Assembly (NCBI GenBank): GCA_001942185.1
Contig: MKJV01000080.1
Location: 1 to 64,000 of the forward strand
Length of the DNA stretch: 64,000 nt
DNA from: Pseudonocardia sp. CNS-004
Lineage (GTDB): Bacteria; Actinomycetota; Actinomycetes; Mycobacteriales; Pseudonocardiaceae
Reading direction: 5' to 3'
Part shown: positions 1-64,000 of the stretch, in pieces
How positions within the stretch are numbered: the stretch's first letter is position 1
Layout: each line of letters starts with the position of its first letter
Notes under the pieces: generated by a model
Told to the model about the DNA's origin: nothing
What the model saw: only the letters and a program-made list of their open reading frames with translations
Database searches by the model: none
Made by a program: the position numbers and the translations under genes

Positions 1-74
1 GGCGGCGCGGGCGGGATAGCACAGATACGATCGGGGTTGTCAGCAACACGCCGATGCGAACGGAGGAAGATCGG

Positions 75-1192
75 TTGGGCCGCGTCGACAGGTTCGAACG
101 CCGTCTCCAGGGACTGGTGGGCGACGCCTTCGCGCGGGTCTTCGGCGGCAGCGTCGTTCCCCAGGAAGTTGTGCAGGCGCTGCTCAGGGAAGCCGAGGGC
201 CGGATCGAGGAGCTCGCGGGGGGGCGTCTGTTGGCGCCGAACCGGTTCACGGTGCTGCTCAGCCCTGCCGATCTCGCTCGCATGGGGGGTGACAGGGCGG
301 AGATCGTGAACTCGCTGTCCGGCTCTGTCACCGAGCAACTCGCCGACCAGGGATGGGACACCTACGGCGAGGTCGTAGTCTTCCTGGAGCGCTCCGATGC
401 GCTGCACACGGGACAGTTCCGCACCCGCTCGACCGTGGACCCCGACGCTTCCCGCCGGGACGCCATCCGAGCACGCGACGCAGGAGAAGCACCCATGAGC
501 CAGCAACCGGGCCACCCCGAGGAGAACGGGCAGTACGGATACGACCGTGGTGCCCCCGGCGGATACGGGCAGCAGCAGACGTACGCCCCTCCCGCCTACG
601 ACCAGCAAGCCGACCCGGGCCAGCAGGGCTACGGCCAGCAGGGCGGTGGCTACGGCGGCCAGCAGGGCGGCGGGTACGACCAGGGCTATGCCGGCGGCCA
701 GCTCCGCAGGGCTACGCGCAGCCGGGTGGTGGCGGCTACGGCGGCCAGCAGCCGGGTTACGGCGGCGCGCCGGGTGGCTACGACCAGGGCTACGGCCAGC
801 AGCAGGGCGGCGGCTACCCGCAGCAGCAGTACGAGCAGGGCTATGACGGCGGCTACGACCAGGGTTACGGCGGTCAGCAGGGCGGCTACGGCGGCTACCA
901 GCAGCAGCTGTCGGCTTCGCTGTCGCTGGACGACGGTTCGGGCCGTACGTACGACCTGACTCAGGGCAGCCATGTGATCGGGCGCGGGCAGGATTCGTCG
1001 TTCCGGCTTCCGGACACCGGCGTGTCGCGCCGCCACCTGGAGATCAGCTGGGATGGTTCGACGGCGACGTTGACGGACCTGGGTTCCACGAACGGGACCA
1101 CCGTCAACGGCAACCCGGTGCAGACCTGGCAGCTGAACGACGGTGACGTCATCCGGGTCGGACACTCGAGCCTGGTCTTCCGCACGCAGTAG
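75..1192 (+). CDS. fhaA: FHA-domain protein FhaA (DUF3662 + FHA), frameshifted
   Basis: Phosphothreonine-binding adaptor that in mycobacteria binds the MviN/MurJ-linked pseudokinase and tunes peptidoglycan synthesis. The N-terminal DUF3662 domain reads LGRVDRFERRLQGLVGDAF onward. A Gly/Tyr/Gln low-complexity linker (repeats like GYGQQ) follows, then a C-terminal FHA domain with GRGQDSSFRLPDTGVSRRHL and a terminal STNGTTVNG. The TTG at 75 is preferred because GGAGGA lies at 62-67; an in-frame ATG at 54 lacks a site. The two halves are in different frames: one base is missing near 700-705, inside the linker. First gene of the fhaA-to-pknB cluster. The frame break is probably a sequence error. 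Confidence 0.85.
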
Positions 1193-1254
1193 TCGCGAGA
1201 CAAGGCCGGGGTGGAGCCGGATGGGGTCATCGGAGAGAACGGAGTTCGCCGCGA

Positions 1255-1710
1255 GTGCCGGAGTTGGTGCTGCAGCTGACCAGGGCGGGATTCCTCGCCC
1301 TCCTCTGGCTGTTCGTGCTGGTCGCGCTCCGGGTGGTGCGCTCTGATCTCTACGCCGCCTCGGGCCTGCGCGCGCTGGTTCCTGGGGGGAGGGGCCCGGC
1401 CCGTACGGGCCGGGGCCGCACGCCGCGGCAGCTCCTCGTCACGCAGGGGGCGTTGGCGGGCACGCGTATCTCGTTGGACTCCCGGCCGATCCTGATCGGC
1501 CGGGCCGATGACTCGACGCTGGTGCTCGACGACGACTACGCGTCCACCCGGCACGCCCGTATTTCGATGCAGGGTGACGAGTGGTACGTCGAGGATCTCG
1601 GGTCGACCAACGGCACATACCTCGACCGGGCTAAGGTCACCGGGCCGACCCGGGTTCCCCCGGGTGTCCCTGTCCGCATCGGCAAGACGGTGATCGAGCT
1701 TCGATCATGA
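1255..1710 (+). CDS. fhaB: FHA-domain membrane protein FhaB (FipA)
   Basis: A 151-residue phosphothreonine-binding protein. It has one N-terminal hydrophobic segment (about residues 8-24, LTRAGFLALLWLFVLVALRV) and a C-terminal FHA domain with IGRADDSTLVLDDDYAS, RHARIS and DLGSTNGTYLD. In mycobacteria the orthologue is a PknA/PknB substrate that works at the division and elongation machinery. GTG start with GGAG at 1241-1244. The stop overlaps a possible 31-codon ORF (ATGA at 1707-1710), and pstP follows 93 bases on. Intact in one frame. Confidence 0.92.
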   Translation: MPELVLQLTRAGFLALLWLFVLVALRVVRSDLYAASGLRALVPGGRGPARTGRGRTPRQLLVTQGALAGTRISLDSRPILIGRADDSTLVLDDDYASTRHARISMQGDEWYVEDLGSTNGTYLDRAKVTGPTRVPPGVPVRIGKTVIELRS

Positions 1711-1802
1711 GCCGGCGCAAGTTCCACCGCCGTGTCCCGGCGCGCACCGCCCGGGCCGGCAGCGTCGGCAGATCTGCCCTGAACGTAGTGTCGGAGCGCT
1801 GA
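1707..1802 (+). CDS. possible 31-codon linking ORF between fhaB and pstP
   Basis: An ATG overlaps the fhaB stop in an ATGA arrangement. The frame runs 31 codons and stops one base before the pstP ATG, so it exactly tiles the gap. The peptide is basic (starts MSRRKFHRRVPARTARAG). It has no recognised domain and no independent Shine-Dalgarno site, so any translation would be coupled to fhaB. It may be only a spacer that keeps ribosomes moving into pstP. I do not recognise a family. Confidence 0.3.
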   Translation: MSRRKFHRRVPARTARAGSVGRSALNVVSER

Positions 1803-1803
1803 G

Positions 1804-3264
1804 ATGACTCTGGTCCTGCGCTATTCCGCCCGCAGCGACCGCGGGCTCGTCCGGCAGAACAACCAGGACGCCGTGTACGCCGGCCCCCGGCTGCTCGCGC
1901 TCGCCGACGGGATGGGTGGCCACGCCGCGGGTGAGGTGGCGTCCTCTCTGGTGATCGCCGCGCTCGCCCCGCTCGATGAGGACGATCCGGGCGACGATCT
2001 GCTCGCCGAGCTGCGCGATGCCACGGTGGACGGCAATGCCGCGATCACGCGGCACGTCGCTGATGCCCCGGATCTGGAGGGCATGGGCACCACGCTGACG
2101 GCGATCCTGTTCGCGGGCAGCAGGCTGGGGTTGGTGCACATCGGGGACTCCCGTGCGTACCAGTTGCGGGACCGGGTGTTCACGCAGATCACGAAGGACG
2201 ACACGTTCGTCCAGTCGCTGATCGACGAGGGCCGGATCACGGAGGAGGAGGCCCACACCCATCCGCAGCGGTCGCTGCTGCTGCGGGCGATCACCGGGCA
2301 GGACGTGGACCCGTCGCTGACGATCCGGGAGGCCCGCCCGGGCGACCGGTACCTGCTGTGCTCCGACGGGCTGTCGGGGGTGGTGAGCGACGAGACGCTC
2401 GCGGAGACGTTGCAGGCCTACCGCGATCCGCGGGAGTGCGCCGACCGGATGATCGAGCTGGCGTTGCGTGGCGGCGGCCCGGACAACATCACGTGCATCG
2501 TGGCCGACGTCGTCGACATCGACTTCGGGGAGGACGCCCCGATCGTGGGTGGTTCGGTCGGCGATGGTTCGGACGACGGGCCGCGGCCCGACTCGGCGGC
2601 CGCGCGGGCTTCTGCCACCACGATGACGCGTACGGCCCCGCAGCGGATCGTGCCGCAGGAGGCGCCGCCGGCGGCCCGGGGCAAGAGCAGGCTCCGGGTC
2701 GTGATCGCGGTCGTCGCGGTGCTCGCGGTGCTGGTCGGGGGCGGGTTCCTGGCGCGTTTGTGGGTCATGGAGCAGTACTACGTGAGCGCCGACGGCGAGC
2801 AGGTGGCGATCTTCCAGGGCGTGCACGGCGATGTGTTGGGCGTCCCGTTGTACTCGGTGGCCGAGCACACCGACATCGCGCTGACCGACCTGCCCGAGAC
2901 CGAACGCAGCCAGGTGCGCGACGGCATCCTCACCGAGGACGGGCTCACCGGCGCCCGCGGTCTGGTCGACAGGCTGCGCGACCGGATGTTGGAGCCCTGC
3001 CCGCCGCCGCAGCCGGTCCAGCCCGTGCAGCCGCAGGTGCCGCCCGCGGGCGACCCGAACGCACCGGTGGACCCCAATGCACCGGTCGACCCGAACGCGG
3101 CGGTGGATCCGAACGCGCCGGTCGATCCGAACGCACCGGTCGACCCCAACGCGCAGGGCCCGAACGCACTGGACCCGAACGCGCAGCCGCAGCCCCCGGT
3201 CGACACGACCCCGCTGCCGACGCCTGTGCCCGAGCCTGGGACCAACTGCCGGTCGGTGAGCTAA
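1804..3264 (+). CDS. pstP: PP2C-family Ser/Thr phosphatase PstP
   Basis: Metal-dependent phosphatase that reverses PknA/PknB phosphorylation. The cytoplasmic catalytic domain (about residues 1-240) has SDRG near 11, DGMGGH at 35-40, GDSRAY, SDGLSG and GGPDN. A Pro/Ala linker follows, then a transmembrane helix near residues 300-322 and an extracellular domain. The outer tail carries about seven copies of D-P-N-A-(P/A)-V before a Pro-rich end. Length 486, close to mycobacterial PstP apart from the repeat tail. It sits between fhaB and rodA in the usual order. Confidence 0.95.
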   Translation: MTLVLRYSARSDRGLVRQNNQDAVYAGPRLLALADGMGGHAAGEVASSLVIAALAPLDEDDPGDDLLAELRDATVDGNAAITRHVADAPDLEGMGTTLTAILFAGSRLGLVHIGDSRAYQLRDRVFTQITKDDTFVQSLIDEGRITEEEAHTHPQRSLLLRAITGQDVDPSLTIREARPGDRYLLCSDGLSGVVSDETLAETLQAYRDPRECADRMIELALRGGGPDNITCIVADVVDIDFGEDAPIVGGSVGDGSDDGPRPDSAAARASATTMTRTAPQRIVPQEAPPAARGKSRLRVVIAVVAVLAVLVGGGFLARLWVMEQYYVSADGEQVAIFQGVHGDVLGVPLYSVAEHTDIALTDLPETERSQVRDGILTEDGLTGARGLVDRLRDRMLEPCPPPQPVQPVQPQVPPAGDPNAPVDPNAPVDPNAAVDPNAPVDPNAPVDPNAQGPNALDPNAQPQPPVDTTPLPTPVPEPGTNCRSVS

Positions 3265-3428
3265 GTGCCCTCCACCGGAAGCCCGCAGAACAATTCGCCG
3301 GCCCAGCTCCACGCTGCGCGCACCGGCCGACGACCCGAGTACGCCCGGTACGAGGGCCGCCGCCCGGCGCACGCACCGAGAACCTGGATCCACCGACTTG
3401 CCCAACGAGCTTCCGGCGGAGGGCACTA

Positions 3429-4865
3429 ATGATCCCCGAGCCGCGCACCGGATCGCCGCCACCGAGCCCAGCCCCGCTGCCCACCGGGCGCGGTATCGAG
3501 CTCGTGCTGCTCGCGTTCGCCGCGGTGCTGGTCACGGGTGCGCTGGCGCTCGTGGAGGCGAACCAGGAGCAGGAGCTCACGCAAACGCTGCTGTGGGTAG
3601 GTCTGGCCTACCTCGCGCTGTTCGCGATCGCCCACATCGCGGTGCGCCGGTTCGCGCCGTTCGCCGACCCGCTGGTGCTGCCGTGCGTCGCGCTGCTCAA
3701 CGGTCTGGGCCTCGTGATGATCCGCCGGCTGGACCTGGCCCGGGTGGAGCGGGCGCTCGCGGCGGGGCGGGACGCACCGGTGGAGCTGGTGTCCCGGCAG
3801 GTCGCGTGGACGGCGATCGGGGTCGCGCTGTTCGTCGCCGTGATGTGGGTGGTCCGCGATCACCGCACCATCTCCCGCTACGCCTACACGGCCGGGTTCG
3901 GCGGGCTGGTCCTGCTCGCGCTGCCCGGCCTGCTGCCGTCGTCGATCTCGGAGGTCAACGGCGCGAAGCTGTGGATCCGCATCGGCGGCGTCGGTATCCA
4001 GCCCGGTGAGTTCGCCAAGATCCTGCTGATCGTGTTCTTCGCGGCCTTCCTGGTGCAGAAGCGGGACCTGTTCAGCACCGCGGGCAGGCGCTTCCTCGGC
4101 ATGGAGCTGCCGAGGGCCCGTGACCTCGCCCCCCTCGTCGTGGCGTGGGGCCTCTCGGTCGGCGTTCTGGTCCTCGAGCGCGACCTCGGCACGTCGCTGC
4201 TGTTCTTCGGCATCGTGCTGGTGCTGCTCTACGTCGCGACCGAACGGGTGTCGTGGCTGCTCATCGGCCTGTCGTTCTTCCTCGGCGGCTGCCTCATCGC
4301 CTACCAGCTGTTCGGCCACGTGCGGGTGCGCGTGCAGGTGTGGCTCGACCCGTTCGCCGACTTCGACAACACCGGTTTCCAGATCGCGCAGGCCCTGTTC
4401 GGGCTCGGCACCGGCGGGGTCGGTGGCACCGGGCTCGGCGCAGGCAGGCCGGACCTCGTGCCGTACGCCGAGAGCGACTTCATGCTCTCCTCGCTCGGCG
4501 AGGAGCTCGGCCTGATCGGGCTGGCCGCGATCCTCATCGTCTACCTGGTCCTGATCACCCGCGGGTTGCGCAGCGCGCTGGCCGTGCGCGACAGCTTCGG
4601 TAAGCTGCTCGCCACCGGGCTGGCGTTCACGCTGGCGCTGCAGATCTTCATCGTCATCGGCGGGGCGTCGAAGCTGATCCCGCTCACCGGCCTCACGCTG
4701 CCGTTCCTGTCCTACGGCGGGTCGTCGCTCGTCGCCAACTACGCGCTCGTCGCGATGTTGCTGCGCATCTCCAACGCCGCGCGGGCCCCGCTGCCGCGGC
4801 GGCCGTCCACCCCGCTGCCCCCGATCGCCGAGGCGGGCACCGAGCTGGTGGAGCGGCCGTCGTGA
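3429..4865 (+). CDS. rodA: SEDS peptidoglycan glycosyltransferase RodA/FtsW
   Basis: Polytopic SEDS-family enzyme that polymerises lipid II into glycan strands with its partner class B PBP. The 478-residue protein shows many membrane helices and SEDS motifs such as NGAKLWIRIGGVGIQPGEFAK, the ERDLGTSL loop and the C-terminal PFLSYGGSSL. ATG at 3429 is preceded by GGAGGG at 3418-3423. The open frame extends far upstream to 2358, but that part only shadows pstP. The stop overlaps the pbpA GTG (GTGA at 4862-4865), so the SEDS/PBP pair is translationally coupled. Confidence 0.94.
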   Translation: MIPEPRTGSPPPSPAPLPTGRGIELVLLAFAAVLVTGALALVEANQEQELTQTLLWVGLAYLALFAIAHIAVRRFAPFADPLVLPCVALLNGLGLVMIRRLDLARVERALAAGRDAPVELVSRQVAWTAIGVALFVAVMWVVRDHRTISRYAYTAGFGGLVLLALPGLLPSSISEVNGAKLWIRIGGVGIQPGEFAKILLIVFFAAFLVQKRDLFSTAGRRFLGMELPRARDLAPLVVAWGLSVGVLVLERDLGTSLLFFGIVLVLLYVATERVSWLLIGLSFFLGGCLIAYQLFGHVRVRVQVWLDPFADFDNTGFQIAQALFGLGTGGVGGTGLGAGRPDLVPYAESDFMLSSLGEELGLIGLAAILIVYLVLITRGLRSALAVRDSFGKLLATGLAFTLALQIFIVIGGASKLIPLTGLTLPFLSYGGSSLVANYALVAMLLRISNAARAPLPRRPSTPLPPIAEAGTELVERPS

Positions 4866-6337
4866 ACACCCCGGTGCGCCGCGTGGCGATCGCAGTAATG
4901 GTGATGGTCCTTCTGCTGATGGGGAACCTCACCTACGTTCAGGTCGTGCAGGCGGGCGACTACCGCAGCGATCCGCGCAACCAGCGGGTGCTGCTGGCCG
5001 AGTACTCGCGCAAGCGCGGCCAGATCAGCGCGGAGGGCCAGATCCTCGCCAGCAGCACCGAGACCGACGACCGGCTGCGCTACCTGCGCCAGTACTCCGA
5101 CGGCCCGATGTACGCGCCGGTCACCGGCTACTACTCGATCACCTACAGCTCGAGCGGGATCGAGCGGGCCGCCGACGCGGTGCTCAACGGCAGCGACGAC
5201 CGGCTCTTCGCGCGGCGGCTCTCCGACCTCATCACCGGCCGCGACCCGAGCGGCGGCAACGTGGTGCTGACCCTCGACCCCGAGGTGCAGCGCACCGCGT
5301 ACGAGCAGCTGACGGAGCGGGGCTACACGGGTTCGGTCGTGGCGCTGCGCCCGCAGACCGGAGAGATCCTCGGGATGGTGTCCACGCCGTCGTTCGACCC
5401 GAACGAGCTCGCGAGCCACGACGCGGAAGCGCGGATGTCGGCGTGGCAGCAGTTCAACGAGGCAGACCCGCCGGTGCTGCCGAACCGGGCGATCTCCGAG
5501 ACCTACCCGCCGGGATCGACGTTCAAGCTGATCGACGTGGCCGCGGCGCTGTCGAGTGGCCGGTACAGCCCCGACAGCCAGCTCACGGCCGCGCCGGCGA
5601 TCACATTGCAGGGCACCAACACCCAGCTGCAGAACTTCAACGGCAACGCCTGCGGCACCGGCGAGACGGCGAGCCTGCGCGACGCGCTGCAGCGCTCGTG
5701 CAACACCGCGTTCGCCCAGCTGTCCGCCGAGCTCGGGGAACAGGCCATCCGCAGCCAGGCGGAGCAGTTCGGCATCGGCACCACCGACCTGCAGGTGCCG
5801 ATGCCGGTGGCGACGTCCACGATCGGCGACATCCCCGACACGGCGTCGCTGCAGCAGTCCAGCATCGGACAGCGTGACGTCGCGCTCACGCCGCTGCAGA
5901 ACGCCATGGTCGTCGCCGCCATCGCCAACGGCGGCGTCGTGATGCAGCCGCACCTGATCAGCCAGATCCAGAGCCAGGACCTGAACCCGGTCGAGACCAC
6001 AGAACCCGACCGGATCGGTCAGGCCATCGACTCGTCCGTGGCGCGCACGCTCACCGAGATGATGGTCAACAACGAGAACAACTACTCGGGCAGCGGCAAG
6101 ATCACCGGCGTGCAGATCGCCGCCAAGACCGGCACCGCCGAGCACGGGGTCAACCCCCAGGCGGTGGCGCCGCACGTCTGGTACGTCGCGTTCGCCCCGG
6201 CCGAGAACCCGCAGGTCGCGGTGGCGGTGCTCGTGGAGTCCGGCGGCGACCGCACCAACCTCGCGGCCACGGGCGGCACGGTCGCCGCTCCGATCGGCCG
6301 GGCCGTGATCCGAGCAGCGTTGGGGACCGACCGGTGA
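4862..6337 (+). CDS. pbpA: class B penicillin-binding protein PbpA
   Basis: Monofunctional transpeptidase that crosslinks strands made by the adjacent RodA. It has a short cytoplasmic tail, one N-terminal membrane anchor (about residues 9-28), an N-terminal pedestal and a transpeptidase domain. Active-site motifs are STFK (nucleophile Ser219), SCN at 279-281 and KTG at 422-424. Length 491 matches actinobacterial PbpA. It starts with GTG overlapping rodA, and its stop overlaps the pknA GTG (6334-6337). Confidence 0.95.
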
Positions 6338-7761
6338 CCGTACTCGCTGCAGGTCAGAAGATCGACGACCGCTACCTCCTCGAGCGGCGGATCGCCGTCG
6401 GCGGCATGGGCGAGGTCTGGGAGGCCTCCGACACCCGGCTGGGCCGCGGCGTCGCGGTCAAGGTGCTGCGCCCCGAGCTGGGTGACGACCCGGAGTTCCT
6501 ACACCGCTTCCGGATCGAGGCGCGCACCGTCGCCTCCCTCGACAACCCCGGGATCGCGGCCCTCGCACGACTACGGCGAGGACGAGGGCCCGAACGGCAG
6601 GCGCACCGCGTACCTGGTGATGGAGCTGGTACGGGGCGAGCCGCTGTCCAACGTGATCTCCCGCGGCCCCATCGACGCCGACGAGACGCTGCGGCTGATC
6701 GAGGACGCAGCGTGGGCGCTGCAGGCGGCGCACGAACGCGGGTTCGTGCACCGCGACGTGAAGCCGGGGAACATCCTGGTGCGCACCGACGGCGTCGTGA
6801 AGCTCACCGACTTCGGCATCGCGAAGGCCGCCGACGCCGTGCCGGTCACCCGGTCGGGCATGGTGATGGGCACCGCCCACTACATCGCTCCCGAGCAGGC
6901 GAGCGGGGCCGAGGCGGGACCCGCGAGCGACGTGTACTCGCTGGGCATCGTCGGGTACGAGTGCCTGGCGGGCCACCGGCCGTTCCGCGCCGACAGCGCG
7001 GTGGCCGTGGCGATGATGCAGGTCAGGGAGGAACCGCCGCCGCTGCCGGCGAGCGTTCCGGCCGGGGCCCGCGAGCTGATCGAGGCCGCGCTGGTCAAGG
7101 ACCCCACACAGCGCTACACCACCGGCGGGGAGTTCGCGCTCGCCGTCGCCGCCGTGCGCCGCGGCGAGCCGCTTCCTCCCGTCGGCTCGGTGACCGGCAC
7201 GATCACCCCTCCGCGTACGCCGTCCACGCCGGCACGGGCCGCCCACAAGGCCGTCCAGAAGGCCGCGCCGGCGTCGGCCCCGTTCCCGGCTCCGCCGTCC
7301 TCACCGCTGTCGGCCCCGGTCCCCGCCCGGCCCGGCCCGCCTCGGCAGGCCAGGCCGCGCCGGCACCGCCGAGGCCCGCACCGCGGACGGTCCGGCCGGC
7401 ACCGGCTGCCGCCCGCCGTCCTGCGCCCGACTCCGGACGAGCCCACCGTCCGCCGCCACCGGTCAACCGGCACGCCACGCCCGCGCCGGCGGCCCATCGC
7501 GCCTCTTCCCAGTCGTTCCGGTTGCAGCCGAAATCGTCGGGCCGCACCCTGCTGCTCGTGCTGTTCGTGCTGCTCACGCTTGCCGCGGTGGCGGTCGGCG
7601 TCCTGCTCTTTCGCGGGGGCCTGCCCCCGATCGGCGCGGTCAATCCCCCGCCGCAGGGTGCCGGACCCGGTACGGTGGCAGGTCAGGAGGGCGTCCCGGC
7701 CAGTTCGGCGGTACCCGGCGGGCTGCTCTCCCTGGTGATCGTCACGGGGAGCGTCCGGTGA
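6334..7761 (+). CDS. pknA: Ser/Thr protein kinase PknA, two compensating frameshifts
   Basis: Receptor-type kinase controlling division and elongation. The first part has the Gly-rich loop VGGMGEVW and Lys43 in VAVKVL. The frame then shifts: an extra base near 6567 turns the expected IAALHDYGED into a nonsense frame. The rest of the kinase ([21 protein letters not shown]) lies one frame over. A missing base in the Pro/Ala linker near 7300-7345 returns to the first frame. That frame holds the transmembrane helix (about [20 protein letters not shown]) and a short outer tail. GTG start overlaps the pbpA stop. Corrected length is about 475 residues. The breaks are probably sequence errors. Confidence 0.88.
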
Positions 7762-7870
7762 ACCCGTCCAAGCGACGGCCTGGCGCTGCGGTGGCCGACA
7801 GGTCACCCCACTGGGCGACGCGGCCCGGCATGATGTCCGAATCATCCATGACTCCCAGGAACCGGCACCG

Positions 7871-9796
<1,926 letters not shown>

Positions 9797-9833
9797 GACG
9801 ATGCGAGACACCGCGATCGGGAAGACTGGCGCG

Positions 9834-10467
9834 ATGCGCGTTCTCGTCGTCGACAACTACGACAGCTTCGTCTACAACCTCGTGCAGTACCTCGCACAGC
9901 TCGGCGCCCAGGTCACCGTGCGCCGCAACGACGAGGTCGACCTCGACGAGCCGGGCACCGTCGACGGGGTGCTCGTCAGCCCGGGCCCCGGCACCCCGGA
10001 ACGGGCCGGTGCCAGCATCGACGTGATCCGCCGGAGCGCCGAGCGCACGGTGCCGGTCCTGGGCGTCTGCCTCGGCCACCAGGCCATCGGGGTGGCGTGG
10101 GGCGGCGTCGTCGAGCGCGCGCCGGAGCTCCTGCACGGCAAGACCTCGCTCGTCCACCACGAGGGCACGGGTGTTCTCGCGGGCCTCCCGGACCCGTTCG
10201 TCGCCACCCGGTACCACTCGCTGTCGATCCGGCCCGACACGCTTCCCGCCGAGTTGGAGGTCACCGGGCGCACCGACGGCGGTGTGATCATGGCCGTGCG
10301 CCATCGCGAGCTGCCGGTCGTCGGCGTGCAGTTCCACCCGGAGTCGGTGCTCACCGAGGGCGGCCATCGCCTGCTCGCCAACTGGATGGCGAGTGCGGGC
10401 CACCCGGTGCCCGAGCCCCCGTCGAGCGCTCACGGCGGAAGCCGCGGCCGTCACCACCGGCGCCTGA
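9834..10467 (+). CDS. pabA: glutamine amidotransferase, anthranilate / aminodeoxychorismate synthase component II
   Basis: Class I glutaminase subunit supplying ammonia for p-aminobenzoate or anthranilate synthesis (dual TrpG/PabA type). It begins MRVLVVDNYDSFVYNLV and has the nucleophile motif GVCLGHQ and the His/Glu pair in QFHPESV. Read literally, the frame overruns into crgA and ends at 10826. Dropping one C from the five-C run at 10416-10420 gives the ending ALTAEAAAVTTGA and a stop at 10467, for 210 residues, the usual length. I therefore end it at 10467. An ATG 33 bases upstream (9801) is less likely. Confidence 0.85.
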
Positions 10468-10536
10468 GCGTCAGGTCCGGCGCGCACGCTACCGTGGGGG
10501 CAGCCCCGCACACCGACATCTCCGAGGTCAGCGCCC

Positions 10537-10803
10537 ATGCCGAAGTCCAAGGTCCGGAAGAAGGCGACCTACACCCCGCCTGCCAACCGTCCCGGTACCA
10601 CCCCGGTGAAGGTCGCGGGGCCCACGCACCCGATCTACATCGGCGTGATGCTCGGAGTGATGCTCCTCGGGCTCGCGTGGCTCGTCGTGAACTACCTGGC
10701 CGGCGAGTCGATCTCGTTCATGGCCGTACTCGGGCCGTGGAACTTCGCGATCGGGTTCTCACTGATCGTGATCGGGCTCCTGATGACCATGCGGTGGCGC
10801 TGA
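10537..10803 (+). CDS. crgA: cell-division protein CrgA
   Basis: Small membrane protein (88 residues) that recruits or stabilises divisome components such as FtsI and FtsZ in actinobacteria. It begins MPKSKVRKK, then has a Pro-rich basic segment and two membrane helices (about residues 33-51 and 65-84) joined by the family motif around GPWNFAIGF. Intact in one frame. It lies downstream of pabA, as expected in this neighbourhood. Confidence 0.95.
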
Positions 10804-10837
10804 CCAGGCAAAATACACTGATGTGAGTAGTCCCCAG

Positions 10838-10859
10838 TGTGGACAAGGACTGTGGACAA
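10838..10859. promoter_or_regulatory. pair of perfect DnaA boxes
   Basis: Two identical 9-mers TGTGGACAA (reverse complement TTGTCCACA) lie at 10838-10846 and 10851-10859, on the same strand and 13 bases start to start. They match the actinobacterial DnaA box exactly. They sit in the short gap between crgA and the PH-type gene, 24 bases before its ATG, and about 29 kb from oriC. They could be a DnaA-controlled promoter or a DnaA-titration site. Confidence 0.6.
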
Positions 10860-10882
10860 GTCACTTTCCGTGATCAACACGT

Positions 10883-11326
10883 ATGAGTGATCATGCAGGT
10901 CCGGGGGTCCACGAGTGGAGCCCGGCGGCCGGGCTCGTCGGTCTGGCCTGGGTGCTGGCCGCCGCGGCCGCGCTCTGGTGCGCGGCGCTGTGGTGGTCCG
11001 GATCCGATCCGGCCGGGGGCCTGCTCGCCGCCGTGGCCGCGCTGGGCGTCGCCTTCGCCGCGCTGTTCGGCACCCGCGCCGGCCGCGCCTGCAGGCCGAC
11101 GCCGACGGCGTGACGGTCCGCGGGATCGTCGGCTCCCGTCACCACCCTGGCCGTTCGTCACCGACGTCCGGGTGTTGCGGGTGCGGCGCTCGGGCGGGAG
11201 AGCTCGCTCCTCGCGATCGACACGGTGGCCGCCGACGGCACCGAGCGGCTGCTGGTGTTCGGCAGGCTCGACCTCGGCGCAGACCCGGAGGACGTCGCGC
11301 CGGAGCTGCTCGCGCTCCGTCCGTGA
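10883..11326 (+). CDS. PH-type membrane protein, three frameshifts
   Basis: Probable small membrane protein with a bacterial PH-like domain, of the kind often found next to crgA in Pseudonocardiaceae. The ATG frame gives two hydrophobic helices (GLVGLAWVLAAAAALWCAAL and LLAAVAALGVAFAALFG). The remaining pieces (RLQADADGVTVRGIVGSRH, WPFVTDVRVLRV and a tail ending ELLALRP) lie in successive frames. Three single missing bases, near 11085, 11135 and 11200, join them into 148 codons. No catalytic residues are recognised. The family call rests on pattern and context. Confidence 0.6.
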
Positions 11327-11419
11327 CGCCCCTTGTCATCCCCCACATGCCGCAGTGGCGTACTCCGCGTGCGCGCGGTGCCGCCCGAACGTGCGGTCGT
11401 CCGGGGGTGGATCCGGCCC

Positions 11420-11425
11420 TACTAT
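11420..11425 (+). promoter_or_regulatory. candidate -10 element for the 23-codon gene
   Basis: TACTAT fits the actinobacterial TAnnnT -10 pattern and lies 27 bases before the ATG at 11452. An AAGGGAG ribosome site follows at 11440-11446. No clear -35 is visible. Confidence 0.35.
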
Positions 11426-11451
11426 CGACTGACGCGACGAAGGGAGTCTGG

Positions 11452-11523
11452 ATGGCGACGACCCGACAGATGCGGGGCACGGACGGCTGCACCTCCGGCT
11501 GCGGCTGCAACCCACCCGCCTGA
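11452..11523 (+). CDS. 23-residue Cys-rich peptide
   Basis: A short gene with a strong ribosome site (AAGGGAG, 5 bases from ATG), a plausible -10 box and a hairpin starting 7 bases after its TGA. The product ends DGCTSGCGCNPPA, with three cysteines in seven residues. Being bracketed by its own promoter and terminator suggests a complete transcript. Cys-rich leader peptides are known in actinobacteria, but here no same-strand gene follows: the rhomboid gene is convergent. It could be a standalone metal- or redox-binding peptide or an attenuator remnant. I do not recognise it. Confidence 0.45.
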   Translation: MATTRQMRGTDGCTSGCGCNPPA

Positions 11524-11530
11524 CCCATCC

Positions 11531-11576
11531 CGACGAGCCACGGCGGGGCACCCTGACGAGGGGCCCCGCGTCGTCG
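11531..11576. terminator. bidirectional terminator hairpin
   Basis: The stem GCGGGGC (11543-11549) pairs with GCCCCGC (11563-11569), and CGACGA (11531-11536) with TCGTCG (11571-11576). It lies between the convergent 23-codon gene and the rhomboid gene and can serve both. Confidence 0.55.
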
Positions 11577-11586
11577 TACCGGGACG

Positions 11587-12464
11587 TCAGCCCCGCAGAA
11601 CCGTGGCCCACATCAGGAAGATCAGCACGAAGGTGATCCCCCCGAGCGCGACGACCTGCATCGCGGTGCGGTTGCGGGCAGGCGCGTAGACGAGGCCGGC
11701 CGTGGCCGCCGCGCCGATCACCAGCCCGCCCAGGTGGCCGATCAGCGAGATGCCCGGGAGCACCACGCTGATCAGGACGTTGATCCCGATGATCCCGAAC
11801 ACCTGCCCGGCAGGCGCCTTGAGCCGGCGCAGCACCACGACCAGCGCACCCATCAGCCCGAACACCGCGCCCGACGCACCGGCGACCTGCTCGTTCGGGG
11901 CGTAGAACAGCATCACGGCCGCCGAGCCGCCGAGCAGGGAAACCAGGTACAGCGCGAGGAACCGGCCCCGCCCGAGCACCCGCTCCAGGTCCCGGCCGAG
12001 CATCCACAGCGCCAGCATGTTGACGATCAGGTGGATCGGCCCGATGTGCAGGAACCCCGCGGTGCCCACCCGCCACCACTCACCCGCCAGCACGTACCCC
12101 GGCACCAGCGACAACTCGCGGAACAGCGGGGCCAGCGAGTTGTAGACGGGGTTGCCCGCCTGCACCGCGGTGAGGACGTACACGACGACGTTCACCGCGA
12201 TCAGCGTCGGCACCACCACCGGGCGGCCACCCGGATCGGCACCGGCCACGGTGGTGCCCCGGCGGGCGGTGCGGGTGCCCTCGGAGACACAGTCGACGCA
12301 CTGGTAACCCACCGAGGCCTCCCGGAGGCACTCCGGCACGACGGCCGCCCACACCTGGTGCAGCTGAGCCCGGTGGGCCGGTCCGGATGCCGCACGCACA
12401 CGGCAGGCGGGCCGTAGGGCGAGCCTCCGGGCTGGTACGGCGGCGGTCCGGCGGGGTGCGTCAT
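11587..12464 (-). CDS. rhomboid-family intramembrane serine protease, frameshifted
   Basis: Membrane-embedded serine protease. The N-terminal 60 or so residues form a Pro-rich, Cys-containing zinc-ribbon-like region (VCVRHPD, SCTRCGRP, CPECLREASVGYQCVDC). A rhomboid core of about six helices follows. It carries the HLIVNM segment, the catalytic GASGAVFGLMGA and the His of ISLIGHLGGL. The zinc region is split because one C is missing near 12333-12336 (TGCCGG for TGCCCGG). The corrected protein is 292 residues. The ATG at 12464 lies 16 bases after the ppiA stop, in a three-gene minus-strand operon. Confidence 0.86.
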
Positions 12465-12480
12465 GTCATGGCTCGTGGTG

Positions 12481-13011
12481 TCAGGAGACGTCGACGTGCT
12501 CGATGACCACCTCGGACAGCGGCCGGTCCGACCGGTCGGTGGCCGTGGTCGCGATCGCGTCGACCACGGCACGCGACTCCGCGTCCGCCACCTCACCGAA
12601 GATCGTGTGCTTGCGGTTCAGCCAGTCCGGGGACGACACGGTGATGAAGAACTGCGATCCGTTGGTCCCCGGGCCCGCGTTGGCCATGGCCAGCAGGTAG
12701 GGGCGGTCGAAACGCAGATCCGGGTGGAACTCGTCGCCGAACTCGTAGCCGGGCCCACCGCGGCCGGTGCCCGTGGGGTCACCGCCCTGGATCATGAACC
12801 CGCTGATGACCCGGTGGAAGACCGAGCCGTCGTAGAACGGGCCGGACGTGCCGCCCTTCGCGTTCGGCTGGCTGTAGGGCTGCTCGCCCGTGGCCAACCC
12901 GACGAAGTTCGCGACGGTCTTCGGGGCCTGGTCCGGGAAGAGATTGATCCGGATGTCGCCCTGGTTCGTCCGGAGCGTCGCGGTGTGCTTGCCGTTTCCT
13001 GCTTCCGTCAC
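12481..13011 (-). CDS. ppiA: peptidyl-prolyl cis-trans isomerase A (cyclophilin)
   Basis: Cytoplasmic cyclophilin, 176 residues. It reads closely like mycobacterial PpiA. Core motifs include FHRVISGFMIQGGDPTGTG, GYEFGDEFHP, LAMANAGPGTNGSQFFIT and NRKHTIFGEV, with the catalytic Arg in FHRVI. GTG start after a G-rich ribosome site. Its GTGA overlaps the stop of the upstream hydrolase (13008-13011), so the two are coupled. Confidence 0.95.
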   Translation of the reverse strand: MTEAGNGKHTATLRTNQGDIRINLFPDQAPKTVANFVGLATGEQPYSQPNAKGGTSGPFYDGSVFHRVISGFMIQGGDPTGTGRGGPGYEFGDEFHPDLRFDRPYLLAMANAGPGTNGSQFFITVSSPDWLNRKHTIFGEVADAESRAVVDAIATTATDRSDRPLSEVVIEHVDVS

Positions 13012-14174
13012 CCCCCCATCGTGCCAGCACCCTCGTTCGGGCGTCCCTCCGCCACCTCGTCGAGGAAAGAAGTGACCGCTCGCTCGTACGCGACGGGGTC
13101 CGCGTTCCAGGACGCCGTGTGCTCGGCGAGGGGTACCTCGAGGTAGCGCATCGGCCATCCCAGCCCCGGGGCCGCGGCGGCGAGCGCCCTGCTGGCGGCG
13201 ACAGGAACCGCGGTATCGCCCGCGCTGTGCACGACGAACGTCGGCGGCCGCACGGCGGGCGGGTTGCGACGGAGGTCGAAGCGGTCGAAGTCGATGCCGA
13301 TCCGTCGGCTTGTCACCACGCACGCGAGTGGCGAGAGCCAGGGAGGCAGGCGCCGGTTGCGCGCCTGCTGGCGCAACGTGGTGCGCCAGTCGACCAGCGG
13401 CGCGTCCCAGACGACGGCCGCCACCCGCTGCGCCTCGGCCGAGCGGTCGAGGAACGCGGCCGTGACGGCGCCGCCCATCGACCAGCCGTACAGCACGATC
13501 CGCCGCGCACCGTGGTCCGCCGCGAACCGGACCGCAGCCTCGACATCCTCCCACTCCGTGTCGCCCAGGTGGTAGCGCCCGTCCGGGCTGGGCGGCGCGC
13601 CCACGTCGTTCCGGTAGGTGATCACCAGCTGGGGGTGCCCACGCCCGTGCAGCGCCGGCAGGATCCGCAGCGCCTCGCGGCGCGCCCCGCCCCGGCCGTG
13701 CACCAGCACGACCCAGGTGTCCCCGTCCGCAGGCACCCACCACGCCGGGTACGACCCGAGCGGTCCGGGCACGTCGACGTTCTCGAACCGCAGGCCGCGC
13801 GCCGACGGGTCCGGGTCGTACGGTCCGGCGTCGAGCACCACCGCCGTACCGGGTTCGGGGGCGGCCCCGGCCAGGAGCGGCCGGACCACCTCCCGCCGGT
13901 TCTCCGCAGCCACCGGGCCCAGCACCGCGAGCCCGCTCCCGCTGGGGTCGGCCCACCGCAACCCCCACGTGCCGGGCTGTGCGGTGAGCCGGCTGGCCGC
14001 GAGCGTCACCGTGCCGTCGGCGGCAGCGAGCACCCGGTCCGGGAAGACCGGGCGGATCGACGTGTCGAGCAGGACCGATGAGTAGAACCACCCGATCCCG
14101 GCGGCGCCGGCCCCGACTCCGGCCCCGACGCCGAGCCCGACCCCGAGTCCGGCCCCCACCCGCCGCAGCAGCAT
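13008..14174 (-). CDS. alpha/beta hydrolase with N-terminal membrane helix
   Basis: Predicted serine hydrolase, 388 residues from the ATG at 14174. A Gly/Ala-rich hydrophobic N terminus (MLLRRVGAGLGVGLGVGAG onward) suggests a membrane anchor or uncleaved signal. The hydrolase domain shows an HGRGG oxyanion-type motif, the nucleophile elbow GWSMGG, a probable acid residue in SAGDTAVP and the His in LAEHTASW. The frame stays open to 14324, but the upstream part lacks coding character. Overlaps the ppiA start. The substrate is not inferable. Confidence 0.85.
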   Translation of the reverse strand: MLLRRVGAGLGVGLGVGAGVGAGAAGIGWFYSSVLLDTSIRPVFPDRVLAAADGTVTLAASRLTAQPGTWGLRWADPSGSGLAVLGPVAAENRREVVRPLLAGAAPEPGTAVVLDAGPYDPDPSARGLRFENVDVPGPLGSYPAWWVPADGDTWVVLVHGRGGARREALRILPALHGRGHPQLVITYRNDVGAPPSPDGRYHLGDTEWEDVEAAVRFAADHGARRIVLYGWSMGGAVTAAFLDRSAEAQRVAAVVWDAPLVDWRTTLRQQARNRRLPPWLSPLACVVTSRRIGIDFDRFDLRRNPPAVRPPTFVVHSAGDTAVPVAASRALAAAAPGLGWPMRYLEVPLAEHTASWNADPVAYERAVTSFLDEVAEGRPNEGAGTMGG

Positions 14175-14400
14175 CACGCCGACGATGATGCCGGGCCCCT
14201 GCGAGCACCACGCAACCGTTCGGGGCGACGCGCCGCACTCCTCTCGGTGATCATGCGCCCACCTGCGGTTTCGTCGCCACCGCTTCGGGTGAACCGGCCG
14301 CCACGAGCGGTGGACGCGTGACATCCGCCACCCGTACCCCTCGTTGTCCTTCCGAGATCAGCCTCGCTCCCCGACGAGCGCCGGCACGAAGGGAATGTCG

Positions 14401-14895
14401 ATGAGCAGCCTTGCCAGTCGCGCACTGCGCGCCACCGCTGCCGTGGCCGGGATCGCCGTGGCCGGCGCCGGGCTCGCGGGCCCCGCGACCGCCGCACCCG
14501 CCGAACCCGAGCGGCCCTCCAGCGACGACGCCGCTCCCGCACCGGAGCCCCGCTCGACGCCGAACGTGGTCGGCGACCTGCCCAACCCGGCCCAGACCCA
14601 GGAGCTCCCCCAGCTCTTCACGATCCAGGACACCGGCGTGCACACGGCCGACCACGGCCTCTCCGAGCTGCCCGCGGACGACACGCTGCACACCCAGGCG
14701 CTGCCGAGCACGAACGACGCCGTCAACGTCGACCGGGGGCAGGAGTCGCGCAACACCGACGTCAACTTCCGGACCGCGGCTCCGGAGGCGCGCGACGGCG
14801 CGATGCAGCAGCTCGACGCGGCGTCGATGTTCGGCGGCCTCCCCGGCCCCGACCAGGTCCTGGGCGCCACCGAGAACAACGACATCCGCTACTGA
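14401..14895 (+). CDS. secreted protein of unknown function
   Basis: A 164-residue protein with a typical signal peptide: basic start, hydrophobic core AAVAGIAVAGAGLAG and a likely cleavage after ATAA near residue 31. The mature part is acidic, low in hydrophobic residues and without cysteines (segments PNVVGDLPNPAQTQELPQLF, SMFGGLPGPDQVLG). GAAGGGA at 14388-14394 selects the ATG at 14401. It is followed directly by a strong hairpin terminator. I do not recognise a domain. Confidence 0.8.
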   Translation: MSSLASRALRATAAVAGIAVAGAGLAGPATAAPAEPERPSSDDAAPAPEPRSTPNVVGDLPNPAQTQELPQLFTIQDTGVHTADHGLSELPADDTLHTQALPSTNDAVNVDRGQESRNTDVNFRTAAPEARDGAMQQLDAASMFGGLPGPDQVLGATENNDIRY

Positions 14896-14899
14896 CGCG

Positions 14900-14949
14900 G
14901 GACGAACGGCACATCGGTACAGCTACATGGACGAGCGTGCCGTTCGTCC
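14900..14949 (+). terminator. hairpin terminator with 13-bp perfect stem
   Basis: GGACGAACGGCAC (14900-14912) is perfectly complementary to GTGCCGTTCGTCC (14937-14949) with a 24-base loop. It starts five bases after the stop of the secreted-protein gene. Confidence 0.65.
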
Positions 14950-14968
14950 GAGGTGAGGGCCTTACCTC
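14950..14968. promoter_or_regulatory. imperfect 19-bp palindrome, candidate operator
   Basis: GAGGTGAGGGCCTTACCTC is nearly self-complementary: the GAGGT/ACCTC arms are perfect and the centre is partly mismatched. It abuts the preceding terminator and lies 72 bases before the ATG of the small membrane protein, a position suited to a repressor site. No regulator gene is adjacent. Confidence 0.35.
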
Positions 14969-15040
14969 TGACGTCATCGACCCCGCGACCCCTCCCGGAC
15001 GAGAGTCGATCCCGACAGCATCGACGTCAGGAGGATCGCC

Positions 15041-15456
15041 ATGACCGCCATCTCGTTGACCCGGATCACCGCCGTCCGTGACGGGGGCAGGCTGCTGCGG
15101 TTCGCCCTCGCCTCGACGCCGCGGGCTCGGGGGTGTTGGGGCTGCTCGGGGTCGCCGCGGCCGCGCAGCTCGCCGGGCCGCTCGGCATGGCCACGGGCGA
15201 GCTGCGCGGGACCGGCGCGTTCCTCGTCGGCTACGCGCTCGCACTCGTGGTCATCGCGGCGCGACCGGCGATCCCGAGAACGGCGGCGTGGGCCGTCGTC
15301 GTCGGGAACGCCGTCTGGGTGCTCGGCAGCGTCGGCGCCGCGGTGGCCGGCCGGGACACGTTCACCACGCTCGGGGTCGCGGTCGTGCTCGCCCAGGCCG
15401 CTGCCGTCGCGGTGTTCGCCGACCTGCAGTGGCTCGGGCTGCGCAGGGCCCGCTGA
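15041..15456 (+). CDS. four-helix membrane protein, frameshifted
   Basis: A 138-residue predicted integral membrane protein. The start MTAISLTRITAVRDGGRLLRF is in one frame. The body, with about four hydrophobic helices (GVLGLLGVAAAAQLAG, GTGAFLVGYALALVVIAA, AAWAVVVGNAVWVLGSVG, LGVAVVLAQAAAVAVFADL), is in the next. One missing base near 15108-15113 joins them. AGGAGG sits at 15029-15034. It ends just before a 28-bp palindrome shared with the convergent gene. No function recognised. Confidence 0.7.
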
Positions 15457-15469
15457 CCAGGAATGAGGG

Positions 15470-15497
15470 GTGGGGTGTTCCACGTGGAACACCCCAC
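15470..15497. terminator. 28-bp perfect palindrome between convergent genes
   Basis: A perfect palindrome centred at 15483/15484 with core GTTCCACGTGGAAC and G/C-rich arms. It lies between two convergent genes, so a bidirectional terminator is the simplest reading. Its core differs from the parS consensus GTTTCACGTGAAAC by one symmetric pair of changes. Confidence 0.55.
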
Positions 15498-15499
15498 TG

Positions 15500-15823
15500 T
15501 CACCTCGGGGTGATCTCCCCCATCTTCGACCAGCCGTCGCCGGGGACGTCCTGGAGGCTGATGATGTCCGGGGTGGTGGCCACGACGTCGGGGGCCCACT
15601 CGACGAACTCCTTGAAGTGGTCGGCGCCGACGTGCGCTGCCGCCGCGCCGTCCTGGAACGCCTCCACCACCACGAACTGGTTCGGGTCGGAGACGCTGCG
15701 GCTCCACTCGAAGAAGATGTTGCCCGGCTCGGCGCGGGTGGCCTCGGTGAAGCCCGAGACCCGGTCGAGCCACTGGTCGGCGTGCTCGGGCTTGATCGTG
15801 AACTTGACGACGATGAAGATCAT
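15500..15823 (-). CDS. antibiotic-biosynthesis-monooxygenase-fold protein (YgiN-like)
   Basis: A small ferredoxin-like ABM-domain protein of 107 residues. It begins MIFIVVKFTIKPEHADQWLD and has the typical centre EPGNIFFEWSRSVSDPNQFVVVEAFQDGAA and an HVGADHFKEFV helix. Family members are cofactor-free monooxygenases or quinol monooxygenases; others have no known activity. It lies 13 bases after glgX in the same direction and is probably cotranscribed with it. Substrate unknown. Confidence 0.85.
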   Translation of the reverse strand: MIFIVVKFTIKPEHADQWLDRVSGFTEATRAEPGNIFFEWSRSVSDPNQFVVVEAFQDGAAAAHVGADHFKEFVEWAPDVVATTPDIISLQDVPGDGWSKMGEITPR

Positions 15824-15836
15824 GGAGGGCCTCCGG

Positions 15837-17954
15837 TCAGTAGTGCTTGCGCAACACCATCAGTGATCGAGCGGTGATGCGGAGCCTGCCACCCGGCCTC
15901 GCGTCCCGCTCCCGCCTACGTGCCCGCGCTCGCAGCGGATCGGCCGTGTCGAGCGCGATCGTCCACATCCGGCCGTACGCCTCACCCGGCAAGGTGAACA
16001 GCACGGCCTGGTGGTGGGCGTTGAACAGCAGCAGGAACGAGTCGTCCACGACCCGCCTGCCGATCTCGTCCCGCTCCGGGATGCCCTCGCCGTTGAGGTA
16101 GACGGCCAGGGAACGGGCGTATCCCGTGTTCCAGTCCTCATCGCTCATCGGCAGCCCGTCGGGTCGCAGCCAGGCGATGTCCTCGATGCTCGAGCCGCGG
16201 ATCGGGCGGCCCTGGAAGAAGCGGCGCCTGCGGAAGACCGGGTGCTGACGGCGCAGCGCGGCGACCTGCGCCACGAAGTCGGTGAGCACCGAGTTCTCCC
16301 GGGCGGCCGTCCAGTCCACCCAGGCCAGGTCGTTGTCCTGGCAGTACACGTTGTTGTTGCCGCGCTGGGTACGGCCGAGCTCGTCGCCGTGGGCGAGCAT
16401 CGGCACGCCCTGCGACAGCAGCAGGGTCGCGATGAAGTTGCGTTTCTGGCGCTCCCGCAGCGCGTGCACGCCACCGTCGTCGGTGGGGCCCTCCGCGCCG
16501 TGGTTCCACGACCTGTTGTGGCTCTCCCCGTCGCGGTTGTCCTCGCCGTTGGCCTCGTTGTGCTTCTCGTCGTAGGAGACGAGGTCGTTCAGCGTGAAGC
16601 CGTCGTGCGCCGTGACGAAGTTGATGGACGCGCTCGGGAGCCGGTTGTCCTTCTCGTACAGGTCGGACGAGCCGGTGAACCGCGAGGCGAACTCGCCGAG
16701 GCTCGCCGGCTCGCCGCGCCAGAAGTCGCGCACGGTGTCGCGGTACTTGCCGTTCCACTCGGTCCACAGCGAGGGGAAGCCGCCGACCTGGTAGCCGCCC
16801 TCTCCGACGTCCCACGGCTCGGCGATCAGCTTGACCTGGCTGACGACGGGGTCCTGGTTGACGAGGTCGAAGAACGCGGCGAGCCGGTCGACCGAGTGGA
16901 ACTCCCTGGCGAGCGCGGCGGCGAGGTCGAAGCGGAAGCCGTCGACGTGCATCTCGAGCACCCAGTACCGCAACGAGTCCATGATCAGGCGCAGGGATTC
17001 GTGGGCGCGGACGTTGAGGCTGTTCCCGGTGCCGGTGGTGTCGTAGTAGAACTCCGGCTGGTCGGGCACCAGCCGGTAGTAGTTGTGGTTGTCGATGCCC
17101 CGGAAAGACAGCGTCGGCCCGAGGTGGCTGCCCTCTGCCGTGTGGTTGTAGACGACGTCGAGGATCACCTCGATCCCGGCCCGGTGGAACTTCTTGACCA
17201 TCGTCTTGAACTCCTGCACCTGCTCGCCGCGGGTGCCGAAGGACGCGTAGTCGTTGTGCGGGGCGAAGAAGCCGATCGTGTTGTAGCCCCAGTAGTTGGA
17301 CAGGCTGCGCTGCTCCAGCCCGTGGTCGTGCACGAACTGGTGCACCGGCATCAGCTCGACGGCCGTGACACCGACCGTCTTCAGATGCTCGAGCATCACC
17401 GGGTGGACGAGTCCCGAGTACGTCCCCCTGATCTCCGGGGGCACGTCCGGGTGCGTCATCGTCATGCCCTTGACGTGCGCCTCGTAGATCACGGTCTCGT
17501 GGTACGGGATGCGGGGGCTGCGATCGCCCGTCCAGTCGAAGAACGGGTTGATCACCACGGACCGCGGCATGCACGGCGCGGAGTCGGTGCGGTTGACCGA
17601 TCGTGGCTCCCCGAACCGGTAGGAGAAGAGGGACTCGTCCCAGCGCACGTGACCGTCGACGGCCTTGGAGTACGGGTCGAGCAGCAGCTTCGCCGGGTTG
17701 CACCGCAGGCCGGCCTCAGGGTCGTACGGGCCGTGCACCCGGTATCCGTAGCGTTGCCCGGGCCCGACCCGCGGCAGGTAGCCGTGCCAGATCAGGACCT
17801 CGCGTTCGGGCAGGTCGACGCGGACCTCCCGACCGTTCTCGTCGAACAGACAGAGCTCGACGCGTTCGGCGACCTCGGAGAAGAGCGCGAAGTTGGTGCC
17901 ACCGCCGTCGTAGTTGGCGCCCAGCGGGTACGGCGATCCGGGCCAGATCTCCAC
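15837..17954 (-). CDS. glgX: glycogen debranching enzyme GlgX/TreX
   Basis: GH13 isoamylase-type enzyme that hydrolyses alpha-1,6 branches of (limit-dextrin) glycogen. The N-terminal CBM48-like domain begins near VEIWPGSPYPLGANYDGGGT. Catalytic motifs include VILDVVYNHT, DGFRFDLA with the nucleophile Asp, LIAEPWDVGEGGY with the acid Glu, and the TAHDGFTLNDL substrate site. About 705 residues from the GTG at 17954, the normal length. The frame continues upstream to 18125 without coding character, and the exact start is uncertain. Divergent from the GntR gene. Confidence 0.92.
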   Translation of the reverse strand: MEIWPGSPYPLGANYDGGGTNFALFSEVAERVELCLFDENGREVRVDLPEREVLIWHGYLPRVGPGQRYGYRVHGPYDPEAGLRCNPAKLLLDPYSKAVDGHVRWDESLFSYRFGEPRSVNRTDSAPCMPRSVVINPFFDWTGDRSPRIPYHETVIYEAHVKGMTMTHPDVPPEIRGTYSGLVHPVMLEHLKTVGVTAVELMPVHQFVHDHGLEQRSLSNYWGYNTIGFFAPHNDYASFGTRGEQVQEFKTMVKKFHRAGIEVILDVVYNHTAEGSHLGPTLSFRGIDNHNYYRLVPDQPEFYYDTTGTGNSLNVRAHESLRLIMDSLRYWVLEMHVDGFRFDLAAALAREFHSVDRLAAFFDLVNQDPVVSQVKLIAEPWDVGEGGYQVGGFPSLWTEWNGKYRDTVRDFWRGEPASLGEFASRFTGSSDLYEKDNRLPSASINFVTAHDGFTLNDLVSYDEKHNEANGEDNRDGESHNRSWNHGAEGPTDDGGVHALRERQKRNFIATLLLSQGVPMLAHGDELGRTQRGNNNVYCQDNDLAWVDWTAARENSVLTDFVAQVAALRRQHPVFRRRRFFQGRPIRGSSIEDIAWLRPDGLPMSDEDWNTGYARSLAVYLNGEGIPERDEIGRRVVDDSFLLLFNAHHQAVLFTLPGEAYGRMWTIALDTADPLRARARRRERDARPGGRLRITARSLMVLRKHY

Positions 17955-18076
17955 GAGTCGGCTCAGACCGCCGCCTCGACCGGCTCGGTGTGCCGCGCGA
18001 CGGCCGGGGGAACTGCGATGCCGAGCCTCATGGAACCGAACGTAGCGGCGAGTGTCGGAGCCCGCCACGGTGATCG

Positions 18077-18086
18077 TGGTATACCA
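18077..18086. promoter_or_regulatory. GntR operator TGGTATACCA (copy 1)
   Basis: A perfect 10-bp palindrome six bases before the GTG of the GntR gene. The identical sequence recurs at 19517-19526. It fits the general GntR-family operator pattern and suggests autoregulation. Confidence 0.6.
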
Positions 18087-18091
18087 AAGTC

Positions 18092-18784
18092 GTGACGCAA
18101 GATGCGGCGCCGACGCTGCCCCCACTGGGCCGGTCCACGACGCGATCCGACCTCGTGGCGGCGTCGGTCAAGGCGGCGATCCTCTCCGGCAGGCTGCAGC
18201 CGGACGAGCTGCTCGTCGAACGCCGGATCGCCGACCAGCTCGGGGTGTCGAAGACGCCCGTGCGCGAGGCCCTGATCGCGCTCACGTCCTCCGGTCTGCT
18301 GACCCCCACCCGCAACCGCGGCGTCGCCGTGCGCAGGCTGCGCCCGGAGGACGTGCAGCAGGTGTACGAGATGCGGCTGCTGGTGGAACCGTGGGCGGTC
18401 GGTCAGGCCGCCACGACGGGCACGTTCGACGTGGCCGTGGCGCGCGACGCTCTGGAGGACGCCGCCCGTTTCGTCGAGGCCGACGACCACGCCGGGCTGA
18501 GCCTCACCAACCGGCGTTTCCACCGCACCATCTACTCCACGTGCCCGAACGAGCTCGTGGTCCGCTCGCTCGACGACCTGCAGGACCTCACGGCGCTCGG
18601 CACCGTGAGCCTGCTCTGGGAGCGGTGGCCGACCTGGCGGGCGGAGCTCGAGGAGCACCGCGAGATCTTCGCCGCGGTGCAGCAGGGGCGCGCCGAGGAC
18701 GCCACGGAGCTGATGCACGGGCACATCCAGCGCTCGATCACCCGGCTCCGGGCGCAGCAGGCCCGCGCCGCGGCGGGCGGCTGA
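18092..18784 (+). CDS. GntR-family (FCD subfamily) transcriptional regulator
   Basis: A 230-residue regulator. Its N-terminal winged helix-turn-helix (residues about 15-85) carries the hallmark LVERRIADQLGVSKTPVREALIAL. The all-helical FCD effector domain follows, with likely metal/ligand residues in NRRFHRTIY and the C-terminal MHGHIQ. FCD regulators usually sense organic acids and repress nearby catabolic genes. Its GTG lies close behind the TGGTATACCA palindrome, and a second copy lies in the divergent promoter of the RraA/transporter genes. It ends one base before the convergent RraA-like stop. Confidence 0.92.
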   Translation: MTQDAAPTLPPLGRSTTRSDLVAASVKAAILSGRLQPDELLVERRIADQLGVSKTPVREALIALTSSGLLTPTRNRGVAVRRLRPEDVQQVYEMRLLVEPWAVGQAATTGTFDVAVARDALEDAARFVEADDHAGLSLTNRRFHRTIYSTCPNELVVRSLDDLQDLTALGTVSLLWERWPTWRAELEEHREIFAAVQQGRAEDATELMHGHIQRSITRLRAQQARAAAGG

Positions 18785-19491
18785 TCATCCCCGGCTGCGG
18801 TACTCCGCGATCGTGGCCTCGTCGGGAGGATAGGTACCGCGCAGCGGGGCACCCGACTCGATCTTCTCGAGCACGAAGGCCTCCAGCCGCTCCTGCTCGA
18901 CGGCCGCCGCGGCCACCTCGGCCGCGAGGTGGCGCGGCACGCAGACCACGCCGTCGCGGTCGCCGACCATGATGTCGCCCGGGTAGACCGGCACCTCGGC
19001 GCAGCCGATCGGCACGTTCAGGTCCACGGCGTGGTGCTGGGCGAGGTTCGTGGTGGCGGCCGCGCCCGCGGCGAACGTCGGCATCGCCAGCTCGGCGAAT
19101 CCCGCCCTGTCACGCACGGACCCGTCGCTCACGAACCCGGCAACGCCGCGGCGCAGCAGCCGCGTGGCGAGGATGTGGCCCAGCGACGCCGCGCGCGTCT
19201 GCGCCGGGCGTCGACGACGAGCACCGCGCCGGGCGGCACCGACTCGACGGCCTTGCGCTGCGGGTGGTCGTAGTCCTGGAAGACCGACAACGTGTCCACG
19301 TCCTCGCGCGACGGGATGCAGCGCAGTGTGAACGCCTCCCCGACCATCCGGGTCTGCGCGGGGTTCAGCGGCCGGAGGCCGTGCAGGAACGTGTTGCGCA
19401 GCCCGCGCGCCATCAGCTGGGTGGTCACGGTCGCGGTGCTGACGGAGCGCAGCGCCGCGAGCGTGCCCGCGTCCACGGTGTCGGTCGTCAT
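18785..19491 (-). CDS. RraA-family aldolase/decarboxylase-like protein, frameshifted
   Basis: RraA-fold protein. Relatives are 4-hydroxy-4-methyl-2-oxoglutarate aldolase / oxaloacetate decarboxylase or sugar-acid lyases. The first part (TVDAGTLAALRSVSTATVTTQLMARGL, PGAVLVVDARG-type stretch) is in one frame. The second (LGHILATRLLRRGVAGFVSDGSVRD, VYPGDIMVGDRDGVVCVPRHLA) is in another, joined by one missing base near 19195-19215. The corrected protein is 235 residues. The GDRDGV motif is the family's metal-binding region. Divergent from the transporter gene, with the shared operator between them. Confidence 0.82.
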
Positions 19492-19516
19492 GACCCTCCT
19501 CATCGAGCTGGACGGA

Positions 19517-19526
19517 TGGTATACCA
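19517..19526. promoter_or_regulatory. GntR operator TGGTATACCA (copy 2)
   Basis: The same 10-bp palindrome as at 18077-18086. It is located in the 75-bp gap between the divergent RraA-like gene and the transporter operon. One bound repressor could control both promoters. Confidence 0.62.
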
Positions 19527-19566
19527 GTACACCAACGTCCGTTCACTCGACGACGAGGAGAACACG

Positions 19567-20856
19567 ATGACCGAGCGGCCGGGAACGGCGGCCCCTCCTG
19601 CGGACAACTTCCTGGCCTACCTGCGGGCGTTCGGCCCCGGGATCGTCGTGGCGCTGAGCTGGGTGGGCACCGGCGATCTGATCGACAACTCGGTGGCGGG
19701 CGGCAACTACGGCTACGCACTGCTGTGGGTGCTGCCGCTCTCGCTGGTGTTCCGGTTCGTGTTCGTGAACGCGCTGGGCAAGTACCCGCTCTACAACGTG
19801 CAGCAGGACCCGAGCATCGTGCGCGGCATCGCCAGGACGCACCCGGCCTTCGGCTGGCTGATGCTCGTCTCGTTCGTGATCTACACCCACATCCTGCTGG
19901 CGTTCACGCTCAGCGGGGTCGGCGTCTCGCTGGAAGGGCTGTTCGGCGGCCTGCCCACGTTCTGGTGGGCCGTGATCGGCGCGATCTCGGTCTTCGCCGT
20001 GACGCTCAAGGGCGCCTACCGGCTCATCGAGCGGATCTTCAAGGTGGTCCTCGCGCTCATGGTGCTGACGTTCGTGGTCGGCATCGCGCTCGTCGGCATC
20101 AACTGGGCCGAGCTGGTCAAGGGTTTCGCGTTCGAGCTACCGCCCCAGCAGGGCCTCTTCGACTCCGGCCTCGTCGCATCGAGCCTCGTGCTCGCGACGC
20201 TCGGAATGGCCAACCTGTTCTACCCGGAGTTCCTGCGTGAGAAGGGCTGGACCACCCCCGCACACCGCAAGGTGCAGCAGTACGACCTGCTCTTCGGCAC
20301 GGTCGTCGTGCTGTTCCTCGGCGTGGCGGTGTGGGCGATCGGCGCCGAGGTGCTGTTCGGGCGGCAGGGCGTGAGCGAGGCGGGCGACATCGCCGGTGCG
20401 CTGGGCACCGCGGTGGGCCCGATGGGGCCCTACATCTTCTACCTCGGCCTGCTCGGCGCCGCGTGGACGACCGTGGCCGGCTCGCTGTTCGCACTGGCCA
20501 AGATGGTGGTCGAGGCGCTGCACGTGGTTCGTCCGGCGCGTGCCGAGCGCTACTCGGGCACCCGCACCGCAGACCCCGCCTACCGCTGGGTCATCGTGTG
20601 GGGGCTGCTCGCCGTCGTCTGGTCGCTGCCGCACGCGCCCGGTTTCGTGGCGCTCGTCGTGGTGTCCCACGTGCTGACGTCGCCGTTCCTGCTCCTGATC
20701 GTGCTCGCCCTCATCGTGATGCTCAACCGGACGGACATCATGGGGCGGTACACGAACAGCTGGAAGGAGAACGCCGGTCTCGGCCTCGTCGCGGTGTTCG
20801 TCGCGATCGCGGCGGTGCAGGGTATCGGCAAGGCGGTGGGTGAGCTGTTCTCGTGA
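19567..20856 (+). CDS. Nramp-related membrane transporter
   Basis: A polytopic protein of 429 residues with about 11 hydrophobic helices and an overall Nramp/LeuT-fold layout. The first helix reads FGPGIVVALSWVGTGDLIDNSVAGG where canonical Nramp metal transporters have a DPGN motif. The helix-6 region (LVLATLGMANLFYPEF) lacks the usual MPH. The metal-site residues are thus not conserved. Together with its place at the head of a catabolic operon, this suggests uptake of an organic substrate. GAGGAG precedes the ATG at 19567. The next gene starts 16 bases later. Confidence 0.78.
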   Translation: MTERPGTAAPPADNFLAYLRAFGPGIVVALSWVGTGDLIDNSVAGGNYGYALLWVLPLSLVFRFVFVNALGKYPLYNVQQDPSIVRGIARTHPAFGWLMLVSFVIYTHILLAFTLSGVGVSLEGLFGGLPTFWWAVIGAISVFAVTLKGAYRLIERIFKVVLALMVLTFVVGIALVGINWAELVKGFAFELPPQQGLFDSGLVASSLVLATLGMANLFYPEFLREKGWTTPAHRKVQQYDLLFGTVVVLFLGVAVWAIGAEVLFGRQGVSEAGDIAGALGTAVGPMGPYIFYLGLLGAAWTTVAGSLFALAKMVVEALHVVRPARAERYSGTRTADPAYRWVIVWGLLAVVWSLPHAPGFVALVVVSHVLTSPFLLLIVLALIVMLNRTDIMGRYTNSWKENAGLGLVAVFVAIAAVQGIGKAVGELFS

Positions 20857-20872
20857 TCGAAGGGAAGTGCGC

Positions 20873-22474
20873 GTGACGACCGTCGCCGCAGCAGTTGCCG
20901 ATCTGCTCGCCGAAGCGGGTGCCCGCCGGTGCTACACGGTGCCCGGGGAGTCGTTCCTCAGCCTGATCGACCAGGTGGACCGGCACCCCGCTCTCCGGTT
21001 GGTGTCAGTGCGACACGAATCGGGTGCGGCCTTCATGGCCGATGCGGACGCCCGGCTCACCGGCGTTCCCGCGGTGGCCATGGCGAGCCGCGGGCCGGGC
21101 TCGTCGAACCTCGCGATCGGGGTGCACACCGCACACCAGGACTCGACGCCCATGATCGTGCTGCTCGGGCAGGTCGACTCCCAGCTGCGCGGTCGAGAGG
21201 CCTTCCAGGAGGTCGACCTCACCGCGTTCTACGGCCCGATCACCAAGTGGGCCGTCACGGCCGAGCGCGCCGAGGACGTTCCCGGCCTGGTGGCGGAGGG
21301 TTGGCGGATCGCGACCTCCGGCCGCCCCGGCCCGGTCGCGATCGCGATCCCGAGTGACTTCGTCGACGTCGAGCTGTCCGCTGGCCGTCGTGCCGCAACC
21401 CCCGGCGGCGGAGCCGGCACCCGTCGACGTCGAGGAGCTCGCCGGGCGCCTGCTGTCCGCCCAGCGGCCGGTCGCCATCGCCGGAGAAGGCGCCCGCCCG
21501 GCCCGCGACCTGCTCGTGGCCGTGGCCGAGCACTTCGGCGTGGGCGTCTGCACGTCGTTCCGCCGCCAGGACGCCTTCCCGGTGGACCACCCGAACTTCC
21601 TGGGCCACCTCGCGCTCGCCACCCCCGACGCACCGTGGATGCCGTGGCCGGTGCCGACCTGCTGCTCGTCGTCGGCACGCGGCTCGACGAGGTCACGACG
21701 CAGCGCTACCGGCTGCCGGCGCGGGGCAGTGAGGTCGTCCCGATCGGCCGCTACGGCACCGGCGGGATCGACGCCGATCCGGCCGACGTGCTGGCGGCAC
21801 TCGCACGCCGGGGCGGCCCGGCCCGGCCGGTGGACTGGACGTCGGTGCACGCGGCCGTCGACGCCTGGTCGACGCCTCCGACCGGGAACGCCGACGGCGG
21901 GGTGCACCCGGCCGCGGTGATCGCCGCTCTGCACCGGCACCTCCCCCACGACGGGATCGTCACCAACGACGCAGGCAACTTCGCCGCGTTCCTGCACCGC
22001 TACTGGCGCTTCCCGGCCACCACCACCCAACTGGCTCCCGTGAACGGCGCGATGGGGTACGCCGTGCCGTCGGCGGTCGCGGCCGCGGTGGCCGCCCCGG
22101 AGCGGACGGCCGTGGCGGTCGTCGGCGACGGCGGCGTCCTCATGACCGGCCAGGAGATCGAGACGGCGGTCCGGCTCGGCGCGCCGCTGGTCGTCCTCGT
22201 GCTGCAGAACGGCATGTACGGGACGATCGCGATGCACCAGGCCCGTGACCTGGGCCGTACCTCGGGCGTCGACATCGGCTCGGTCGACCTCGTGCGCTGG
22301 GCCGAAGGGCTGGGCGCCGCTGCGTACGGCGTCACGGAGGCCGGGCAGCTGGACGACGCGCTGCACCGCGCCGTCACCGGAAGGCGGCCCGCGGTGGTGG
22401 CGGTCCGCACCGACCCGGACATCATCACGCCGACGGCGACGCTCGCCGGCCTGCTCGAGCGGGTGCCGGTGTGA
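20873..22474 (+). CDS. thiamine-diphosphate-dependent enzyme (acetolactate synthase / decarboxylase superfamily), frameshifted
   Basis: ThDP enzyme, 533 residues after correction. The PYR domain has the activating Glu in SVRHESGAAFMADA. The PP domain has the ThDP motif VVGDGGVLMTGQE running to LVLQNGMYGT. The middle domain is out of frame: an extra T near 21377 (expected VELPLAVVP) and a missing base near 21630-21640 (expected VDAVAGADLLLVVGTRLDEV). Likely a 2-keto-acid decarboxylase or carboligase of the operon's pathway. GTG start after AAGGGAAG. The stop overlaps the dehydratase start (GTGA at 22471-22474). Confidence 0.85.
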   Translation: MTTVAAAVADLLAEAGARRCYTVPGESFLSLIDQVDRHPALRLVSVRHESGAAFMADADARLTGVPAVAMASRGPGSSNLAIGVHTAHQDSTPMIVLLGQVDSQLRGREAFQEVDLTAFYGPITKWAVTAERAEDVPGLVAEGWRIATSGRPGPVAIAIPSDFVDVELSAGRRAATPGGGAGTRRRRGARRAPAVRPAAGRHRRRRRPPGPRPARGRGRALRRGRLHVVPPPGRLPGGPPELPGPPRARHPRRTVDAVAGADLLLVVGTRLDEVTTQRYRLPARGSEVVPIGRYGTGGIDADPADVLAALARRGGPARPVDWTSVHAAVDAWSTPPTGNADGGVHPAAVIAALHRHLPHDGIVTNDAGNFAAFLHRYWRFPATTTQLAPVNGAMGYAVPSAVAAAVAAPERTAVAVVGDGGVLMTGQEIETAVRLGAPLVVLVLQNGMYGTIAMHQARDLGRTSGVDIGSVDLVRWAEGLGAAAYGVTEAGQLDDALHRAVTGRRPAVVAVRTDPDIITPTATLAGLLERVPV

Positions 22475-24186
22475 GGAGGGCGCCGGAGGAGCTGCGCAGC
22501 CACCGCTGGTTCGGAGCAGGCGATCTGCGCTCGTTCGGCCACCGGTCGCGGGCGCAGCAGATGGGGTACGACGCCGAGGAGTACTCCGGCCGGCCGGTGA
22601 TCGGCATCCTCAACACGTGGAGCGACCTCAACCCGTGCCACACGCATTTCCGCGAGCGGGCCGAGGAGGTCAAGCGGGGCGTGTGGCAGTCGGGCGGGTT
22701 CCCGGTGGAGCTACCGGCGATGTCGCTGTCGGAGCCGTTCCAGAAGCCGACCACGATGCTCTACCGCAACATGCTCGCGATGGAGGCCGAGGAGCTGCTG
22801 CGCTCCCACCCCGTCGACGCGCCGTGCTGATGGGCGGATGCGACAAGACCACACCGGGCCTGGTGATGGGGGCGACGAGCATGGGGCTGCCGTTCGTCTT
22901 CCTGCCGGCGGGCCCGATGCTGCCCGGTCGCTGGGGCACCGAGGTGCTCGGCAGCGGGTCGGACACGTGGAAGTACTGGGACCGCAAGCGCACCGGCGCG
23001 ATCACCGACGAGGACTGGCGCGCCATCGAGGGCGGCATCGCCCGTTCCCCCGGCCACTGCATGACGATGGGTACGGCCAGCACCATGACGGCAGCGGCGG
23101 AGGCGCTCGGGCTGACCCTGCCCGGCGCCTCGTCGGTGCCCGCGGCGTTCTCCGGCCACGCCCGGATGGCGGTGGCGACCGGACGCCGGATCGTCGACAT
23201 GGTGTGGGAGGACCTGCGTCCCGGCCAGGTGCTCACGGCTGCCGCCTTCACGAACGCCGTCACGGTGGTCATGGCGCTGGGCGGGTCGACCAACGCGGTC
23301 ATCCACCTGATCGCGATGGCCGGACGCGCCGGCGTCGAACTGTCGCTGGACGACTTCGACGCCGTGTCCCGGCGCACGCCCGTGCTCGCGAACATCCGCC
23401 CGTCCGGCGCGTACCTGATGGCCGACTTCCACGACGCGGGCGGCCTCCGGGCCCTGATGTCCGAGCTGGGCGACCTACTCGACCTCGACGCCCGCACCGT
23501 CGCCGGCACGAGCCTCGCGGAGAACATCACGGACGCGTGGTGCACGACCCCGACGTCATCCGCGGGCGCGACCGCGCGCTCGCCCCCGAGGGCGCGCTCG
23601 CCGTGCTGCGCGGGAGCCTCGCCCCCGACGGCTGCGTGCTCAAGACGTCCGCCGCGAGCCCGCACCTGCTGCAGCACTCCGGTCGCGCGGTGGTGTTCGA
23701 CGGCTACGACGACCTCGCCGCCCGCATCGATGCCGACGACCTCGACGTCGACGCGGACTCCGTGCTGGTGCTGCGCGGAGCGGGCCCGATCGGCGGCCCG
23801 GGCATGCCCGAATGGGGCCAGCTGCCGATCCCGGAGAAGCTGTTGCGCGCCGGGGTGAGCGACATGGTCCGCATCTCCGACGCCCGGATGAGCGGCACGA
23901 GCTACGGCACCTGCGTGCTGCACGTCGCTCCGGAGTCGGCGGCCGGTGGCCCGCTCGCCCTCGTCCGGGACGGCGACCCCATCCGGCTGGACGTGCCCGG
24001 CCGCCGGCTGGACCTGCTCGTACCGGACGGAGAGCTGGCGGCGCGCCACGAGGCCGGGCGCCGCCCGCCCCGCAGCAGGCCCGCGGCTACGGCGCGATGT
24101 TCGCCCGGCACGTCACGCAGGCCGACCAGGGCTGCGACTTCGACTTCCTCGGCGGGTCCGGGGCGCCGGAGCCTGCGATCCACTGA
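22471..24186 (+). CDS. IlvD/Edd-family dehydratase (sugar-acid type), frameshifted
   Basis: Iron-sulfur dehydratase that removes water from a dihydroxy acid to give a 2-keto-3-deoxy acid. The motif GILNTWSDLNPCHTHF and the cysteines of NPCH, GGCDKTTPG and GHCMTMGTAST fit the [Fe-S]-binding pattern of sugar-acid dehydratases such as L-arabinonate dehydratase. The DARMSGTSYG segment is also present. Single missing bases near 22820, 23540 and 24070 split it into four frames. Corrected length 572 is standard. Overlaps the ThDP gene by four bases and ends the catabolic operon. Confidence 0.86.
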
Positions 24187-24230
24187 CGTGCCCGTGCGGG
24201 TGACCGGGCGGGTGGAGGAAGACTGGCCGG

Positions 24231-24998
24231 GTGCCGGAGTGGATTCCCGTGTCGACGGGTGAGTCACGCGCCGACGTGTTCCGCCGCGACGACGGGACGC
24301 TCATCGCGAAGCGCGTGGGCCCGTCCGGCGTCGCCGACCTGCTCGCCGAGTGCCGGCGCATCGAGTGGCTGACCGGTACCGGCATCCCTGGTCCGTCCGT
24401 CGTGGACTGGTCGACGTCCGATGACGGCGCTCGCCTGGTGATGACGGCGGTCCCCGGCGTCGCGGCGGGTGAGCTGGACTCGGCCACGTTGCTGCGGGCC
24501 TGGCCGGCCCTCGTCGGAGTGCTGCGCCTGCTGCACGAGCTCCCGACGGCGGACTGCCCGTTCGAGCGGACACTGGCGACGATGTTCCGGATCGCGGAGG
24601 ACGTGGCGCGGCGCGACGCCGTCATCCCCGAGTTCCTCGCCGAGGACCAGCAGGGCAGGCCCCACGCCGAGCTGCTGGCGGACCTGCGTGCCCAGCTCGA
24701 CGAGCGCCTCGACCAGGAGCGCGGGGACCTCGTCGTCTGTCACGGCGACGCCTGCCTGCCGAACTTCATGGTCGACCCCGGCACCCTGGCCTGCACCGGC
24801 CTGATCGACCTCGGCCGGTTGGGTATCGCGGACCGGCACGCCGACCTCGCCCTCCTGCGGGCGAGCGCGACCGAGAGCTGGGCGGGCGACGACGGAACGC
24901 ACGCCGAGCGGTTGTTGTCCGAGCGGTACGGCGATGACCGGATCGACCCGGGCAGGCTGCGGTTCTACCACCACCTCGACCCGCTGACCTGGTCCTAG
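24231..24998 (+). CDS. APH(3'')-like aminoglycoside phosphotransferase
   Basis: Kinase-fold enzyme of 255 residues, strikingly similar in layout to streptomycin 3''-phosphotransferases. Features include FRRDDGTLIAKRV, the ALVITAIPGV-like LVMTAVPGVAAGEL, the catalytic loop VVCHGDACLPNFMVDP and GLIDLGRLGIADRHADLALL, ending LDPLTWS. The Asp of CHGD and the Asp of IDLG are the expected catalytic and metal residues. GTG start with GGAGGA 10 bases before. It lies 44 bases after the dehydratase but is functionally unrelated. Probably intrinsic streptomycin resistance; activity is inferred. Confidence 0.83.
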   Translation: MPEWIPVSTGESRADVFRRDDGTLIAKRVGPSGVADLLAECRRIEWLTGTGIPGPSVVDWSTSDDGARLVMTAVPGVAAGELDSATLLRAWPALVGVLRLLHELPTADCPFERTLATMFRIAEDVARRDAVIPEFLAEDQQGRPHAELLADLRAQLDERLDQERGDLVVCHGDACLPNFMVDPGTLACTGLIDLGRLGIADRHADLALLRASATESWAGDDGTHAERLLSERYGDDRIDPGRLRFYHHLDPLTWS

Positions 24999-25026
24999 AC
25001 CCCCCCGGCAGGGGCGGAGCGCGGGC

Positions 25027-25593
25027 TCACTCCCGGCCCGGTGTGGTGACGGGGGCGAGCGCGGCCAGGAAGTCGTCGAAGGCCTGGTCGGCTCGCGCCA
25101 CATCACCCGTGGCCTCGATGTCCATGATGAGGCCGCGGACGACGGCGAGCACCAGGGTGGCGAGTTCGGGACGGCCGATGCTCCGCATGCCGTCCTCGAA
25201 CGGCTGCAGCCAGTCGGTGGTGGCCTCGTGACGAAATCCCGGCCACAGCCGTTGCCCGGCATCCTCGCGGAGCTTGCCGAACATGCTGAGGTACGGGCGG
25301 CCGGCCGGGCCGGTCATGACCCGCCACGCCCGTCGCAGCGTGCTCAGGTAGGGCTCGTCCGGCCGTGGGGACACCAGTTCGCCGAAGAACTCGCGCTGGC
25401 GCCGCCGCGCCCGTCCCAGGGTTTCCCGCAGCAACGCGTCCCGGGTGCCGAAGTGGTAGATCAGCATCCGGGTCGAGGTGCCGGATGCCGCGGCGAACGG
25501 CTCGAGGCGGTCGGGAAGCCCGTGCGCGAGCGCGTGGTCGGCGCAGGCCTCGAGTATCCGGTCGCGGATCTCGGGCTGCTTGTGCCGTCCCAC
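25027..25593 (-). CDS. TetR-family transcriptional regulator
   Basis: A 188-residue repressor with an N-terminal helix-turn-helix. The usual recognition segment is RMLIYHFGTRDALLRETLGRA. The all-helical C-terminal domain gives no ligand clue. Divergent from the alpha/beta hydrolase at 25672, with an inverted repeat in the 78-bp gap, so it probably controls that gene and itself. Intact. Confidence 0.9.
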   Translation of the reverse strand: MGRHKQPEIRDRILEACADHALAHGLPDRLEPFAAASGTSTRMLIYHFGTRDALLRETLGRARRRQREFFGELVSPRPDEPYLSTLRRAWRVMTGPAGRPYLSMFGKLREDAGQRLWPGFRHEATTDWLQPFEDGMRSIGRPELATLVLAVVRGLIMDIEATGDVARADQAFDDFLAALAPVTTPGRE

Positions 25594-25607
25594 CGCGACA
25601 CTTTTTC

Positions 25608-25625
25608 ACGTAACTGGCGGTACGT
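25608..25625. promoter_or_regulatory. candidate TetR operator
   Basis: ACGTA-N8-TACGT inverted repeat in the divergent gap between the tetR gene and the hydrolase gene. The placement fits; binding is inferred. Confidence 0.4.
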
Positions 25626-25671
25626 CTACCGTCGACCCGAAAGGTCGCGACAGCAGATCATGGAGGAAAAG

Positions 25672-26369
25672 ATGCGTGTTGCCTTCGTGCACGGAGCGTG
25701 CGTTCGGGACGGATCGTGGTGGTGGCACCGTGCCGCCGCGGCCCTGGAGGAGCGCGGCATCGGCAGCGTCGCCCCGGCGCTGCCGAGCTGCGGCGAGGGC
25801 GACCGGCCTGCCGGACCGCGGGGCCCCGGGCTCGCCGAGGACGTCGCCTCGGTACGCGCTGTCCTGACCGAGGACGACGAGCCGACGGTGGTCGTGGCGC
25901 ACAGCTACGGCGGCATCGTCGCCGCGGAAGCGGCGGTGGGCGTCGAGACGGTGCAACACCTGGTGTTCGTGTCGAGCTACCTGCCCGAGGCCGGCGAGTC
26001 GCTGTCGACCTTCGGCGACGGCACGCCACCGCCGTTCCTGGACTTCGACCCGGACGGCGGCACGTTCGGCGCCCGCCCCGAACTGTTCGCCGAGACGTTC
26101 GCCCAGGACTGCTCACCGGACATCACCCACGCCGCGGCGACCCGCCTGGTCCGGCAGACCCTGGCCGTGACCCAGCAGCCCGTGAGGGCAGCGGCGTGGC
26201 ACGACCTACCCACGACGTACGTGCTCTGCACGAAGGACCGGGGCACCCCGGCGGCGGCGCAGCGCAGGTTCTCCCGCCGCGCGGACACACCATCGAGGTG
26301 GAAGCGGGTCACCACCCGTTCCTGTCGCAGCCGCAGAGCATCGCCGACATCATCACGAGCCTGTCGTGA
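25672..26369 (+). CDS. small alpha/beta hydrolase, frameshifted near the end
   Basis: Single-domain hydrolase of 232 residues (esterase/hydroxynitrile-lyase-like size). It has FVHGACVRDGSWWW at the start, the nucleophile elbow VVAHSYGGIVAAE, and the catalytic His in the C-terminal EAGHHPFLSQP. That His lies in the next frame because one base is missing near 26275. GGAGG at 25662-25666 selects the ATG at 25672; an ATG at 25660 is too close. Divergent from, and probably repressed by, the TetR regulator. Confidence 0.82.
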
Positions 26370-26430
26370 CCCGGTTCCCGGCGTCGGCCGGCGCAACGAG
26401 CATGATCGGCGGCTTCCGCCGGTCGGATCG

Positions 26431-26473
26431 GTGGAGATAAGGGGAATCGAACCCCTAACCCCTGCCTTGCAAA
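26431..26473 (-). repeat. tRNA-Ala 3'-half fragment, candidate att site
   Basis: This segment copies the 3' half of tRNA-Ala (anticodon loop through acceptor) at 29514-29556. From 26440 to 26473 it matches 33 of 34 bases, with 23 identical in a row. The repeats are 3083 bases apart and bracket a tyrosine integrase remnant beside the intact tRNA. That is the classic layout of an element integrated in a tRNA gene, this copy being the displaced att end. Confidence 0.7.
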
Positions 26474-26562
26474 TGTGGATCAGCCGCCCCGGACCAGCGG
26501 CATGCCGAGGTCGCAAGCGGTCCGTGCTCAGACGAGGCTGATCCGCACCGCGTGCCGTCAAC

Positions 26563-27330
26563 TCACGGCCGCGACCGCCGCGTCCACGGGCCGAGCTTGT
26601 CCGGGTTGCGGACCGCCCAGATGCGCGTGATCCGCTCGCCCGCGAGCTCGAACGCCACGACCGTCACGGTGACGCCGTCCTGGACGGCCACCAGGCCGGG
26701 GCGGCCGTTGACCGTGCGTTCCAGGATCGTCTGGCCGGCCAGCAGGCCCGCGGTGTCGACCATGTAGCGCACGATCCGCTCGGCGCCCTCGATCGGGCGG
26801 CGCATGGCCCGGGCCCGGCCGCCGCCGTCGGAGATCGCCGTGGCGCGGGGGTCGAGGAGGCCAGCTGCCGGCAGGCCGCCGGCGTGCGGCCGACGATGTC
26901 GGCCACGTCGGCGAACGGGTAGCGGAACACGTCGTGCAGGACGAACGCGACGCGCTCGGCCGGGGTCATGGACTCGAGCACGACGAGGAAGGCCATGCTG
27001 ATCGACTCGTCGAGCGTGATCCGGTCGGCCGGGTCGGCCGGGCGCCGCCGGACCACTCGACGCGGTCGGGCACCGGCCCGGGGATCCAGTCGCCCACGTA
27101 GGCCTCCCGCCGCGCCCGCGCCGAGCCGAGCAGGTCGAGGCGGATCCGGCCGGCGACCGTGGTCAGCCAGGCGGCGGGGGACGCGATCGCGTCGCGCTGT
27201 TGGCGGACTGGGCGTACCAGCGCGCGTAGGTCTCCTGCACGACGTCCTCGGCGTCGGCGAGGGAGCCGAGGAGCCGGCAGGCGAGGTTGGTCAGCCGCCG
27301 CTCGTCCGTGATCGCCTCGGTGTCCGTCAT
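26563..27330 (-). pseudogene. ECF41-type sigma factor (SigJ-like), internally deleted
   Basis: Recognisable pieces: TDERRLTNLACRLLGSLADAEDVVQETYARW (region 2), SPAAWLTTVAGRIRLDLL, then DESISMAFLVVLESMTPAERVAFVLHDVFRYPFADVADIVGRTPAACRQLA (region 4). A SnoaL-like tail follows (LLDPRATAISDGGG, GAERIVRYMVDTAGLLAGQ). Missing bases near 27188 and 27045 break the frame. In addition about 50 codons normally between CRQLA and the SnoaL domain are absent, near 26862. ECF41 sigmas pair with CMD/oxidoreductase/epimerase genes, as here. The deletion suggests a real pseudogene. Confidence 0.7.
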
Positions 27331-27407
27331 GCCACCGCCGCTCCCCCCGGTCGCCTCCACCCTTGTGCATTCGACGAGACAGCGCACCGGTTCGTGAGGG
27401 GGCGCGC

Positions 27408-27433
27408 CTCACACTCCCCTGCGCTGCGTCGTC
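27408..27433 (+). promoter_or_regulatory. candidate ECF41 promoter
   Basis: CTCACA (27408-27413), 16 bases, then CGTC (27430-27433) resembles the ECF41 consensus TGTCACA-N16-CGTC. It lies 43 bases before the CMD-like gene and in the divergent gap with the sigma gene. Confidence 0.4.
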
Positions 27434-27475
27434 GGACCGGTGGAACGGAACCCGGATCCCGAAGGGACGACCCCC

Positions 27476-27982
27476 ATGACCACGACCACGACGACCGACC
27501 AGGAAGGCCTCCGGTCGCGGCTGCCCGAGCCCACCGCGTTCGGCCCCGATCTCCTCACGATCGCCGGCGGCATGAACAAGGCCATCCGCAACGGGGCGAT
27601 CCCGCAGACGACCATCGGCCTGGTGCAGCTGCGGGCCGGGCAGATCGTCGGCAGCAGCTACCACACGATCCACAAGACCGGGAACCTCCGCAAGGCGGGC
27701 GAGACCGAGGAGCGCATCACCGCGGTGGCGTCGTGGCGGGACGCGCCCTACTACACCGACGCCGAACGGGTCGCCCTCGAGCTCGTGGAGGCCGTCCTCA
27801 CCCCGAACCCGGGCGGGGAACGCGTCCCCGACGAGCTGTTCGCCCGGGCGTCCGCCCACTACGACGAGACGGCGCTCTGGACGCTCACCCTGGTGATCGG
27901 CCAGATCTGCTTCTTCGTGCCGGTCGCCCTGATCGCCAAGCCGATCCCGGGCACGGCCCCCGGCAAGAACTACAGCAAGTAG
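27476..27982 (+). CDS. carboxymuconolactone decarboxylase (AhpD-like) family protein lacking active-site cysteines
   Basis: A 168-residue CMD-fold protein, the usual partner of ECF41 sigma factors. The family helix normally carrying C-x-x-C-x-x-x-H reads RAGQIVGSSYHTIHKTGNL, so both redox cysteines are replaced. The rest follows family pattern (EERITAVASWRDAPYYTDAERVALELVEAVL, AHYDETALWTLTLVIGQICFF). GAAGGGA eight bases before ATG 27476. An intact frame inside the decayed region. Peroxidatic activity is unlikely; role unknown. Confidence 0.8.
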   Translation: MTTTTTTDQEGLRSRLPEPTAFGPDLLTIAGGMNKAIRNGAIPQTTIGLVQLRAGQIVGSSYHTIHKTGNLRKAGETEERITAVASWRDAPYYTDAERVALELVEAVLTPNPGGERVPDELFARASAHYDETALWTLTLVIGQICFFVPVALIAKPIPGTAPGKNYSK

Positions 27983-28588
27983 CCCGCGCGGGGCAGCCTC
28001 CCCTCGGCCGCCGACCAGGCGCGCTCGTCGCCGCGGGGCTCGTAGCGGGTGGCGCGCAGGAGGGTGCGCAGCGCGGCGAGGTCGCCGTGCACCGCGCCGA
28101 GCGCCCTCGCCTGCACCAGCAGGTTGCCCAACGCCGTCGCCTCCACCGGGCCGGCGACGACCGGCAGGCCGCAGGCGTCCGCGGTGAGCTGGCACAGCAG
28201 CGCGTTGCGGGCCCCGCCGCCGACGACGTGCACGACGTCCACCTCGCGCCCGGACAGCTCGCAGGCCTGGCGGATCACCCTGCGGTGGGCGAGCGCCAGG
28301 CTCTCCAGCACGCACCGGACGGTCGCGGCGCGCCCGGCGGGCGGTTCCTGCGCGAGCCGCCGGCACGCGGCGGCGATGCGCTCCGGCATGCCGTCCGGGG
28401 CGAGGAACTCGGGGTCACCCGCGTCGACGACCGCCGCGAACGCCGGCGCCCGCCCCGCCTCGTCGAGCAGGGCGAGCAGGTCGCGTCCGGCCAGGAGCGC
28501 AGGCACTCCTGCAGCAGCCACAGGCCCATGACGTTGCGCAGGTAGCGCACCGTGCCGTCGACGCCCAGCTCGTTGGAGAACTCGCGAC
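27970..28588 (-). pseudogene. rhamnulokinase C-terminal fragment
   Basis: FGGY-kinase C-terminal half. It reads EFSNELGVDGTVRYLRNVMGLWLLQECLRSW, then LLALLDEAGRAPAF, VVHVVGGGARNALLCQLTADACGLPVVAGPVEATALGN and a proper C terminus. The N-terminal half is missing: at about 28580-28588 the sequence turns directly into integrase coding on the other strand. One base is missing near 28475. No start codon or upstream sequence remains, so this is a fragment left by a deletion. It overlaps the CMD gene stop by 13 bases. Confidence 0.75.
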
Positions 28589-29449
28589 GACTACGAAGGG
28601 ATCTTCCGCAACCACATCGAACCGCACCTCGGGGCGATGTCCGTCGGCGAGATCAGCCCGGCCACCGTACGAGGGTGGCGCACTGACCTGCTCGACAGCG
28701 GCATATCCCGCAACCGCGCCGCGAAGGTGTACCGCCTGCTCCGGGCAATCATGAACACGGCCAAGGACGACGAGCTGATCCGCAAGAACCCGTGCCGGAT
28801 CAAGGGCGCCGACAAGGAGACGGAGACCAGTCGCCCGGTCGCCAGCGTGCCTCAGGTATACGCGTTGGCGGACGCCGCGCCGCGCCGATTCCGGGTGCTC
28901 GTGCTGCTCGGCGCGTTCACGAGCCTGCGCTGGGGTGAGCTCGTGAACCTGCGGCGGTGCGACGTCGACACCACGGCTGGAGTCGTGTAGGTGACCAGGA
29001 CGCTGAGCGAGCGCGATGACGGCAACCTCGACCCGGCGAGCACCCCGAAGTCCCCCGCCAGCGTGCGGTCGGTGGCCGTCCCCGCGTTGGTCGCCGCGGA
29101 TCTTGCCGCGCATCTGGCGGAGTTCACCGCTCCTGCGCCGGACGCGTTCGCGTTCCTCGGCGAGCTGGGCGGCCGACTGCGCCGCAGCAACTTCCGGCGG
29201 GCTACTCACTGGCGCGAGATGGTGCGACAGGTCGGACTCCCTGTCGACTTCCACTTCCACGACCTGCGTCACACGGGGAACCAGCTCGCGGTCGAGGCCT
29301 GCGCCACGACCAAGGAACTCATGCGCCGGATGGGCCACAGCACCGTGCGTGCCGCGATGCGCTACCAGCACTCGACGGACCGCCGGGACCGCCAGATCGC
29401 AGCGGAGATGAGCCGCCGAGCGAAGGCAGAGAAGGACAGGAGCACGTGA
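28580..29449 (+). pseudogene. tyrosine-recombinase integrase, 5'-truncated with in-frame TAG
   Basis: Phage/ICE-type integrase. The core-binding domain starts abruptly at about TRDDYEGIFRNHIEPHLG, and the N-terminal arm domain is absent. The catalytic domain has Arg in TSLRWGELVNL, HDLRHTG and MGHSTVRAAMRYQH with the nucleophile Tyr, so catalytic residues survive. An in-frame TAG at 28988-28990 separates two blocks read in the same frame, and a GTG follows at once. A strong terminator lies downstream, then tRNA-Ala. Truncated together with the rhamnulokinase at one junction. Non-functional unless suppressed. Confidence 0.82.
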
Positions 29450-29469
29450 CCGTGTGGCACGTACGTGGC

Positions 29470-29505
29470 ACGGCCCCCGGCGGAGTGATGTTGTCCGGGG
29501 GCCGT
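29470..29505 (+). terminator. terminator after integrase
   Basis: ACGGCCCCCGG (29470-29480) pairs perfectly with CCGGGGGCCGT (29495-29505), followed by TTTGC. It separates the integrase remnant from the tRNA-Ala 3' end. Confidence 0.7.
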
Positions 29506-29511
29506 TTGCAC

Positions 29512-29587
29512 TGGTGGAGACGAGGGGAATCGAACCCCTAACCCCCGCCTTGCAAAGGCGGTGCTCTGCCAATTGAGCTACGTCCCT
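29512..29587 (-). tRNA. tRNA-Ala (TGC)
   Basis: Cloverleaf on the minus strand. The D-arm region is TAGCTCAATTGGCAGAGC, the anticodon stem CCGCC/GGCGG encloses the TGC anticodon, and the T-arm is AGGGGTTCGATTCCCCT. CCA is encoded at the 3' end (29512-29514). The acceptor 5' strand reads AGGGACG where GGGGACG would pair better, probably one more missing G. Host site of the adjacent integrated element. Confidence 0.92.
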
Positions 29588-29636
29588 GGCTGAGCGGGGA
29601 CGTTACCCGCTCAGCAGCGGGCGGTGTTGCCCGGGT

Positions 29637-29747
29637 TCAGTTGTTGGTGGCCTCGTGCCAGAGGTCGGTCTCGCGGGAGGCGCGCACCTTGGAGAAGATG
29701 AAGGCGCCCGCGGCGAGGGCAACAGCAACAGCGATGAGCTTCTTCAC
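29637..29747 (-). CDS. DLW-39 family small protein
   Basis: A 36-residue peptide from the GTG at 29747: MKKLIAVAVALAAG start, one hydrophobic helix, then basic RASRE and the family signature DLWHEATNN at the end. The DLW motif and position between tRNA-Ala and tRNA-Ile beside gyrA match the actinobacterial DLW-39 family. AGGA ten bases upstream supports this start; a GTG at 29756 would give exactly 39 residues. Function unknown, probably membrane-attached. Confidence 0.8.
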   Translation of the reverse strand: MKKLIAVAVALAAGAFIFSKVRASRETDLWHEATNN

Positions 29748-29801
29748 GAGGATCACGTCCTAACCTGTCCCGAAGGATGTCCGGAGTGGAGCTCAGGGGA
29801 G

Positions 29802-29875
29802 TGGGCCCAGCTGGATTTGAACCAGCGACCTCGTCGTTATCAGCGACGCGCTCTAACCAACTGAGCTATGGGCCC
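29802..29875 (-). tRNA. tRNA-Ile (GAT)
   Basis: A minus-strand 74-base cloverleaf. The acceptor GGGCCCA pairs with TGGGCCC. The D-arm is TAGCTCAGTTGGTTAGAGC, the anticodon GAT sits in CTGATAAC, and the T-arm is CTGGTTCAAATCCAG. No encoded CCA. Its place downstream of gyrA, with tRNA-Ala next, is conserved in actinobacteria. Confidence 0.94.
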
Positions 29876-29937
29876 TTGCGACGGGGACGAGGCTACCGCA
29901 GCGCCCCCGGTCGCCTTCAACCGGATACCCCCTGGCG

Positions 29938-30935
29938 TCAGTCCCGCTCGGAGAGGGTGAGCTCGATGCCGCCCACCAGGTCGGCGGACACGTTGTAGAC
30001 GAACGCGCCCACCGTGACGGCCACGGCGAAGAGCAGGCTGTTGATCGCCCCGATCACGGCGGCGAAGCCGAACACGCGGCCTGCGCTGATGAGCGGCTTC
30101 CGGTGGGGGTGTCGCCCGACACCAGGTCGGCGTAGGTGCCGTTGAGCCGGTCCCACACCCCCATGCCGTCGAGGGCGCCGTAGAGCACCCCGACCGCCAC
30201 CAGCCAGATGAAGAACAGCACGACGGCCAGCACGAGGCCCAGCTTCAGGGCCGACCAGGGGTCGATCCGCTTGAGCTGGAGCGCAGCCTGCCTGGGCGGC
30301 CGACTGCGCACCGCCCGCACGCTGGACCAGCTGTCGGCGTTCGGCTTCGACCCGGTGCGCGACTCGTCGGGGTACGAGGGCGGCTCCAGGAACGCGGTGG
30401 GGCCCTCGTCGAGGAACCCGCCGCCCTGCGGTGGCGCGTGCGTGGTGTCGGCCGGGGCCTCCGCCGCCGCACCGCCGCCGTCGGACATCCGGTTCCACGG
30501 CGGCGGCGCCGCCGCGTCCGGGCCGGGGGCCGGCATCGGGCCGGGCGCAGGCTCGGGGTCGGGTGGCCGAGGCGTGGGCGATGGCGCCACGGGTGTGGCC
30601 GCCGCGGGCGGGGCGGACGGGGCCTGTGCCTGGGTCGTCGAAGTCTCCGCCGCCCCGGTGCCGGGCGGTGCCGGCGCCGGAGCGGGGGTCGGCGACGGAC
30701 GCTGCGGAAGCGGGATGTATGCCGTGGGTGCGTCCACTCCGGTCGGTGCGACCGGGCGGTCGGCGAGGGTCACCGCCTCGGCCTGCGCCGACCCGTTCGC
30801 GCCTGCGGCGCTCCCGTTCTCGACGGGAGCCGCAGGCTCGGCCCGGCTCGCCTGCGGTGGGATCGCCGCCTGCTCGCCGGTGGCCACACGGCCTTGGCCG
30901 TCGGGCTCGTCCGGGGTGCTCGTCGTGTCGTTCAC
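29938..30935 (-). CDS. DUF3566 membrane protein, frameshifted
   Basis: A protein of 332 residues after correction. The long Pro/Ala/Gly-rich cytoplasmic N terminus (about 200 residues) is followed by the DUF3566 core: QLKRIDPWSALKLGLVLAVVLFFIWLVAVGVLYGALDGMGVWDRLN, then SAGRVFGFAAVIGAINSLLFAVAVTVGAFVYNVSADLVGGIELTL. The two helices are in different frames because one base is missing near 30105. The gene directly follows gyrA (orthologue of mycobacterial Rv0007). In mycobacteria this family is linked to division or envelope functions. Role here inferred only from synteny. Confidence 0.85.
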
Positions 30936-30984
30936 GAGGTGAGGTGTCTCCTCGGGGCCTTGTGGGGTGGGACGGCTCGCGAGC

Positions 30985-33481
<2,497 letters not shown>

Positions 33482-33523
33482 GGTCCTTCTCTGCTCGTGC
33501 TGTTCCTGATCGCGGCGCGCGGA

Positions 33524-35560
<2,037 letters not shown>

Positions 35561-35767
35561 TCAGAGCCTCTCGACCGGGCGATGGGGAGCGCCCGGAACA
35601 CTCCTCCATCATACCGGGGCACCCTGACTGGAACGCGGCTAGGACACCCCCAGAATCGTCACAGACAGCCGATCAGAAGCCGAGACGGGTCGTTTCGGCC
35701 GCGACCGGCTCTGAAACGCGCTACGAGCCCGTCATGCCGCCCTGATTCGCGCGTGCCGCGACCGGCG

Positions 35768-36418
35768 TCATCCGTACGTGTCCCGGGGCCCCCTGCCGCG
35801 GACGTGCCGCGGGCCGCGCCGCCAGCTCGGCCCGGACGGCCCGACCACCCGGATCCGGCGCACGACGTCCTTCCCCACCGCGCCGGCCAGCCGGGCGAGC
35901 AGCTGCCGTTGGAGCTGGCGCAGCTGCGTGGCCCACGCGGTGGACTCGGCCTGCAGCACGAGCTCGCCGTCGCGCAACGACAGCGGTGTGCAGTGGTCGG
36001 AGATCTCGGTGCCGACCAGGTGCGGCCAGCGTCCGAGGACGGTGGCGTCGGTGAGCCTCGGCGACCAGCCGCGGTCCAGCGCGACCCGCGACACGAGCCG
36101 TCCGAACGGCTGCGGGTCGCGCTCGTCCGGCCCGGAGCTCGACCACCGGCGGCGGCGGCCACGGGGCCGGGTGGGCTTGCGGCCCTCCATCTCGGCGGAG
36201 CGCTGGGCCGCTCGTTCCGCATTGGCCTCCCGGGCCGCCCGCAGCGCCTCGCGGGCGAGGTCGGCACCGCGATTGCGACCAGCGGTCACCTCCTGTTCAT
36301 CCCCAAGGCTGGGGACAGGTGGTCCCGAATGGGGCACGATGGGCGGTTCTCCCGGCACGACGGGCGGTTGTTTTTGCTCGTCATCACCAGTGCGGCGCGA
36401 GTTATCCACAGTATCCAC
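35768..36418 (-). CDS. DciA-like DUF721 protein
   Basis: DUF721-family protein between recF and gyrB (orthologue of mycobacterial Rv0004). DciA proteins interact with and help load the DnaB replicative helicase. The N terminus is low complexity and acidic/Pro-rich. The DUF721 domain (about residues 105-190) has LVSRVALDRGWSPRLTDATVLGRWPHLVGTEISDHCTPLSLRDGELVLQAESTAWATQLRQLQRQLL. 216 residues from the GTG at 36418; the GTG at 36409 has a better-spaced AAAGG. Two DnaA-box-like sites overlap the start. Intact. Confidence 0.85.
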   Translation of the reverse strand: MDTVDNSRRTGDDEQKQPPVVPGEPPIVPHSGPPVPSLGDEQEVTAGRNRGADLAREALRAAREANAERAAQRSAEMEGRKPTRPRGRRRRWSSSGPDERDPQPFGRLVSRVALDRGWSPRLTDATVLGRWPHLVGTEISDHCTPLSLRDGELVLQAESTAWATQLRQLQRQLLARLAGAVGKDVVRRIRVVGPSGPSWRRGPRHVRGRGPRDTYG

Positions 36419-36419
36419 A
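36402..36419. promoter_or_regulatory. tandem DnaA-box-like sites at the dciA start
   Basis: TTATCCACA (36402-36410), a perfect E. coli-type DnaA box, is followed by GTATCCACA (36411-36419), one mismatch. They overlap the first codons of the DUF721 gene, between recF and gyrB, about 4 kb from oriC. Confidence 0.45.
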
Positions 36420-36442
36420 CCTTTGTCCCCAGGTGGGTGAGA

Positions 36443-37576
36443 TCACAGCCGACCTCCTGACGTGGTCTCTTGCGCAAGCCGCTCGACGTGCCCTCCGTTC
36501 ACCGCGAACCGGGCACCGTCAAGGCCGTCGGGTACGTCCTCGGCCACCGCAGCGGTGATCAACACCTGTTCGGCGCGGCGGGCGACGTCGGCCAGCGCAC
36601 TGCGCCGCCGGGAGTCGAGCTCCGCGAACACGTCGTCCAGCACGAGGACCGGCTCGACGTCGTCGGCGCACAGCAGCCGGTACGACGCGAGCCGCAGCGC
36701 GAGCGCCAGCGCCCAGGACTCCCCGTGGCTCGCGTAGCCCTTCGCCGGACCCTCGCCGAGACTCAGCTCCAGGTCGTCGCGGTGCGGGCCCACGAGGCAC
36801 ACACCGCGCTCCACCTCCTGCCGCCGCAGGCGCGCCATCGCGTCCACGAGCAGCGGCTCCAGCTCGCCCGCCGAGGCCGGCAGGTCGCCGTCGAGGCTGC
36901 AGCGGTAGCCGACCGCGATCGGGTCCGAGGTCGGCGCGACCTCCGCGAACGCCGCCACCGCGAGCGGGGCGATGGCGGTGACCAGCTCCAGCCTCCCCGC
37001 CAGCAGCGCGGCGCCGTGCCGGGCGAGGTGGCCGTCCCACACGTCCAGCGTGCGCAGGTCACCCCCGCCGCGCGCCGTCTTGAGCAGCGCGGAGCGCTGG
37101 CGCAGCACCCGGTCGTAGTCGGAGCGGACGGCGGCGTAGCGCGGGAACCGCGACACCAGCAGGTCGTCGAGGAACCGGCGGCGTTCACCGGGATCCCCGC
37201 GCACCAGCGCGAGGTCCTCGGGGGCGAACAGGACGGTGCGCAGGATCCCCAGCACGTCCCGTGGCTTCGCCACCGGTGCGCGGTTCACCCGCGCCCGGTT
37301 GGCCCGGCCCGCCGTGATCTCCAGCTCCACGGCCAGCTCCCGGCCCTGGTGCACGACCAGCCCGCGCACGAGCGCACGGTCGGCGCCGCGCCGGATCAGC
37401 GGCGCATCCGTGGCGACGCGGTGCGAACCGAGCGTGGCCAGGTAGCCCGCCGCCTCCACGAGGTTGGTCTTGCCCACCCCGTTCGGCCCCACGAGCACCG
37501 TGACGCCGGGCTGCAGGTCGAGCTCGGCGCTCTCCCAGGAGCGGAAGTCGGTGACGGCGAGGCGGCGCAGGTGCAC
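36443..37576 (-). CDS. recF: DNA replication and repair protein RecF
   Basis: ABC/SMC-type ATPase that loads RecA at gaps together with RecOR. 377 residues, intact. It begins [21 protein letters not shown], with Walker [11 protein letters not shown], signature-type [15 protein letters not shown] and Walker [16 protein letters not shown] start. It follows gnd by three bases, and its stop is 24 bases before the DUF721 GTG: the dnaN-gnd-recF-dciA-gyrBA run is one compact minus-strand series. Confidence 0.95.
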
Positions 37577-37579
37577 GGC

Positions 37580-38510
37580 CTAATTCTGGGCGGGGCCCGG
37601 GCCGGCGTGCTCACCCGGCGTGCCCGCGGGTCCGGCGGCGCGCACCGCGTGGCCGCCGAACTGCTGGCGCAGCGCCGCGACCGCGCGCATCGCGGGCGAG
37701 GAGTCCTGCCGGGAGGCGAACCGCGCGAACAGCGCCGCGGAGATCACCGGCAGCGGCACCGCGTGCTTGATCGCCTCTTCGATCGTCCAGCGGCCCTCTC
37801 CGGAGTCCTCGACGTAGTCGTCGAGCTTCGCCAGGCCGGGGTCCTGCTCCAACGCGTCGACGAGCAGGTCGAGCAGCCACGAACGCACCACCGTGCCGCG
37901 CGACCACGCCTGCAGCACACCGGGTACGTCGGTGATCAGCTCGGCCGCCGAGAGCAGCTCGAACCCCTCGGCGTAGGCCTGCATCAGCCCGTACTCGATG
38001 CCGTTGTGGACCATCTTCGAGAAGTGGCCCGCGCCACCGGGCCCGCGTGCACGAAGCCTTCCTCGCGCGGTCCTCCGGGCGCAGGGCGTCGAAGATCGGC
38101 ATGGCGCGTTCGACGTGCTCCGCGGAGCCGCCCGCCATCAGCCCGTAGCCGTTGGCCTTGCCCCAGATGCCGCCCGAGACACCGACGTCGAGGTATCCGA
38201 TCCCCTTCTCGTCGAGCAGGGTGGCGTTGGGGCCGTCGTCGGTGTAGCGCGAGTTGCCGCCGTCGATCACGAGGTCGCCGGGCTCCAGCACGTCGCCGAG
38301 CACCCGCACGGTGCTGCGGGTCGGCTCCCCGGACGGGACCATCACCCACACGACGCGGGGCGCGCTGAGTGCGCTCGCCAGCGCTGCCGGCGACTCGACG
38401 TCGCTCACCTCGGGACGGGGGTCGTAGCCGACCACCTCGTGGCCCGCTGCGCGCAGCCGGTCGCGCATGTTGCCGCCCATCCGGCCCAGCCCGATGAGTC
38501 CCAGTTGCAC
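37580..38510 (-). CDS. gnd: 6-phosphogluconate dehydrogenase (decarboxylating, short form), frameshifted
   Basis: NAD(P)-dependent enzyme of the pentose-phosphate pathway, the roughly 300-residue type found between dnaN and recF in actinobacteria. N-terminal Rossmann GLIGLGRMGGNM, then VIDGGNSRYTDD, DVGVSGGIWGKANGYGLMAGG and KMVHNGIEYGLMQAYAEGFELL. Two missing bases near 38065 and 38035 (expected EEGFVHAGPVGAGHFSKMVHNG) split it. Corrected length 310. RecF starts three bases downstream. Confidence 0.9.
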
Positions 38511-38545
38511 GTTCTCTCCCCCGGTGTCTGGCGCTCGCCCGGCCC

Positions 38546-39703
38546 TCAGCCGGGCAGACGCACGGGCATCAACAGGTGCAGGTACCCCGGCACCGGTTCC
38601 GCAGTCTCCTCGGCCCCGTCCTCCGCGGGTGCGGCCGGCACCGGCCGCACCAGTGCGGGCCGGTTCGGCGTGGTGAACGTGAGTTGCGCCCGCTCGGTGT
38701 GCAGAGCACCGAGGCCGTCGAGAAGGTACCCGGGGTTGAACGCGATGACGAGCGGCGCGCCGTCGAGCTCACACGGAAGCTCCTCCTCGGCGCTGCCGAC
38801 GTCGTCGCCCCCCGCGGCGAGGCGCAGCCCGTCGTCGGCGAACTCCATGCGGACCTGGGCGACGCGGTCGGTCACCAGCGCCACGCGCTTGATCGCCTCG
38901 ACCAGCGGCGCCACCTCGATGACGGCGGCGCTCGTGTGCTCGGCCGGGATCAGCTGCCGGAACCGCGGGAACTCGGCGTCGAGCAGCCGGGTGGTGGCGC
39001 GGCGGCCGCCGCCCGTGATGCCCAGCATCCCGTCGCCCGCCGACAACGCGATCTCGACGGTGCCCGCCCCGGCGAGCGTCTTCGCGACCTCCGCGAGCGT
39101 GCGTGCCGGGATCAGCACCGCGCTCGACTGCGCGTCGTCCTCCGGGGTCCAGTCCAGCTCGCGGACGGCGAGCCGGAACCGGTCGGTGGCCGCGAGCGTG
39201 AGCTGCTGGCCCTCGATCTCCAGCCGGATGCCGGTGAGCATCGGCAGCGTGTCGTCACGGCCTGCCGCGACGGCGACCTGGGCGACGGCCTCGGCGAGCT
39301 CGCTCGCGGTGATCGTGCCGGCGAGCTGCGGCATCGCCGGCAGCTGCGGGTAGTCCTCGACCGGCATCGTCGGCAGGCTGAACCGGCTGCTGCCGCAGTT
39401 GATCGTGGCGCGGGCGCCGTCGACGACGAGGTCGACCGGCTTCGCGGGAAGTGCGCGGGTGATGTCGGCCAGGAGCCTGCCCGAGACGAGCACGCGGCCC
39501 GCGTCGCCGATCGTGGCGTCGAGCTCGACGCGCGCCGAGGTCTCGTAGTCGAACCCGGACACGGTGAGTCGATCTCCGTCGGCACCACTGGTGGCTTCGA
39601 CGAGCACCCCGCCGAGAACCGGGACCGGCGGGCGCGCCGGAAGGCTGCGGGCCACCCAGGCAGCGGCGTCGGCGAGGACGTCGCGTTCGACCCGGAACTT
39701 CAT
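38546..39703 (-). CDS. dnaN: DNA polymerase III beta sliding clamp
   Basis: Ring clamp that tethers DNA polymerase III. 385 residues from ATG 39703: [37 protein letters not shown], then the three clamp domains ([53 protein letters not shown], the C-terminal [12 protein letters not shown]). AGAGGTCCTCTC upstream supplies GAGG. The frame extends to 39898 but that lies in oriC. Intact in one frame. Confidence 0.96.
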
Positions 39704-40580
39704 GAGAGGACCTCTCGCGCTGGGGACGACTCTGGGTGCCGGCAGCGTGCCGGCCGGCTTGTGGGTGCGGCGCCCGGACGCCGCCGTGGTGCCGGGGAGG
39801 ACCCGGGCCGGGGAGACCCACCGTAGAGCCTCCGGACGGCGGGTGTCACCTCGGCCATGGGGTACCCGATCCGGGCACACCGCTCCGAGTCCATCCACCC
39901 CGCTGTTTCTCTCTTAGATGTTCAAAGAGAGAGATACAGCAGTAGTAAAAGGTCCTGTGAGCAGTGTGGATGGAGCCCCGTCCCCGGCAGGTCAGAGGCC
40001 CCGTGTCCGGATGTGGAGCACTGGGTGGGAGCACCCGTGGGCGGATCGGGAGACCCGTGGATGGAGCTCCGGAGGGGGCACCTGTCCCCGCGGCGGACAC
40101 CGGTTTTCCACCGACTTCGCACGATCCGTCCACCGGCCCCTCGGCGCTCATCCACAGAGTTGTCCCCAGATGTGGGTGAAGAGTGGTCGACTGGGGACGC
40201 AGTGCGACCGGATCCGGAGTCGTGGACCTCACGGTGCGCGACCCGTCCTGCAACGTTTCGCACACGGGTGACGACGATTGGTGACCGCGTGTGGTGACTC
40301 GACGTAGCCTTCTTGCATACGAAGAGCTACCGCATGGTCGGTCCGATCGGCGCCGCAGCGACGGCGGGCGGCATGTTCCCGCAACGATCACGACGCGCGG
40401 GACACCGGCCACTCGGAGTGTGATCACCGGAGGTGGTCCGAGAGCGCCGGATGCGACGCCCCGGCACCGCTTGCGCCGATCATGCGCACGCCGATCGTCA
40501 ACCGTGCCGGCACGACGACAGATCAGTCGTGCCGGCACCACTTCCTGCGATCACGAGCCATCGTCTCGTCTACCGGGGCA
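39704..40580. other. oriC: oriC: dnaA-dnaN intergenic replication origin
   Basis: 877 bases without a gene between dnaA and dnaN, the standard actinobacterial origin site. A cluster of DnaA-box-like 9-mers spans about 39964-40296. Best are TCATCCACA (40148-40156) and TTGTCCCCA (40160-40168); weaker ones are TGTGGATGG, TGTGGAGCA, TTTTCCACC and TGTGGGTGA. The only AT-rich patch, 39902-39960, holds a dyad (TCTCTCTT at 39908-39915 against AAGAGAGA at 39925-39932, with GCTGT and ACAGC outside) and is the likely unwinding element. Regulatory sites of dnaN must also lie here. Confidence 0.85.
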
Positions 40581-42208
40581 CTAGTGCCGGGCGCGCTGCT
40601 TGATCCGCGCAGTCAGCTCCTGGACCTGTTCGAAGGTCTTGCGGCGCTGGGCGATCTCATTGCGGATCTTCTTGTCCGCGTGCATGACCGTGGTGTGGTC
40701 GCGGCCGCCGAAGGTCTGCCCGATGCGCGGCAACGAGAGATCGGTGAGCTCGCGGCACAGGTACATGGCGATCTGGCGGGGCTGGGCGTGTGCCTTCGAC
40801 TTCCCCGGGCCGCAGAGCTCGTCGATCGTGACGCCGAAGAACTCGGCCGTGACGGCCATGATCGTGGGCGCGGTGATCTCCGACGCCGCCGAGTCCGGGA
40901 TGAGGTCGCGCAGGACGATCTCGGCGAGCTGGGTGTCGACCGGCTGCCGGTTCAGCGACGCGAACGCCGTGACCCGGATCAGCGCGCCCTCCAGCTCGCG
41001 GATGTTGCGCTCGATCCGCTCCGCGATGAACTCCAGGACGTCGCCGGGGACGGCGAGGCGGTCCTGCGCGGCCTTCTTCCTCAGGATCGCGATGCGCGTC
41101 TCCAGCTCGGGCGGCTGGATGTCGGTGATGAGGCCCCACTCGAACCGCGTGCGCATCCGGTCCTCGAGCGTCTCGAGGCGCTTGGGCGGGCGGTCGGAGG
41201 AGACGACGATCTGCTTGTTGGCGTTGTGGAGGGTGTTGAAGGTGTGGAAGAACTCCTCCTGAGTACCTTCCTTGCCCTCCAGGAACTGGATGTCGTCCAC
41301 CAGCAGCACGTCGATGTCGCGGTAGCGGCGCTGGAACGCCACCTTGCGGTCGTCGCGCAGCGAGTTGATGAAGTCGTTCGTGAACTCCTCGGTGGAGACG
41401 TAGCGCACGCGCATGCCGGGGAACAGCCGCTGCGTGTAGTGCCCGACCGCGTGGAGCAGGTGGGTCTTGCCCAGCCCGGACTCGCCCCAGATGAACAACG
41501 GGTTGTAGGCGCGGGCGGGCGCCTCGGCCACCGCGACGGCGGCGGCGTGGCTGAAGCGGTTGGACGCCCCGATGACGAACGTGTCGAACGTGTACTTCTC
41601 GTTCAGGCGGGTCTGCGAGCGCGGGGTGACGGCCTCACCGGCGGGCGGGCCGGAGTAGGTCGGCCACACCTCGGGGGCGCGCCCGTCGCCGCCGGACTCG
41701 CGGGGGCCACCGCGCCCGACCGCGCCGCGTCGGCCTCGACGAGCGCCGCCGCGCGGGGCCCCGCGGTGGGAAGGGCGATCGCGTCCGCGGTGATCGGCTC
41801 CTCCGGCCGGTCGTCGGCCGGGTGCTCGCTGCCGGTGTCGGCGCCCGAGGCGGCCGGCCCGTTGTGGGCCGGCCCGTTGTGGTTCGACATCCCCGGCGGG
41901 TCGGGCACCTCGGTGCCGCCGGACGCCGCCGAGGCGTCGACGACGACCGCGAGGTTCACCGTGACACCGAGGTGCCGCCCGAGCGCGTCGCTGATCGGCC
42001 TGCGCAGGATCCGCTCGATCGCGTCCTTGGCGAACTCGCTCGGCGCCGCGAGCAACGCGGTGCCGTCGATCAGACCGAGCGGACGGGTGAGGCGGAGGAA
42101 CGCTCGCTGCTGCGGGGACAACGACTGACCCGAGCCCGCCGCCGCGCCGGAGAGGTCGGCGATGACACGGTTCCAGACCTGTCCCAAGTCTCCTGGTTGG
42201 TCGGCCAC
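40581..42208 (-). CDS. dnaA: chromosomal replication initiator DnaA, frameshifted
   Basis: Origin-binding AAA+ ATPase. Domain I reads [19 protein letters not shown]; domain II is long and Pro/Ala-rich. Domain III has Walker [18 protein letters not shown] and Walker [26 protein letters not shown]. Domain IV has the DNA-binding signature [15 protein letters not shown]. Domains I-II and III-IV are in different frames, with one base missing within 41670-41725. GTG 42208 has GGAGGGG 11 bases upstream. Corrected length 542. A perfect DnaA box lies 72 bases upstream. Confidence 0.95.
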
Positions 42209-42679
42209 CGGTCCGCGCTCCCCTCCGGTCGTCGCCCCCGGACGATCACGCACCCCGGAAGGGGCGACCATCCCCAGACTTGTCCACACCTGTGCGCAAG
42301 ACGGTACGCGGGCACGCTGCGTCAACGCTGGCGGGCCCGTGCAGCCGGACGGTTCGACGATCCCCCCGGATCTCGCTGTGAAGTGGGGGACGCTAACAAC
42401 GTCGTGCGGCTGCCACAAGTCACCCGACCCGTGCAATCGGGCAACAGGATGATCGCGATCTGGTCCGGCGGGCACGTGGGCCCGCGAGGTGCCTGCCATG
42501 TACCCTGGAGTGCAACCGTGCCCGTGCATGCGGGCCGAGTGCTGCCCGTGGTGCGCGGTTCGACGTGCGCCGAGAGCGGTGCACGTCCTGCACGGGTGCC
42601 GAAGCACCACCGTCCGAACCACCCGAATGATGAGCATCGACGGCCTGCCCCGCACCGCCGTCGACCAGGAGAGCCGACC
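42209..42679. other. dnaA-rpmH divergent intergenic region
   Basis: 471 bases separating the divergent dnaA and rpmH genes. It must contain both promoters. Apart from the DnaA box at 42280-42288 I see no further boxes of high quality and no coding frame with good character. The rpmH ribosome site GGAG is at 42668-42671. Confidence 0.6.
42280..42288 (+). promoter_or_regulatory. DnaA box upstream of dnaA
   Basis: TTGTCCACA, a perfect actinobacterial DnaA box, in the 471-base dnaA-rpmH gap and 72 bases before the dnaA start. The position fits DnaA autoregulation. Confidence 0.6.
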
Positions 42680-42823
42680 GTGAGCAAGGGCAAGCGCACC
42701 TTCCAGCCCAACAACCGCCGCCGGGCCCGCACCCACGGGTTCAGGCTGCGCATGCGCACCCGTGCGGGGCGCGCCATCGTCGCGGCCCGCCGTGGCAAGG
42801 GCCGCCAGCGGCTCTCCGCCTGA
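42680..42823 (+). CDS. rpmH: 50S ribosomal protein L34
   Basis: A 47-residue, highly basic ribosomal protein: [46 protein letters not shown] pattern typical of L34. GTG start with GGAG eight bases upstream. First gene of the rpmH-rnpA-yidD-yidC-jag-rsmG series diverging from dnaA. Intact. Confidence 0.97.
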
Positions 42824-42836
42824 TCCGGCCGGCCCG

Positions 42837-43199
42837 GTGCTGCCGGCCGCGTCCCGGCTCACGCACCGGGACGAGTTCGTCACCGTCCTCCGGCGAGGGC
42901 TGCGCAGCGGTCGGTCCAGGCTCGTGGTCCACATGCACATCCCCGCAGACGCCGGTGGCAGGCGCGCCGGGCTCGTGGTGAGCAAGGCCGTGGGCGGTTC
43001 CGTGGTCCGCCACCGCGTCAGCCGCAGGCTGCGCCACCTCATCGCGCCGCGACTCGGCACGCTCCCCGACGGAGCGATGGTCGTGGTCCGGGCGCTTCCG
43101 TCCGCCGCCGACGCCACGTCGGCCGAGCTGGGCGACGACCTCGACTCCGGTCTCACCGGTGTCGTGCGCAAACACGCGGGTGGAGCGCGCCGTGGCTGA
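42837..43199 (+). CDS. rnpA: ribonuclease P protein component
   Basis: Protein subunit of RNase P, 120 residues. The start LPAASRLTHRDEFVTVLRRG and the RNR-type helix GLVVSKAVGGSVVRHRVSRRLRHL, which contacts the RNA subunit, are diagnostic. GTG 42837, 13 bases after rpmH. Its stop TGA (43197-43199) forms the edge of the palindromic element and lies inside the overlapping yidD start. Confidence 0.94.
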   Translation: MLPAASRLTHRDEFVTVLRRGLRSGRSRLVVHMHIPADAGGRRAGLVVSKAVGGSVVRHRVSRRLRHLIAPRLGTLPDGAMVVVRALPSAADATSAELGDDLDSGLTGVVRKHAGGARRG

Positions 43200-43577
43200 G
43201 AATGTGTTCGAGAAGCGCGGAGCGGGCCGCCCAGAGCAGCCGGGACCTTCTGGATCATCGGCATCTGCGGCCCACATGCGGGCTTCTCGAACACATTCTG
43301 ACGAGCGGCGCTCCCCGCTGACGAGGTTGCCGGTGGCGCTCCTGCGCGGCTACCAGCGCTGGATCTCCCCCGCGCTCCCCCCGACCTGCCGCTTCTACCC
43401 CACCTGCAGCGCTACGCGATCGAGGCGTTGCAGGTGCACGGGCTGCTGCGCGGTTCGTGGCTCACGGTCCGGCGGCTCGCGCGCTGCGCACCGTGGCACC
43501 CTGGCGGTGTCGACCCGGTGCCGCCGCGCCGATCCCGCCCGGCCCGGAAGAACATCGAGGAGCAAGCCCCGTGCTGA
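43192..43577 (+). CDS. yidD: membrane protein insertion efficiency factor YidD, with in-frame 34-codon insertion and one frameshift
   Basis: Small basic membrane-associated factor assisting YidC. Core: [24 protein letters not shown] then [37 protein letters not shown]. One base is missing near 43413 between the two parts. The natural start is GTG 43192, overlapping the rnpA stop by eight bases. A 102-bp palindromic element interrupts it after codon 2 and adds exactly 34 residues without shifting frame. Without the insert the protein would be 94 residues, the usual size. Its stop overlaps the yidC GTG. Confidence 0.85.
43199..43299. repeat. palindromic element with 18-bp terminal inverted repeats inside yidD
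   Basis: AGAATGTGTTCGAGAAGC (43199-43216) is perfectly inverted at 43282-43299. An inner pair GGGCCGC (43224-43230) / GCGGCCC (43267-43273) extends the fold. The TGA at 43197-43199 recurs at 43299-43301, so the inserted unit is 102 bases with a possible 3-bp target duplication. Removing it restores the reading [13 protein letters not shown] of yidD. No transposase is encoded. It resembles in concept the in-frame palindromic elements of Rickettsia. Confidence 0.8.
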
Positions 43578-44684
43578 ACTTCATCTACTACCCGGTCTCG
43601 TTCATCCTCTGGGTGTGGCACGAGGTCTTCGGCTTCCTCCTCGGCCCGGACAACGGCATCGCGTGGGCGCTGTCGGTGATGTTCCTGGTCTTCACGCTGC
43701 GGGCCATCCTCTACAAGCCGTTCGTGCACCAGGTGCGCTCGATGCGCCGGATGCAGGAGTTCCAGCCGGAGATCGCGAAGCTCCGCAAGAAGTACGCGAA
43801 CGACAAGCAGAAGCAGGCCGAGGAGATGCAGCGGCTCCAGAAGGAGCACGGCGTCAACCCGCTCGGCGGCTGCCTACCGGTCCTGGTGCAGGTGCCGGTG
43901 TTCATCGGCCTCTTCCACGTGCTGCGGGAGTTCGGCCCCACCAACGGCGACGGCTCGCCGCGCACCGAGAACTACTTCTTCGGGCAGGAGGAGGTCCACT
44001 CCTTCAACCGCTCCGATCTGTTCGGCGCGAAGCTGGGCAGCTGGGTCACACAGGGCGAGGCGGCGCTCAACGCCGCCGGCACCTCGATGTTCTCGATGCT
44101 GGTCGTGATGATCCCGCTGATGATCGCCGCGGGCATCTTCACCCACATCACCGCCCGGCACTCGGTGGCCCGGCAGACCGCGGCGCAGGCGGAGAACCCG
44201 CAGACCGCGATCATGAACCGGCTGATGCTGTACATCTTCCCATCGCGTCGTCGTCGGTGCGCCGTTCCTGCCGCTCGCGGTGCTCCTCTACTGGGTGTCG
44301 AACAACCTGTGGACGCTCGGGCAGCAGTACGTCGTCTACAAGAGGATCGACGCCGAGGAGAGCGCCAAGCGCGAGCAGGCCGTGGTCACCCGGCAGGCGC
44401 GGGCGCCCCGCCCGGGCCAGAAGCCGGTCCGGCCGGAGACCGCGCAGTCCGAGGAGCCCAAGCAGCCGGCGAAGCGTCCCGGTTCCAAGCCGATCACCCG
44501 TAAGCCCGCCGGCCCCGCTCCGAGTGGCGACTCCGGTTCGAACGGCGCTGCGCCGTCGACCGAGTCCACGAGCACGGGCAACGGCGCGACGAGCGTGAAC
44601 GGCAACAAGGGCGGTAGCGACCGCGGTGCGCGCAACGGAAGCGGCTCCCGGCCGCCCGTGCGGCGCCCGCGCAAGCGCCGCTGA
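43571..44684 (+). CDS. yidC: membrane protein insertase YidC, frameshifted
   Basis: Oxa1/YidC insertase, 371 residues after correction. It has the N-terminal helix [21 protein letters not shown], then [19 protein letters not shown], the coiled cytoplasmic loop [51 protein letters not shown], and later helices including [18 protein letters not shown]. The C-terminal tail is long, basic and Pro/Ser-rich, as in actinobacteria. Near 44238-44250 two bases appear missing (expected [21 protein letters not shown]). GTG start overlaps the yidD stop. Confidence 0.93.
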
Positions 44685-44778
44685 CCCGCGAGCCATCCGC
44701 GGTCGCCCCCACCGGTGGCCGCAGCGGCGCGTTCCGGGACTCCGGGCGCGCCGCACCTGTTCAGAGAGGAGACGCATC

Positions 44779-45279
44779 GTGCCGAAGACTGCGCAGGACG
44801 GGGCCACCTCCGCCGAGGACCAGCTGATGCGTGAGGGCGATATCGCAGGCGACTACCTCGAGCAGTTGCTGGACATCCTCGACTACGACGGCGACATCGA
44901 TCTGGACGTCGAGGCCGGCCGAGCGATCGTCAGCATCGACGGCGGCGAGGACCTCGACAAGCTCGTCGGGGAACGCGGCGCGGTGCTCGAGGCGCTGCAG
45001 GAGCTCACCCGGCTCGCGGTGCAGCAGGTGTCGGGCAACCGCAGCAGGCTGATGCTCGACATCGCGAAGTGGCGGGAGGGCCGCCGTGACGAGCTCACCG
45101 CCCTCGGGACGCGCACGGCCAACGAGGTGCTGGAGAGTGGCGAGTCCGTGCGGCTGCGCCCGATGACCCCGTTCGAGCGCAAGGTCGTTCACGACGCCGT
45201 CGCCAAGGTGAAGGGTGTCGTGAGCGAGAGCGAGGGCGAGGAGCCGCGCCGGCAGGTCGTCATCTTCCGCAGTGCCTGA
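44779..45279 (+). CDS. jag: Jag/KhpB-like RNA-binding protein (KH-R3H)
   Basis: A 166-residue R3H/KH protein conserved between yidC and rsmG. The KH-like part has GDIDLDVEAGRAIVSIDGGEDLDKLVGERGAVLEALQEL. The C-terminal R3H domain has RLRPMTPFERKVVHDAVAKV. It binds RNA and is linked to cell-wall and division control in Gram-positive bacteria. GTG 44779 with GAGGAGA upstream; overlaps rsmG by eight bases. Intact. Confidence 0.93.
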   Translation: MPKTAQDGATSAEDQLMREGDIAGDYLEQLLDILDYDGDIDLDVEAGRAIVSIDGGEDLDKLVGERGAVLEALQELTRLAVQQVSGNRSRLMLDIAKWREGRRDELTALGTRTANEVLESGESVRLRPMTPFERKVVHDAVAKVKGVVSESEGEEPRRQVVIFRSA

Positions 45280-45946
45280 TTCCGACCCAGCCACGCGCGA
45301 CACCTCGGTCTTCGGCGACCGCCTCCCGCTCGCCCGGCGGTACGCCGAGCACCTCGCGACGTCCGGGGTGGAGCGTGGGCTGGTCGGTCCGCGTGAGGCG
45401 GGCCGGGTGTGGGAACGGCACGTGCTCAACTGCGCGGTCGTCGCCGAACTGGTGCCGGATGGCGCCCGCATCGTGGATGTGGGTTCGGGAGCGGGCCTTC
45501 CCGGGATACCGTTGGCGCTGGCACGGCCCGATGCCCACATCGTTCTCGTGGAACCGCTCGCTCGTCGAGTCGAGTGGTTGTGCGAGGTGATCGCCGATCT
45601 CGGCGTGGCGGTGGATGTGGAGCGGGGCCGCGCCGAGGAAGATGTCGTGCGGCGGCGATGGGAGGGAGCCGACGTGGTCACCTCCCGTGCCGTCGCGCCG
45701 CTGGCCCGCCTCGCCGGCTGGTGCCTGCCGCTGCTCCGGCCCGGCGGGACCATGCTCGCGATCAAGGGGGCCGCCGCGGCAGACGAGGCAGAGCGGGACA
45801 CGGCAGCCGTGCGACGACTCGGCGGCGGGGTTCCCCGGATCGAACGATGCGGTTCGGGGATCATCGATCCACCGAGCACGGTGGTCGTCGTCGAGCGGAA
45901 GGCCGATCCCCCGGTCCGCACGACGCGCAGGAGAGGGCGGGCGTGA
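45272..45946 (+). CDS. rsmG: 16S rRNA (guanine527-N7)-methyltransferase RsmG
   Basis: SAM-dependent methyltransferase, 224 residues. Features: ERHVLNCAVVAELVP, SAM motif IVDVGSGAGLPGIPLALARPDAHIVLVEP, and SRAVAPLARLAGWCLPLLRPGG. Loss of RsmG gives low-level streptomycin resistance in many bacteria. GTG start inside jag; its TGA overlaps the parA GTG (GTGA at 45943-45946). Intact. Confidence 0.95.
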   Translation: MPDSDPATRDTSVFGDRLPLARRYAEHLATSGVERGLVGPREAGRVWERHVLNCAVVAELVPDGARIVDVGSGAGLPGIPLALARPDAHIVLVEPLARRVEWLCEVIADLGVAVDVERGRAEEDVVRRRWEGADVVTSRAVAPLARLAGWCLPLLRPGGTMLAIKGAAAADEAERDTAAVRRLGGGVPRIERCGSGIIDPPSTVVVVERKADPPVRTTRRRGRA

Positions 45947-46906
45947 CGTTCAAGGTGTCCCAGTACGAGATCTCCCCTGACCATGTTTCCTCCGACCACG
46001 TTTCACGTGAACACCCGGGTGGACGCCGATCGCGGAGGAAGCTGCCCGCGCGGCTCGCGTGCTACACCCGGACCGCTACCGCATGCCCCGCCCCAGCCAC
46101 CGCAGGGTGCTGACCGTCGCCAACCAGAAGGGCGGCGTCGGAAAGACCACCAGCACGGTCAACCTCGCCGCCGCCCTGGCCATGCACGGCGTCCGGGTGC
46201 TCGTGATCGACCTGGACCCGCAGGCAACGCCAGCACCGCGCTCGGCGTCGAGCACCGCCTCGGCACGCCCTCGGTCTACGAGGCGTTGCTGGGCGAGATC
46301 CGGCTGGCCGAGGCCGCGGCCGAGAGCTCGGCGTCGGCCAACCTGCTGTGCGTCCCCGCCACGATCGACCTCGCAGGCGCGGAGATCGAGCTCGTCAGCA
46401 TGGTCGCCCGGGAGAACCGCCTGCGCCAGGCGCTCTCCGCGGAGGCGCTCGACGAGCTCGACGTCGACTACGTCTTCGTGGACTGCCCGCCGTCGCTCGG
46501 CCTGCTCACCGTCAACGCGCTCGTGGCGGCCAACGAGGTGCTCATCCCGATCCAGTGCGAGTACTACGCGCTGGAGGGGCTCGGCCAGCTGCTGAGCAAC
46601 ATCGACCTCGTGCGGGCTCACCTCAACACCAGCCTGCACGTCTCCACGATCCTGCTGACGATGTACGACGGGCGCACCAAGCTCGCCGATCAGGTCACCA
46701 CAGAGGTGCGTGAGCACTTCGGTGACACGGCGCTGCGCACCGTGATCCCCCGTAGCGTGAAGGTCTCCGAAGCGCCCGGGTACAGCCAGACCGTGCTGGC
46801 ATACGATCCTGGCTCACGCGGCGCGATGAGCTACGTCGACGCAGCCCGCGAGATCGCCGAGCGTGGTACGGAGATGCCCGTGCCGCCGGACCGAGACGGG
46901 CGGTAA
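45943..46906 (+). CDS. parA: chromosome-partitioning ATPase ParA (Soj), frameshifted
   Basis: Walker-type ATPase that moves ParB-parS complexes. The deviant Walker A is [22 protein letters not shown], followed by [34 protein letters not shown] and the C-terminal [28 protein letters not shown]. Missing bases near 46020 (expected [23 protein letters not shown]) and 46222 (DPQGN) break the frame. GTG 45943 overlaps rsmG with AGGAGAGG upstream, giving 321 residues with the usual actinobacterial N-terminal extension. A degenerate parS lies in its first codons. Confidence 0.93.
46000..46013. promoter_or_regulatory. degenerate parS inside parA
   Basis: GTTTCACGTGAACA matches the parS consensus GTTTCACGTGAAAC at 12 of 14 positions. 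It lies in the 5' coding part of parA, where actinobacteria often have a parS. Confidence 0.5.
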
Positions 46907-46912
46907 CCGCAA

Positions 46913-47973
46913 ATGCCTGAGCGCGAGGCACCTCCGACGCGCCCCAACGCCCAGAAGTCCGCCCCCCAGCGGAAGGGCGGACTGGGGCGTGGGCTCGCCG
47001 CGCTCATCCCCACCGCGCCCTCCCAGTCGGACGGCGCGGCCCCGAGCCCGGTGATCCCGATCGCCACCGGCCGGACCGGTTCGGTGGTGCCCGGGCCGTC
47101 CATCCCGGCACCCACCCCGCCCCGCGGACCGGAGCGTGCCGCCGAACCCGCGGCACCGATCAGCGTCGGTGGCGCGGTGTACCGCGAGATCGACCTCGCC
47201 TCGGTGCAGCCCAACGCGAAACAGCCCCGCACCCAGTTCGACGAGGAGGCGCTCGCCGAGCTGGAGCACTCCATCCGCGAGTTCGGCCTGCTGCAGCCGA
47301 TCGTGGTGCGCGAGGTCGCCACGGGCTCCTACGAGCTCGTCATGGGCGAGCGGCGCTGGCGGGCCGCACAGCGCGCCGGCCTTCAGCGCCTGCCCGCGAT
47401 CGTGCGGCAGACCGGCGACGACGCGATGCTGCGCGACGCATTGCTGGAGAACATCCATCGCGTCCAGCTCAACCCACTCGACGAGGCGGCGGCGTACGAG
47501 CAGCTGCTCGCCGAGTTCGGCGTCACCCAGACCGAGCTCGCCGACCGCCTCGGTCGCAGCCGCCCGGTCGTCACCAACACGATCCGGCTGCTGAAGCTCC
47601 CGGTCTCGGTGCAGCGGCGCGTGGCCGCGGGAGTGCTGTCCGCCGGGCACGCGCGGGCGCTCCTCGGCGTCGAGGACCCGGGCCAGCAGGAGGATCTCGC
47701 CACCCGCATCGTGGCGGAGGGCCTGTCGGTGCGCGCCACCGAGGAAGCGTCGTGCTCCTGCGGCGCGACTCCCCCGCGTCTTCCGCGAAGGCCGCCCGGC
47801 GCAAGCCGATGCAGGCACCCGGGCTGCAGGATCTCGCCGAGCGCCTGTCCGACGCCTACGACACTCGCGTGAAGGTCGAGCTCGGTCAGCGCAAGGGGCG
47901 CATCGTGGTCGAGTTCGGGTCGGTCGAGGACCTCGAGCGGATCGCCCGACTGATGAACCGCCCCGAGGACTAA
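46913..47973 (+). CDS. parB: chromosome-partitioning protein ParB, frameshifted
   Basis: CTP-dependent clamp that loads at parS. The N-terminal region ends in [12 protein letters not shown]. The CTPase domain has [45 protein letters not shown] and [12 protein letters not shown]. The helix-turn-helix is [26 protein letters not shown]. The C-terminal dimerisation part ([44 protein letters not shown]) is in the next frame, with one base missing near 47748 (expected ATEEAVVLLRRD). Corrected length 353. Starts six bases after parA. Confidence 0.94.
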
Positions 47974-48128
47974 CCCTTCTCGGCCGAGTCGAGCGCGGCA
48001 GAGGCGCTCTCAGGGCGCCCTGTGTGCGCCGAGGGCCGTTCGTCGCTCCTGGGGTCGGGTGGATGGGCCGGGCCGTTGTTGCGTCGCTCAGGCGTGATCT
48101 CGGGCGGCACTGCGGCGGTGGCGCCGAT

Positions 48129-48142
48129 GTTTCACGTGAAAC
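48129..48142. promoter_or_regulatory. parS: parS site 1
   Basis: Perfect 14-bp GTTTCACGTGAAAC, 155 bases after the parB stop, in non-coding DNA. ParB nucleation site. Confidence 0.85.
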
Positions 48143-49972
48143 GCGCTGCCCGCGCGGGCTCTCCGTCCGCACTCGCGTGGAATGGGGCGGGTCCGACGGC
48201 ATGACCGCAGCGCGCCGGCGCGGAAGGGCACTGCGGCTTCGCGATCACCGGGCGGTGCGGGCGGGGTCGCGCGGTACAGGTATTGATCTCGGGCTGTGGC
48301 GCTCTGAGCCGTTCGGGCGCGGCGTGGGGTGACGGTCGCCGCCGGCCGTGGTGTGTCGATGGTGCGTAGGTGACGGCTCACGAACTCGGGACGGCTGCTC
48401 GGGGTCTTCCCGCGTGGTCACGCCGCCTTCGGCGATCACGATCCGTGCGTGGGGTCGAGCACCGGCGCTCGGCGAGTGCACAGCCGTTGCCGATGCGGGC
48501 AGCGACGTGGGCCCGAACGATTCGGCCGGAACGACAGCGTCTGGCGTGTGATGGTTCCGAGCGGCAGCGTGAAGCTGCCGCCATGGCGCTTCGCCGGATC
48601 GTCGCGCCGCGCGACGTGACGGGATCCGCCGTGGCGAGGCGCGCGGCCGCTGACCGGTCGCGCGTCGCCCGGCGTGTGGTCGCCGCAGTGGTGCGCTCCG
48701 GAGCCGAGGTGTCGACGTCAGGTGTTGATCGAGCAGGCGAGTGGCGTCGGTGCCGGACCGCACGCGCTGGTGCGCCGCATTGGACCGATGTCGAGGCCGG
48801 TATCGCCGAGCTTCGCCGGGTCGGCCGGAAGCGGGTGATGAGCCTGACCTGGGACCAGCCGCCGACGCTTCCTGCTCTCGATGACCTCCGTCAGCGTCAC
48901 CAGGCGCGCCCGTGATCCGGTCCGCGGTGCGTCGGACGACCGCCCGCGTGTGGCTGAGCCGCCACCGCTGGTGCGATCGGCACGACGCGATCCCCGAGGA
49001 GGTCGCGTGCTCGTACCTGGTGCGCGGGCGCTCCCCCCGGTCGGCGACCGGGCGGCGCTCCCCCGTGCGCCGGCTGCGTTCGCGCGCCGTCGAACGCAGC
49101 GCTGCGCGAGGGGGCCACGTCGGCGTGACGAGGCGTTGTGCACGACGCTCGGGTACGACACCGGCCGGGCCGCCGCGGACGTCGGCAGCCATGGCGTGAT
49201 CGCACTCGGCATCCCGTTCACCGCTCGGAACGTGGCCTTCGGGTACGACGACGTGCACCGCGTCCCGGTCGAGCCGTGGCAGCAGGCCATAGCCGGCCGG
49301 CAGACCGAGCGGCGGATGCCCCTGCCGTTGGTCCTGCGGGGATGCGCGGTCCGGTCTGATCCGTGTTGTCGAGCGGCGGGAAGCCGACTCCTGGGCCCGG
49401 GCGCCGGCGCCAGGCGCCCCAGACCCGAACGCGCCTGCGGATCGGGTGCCTGGCGCGAGGGCGGCTCCGCCGGAAGAACCTGGCGGCGTAGGCGGCCGCC
49501 GCGTCGGCGCCGCGCGACCGGCGCTGCTCCCGCCGGGGAGTCCCGGCGACGCGGTGCAGGCCGCGGCTGGTGAACGCGTCCACGAGTGTCCTCGGAGTCA
49601 CTGCGCGGGCGTTCGACCACGCGCTTCTCCGGTGCCGCGTGGCGCCCCGGGGCGCGGTGGGGATCCAGGCCCCGGTCCTCGCGCTTCCGGCAGGCGAGCA
49701 CGACGGCGAAGAGGCCCGCCCCGAGTCGGGCGGCGGGTACGCGGCGACCGCGTCGAGGATGCCGACCGGCACCTTGATGTGGAGTGCGGGCACGATTCCG
49801 GGCACCGGGACGTCTGGCGTGCCGCGCATCGCGCGGGGCCGATTCTCGTGCGTCGATGGGGCGCTTCGGTGTCGCTCCGCCGGCCTTCGTGAGCTTCTGC
49901 GGCCCGCCGTCGCTTGTCCCGGGGGCGGGGCGTCCGGGCGCGCGGTCGCGGCCATGGACATGGGTGGGGATC

Positions 49973-50062
49973 GGTTCTCCTGCGGCATGGAACGCGATCG
50001 CTGCGGGCGTGATCCGCGGTTCTCCTGCGGCATGGAACGCGATCGCTGCGGGCGTGATCCGC
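49973..50062. repeat. exact 45-bp tandem duplication
   Basis: Two identical 45-base units, 49973-50017 and 50018-50062, each starting GGTTCTCCTGCGGCATGG and ending GCGTGATCCGC. The unit length is a multiple of three. It lies in the gene-poor parS region with no supported gene. Confidence 0.85.
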
Positions 50063-50654
50063 GGGCTTTTCGCGGAGGCCGCACCCCTCGTCTTCGGGGG
50101 TGCGGTCGAGGGGCGGGCGTGGCGCTGGACGCCGAGCGCCCCGGTGGCGCCGCGCGTCGCGCGCGGCCGGTGCGCATCGCCGGGCGAGCCGGTGCGGTCG
50201 GATGCGGGCAGGCGGCAGCCCGTCCTGCTGGGCCGCGGGGCCGGAGCGTGAGCAATGGGCCGGCGCGATCGCGGCGACGACGACACCGGGGGTGCGGCCA
50301 GGTGTCGAGCAAGGTCGGGTGAGCGCCGACCCGGTGCGCTCATCGCCGGCGATCGAGGCGGTGCGGATCGGGCAGCTCGCGGCGCGGGAGTTGCTGCGGT
50401 GATCCGCGGTGTCGGTGTGGTGGCGACCATGGGCAGCCGAGTACCGGGAGGGCGGTCGCCGAGGTGGCCTCGCGCCGATCCGGGCGCAGACTCATGTGCG
50501 CACGGGAACGCGCCCGGTCGTCACTCGTTCGCCTTCGTGGTGGGCGCCGCCGATCGTGCGCCGCTCCCCCATGGCCGTGAGCAAGACCCTCGCGTCGGTG
50601 CGTATTTCCACCGCCTGGCCGCCGATCGTCGGCGGCGCCGGCGCAGCCCGCCGT

Positions 50655-50668
50655 GTTTCACGTGAAAC
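50655..50668. promoter_or_regulatory. parS: parS site 2
   Basis: Perfect GTTTCACGTGAAAC, first of three sites within 83 bases. Spacing to the next is 34 bases. Confidence 0.85.
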
Positions 50669-50688
50669 GCCGCTGGAGCCGGCGCCGT

Positions 50689-50702
50689 GTTTCACGTGAA
50701 AC
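50689..50702. promoter_or_regulatory. parS: parS site 3
   Basis: Perfect GTTTCACGTGAAAC, 34 bases after site 2 and 35 before site 4, so the three lie roughly three helical turns apart. Confidence 0.85.
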
Positions 50703-50723
50703 AGGGGCGGTGGCGGACGCTGT

Positions 50724-50737
50724 GTTTCACGTGAAAC
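50724..50737. promoter_or_regulatory. parS: parS site 4, overlapping the ligase stop codon
   Basis: Perfect GTTTCACGTGAAAC. Read on the minus strand it supplies the last codons and the TGA of the Ddl-like gene (Cys-Phe-Thr-stop), so the site is partly coding. Confidence 0.85.
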
Positions 50738-51698
50738 AACCCCGCGCGATCGCTCGTTCCACGAGGGCGGAGTAGAGGTGGCCGAGATCCATCCCCGCGG
50801 CGTGGACCGCGATGGGGAGGAGCGAGATGTCGGTGAGGCCGGGCGAGACGTTCACCTCGAGCACGTGGACCCGCCCGTGCGGATCGACGACCGCGTCCAT
50901 GCGGGACACGTCGCGGAGGCCGAGCAGTTGGTGTGCGGCGAGAGCGGTCTCCTCCAGGCGGGCGAGCGTGGGCGGGTCCAGCCGCGCCGGGCAATGGAAG
51001 GAGACGGTGCCGGGCGTGTAGCGCGCGGTGTAGTCGTAGACGCCGCCCCGGGCGTCGATCTCGACGGCCGGGAGTGCGCGGAGGCCGCCGTCGTCGACGA
51101 CGGTGACGGCGACCTCCGTGCCGTGGACGAAGCGCTCCGCCAGGACGGTGTCGGAGTAGGCGAGGCAGCTGACCATCGCTGCGGGCAACTCGGAGCGCTC
51201 CGCGACGACCTGCGCCCCGAGGGCGGAGCCGCCCTGGTCGGGTTTCAGCATCAGCGGGAGGCCGAGGCGGTCGACCATCGCGTCGAGGACCGACTGCGCT
51301 CCGAGAGCACGGAAGGTGGCGTGCGGGAGCGCCACCCAGTCAGGGGTGTCCAGGCCGGCGCCGGCGAGCTCCGTCTTCGCCGTCGGCTTGTCCCACGCCC
51401 GCCGACACGCCTGCGCGTGCGTGCCGACGAACGGGACGTCGAGGAGTTCGAGGACGGCCTGAACCGAGCCGTTCTCGCCCTCTCCCCCGTGCAGTGCGAT
51501 GGCGACCGCGTCGGGCGGGTCGGTGCGCAGCCGGGTGACGAGCGAGCCGTCGACGTCCCACTCCCGCACGTCGGCGCCCGCGGCGCGCAGTGCGGCGGCG
51601 AGGCGTCGGCCGGACCGCAGGGAGACCTCGCGTTCGTGGGAGAGTCCACCGGCCAGCACGGCCACGGTTCGTACGCTCACCGCCGCATTCTGCGGCAC
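50727..51698 (-). CDS. D-alanine--D-alanine ligase family protein (ATP-grasp)
   Basis: ATP-grasp ligase, 323 residues. It follows Ddl motif order: VAVLAGGLSHEREVSLRSG, ALHGGEGENGSVQAVLELLDVPFVGT, LPLMLKPDQGGSALGAQVV and MDAVVDPHGRVHVLEVNVSPGLTDISLLP. The metal-binding Asn of the last motif is present. It is shorter than many housekeeping Ddl enzymes (about 340-370), so it may be a second Ddl or a related dipeptide ligase of the parB locus. Its stop lies in parS site 4. The ATG at 51698 is 9 bases beyond the aminotransferase stop. Confidence 0.85.
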   Translation of the reverse strand: MPQNAAVSVRTVAVLAGGLSHEREVSLRSGRRLAAALRAAGADVREWDVDGSLVTRLRTDPPDAVAIALHGGEGENGSVQAVLELLDVPFVGTHAQACRRAWDKPTAKTELAGAGLDTPDWVALPHATFRALGAQSVLDAMVDRLGLPLMLKPDQGGSALGAQVVAERSELPAAMVSCLAYSDTVLAERFVHGTEVAVTVVDDGGLRALPAVEIDARGGVYDYTARYTPGTVSFHCPARLDPPTLARLEETALAAHQLLGLRDVSRMDAVVDPHGRVHVLEVNVSPGLTDISLLPIAVHAAGMDLGHLYSALVERAIARGCFT

Positions 51699-51707
51699 CG
51701 GGTCGGG

Positions 51708-53069
51708 TCAGGGTGTGTGCGGGCTCGGTGCCTGCGGGCCAGTGCCGAGTGCGGGCCGGGCCGGGCTGCCGAACGTGCGCACGACGTCGAGCTCGGCCTC
51801 GAGCACCCCCGCCAACCGGCGCACCCCCTCGGTGATCCTCTCGGGGGTCGGGTAGCAGTAGGACAGCCGCAGCTGCCGGCTGCCGAACCCGTCGGCGTAG
51901 AAGCCGGTGCCGGAGGCGTACGCGACGCGGCCGGTGACGGCGCGCGGCAGCATCGCCTTCGTGTCGACGCCTTCGGGCACGGAGAGCCAGACGTAGAAGC
52001 CGCCGTCCGGCACGTTCCACGTGCAACCCTCGGGCATGTGTGCCTCGAGCGCCTCGAGCATGGCGTCGCGCCGGTCGCGGTACGCCTCGGTGTAGGTCTT
52101 GATCTGGCTGCGCCAGTCGTGTGCGCCGAGGTACCGGGACACGATCATCTGCGTGAAGCTCGGAGGGCACAGCGCCGCCGACTCCGCGGCGAGCACGAGC
52201 CGGTCGCGCACGGCAGGCGGCACGAGCGCCCAGCCGACGCGGAGACCGGAGGCGAAGGTCTTCGAGAACGACCCGAGGTAGACGACGTCGCGATCCAGGG
52301 AGCGCAGCGCCGGGTAGATGCGGCCGCTGAACCCGAGCAGCCCGTACGGGTTGTCCTCGACGACGGCGACGCCGTGGGTCGCGCAGATCTCCAGCACCTC
52401 GGCCCGCCGTTCGACGGCGAGGGTGACGCCTGCGGGGTTGTGGAAGTTCGGGATCGTGTACAGGAACTTCGGGGTGATCCCCTCGGCGGCGAGCGAGCGC
52501 AACGCGTCGCGCAGCAGCTCGGGGACGAGGCCGTGCTCGTCCATCGCGACGTGCACGACGCGCGCCTGGTAGGCGGCGAAGCTGCCGAGCGCGCCGACGT
52601 AGGACGGGCCCTCGGCGAGAACGACGTCGCCGGGGTCGCAGTAGATGCGGGTGATGAGGTCGAGCGCCATCTGCGAGCCCACCGTGACGACGACGTCGTC
52701 GGGATCGGCGCGGATGCCCTCCAGCGCCATCACCTCGCAGATCTGCTCGCGCAGGGCCGGCACGCCCTGGGCGGAGCCGTACTGCAGGGCGACCTGGCCG
52801 TCGCGGGCGACCAGGTCGGCCACCTCGGCGGCGAGCGCGTCGAGCGGGAGGGCCGCGAGGTTCGGCATGCCGCCGGCGAGCGACACGACCTCGGGACGGC
52901 TCGCCACCGCGAACAGCGCGCGGATCTCGGAGGCGGTCATGCCGGCCGTGCGCGCGGCGAACCGTTCGCTCGGCCGCACCGGCAGCGGTGCACCCGCCGC
53001 CGCGGCCGCCGCTGCCGGTCCCGCGGGCACGGCGCCGAACGGCGATGGGGGCGTGGCCGACTGCGGCAC
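51708..53069 (-). CDS. PLP-dependent aminotransferase (fold type I, LysN/MocR-like)
   Basis: A 453-residue class I/II aminotransferase without a DNA-binding domain. It starts with an Ala/Pro-rich tail, then SLAGGMPNLAALPLDAL, QYGSAQGVPALREQI, PNFHNPAGVTLAVERR, VVEDNPYGLLGFSG and the PLP lysine in LGSFSKTFASGLRVGW. The C-terminal substrate Arg lies in RQLRLSYCYPTPERI. Similar to 2-aminoadipate or branched-chain/aromatic aminotransferases; substrate not inferable. GTG start. Transcribed toward the ligase, likely one operon. Confidence 0.9.
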   Translation of the reverse strand: MPQSATPPSPFGAVPAGPAAAAAAAGAPLPVRPSERFAARTAGMTASEIRALFAVASRPEVVSLAGGMPNLAALPLDALAAEVADLVARDGQVALQYGSAQGVPALREQICEVMALEGIRADPDDVVVTVGSQMALDLITRIYCDPGDVVLAEGPSYVGALGSFAAYQARVVHVAMDEHGLVPELLRDALRSLAAEGITPKFLYTIPNFHNPAGVTLAVERRAEVLEICATHGVAVVEDNPYGLLGFSGRIYPALRSLDRDVVYLGSFSKTFASGLRVGWALVPPAVRDRLVLAAESAALCPPSFTQMIVSRYLGAHDWRSQIKTYTEAYRDRRDAMLEALEAHMPEGCTWNVPDGGFYVWLSVPEGVDTKAMLPRAVTGRVAYASGTGFYADGFGSRQLRLSYCYPTPERITEGVRRLAGVLEAELDVVRTFGSPARPALGTGPQAPSPHTP

Positions 53070-53323
53070 GGGGACCTCCCGGATCCTCTGCGACGGGACT
53101 GCCGAGTCTATGGTGTGCCCGCGCGGTCCCGGAGCCGGTCGTCATGAAGGCCACTCCCCCCGGCGTAGTCGGAATGGGGGAACATTCGACCGATCGTCGT
53201 GGTAGGAGCGCCGGTCGCAGCAGTTGGGGTGTCGTTCCCAGCTGGATCGATCTATGGTCTTCGGGTCGGCGCGCGGCGCCGTACGTTCGAGTTCGCGATG
53301 GCTCCTCGCCGCCGGAGGTTGGT

Positions 53324-54025
53324 TTGTCCTGGCACGTGGCGGCGCTTACCCTGGACAATCTGGACGATCTGCCCAAACGGTGCAGACGGTGTGTGTTCTG
53401 GGAGCTGTCCGAGAACCTCGGCAAGCAGGCCACCGACTTCGGCTCCACGGAGCTGGAGAAGGAGGCGTGGGTCTCCGAGGTGCTGCTCGAGTGGGGATCG
53501 TGCGGCCGGGTCGTCTACATGGCCGGCGCTCCCGCGGGCTACGTGATCTACGCCCCGCCGTCGGCGGTTCCGCGGGCGGCCGAGATGCCCACCGGTCCGG
53601 TGAGCGCCGACGCGGTCCTGCTCACCACGATGCAGGTGCAGCCCGAGTTCTCGGGAGAGGGCCTGGGCCGGATGCTCGCCCAGGCCGTCGTGCGCGATCT
53701 CACCCGGCGCGGGGTCAAGGCCATCGAGGTGTTCGGCGAGCAGCGCCCGGGCAGTGAGCCGGGGTGCCTCATCCCGGCCGACTTCCTGCGTGGCGTCGGC
53801 TTCAAGACCATCCGCCCGCACCCGCGCTTCCCGCGTCTGCGCATGGAGCTGCGCTCCGCGATGACGTGGAAAGAAGACGTGGAGGCGGCGCTGGAGCAGC
53901 TGCTCGGCACGATCACGATCCCGATGCAGGCCGGCGGTGGCACGTCCGATCCCGTCCGCTCGGTACCCACCCGCTCCGGCGCGGCCGTCAGCGGCCCGCT
54001 CAGGGCGCCTTGTACCGCTCTCTGA
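53324..54025 (+). CDS. GNAT-family N-acetyltransferase (parB-locus type)
   Basis: A 233-residue acetyltransferase conserved next to cwlM and parB in actinobacteria (orthologue of Rv3916c). The N-terminal Cys-rich motif DDLPKRCRRCVFWEL and EKEAWVSEVLLEWGSCGRVVY are typical. The acetyl-CoA loop is VQPEFSGEGLGRMLAQAVV. TTG 53324 is chosen because GGAGG lies at 53314-53318; GTG 53336 is an alternative. Convergent with cwlM. Substrate unknown. Intact. Confidence 0.85.
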   Translation: MSWHVAALTLDNLDDLPKRCRRCVFWELSENLGKQATDFGSTELEKEAWVSEVLLEWGSCGRVVYMAGAPAGYVIYAPPSAVPRAAEMPTGPVSADAVLLTTMQVQPEFSGEGLGRMLAQAVVRDLTRRGVKAIEVFGEQRPGSEPGCLIPADFLRGVGFKTIRPHPRFPRLRMELRSAMTWKEDVEAALEQLLGTITIPMQAGGGTSDPVRSVPTRSGAAVSGPLRAPCTAL

Positions 54026-54080
54026 CGGCCCGCCGGCACCTTCATGAGGTCGTGAGGCGCGGACCTCGGGTCGCCTGCTC

Positions 54081-55251
54081 TCAGATGGCCTGGGCCCCGC
54101 CGCGCTCGAGTTCGCGGGCGAGCACGTCGGAAAAGGTGAACGTGCCGGTCGGCTGATCGTCCTGCCCGAGCAGGTACAGGCGCTTGACCGCCACGAGGAT
54201 GCCCTCGGCCACCACGTCGCGGAACGCCGGGTCGAGCAGGCGGCGCCGATCGCCGATGTGCGAGAGATATCCGATCTCGACGCGCACCGTGGGCATCCGG
54301 GTGAGCCGCAGCAGCTCCCACGTGCGGGCCTGGGAACGGCAGTCCTGCATCCCGGTCCTGGTGAGCAGCTCGCGCTGGATGAATCCGGCGAGCGCCTCCC
54401 CCACCGTTGAGGTGCGCCGGACCCGCTGCCGAAGTGGAACGTGGCCAGCCCGTGGGCGTGCATGCTGCGGTTGGCGTCGGTGTGCAGCGACAGCACGAGG
54501 TCGGCGCCCGCGCTGTTGGCGAACGCAGCGCGTTCGGTCTCGCTGGGGCAGGTGTCCTCCTGCCGGGACAACATGGCGTCCATGCCGGTGGCCGTCATCC
54601 GGCCGACGAGCCGCCGTGCGAGATCCCACACGATGTCAGCCTCGGCCACCCCGGCGGCGACCACCCCGCGGTTGGGGCCGCCGTGGCCCGGGTCGACCAC
54701 GATCCGTTTGCCGCGCAGCCGTGGCCCGGCCTGGCGGAGGAGCTCCTGCTCGCGCAGCAGCCGGGGACGCCCGCCGGTGACCTTGCGGCCGAGCTGGCGC
54801 AGCGACCGCAGGGTGGCCGGGCCGCACAGCCCGTCCGGGACGAGCCCGTACTCGCGCTGGAACTTCTTCAGCGCCGCCTCGGTCTGCTCGTCGAACACCC
54901 CACCCGGCGGCCCGGGTCGTACCCGAGCTCGAGCAGGCGCTCCTGCAACGCGACGACGTCGTCACCGCTCATCGGAGCGGAGATCATGAGAGCGAGCATC
55001 CGGTCGCCCAGCTGCCACCCGGCCTCCCGCAGCGCGCGGTAGGTGGCCGCACCGACGACCCCGTCGGTGATGAGACCCCGCTCCTGCTGGAACGCGCGGA
55101 CGCTGCTCCACGTCGCGTCGAAGACGTCCTCGCCCGCCCCGTCTGTGCGGTTGCCGTGCGCGACGGCCGCGGGCAGCAGGCCGAAACGTCGCAGCGTGGA
55201 CCGGATCTCGACGACACCCGGACCGCTGTCACCTCGGCGCAGCAGCTGCAT
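54081..55251 (-). CDS. cwlM: N-acetylmuramoyl-L-alanine amidase-fold protein CwlM, two frameshifts
   Basis: Two N-terminal peptidoglycan-binding (PG_binding_1) repeats (RRGDSGPGVVEIRSTLRRFGLL and MSGDDVVALQERLLELGYDPG), then an Amidase_3 domain. The zinc/catalytic residues are visible: DPGHGG, Glu in AGVAEADIVWDLA, His in VLSLHTDAN, Glu in VRVEIGYLSH. No signal peptide, so cytoplasmic as in mycobacteria, where phospho-CwlM activates MurA. Missing bases near 54905 and 54418 split the frame. Corrected length 390. Start ATG 55251. Upstream of trxA as in Rv3913-Rv3915. Confidence 0.88.
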
Positions 55252-55383
55252 GCACCCCTCGCTCGCTGTCGTGGCTTCCCGTACTCGGACCGCCCGCCCC
55301 CGATCCGGGCCACGGACCATTGTGCCCTGCCACCGGGCGACACGCGGACAGCGGGCCGTGTCCGGCCGTGTTCGTGTCGTGAT

Positions 55384-55425
55384 AGGCCGATGCCCCGCCA
55401 CCCGGGGGCAGCGGGGCATCGGCCT
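55384..55425. terminator. terminator between trxA and cwlM
   Basis: AGGCCGATGCCCCGC (55384-55398) is perfectly inverted at 55411-55425 with a 12-base loop. It follows the trxA stop on the minus strand and separates trxBA transcription from cwlM. Confidence 0.7.
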
Positions 55426-55434
55426 CGGATCGGA

Positions 55435-55761
55435 TCAGGCGAGGTAGTCGGCCAGATCGGAGAGCAGCGCGGCCTTCGGCTTCGCGCCGACGATCTGCTT
55501 CACCGGCTTGCCGTCCTTGAACACGATCATCGTGGGGATGGACATGACCTGGTAGTCGCGGGCCGTGGCGGGGTTGGCGTCGATGTCCAACTTCGCGACG
55601 GTGACCTTGTCCTTGTTCTCCCCCGCGATCTCGTCGAGCACGGGTGCGACCATCTTGCACGGCCCGCACCAGGTGGCCCAGAAGTCGACCACGACGGGCT
55701 TGTCGCTCTTGAGGACGGCGCTCTCGAACGAGGCGTCGGTGACCTCGACGGTGTTGGCCAT
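55435..55761 (-). CDS. trxA: thioredoxin
   Basis: A 108-residue classical thioredoxin: VVVDFWATWCGPCKMVAPVLDEIAGE with the WCGPC redox site, KLDIDANPATARDYQVMSIPTMIVFKDGKPV with the cis-Pro, and a C-terminal helix. It lies 38 bases after its reductase trxB, forming a complete cytoplasmic reducing system. ATG 55761. Intact; ends in a strong terminator. Confidence 0.97.
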   Translation of the reverse strand: MANTVEVTDASFESAVLKSDKPVVVDFWATWCGPCKMVAPVLDEIAGENKDKVTVAKLDIDANPATARDYQVMSIPTMIVFKDGKPVKQIVGAKPKAALLSDLADYLA

Positions 55762-55799
55762 GTGTACTCCGTTCCCTGTACTGGGTGGTGTCTGGTGGG

Positions 55800-56813
55800 T
55801 CAGCCTGCGACGGCCGCGACCTGCTCGGACGCTGCGCCGTAGCCGCCGCCGACGAGTTCGCTGGGCACCGGGGTCTCGGCGAGCCAGCGCTCGGCGTCGA
55901 TGGCGGCGGCACAACCGGAGCCCGCCGCGGTGATGGCCTGTCGGTACACGTGGTCGACGAGGTCGCCTGCGGCGAACACGCCCGGGATCGCCGTGCGGGT
56001 GCTGGGCGACTCGACCTGCAGGTAGCCGTTCTCGTCGGTGGCGAGCACGTCCTTCACCAGCGCGCTGCGGGGGTCGTGCCCGATGGCGACGAACATGCCG
56101 CTGACGTCGAGCACCGACTCCTCGCCGGTCTCCCTGTCGCGCAGCCGCAGGCCCGAGACGCTGCCGTCGCCGAGCACCTCGACGACCTCGACGTTGGTGC
56201 GCCACCGCATCTTCGGGTCGTCCTTGGCGCGCTGCAGCATGATCCGGGAGGCGCGGAACTCGTCGCGGCGGTGCACGATCGTGACGGATCGGGCGAACCG
56301 CGTGAGGAAGGTGGCCTCCTCCATCGCGGAGTCGCCGCCGCCGATCACGGCGATGTCCTTGTCGCGGAAGAAGAACCCGTCGCAGGTGGCACACGCGCTC
56401 ACCCCGCGGCCGAGCAGGCTCTGCTCACCGGGAACGTGCAGGTAGCGGGCTGCGGCACCCATCGCGAGGATGACGGCGCGGGCGCGGTAGGTGACTCCGT
56501 TCGCGACCACCGACTTGATCTCGCCCTCGAGCGAGACCTCCTCGACGTCCTCCGAGCGCAGCTCGGCACCGAAGCGCTGCGCCTGGCCGCGCATCTGCTC
56601 CATCAGCTCGGGGCCCATGATCCCGTCGACGAAGCCGGGGTAGTTCTCGACCTCGGTGGTGGTCATCAGAGCACCGCCGAACTGGCTGCCCTCGAAGACG
56701 AGGGGGCGCAGCTGGGCACGAGCGGCGTAGACCGCTGCGGTGTAGCCCGCCGGGCCCGACCCCACGATGATCACGTCGCGAACGTCGCTGGTGCTCGCTC
56801 GATCGCTGCTCAC
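55800..56813 (-). CDS. trxB: thioredoxin reductase
   Basis: Low-Mr NADPH-dependent flavoprotein, 337 residues. FAD-binding [21 protein letters not shown], redox [19 protein letters not shown]-binding [23 protein letters not shown] and [33 protein letters not shown] 56813 with GGGAGGA nine bases upstream; the frame continues upstream without coding sense. Clustered with trxA, sigM and murJ as in mycobacteria. Intact. Confidence 0.96.
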
Positions 56814-56910
56814 GGGTTGCGTCCTCCCTCGTTGCGTACAGCCCTGCAACACCATCCCAGGGATGGGCATTCCACCGCGGCCGGGCCCCGCACGGCGGGC
56901 GTGATACGAG

Positions 56911-57558
56911 TCACCCGCCGATCGTGAGGGCGCGCAGCAGGGCACCGCCGTCCGGCCCGCAACCCGGGGCCACCACCACCACGTGCAGCCGGCCGACCTC
57001 ACCCCCGCTCAGCAGCATGAGCACGCCCGCGTGGCCGTCGAGGACGACGTCGCGGCCGCCGAGCAGCGGAGCGTCCGGCGGCACTCCGGGGGCGACGGCG
57101 CCCAGGCAGCCGGCCCGGCGAGCGGGGTCGGCCAGGTCGCCGACGTCGAAGTCGTCCCGGACCCCGAGGCCCGCGGCGACGAGGTCCACCCCGTCGAGTG
57201 ACATCGGGGGCGGCTCGCGAGGCGCCCAGAGCACCCCCGCGACCGCGGCGGCGGCGAGCGCGGCGGCCGCGACGAGCGCCGGGCGCGCTCTGCGCCGCCT
57301 ACGTGGTTGCCGGCGTGGTGCCGCCTCGGCGGCAAGTGCGGCGTCCCACCGCGCGGCGAGGTCGGCCGGCACCGGCGGGTCGGCCAGCGCTCCCAGCTCG
57401 GCCCGGGTGGTGGCCAGTGCGTCGAGCACGCCGCGCGCATCGGTGTCCTCCGCGGCGGCGGCCCGTACCTCGGCGGCTCGCGTCTCCTCGAGCAGACCGG
57501 CATCCAGGTCGGCGAGGAGGTCGAGGGGCAGGTCTCCGCGTTCGGGTGGTCGGGTCAT
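56911..57558 (-). CDS. anti-sigma-M-like membrane protein
   Basis: A 215-residue protein in the position of Rv3912. A cytoplasmic N terminus ([39 protein letters not shown], a short zinc-less anti-sigma-type helix bundle) is followed by one membrane helix (about [19 protein letters not shown]) and an extracytoplasmic domain with two cysteines ([17 protein letters not shown]). Its ATG overlaps the sigM stop (ATGA at 57555-57558), implying coupled expression. It probably holds SigM inactive at the membrane; inferred from context. Confidence 0.8.
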
Positions 57559-58100
57559 CCCTCCTCCTCCCGAAGGTGGCCGAGCAGCAGGCCCAGGCGC
57601 ACCCGGCCGCGGGCGCAGCGGCTCTTCACGGTGCCGACCGGGATCTCCAGTACCTCGGCGACCTCGTCGACGGGCCAACCCTGCACGTCCACGAGCACCA
57701 CCGCCACCCGTTGATCGGCGGGCAGCTCGGCCAGCGCCTCCACGACCGACAGCCGGGTGACCACGTCCATGGCGACGTCCGGCCGCCGCTCCCGCGGCTC
57801 CACATCGGTCAAGGACACCGTGCCCTGGCGGCGTTGCTTGCGGATGCGGTCGATGCAGGCGTTGATGAGGATGCGGTGCAGCCACGTGCGCACCGAGGCC
57901 TCGCCGCGGTACGTGTCCGCCCGGCGGTAGGCGGCCACGAGCGCCTCCTGCACGACGTCGGCGGCGTCCTCGGGGTGGCGGAGCGTGCGGAGCGCGATGC
58001 CCCACAGCTTGCTCCGGTACCGGGCGACCAGCGTGCCGAACGCGTGCTGGTCGCCCGCACGATGGGCGGCGAGCAACTCCGCATCGCTCGGTGCGCCCAC
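57555..58100 (-). CDS. sigM: ECF RNA polymerase sigma factor SigM
   Basis: An ECF sigma factor of 181 residues. Region 2: HAFGTLVARYRSKLWGIALRTLRHPEDAADVVQEALVAAYRRADTYRGEASVRTWLHRILINACIDRIRK. Region 4: LAELPADQRVAVVLVDVQGWPVDEVAEVLEIPVGTVKSRCARGRVRL. Placed between murJ/pseudokinase and trxB exactly like mycobacterial SigM (Rv3911), with its likely anti-sigma immediately downstream. GTG start. Intact. Confidence 0.93.
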   Translation of the reverse strand: MGAPSDAELLAAHRAGDQHAFGTLVARYRSKLWGIALRTLRHPEDAADVVQEALVAAYRRADTYRGEASVRTWLHRILINACIDRIRKQRRQGTVSLTDVEPRERRPDVAMDVVTRLSVVEALAELPADQRVAVVLVDVQGWPVDEVAEVLEIPVGTVKSRCARGRVRLGLLLGHLREEEG

Positions 58101-58152
58101 CGTCGGAGGGTAGGTCGGAGGGCCGCGCTCCCGTGGGCGTTCGGGAGAAGTC

Positions 58153-59877
58153 CTAGGCGCCGGCTCGGCGGAACTCGACCTCGCTGATCTCGCTCGAGTA
58201 CTGCTCGTCGCCGCCGGACAGCTTGGTGATCCACAGCAGCACGTGCTCGACGGGCTGGCTGCCGTCCAGCGACACCGGGGTGCGGCCGCCGTTCAACGTG
58301 GCCTCGGTGATCTTCTCCGTCTCGGAGAACGCGGCGTCGTCGGACGGTGCGGAGCGGACCTCGACCACGGTGCCGCGGCTCGGCGACTCGATCGTGAGCT
58401 CGGACAGCTGCACCGCCGACGCGAACGACACCATGATCCCGATGCCCGGCCGGTACGCGGGGAACTGCTGGTAGTAGGTGGAGGTGCCCCAGGCCGTGGC
58501 CGGGTCGTGGTCGATGATGCGCGCCGCCCGGTCCGAGTTGTCGGGGTCGCCGCCCTCGTCGTAGACCTCGACGGCGAGACCGCCGACGGCCGGGCCGGCC
58601 GGCAGGGGCGCGACCTGTGGCTGCGCCTGGTCGGGTTGCACCGGTGCGCCCTCGACGACGATCGGCGGGCCGCCGCTGTCGACGAACATGCCGCCGAGCT
58701 GCACGCCCAGGTAGCCGAGGACCACGAGCACGGCGGCGCCGAGCGCGGTGAGCGCGATGGTCATCTTGCGGCGGCGCTGCGGGTCGGCGGGGGTGACGGG
58801 GTGGCCGCGGTCCTGCCACACGTCCCCCGGCGACGACGGCACCCCGTCGTGGGCGGGCGGGAAGATCGCCATCCGGTCGTCCTCGGCCACCACCTCGGTG
58901 AGCAGCCGCTGCACCGCGGCGGCGGTGTGCACCTGGCCCGGCGCGCCGTCCGGGCCGAGAGTGCCGCGGATGAGCGTGTCGACCTCGACCGGCACCCCCG
59001 GCCGCAGCTCCGACGGCGGCAGCAGCGCGCCGCCGGACGTGCGTTCGGCAGCGGACAGCCCGGCCCGGGCCGCGTCGGCGGAGGACAGCGGCCACCGGCT
59101 GGTGAGGAGGGTGTAGAGCACGGCGCCCAGCCCGCGCACGTCGTCGCCGGGGGTGACGTCGGCACGCGGGAGGGCGAAGCAGAGCTGGGCGCGCCCGTCC
59201 GGGGTGATCCGCACGCGCTGCGGGTGGTCGCAGCCGAGCACGAGGCCGTGCCGGTGGGCGGCCTCGGCGGCGTCGGCCAGCGGTGCGACGGCGCGGGCCG
59301 CGGCCAGCGGCTTGATCAACCCGTCGGCCACCACCTCGCCGAGGCTGCGTCCGGGGACCCATTCCGTGACGGTGGCGCCGAGCACGTCCTCCGGCACGCT
59401 CGCGGCTCCCGGGGTGAGCACGTCGAGCAGCCGCGCACAGCCGTTGTGCTCGAAGCTGCCGGAACGCAGGGCACGCACGACCATCTGCTCTGCGCGGTCG
59501 ACGTCGCTGAGGCCGTCGTCGAAGACGGCCCCGGGGCCCGGGCGGCGGAGCACGGTGACGGCGACGTCGCGCCGCAGGATGGTGTCCTCGGCCCGCCAGA
59601 ACTCCGCACATGCGGCCGGGTCGGTGCCCACGCGGGTGCGGAGGCGGTAGCGGCTGGCGAGCAGGCTTCCGGCGATGGTGCCCGACGGTACCGGCGGCAC
59701 CGCGGGCGACGTGGGGAGGTCGGCGGCGGGGGTGGTGCGGATCGTGGGCTCGTCGCCCGCCGCTTCGTCGGAGTTCTGCTGGTCGGGGACCTGCGCCGTG
59801 GAGGCCTCTGGGTCGGCGGGCTCGGGCGACTCACCGGGGGCGGCTGCACCGGAAGGTGGGCTCGCCAACTCACTCAC
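58153..59877 (-). CDS. membrane pseudokinase with C-terminal discoidin-like domain (MurJ partner)
   Basis: 574 residues corresponding to the C-terminal half of mycobacterial MviN (Rv3910), here a separate gene. The kinase-like domain (about residues 70-320) lacks catalysis. The ATP lysine position reads VAVTVLRR, the HRD loop is LGCDHPQRVRI, and no DFG is present. One membrane helix (KMTIALTALGAAVLVVLGYLGV) leads to an outer F5/8-type domain (ARIIDHDPATAWGTSTYYQQFP, LSELTIES). In mycobacteria the phosphorylated pseudokinase recruits FhaA. GTG 59877 with GGGGAGGGCGG upstream. Intact. Confidence 0.88.
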   Translation of the reverse strand: MSELASPPSGAAAPGESPEPADPEASTAQVPDQQNSDEAAGDEPTIRTTPAADLPTSPAVPPVPSGTIAGSLLASRYRLRTRVGTDPAACAEFWRAEDTILRRDVAVTVLRRPGPGAVFDDGLSDVDRAEQMVVRALRSGSFEHNGCARLLDVLTPGAASVPEDVLGATVTEWVPGRSLGEVVADGLIKPLAAARAVAPLADAAEAAHRHGLVLGCDHPQRVRITPDGRAQLCFALPRADVTPGDDVRGLGAVLYTLLTSRWPLSSADAARAGLSAAERTSGGALLPPSELRPGVPVEVDTLIRGTLGPDGAPGQVHTAAAVQRLLTEVVAEDDRMAIFPPAHDGVPSSPGDVWQDRGHPVTPADPQRRRKMTIALTALGAAVLVVLGYLGVQLGGMFVDSGGPPIVVEGAPVQPDQAQPQVAPLPAGPAVGGLAVEVYDEGGDPDNSDRAARIIDHDPATAWGTSTYYQQFPAYRPGIGIMVSFASAVQLSELTIESPSRGTVVEVRSAPSDDAAFSETEKITEATLNGGRTPVSLDGSQPVEHVLLWITKLSGGDEQYSSEISEVEFRRAGA

Positions 59878-59932
59878 CGATCCGCCCTCCCCGGCACTCG
59901 CGAACCACACCTCGCCCGGCGCAGAGCCTACG

Positions 59933-61600
59933 TCAGTGGCGGGGGCCGCGCCGAGCGTTCCCCCTGTCGACGAGGCGTTCGACTCGTGCGAGCACGAGCC
60001 CGACCTCACGTACCCCGATCAGTCGCATGACCAGCACCGTTACCGATCCGCCGATCACCACCGCCACGCCCAGCTCCGCCCACGCCCCGGCCAGCGGGGC
60101 GAGGCCGGAGAGGGGTCCGGCGGTGAGCAGAGCGGCCACTCCTGCGGCGAGCAGCATCCCTGCTGCGGCGGCCAGCAGGGATCGGCCCGCGGTGGCGAAC
60201 ACCACACCCGTCGGAACCCGGCCCAGCCGTTTGCGCAGGAGCAGTTGGCCGATCACGGCGCCCACCACGAAGGCTGTGCTGTTCGCCGCGGCGAGCCCGA
60301 GCACGACGTCCTGGGGCGCGAGCAGCAACAGGCAGACGAGCATCAGCGGGATCTTCGTGACCACCACGCAGAGCTGCACGAACGTGGCGGTGCGGTGGGC
60401 GGTGAGCGCGTAGAACACCCGGGCCTGCAGCATCGTGAAGGCGAAGGGGAGCAGGCCGAACGCCGACACCGCGAGCGCGGCACCGAGCTGGGCGGCGCCG
60501 TCCAGGTTGCCGGCGCGCAGGCCGAACAGCGCCACGCCGACCGGGACGCCGAACACGGTGAGCAGCACCGAGATCGGTACCAGCAGCACCGAGGCGAGCT
60601 TGCCGCCGAGCCCGAGGTCGGCCGCGACGTCGTCGGTGCGGCCCTCGGCCGCTGCCCGGGACATGCGCGGCATGAGCGCGGTGAGCAGCGACACGCCGAG
60701 CACGCCGTAGGGCACCTGCAACAGCAACCACGCGTTCGTGTAGATCGCGAAGGCGCCGCCGTCGGCCCCGGTGGCCACCCTGGTCGTGACGATCAGGCCG
60801 GCCTGGCCGATCAGCACGTAGACCACGGCCCAGCCGCCGAGGCCTGCCGCCTTGGTCAGCCGCGGGTCCCAGCCCCACTGCGGCCGGTATCGGAAGCCCA
60901 CCCGACGTGCCGCGGGCAGCAGCACGAGCGTCTGCGCGGCGATGCCGAGCGTGGTGCCGACGCCGAGCACGAGCAGGCGGGTCTCCTCCGGCGCCACGAG
61001 GTAGACGCCGACCACCCCGAGCACGACGACGTTGTTCAGCACCGGTGCCCAGCCGAAGGCCCCGAACGAGCCGCGGCTGTTGAGGACCGCTCCGAGCAAC
61101 GCCCCCAGGCCGTAGAAGAAGATCTGCGGCAGGAGCATGTAGGCGAGGGTGGTGGCCAGCTGCGGGTCGGCGGTGCTGCTCGGCTGCCCGCCCAGGTAGA
61201 GCCGGGTGAGCAGCGGGGCGGTGAGCAGCCCGGCCGCGGTGGCGATGAGCAGCGCGCTGCCGGCGAGGGTGATCAGCTTGCGGGTGTAGGCCTCCCCGCC
61301 GTCGGGATCCTCGCGTTGGGCCCGCACCAGCAGCGGGATCATCATGCTGCTCAGCGCACCGCCGATGAGCAGCTCGTAGACGATGTTGGGCAGCGTGTTC
61401 GACAGCGTGTAGGAGTCGTTCAGCACGGTGGCGCCCAGCACCGTGAACAGTGCGACCTGCCGCAGGAAGCCCGTGATCCGGCTCGCCAGGCTGCCGAGCG
61501 CCATCAGGCTGCTCGACCGGCCGAGCGACGGCTCGGCCCGCGCAGCGGGCACCACCGGGATCCGCTCCGTGGGCGGGTCGTCCGGGGCCGGATCGGTCAC
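59933..61600 (-). CDS. murJ: lipid II flippase MurJ (MviN)
   Basis: MOP-superfamily transporter, 555 residues with about 14 helices. Family motifs include SSLMALGSLASRITGFLRQVALFTVLG, LNDSYTLSNTLPNIVYELLIGGALSSMMIPLLV, PYGVLGVSLLTALMPRMSRAAAEG and VFYALTAHRTATF. GTG 61600 overlaps the stop of the upstream DUF6049 gene (GTGA at 61597-61600); the longer frame to 61879 duplicates that gene's tail. Ends 55 bases before the pseudokinase start. Intact. Confidence 0.93.
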   Translation of the reverse strand: MTDPAPDDPPTERIPVVPAARAEPSLGRSSSLMALGSLASRITGFLRQVALFTVLGATVLNDSYTLSNTLPNIVYELLIGGALSSMMIPLLVRAQREDPDGGEAYTRKLITLAGSALLIATAAGLLTAPLLTRLYLGGQPSSTADPQLATTLAYMLLPQIFFYGLGALLGAVLNSRGSFGAFGWAPVLNNVVVLGVVGVYLVAPEETRLLVLGVGTTLGIAAQTLVLLPAARRVGFRYRPQWGWDPRLTKAAGLGGWAVVYVLIGQAGLIVTTRVATGADGGAFAIYTNAWLLLQVPYGVLGVSLLTALMPRMSRAAAEGRTDDVAADLGLGGKLASVLLVPISVLLTVFGVPVGVALFGLRAGNLDGAAQLGAALAVSAFGLLPFAFTMLQARVFYALTAHRTATFVQLCVVVTKIPLMLVCLLLLAPQDVVLGLAAANSTAFVVGAVIGQLLLRKRLGRVPTGVVFATAGRSLLAAAAGMLLAAGVAALLTAGPLSGLAPLAGAWAELGVAVVIGGSVTVLVMRLIGVREVGLVLARVERLVDRGNARRGPRH

Positions 61601-64000
61601 GGGCTCGGCACTCGCGGCGGGGCGGGGGGGTGGCGCTCGCCCCGCGGCGGCACCGCCGGGAGGCGGACCGTCGTGGCCAGCGGGTCCGGGAACGGGTCGC
61701 CGGTGCGGTGGGGACGAGGCTCCCCGGACGGACTCGGTGGGCGCGGCGGCGGTGGCGGGTTCGGCGGGCCCGCCGGACCAGGGCCGGGTGGCCGGTTGCG
61801 TGGCTCCCCACGGATCCGCCGCACGATCCGACGGCCCGCCAGCACCACGAGGAGGATGCCTGCGCTCGCCGTCAACCACACCGTGATGGTGCCGTAGGCG
61901 GTGGAGCGCACCCGCAACCGGCTCGGCTCCCCGAGCAGCTCACCGTCCGGGGTGCGCACTGCGGCCTGCACGCTGAACTGCCCGGACCGCGTGACCTCCG
62001 CACTCGCCCGCACCTGGCGCCTGCCCAGCGGTGGCACCTCCTGGGGCTCGATCGGCGCCACCCGCAGGCCGGAGGACGGCAGGATCTCGACGTCGACGCG
62101 GAGGGTGACCGGGAGACCGTTCGCCACTGTGATCAGGATCGGGGCGTCCGACGTGCCCAGGGAGTACGGGCCGGGTGGTTCGAGCACGCGTACCGAGCCC
62201 CGGAGCTCTGTGACGCGGTCGGCGAGCTCGGCGGCGGCGACCTGCGCGTCGTCCGGCCGGTCCCGCCACGCCGCGGACGCGGAGCGCAGGAGCCCGCGCC
62301 GCAAGGGGGTGAAGGCGTCGTCCGGGCTCACCCCGACCCCCGAGTTCGGCACGGCGGCCGAGGCGAGGTCCTCGATGGCGGCGCCGGTGCGGCGGAGGCC
62401 GTCGAGCGCGGCGCCGGTGACTTCGCGCCCGCCCACCTGCAACGGGTAGGTGATCGGCAGCGCCGCCGTGCCCGTCGGGGGGCCGCCGGCCAGCACGGCG
62501 TCGAGCCCGCGGGGCACGATGCGCCCGACGTCCAGCAGCTGGTCGACGGCGCCGAGCAGGGCGTTCGTCGCGGCGGCGTCCGCGGTCCACTGGTGTGGCG
62601 GGGCGAGCACGAGCGGGGCGCCCGCGCCTGCCCTCGTGTCCATCGGTTCCTGGGTGCGGAACGCGAGCGCGCCGACGAGGTCCTGCGTGGAGAGCGGGCT
62701 CACCGTGCCGGCCGGGCTCGTCGAGGGGGCCGACGCGCCGCGCACCGGGCCCAGGTCCCCGCCGGGCGCGTCGCCGAGCCCGGAGGCGGCCCGCGTGAGC
62801 AGCGGATCGGTCAGCACCGTGAACTGGGCGCGCTGCCCGCCCGCGATCGGGTGCATCCCCGAGTGGAGGGTGGTCCGGTCTTGCTCGACGGCATCCGCCG
62901 ACAGCAGCAGTGACCGCCCGCCGGTCTTCGCCGCCACGGCGAGCGTCGCTTCGTCGACCGCGCCTCGACGGGCCAGGTGACGTTCGGGACGACCGGAGTC
63001 TGCAGGATGTTCTGCAGCACCGTGCGGCCGTCGGTGATCGCCCGGTCGGCCAGGTCGGCCATGCCGGCGCGGGTGAGGGCGACGATGTCGGCGTCGGCGT
63101 AGGGCAGCGCGATCACGCAGCCGCCACGGGCTGCGGCCGCGAGCTGGTCGAGCCACTCACCCGCCGCGGCCGCGCCGGTGCCCGGGATGGGCGCACCGTC
63201 GGCCCCCCTGACCTGGTAGCCGTTCGGGCTGCGCATCAGGGCCGCGGTCTGCACCAGCTCGGGGTCGATCGCGAGGCAGGTCGCCTGACGTACGCGCGAG
63301 CCCGCGGATGCGTACCGCGCGAGCGTGCCCACGAGCCCGCCGAGCCGCCCGTCCGGCGCGAACGATGCGGCCAGGTCGTCGTCGGTGAGCAGCGTCGACT
63401 CGCCCGGCACCGTGGCCAGCCTGCGCGGGGTGTCGGTGATGGGCATGAGCAGCGAGAACGGGGTGGCCCCTCCGGTGGTGGCCGCGGGCACGTCGTCGGG
63501 CACCGCGGGGTCGGGCGGCAGCGACAGCACGGGCAGGAGGACCCGCACCGCGGCCAGCCGGGCGCGCGCCCCGTCGCCCGGTGCACCGTTGACGTTCACC
63601 AGCAGCTCGTGCACGCCGGTGGTGTTCAGCGCGAGGCTGGTTTCCGGTGCGCCCCGCAGCGGGAGCGTCAGCCGGACCGGGACGGAGTCGCCGGGTGCGA
63701 GCTCGCCCGCCAGCGGCAGGAACTGCGGGGTGATGGCGTCGCTGCGGGCCGTGCCGTCCAGCGCGTCCCGCAGCTCGCCCTCGGTCTCGAGCGGGTTCCC
63801 GCGCTGCACCCTGATGCCCAGGTCCCGGATCGGGACGTCCCCGGTGTTGGTGAGCGTGCCCGCCACCACGAGGTCCTGCGGGCCACCCACCGAGACCATC
63901 CGCGGCGACATCTCGGTGAGATCCAGCCGCAGCGGCCCGTCCGCGGGTGCGACCTGGGCGGGCGCAGCGGCCGCGGAGGGCACCGGGCCGGGGCCGAACA
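61597..64000 (-). CDS. DUF6049 secreted/membrane protein, 5' end outside the window, frameshifted
   Basis: Orthologue by position of mycobacterial Rv3909. A large extracytoplasmic protein: the N-terminal part has a beta-rich NEW3-like stretch (MSPRMVSVGGPQDLVVAGTLTNTGDVPIRDLGIRVQRG), then long domains, a second beta domain (APILITVANGLPVTLRVDVEILPSSGLRV), one membrane helix (YGTITVWLTASAGILLVVLAG) and a Pro-rich cytoplasmic tail. One base is missing near 62972 (expected VEGAVDEATLAVAAKTGG). The signal peptide and start lie beyond position 64000. Translationally coupled to murJ. Function unknown. Confidence 0.82.

Follow-up and report, generated by a model that had tools for sequence, protein, structure and literature searches.

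The 3' part of a tRNA-Ala(TGC) gene occurs twice within a short interval of the Pseudonocardia sp. CNS-004 chromosome, next to a broken tyrosine integrase gene, which raises the question of what entered the chromosome at this point and how much of it is left. The window analyzed here comprises 64,000 nucleotides (contig MKJV01000080.1, positions 1 to 64,000), and comparisons were made within a set of 62 Pseudonocardia genomes that includes its own (G-numbers denote genomes). An earlier note, made from the window sequence alone, had reported a tRNA-Ala 3' copy at 26431-26473. This copy was confirmed and starts one base earlier, with 41 of the 44 bases of 26430-26473 identical to 29513-29556 (mismatches at 26438, 26439 and 26463), including the 33/34 stretch described in the note. 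The intact tRNA-Ala that the note had placed at the other end of the interval was recovered at the same position by the tRNA gene call (Table 1), on the minus strand like the tRNA-Ile gene at 29801-29875. The two copies lie in a direct repeat pair (26418-26478 and 29501-29561), the longest reported for positions 25800-30600, and its spacing of 3,083 bases agrees with the 3.08 kb given in the note. A 43-mer of the tRNA 3' part, with up to three mismatches allowed, was found twice in the 9.2 Mb genome and the reversed 43-mer control never; hence, the repeat goes beyond chance. The locus had also been framed as a gyrA-tRNA-Ala-ppiA interval; ppiA lies at 12487-12978, 16.5 kb from the tRNA-Ala, and only 3.1 kb of this distance is bounded by the repeats. 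The stretch from this peptidyl-prolyl isomerase gene to the tRNA-Ala (12979-29511, 16.5 kb) differs strongly among relatives, its portion 18075-24994 being shared with G042.

Table 1. Features of the repeat-bounded interval and its surroundings in the window.
Feature	Positions	Strand	Basis
Two ORFs without family match, outside the repeats (25027-25593, minus; 25698-26369, plus)	24996..26429		
Outer (chromosome-side) flank of the tRNA-Ala fragment	26413..26430	.	18 bases tested, the last being the first repeat base
Displaced copy of the tRNA-Ala 3' part; second attachment site	26430..26473	-	Repeat and pattern search, alignment
Inner element end adjoining the fragment	26474..26503	.	First 18 bases compared with relatives
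sigJ-type sigma factor gene, over several ORFs in different frames	26563..27387	-	ORFs, family match
Carboxymuconolactone decarboxylase-like (CMD-like) gene, 180 codons open	27440..27982	+	ORF, family match
C-terminal part (third) of rhamnulokinase (FGGY_C)	27973..28580	-	Family match; similarity ends at 28580
Tyrosine integrase remnant, N-terminus missing, in-frame TAG, C-terminal domain retained	28581..29449	+	ORFs, domain and HMM matches
Hairpin (29472-29480 / 29495-29503) and element arm, integrase to tRNA-Ala	29472..29513	+	
Intact tRNA-Ala(TGC), its 3' half being one attachment site	29512..29587	-	tRNA gene call

It is very probable that a small integrative element, most likely a pSAM2-like actinomycete integrative and conjugative element (AICE), entered the 3' half of the tRNA-Ala(TGC) gene and then lost most of its genes, leaving the present remnant. 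Entry would have occurred by integrase-driven recombination, the attP core of the element rebuilding the 3' part of the tRNA and the original 3' part being displaced to what would thereby become the far attachment site. Genes for replication and transfer would have been lost later, along with the integrase N-terminus, and at least one illegitimate join, at 28580, would have left sigJ-CMD-rhamnulokinase DNA inside. Both sites, element-side flanks that recur in relatives, and the C-terminus of an integrase beside the tRNA are observed directly. The integrase remnant had been seen in the earlier note and adjoins one attachment site, its C-terminus pointing toward the tRNA-Ala. It consists of two halves of one frame (28581-28990 and 28991-29449) with a TAG codon at 28988-28990 between them, and these halves match positions 100-244 and 247-395 of an HMM of 409 positions built from 51 integrase frames. 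Positions 1-99 of the HMM are unmatched by the window integrase, whose N-terminus is lost.

The similarity to rhamnulokinase stops at 28580 (some alignments extend 9 bases past it) and the similarity to integrase begins there, which indicates that both genes were truncated at one join; no clear short homology was seen at it. The "decaying genes" of the earlier note are weakly supported, notably for the frame breaks of sigJ; the two truncations at the join are independent of the single-base deletions in the assembly. Twelve single-base deletions, common to the comparisons with G012, G042 and G017, were found in window 30697-39799, some of them in gyrA and gyrB, and gyrA is split over three frames. 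These shared deletions are likely sequencing or assembly errors, and broken frames anywhere in the window are therefore unreliable. Base composition was considered as a marker of the interval and rejected (69-74% GC versus a window mean of 72%).

The DNA between the fragment and the join may not be cargo of the element at all, but a chromosomal segment brought into the old element at 28580 by a later rearrangement or by a possible misassembly. This is a serious possibility, though one that we consider somewhat less than even. Rhamnulokinase and integrase are cut at the same base; genes for both rhamnulokinase and sigJ occur widely across the genus (up to 84% identity), a second rhamnulokinase being present in G000 C113 (81%). 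On the other hand, the 3' end of sigJ (26563) sits only 89 bases inside the inner edge of the fragment. Moreover, when 74 tRNA-Ala or fragment loci from the 62 genomes were compared with window 26474-28580, the sigma factor (G035, 56 bases; G053, 127 bases) and the CMD-like gene (G053, 87 bases) had matches within about 3 kb of tRNA-Ala, suggesting that such genes may arrive at this tRNA. Apart from the window itself, all matches in this comparison were short, and none of the 74 loci matched the rhamnulokinase. At L158 (G053, 11951-12760), the sigma-factor and CMD-like matches are adjacent to each other, at a distance of about 2.3 kb from tRNA-Ala and in the opposite orientation.

As to the parent of the remnant, the earlier note had left the choice between an ICE and a prophage, and the integrase relationships make the former, specifically the AICE type, the more likely. 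In a tree of 55 rows inferred with a quick method, the integrases of the window, G061, G026 and G021 form one set (SH-aLRT 99), all located at tRNA-Ala, with G021 filling 17% of the columns and lying on a long branch; that of G004, also at tRNA-Ala, falls near the set on a very long branch and was left out of it. The note had recommended a search for related intact integrases that use tRNA-Ala; none of the elements carrying integrases of this set was seen to be complete. The set neighbors a tRNA-Arg-side integrase, within a larger set dominated by tRNA-Gly(TCC) integrases, and the tRNA-Ala label needs 6 changes on the tree, so that target and kinship are only partly linked. The integrases of G003 and G051 are placed elsewhere, together with the L107 integrase, which stands beside tRNA-Ala in another genus. 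When contigs were scanned with the C-terminal half of the integrase, 86 pattern matches resulted, none of which was confirmed as a relative. A family scan with the integrase alignment gave at least 589 stretches, at least 487 of them confirmed, of which the best 80 were kept; tRNA genes were searched at 34 of these best 80 loci, and at 28 of the 34 the integrase match is followed downstream, within about 1.3 kb, by a tRNA-Gly(TCC or CCC), whereas six have no tRNA nearby or another tRNA.

More distant relatives of the window integrase stand beside RepSA (G043, G051) and FtsK/SpoIIIE (G043); the integrase is at tRNA-Gly in G043 and at a displaced tRNA-Ala fragment in G051. The G061 integrase, the nearest to that of the window, is 49% identical to the G051 and 52-53% identical to the G043 protein, and the window integrase was assigned to the AICE lineage through these relatives at about 50% identity to its G061 counterpart. 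Given these neighbors, an AICE-type conjugative element is the most likely parent, rather than a prophage. No RepSA-type replication or FtsK/SpoIIIE transfer gene was detected in the seven ORFs scanned in the interval, so that AICE parentage rests on integrase kinship, and for the same reason the remnant is filed as that of a tRNA-targeting integrative element, probably of AICE descent, rather than as an AICE itself. Scans of ORFs in G061 and G026 likewise gave no rep or tra gene. The integrase of G028, which also has RepSA and FtsK neighbors, was rejected as kin, being 26% identical to that of G061 and placed elsewhere in the tree; its neighbors were for this reason not used. At L055 (G043, 5441-18282), two near-identical integrase copies lie about 12 kb apart at tRNA-Gly(TCC) with RepSA and FtsK between them, as in a tandem AICE, and ARAGORN calls a "tRNA-???" at 16791-16874, perhaps an inner att copy.

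Phage tyrosine integrases also use tRNA 3' halves, and PHROG integrase families match both halves of the window integrase, as would be the case if the parent had been a prophage or a phage satellite. We regard this as improbable, given the association of related integrases with RepSA (G043, G051) and FtsK/SpoIIIE (G043) and the absence of any structural or lysis PHROG from the nine scanned ORFs (seven lie between the repeats), in which the only PHROG matches are to integrase families and to two families of unknown function. The remnant, whose own integrase is truncated, is not expected to move by itself; a different integrase active at this tRNA could in principle recombine its near-identical sites.

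The remnant is a further case of the insertion into tRNA genes, accretion and decay of AICEs, as these are presented in PMC3218068 and PMC9513070. The AICEs of the former resemble it in having a tyrosine integrase beside one att site, insertion into tRNA 3' ends (tandem copies are also described) and direct repeats, as well as in the RepSA and FtsK genes found beside the relatives of the window integrase; they differ from it in that the seven ORFs scanned here contain neither rep nor tra. Excision of one element, Faln1739, despite a stop codon in its int gene is also described in PMC3218068. PMC9513070 describes the decay of AICEs and their accretion at one tRNA-Arg in a Streptomyces population, where direct repeats enclose a conserved remnant. 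The tRNA-Ala site of Pseudonocardia is similar in harboring several element families at one tRNA and a remnant flanked by direct repeats, and different in the genus and in the tRNA, which is tRNA-Arg in the case described. Within the genus, the elements of G061 (P. xinjiangensis JCM 11839) and G026 (P. parietis DSM 45256) share with the window the tRNA-Ala, integrase set, att core, arms and orientation, and carry other cargo; the G061 integrase frame has 356 codons, compared to two halves of 152 in the window. A literature search returned no paper on AICEs at tRNA-Ala or on AICEs in Pseudonocardia, and none that combined this genus with integrative and conjugative elements, integrase and tRNA.

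The sequences flanking the two sites were compared with those of relatives using 18-base flanks and 5000 shuffles, the outer flank being scored against 60 flanks. The inner flank of the window fragment matches that of G061 at 16 of 18 positions, a value reached by 0/5000 shuffles, and those of G026 and G021 at 11/18 and 10/18. For the integrase-side flank (29496-29513), the match is 15/18 with G026 (0/5000 shuffles) and 12/18 with both G061 and G021, and it also resembles the fragment-outer flanks of G015 and G016 (14/18, 5/5000 shuffles). The outer flank of the fragment is most similar to the flank beside tRNA-Ala in G017 (14/18, 4/5000 shuffles), although this match is short; it matches the tRNA-Ala flank of G012 at 12/18 and the outer flanks of other fragments at 12/18 at most (53/5000 shuffles). 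The sharing of flanks with the related elements of G061, G026 and G021, together with the G017-like outer flank, supports the reading of the repeats as true attachment sites and the earlier note in its proposal of an integration at tRNA-Ala that was then mostly deleted. That the fragment goes back to an ancient duplication or to chance, unconnected with any integration, is extremely improbable given that the element-side flanks recur in relatives with integrase genes at tRNA-Ala and that the window integrase itself stands there; nothing but the bare repeat speaks for it.

The close relatives G017 and G042 have a single copy of the tRNA-Ala 3' part, and G042, where no integrase match was found in the 7.8 kb examined, is a candidate for the empty site that the note had suggested looking for. 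In G042, an APH gene (ending near window 24995) closes the stretch collinear with window 18075-24994 and is followed at about 660 bp by tRNA-Ala, an arrangement that fits an uninterrupted site. Missing from the gap in G042 are also the two ORFs that the window has at 24996-26429, on the outer side of the repeats; hence, not all of the extra window DNA belongs to the element. Neither ORF was found at the other tRNA-Ala loci of the genus, G042 included. The note had named as contrary evidence a relative without integrase carrying the same fragment and flanks, and none was seen: G015, G016 and G038 keep fragments without a detected integrase, but with flanks different from those of the window. 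G012 was considered as a further empty site and rejected, since a second 43-mer copy 10.4 kb away shows it to be occupied. The native flank was read by eye from G042, G035, G002 and G057 and from the outer side of the G012 fragment, and the "gctggtcag" flank of G012 may be an element arm rather than native flank. By eye, this motif is seen about a dozen bases outside the core beside tRNA-Ala copies (e.g. L057, L109, L120), and several fragments contain a similar motif about 36 bases inward; an integrase arm site or a portion of a terminator hairpin may be represented here.

The tRNA-Ala next to gyrA is a much-used entry site in Pseudonocardia, with displaced fragments in 22 of the 62 genomes. 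The fragment is on a different contig from the tRNA in seven (G019, G023, G028, G034, G037, G050, G058), G051 has two fragments, one of them on another contig than the tRNA, and in G045 the fragment alone was seen. The window thus adds one well-delimited scar, an ordinary leftover at a site that many relatives use, which helps the annotation of the origin-proximal interval and does not change ideas on how such elements work. Two orientations are found at the site. Class A integrases, which are read away from the tRNA-Ala with their start beside it, have frames of 435-531 codons in 10 genomes (G010, G012, G019, G023, G027, G029, G032, G034, G050, G051). Class B integrases are read towards the tRNA, as in the window, and comprise those of G061 (356 codons), G026 (217) and G021 (88); integrase pieces in the class B direction also occur in G003, G004, G028 and G030, with other or unsure kinship. 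In G051, the tRNA itself adjoins a class A integrase, and a displaced fragment about 40 kb away has a class B integrase with a 552-codon frame next to it, an arrangement best read as successive insertion. With moderate confidence, the window may also record a class A insertion preceding the class B one, because the outer flank of its fragment resembles the tRNA flanks of G017 (14/18) and G012 (12/18), and G012 has a class A element there. Searches of window 12001-29600 with class A integrases gave significant hits (E-values of 1e-6 to 7e-10) only at the known integrase. A wider scenario, which is conceivable but rather doubtful, is that the window's integrase set represents a branch of tRNA-Gly integrases that switched to tRNA-Ala(TGC) in Pseudonocardia, all copies seen in the 62 genomes being incomplete, and that another integrase family, in the opposite orientation, continues to insert at this tRNA. 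The window fragment, with an outer flank like that of the second family, would then record two successive insertions beside the origin.

Some individual loci show further peculiarities. The class A element of G012 (L110, 608-11052) spans 10.4 kb at the same tRNA-Ala, and its genes include a C5 DNA methylase and a restriction gene of the GmrSD type; the integrase frame continues into a GntR domain that is absent from eight other class A integrases scanned. In G061, an ARAGORN tRNA-Asp call (L042, 9196-9292) overlaps the displaced tRNA-Ala fragment, and the outer flank of this fragment looks like a class B arm, as though another element had formerly been present on that side.
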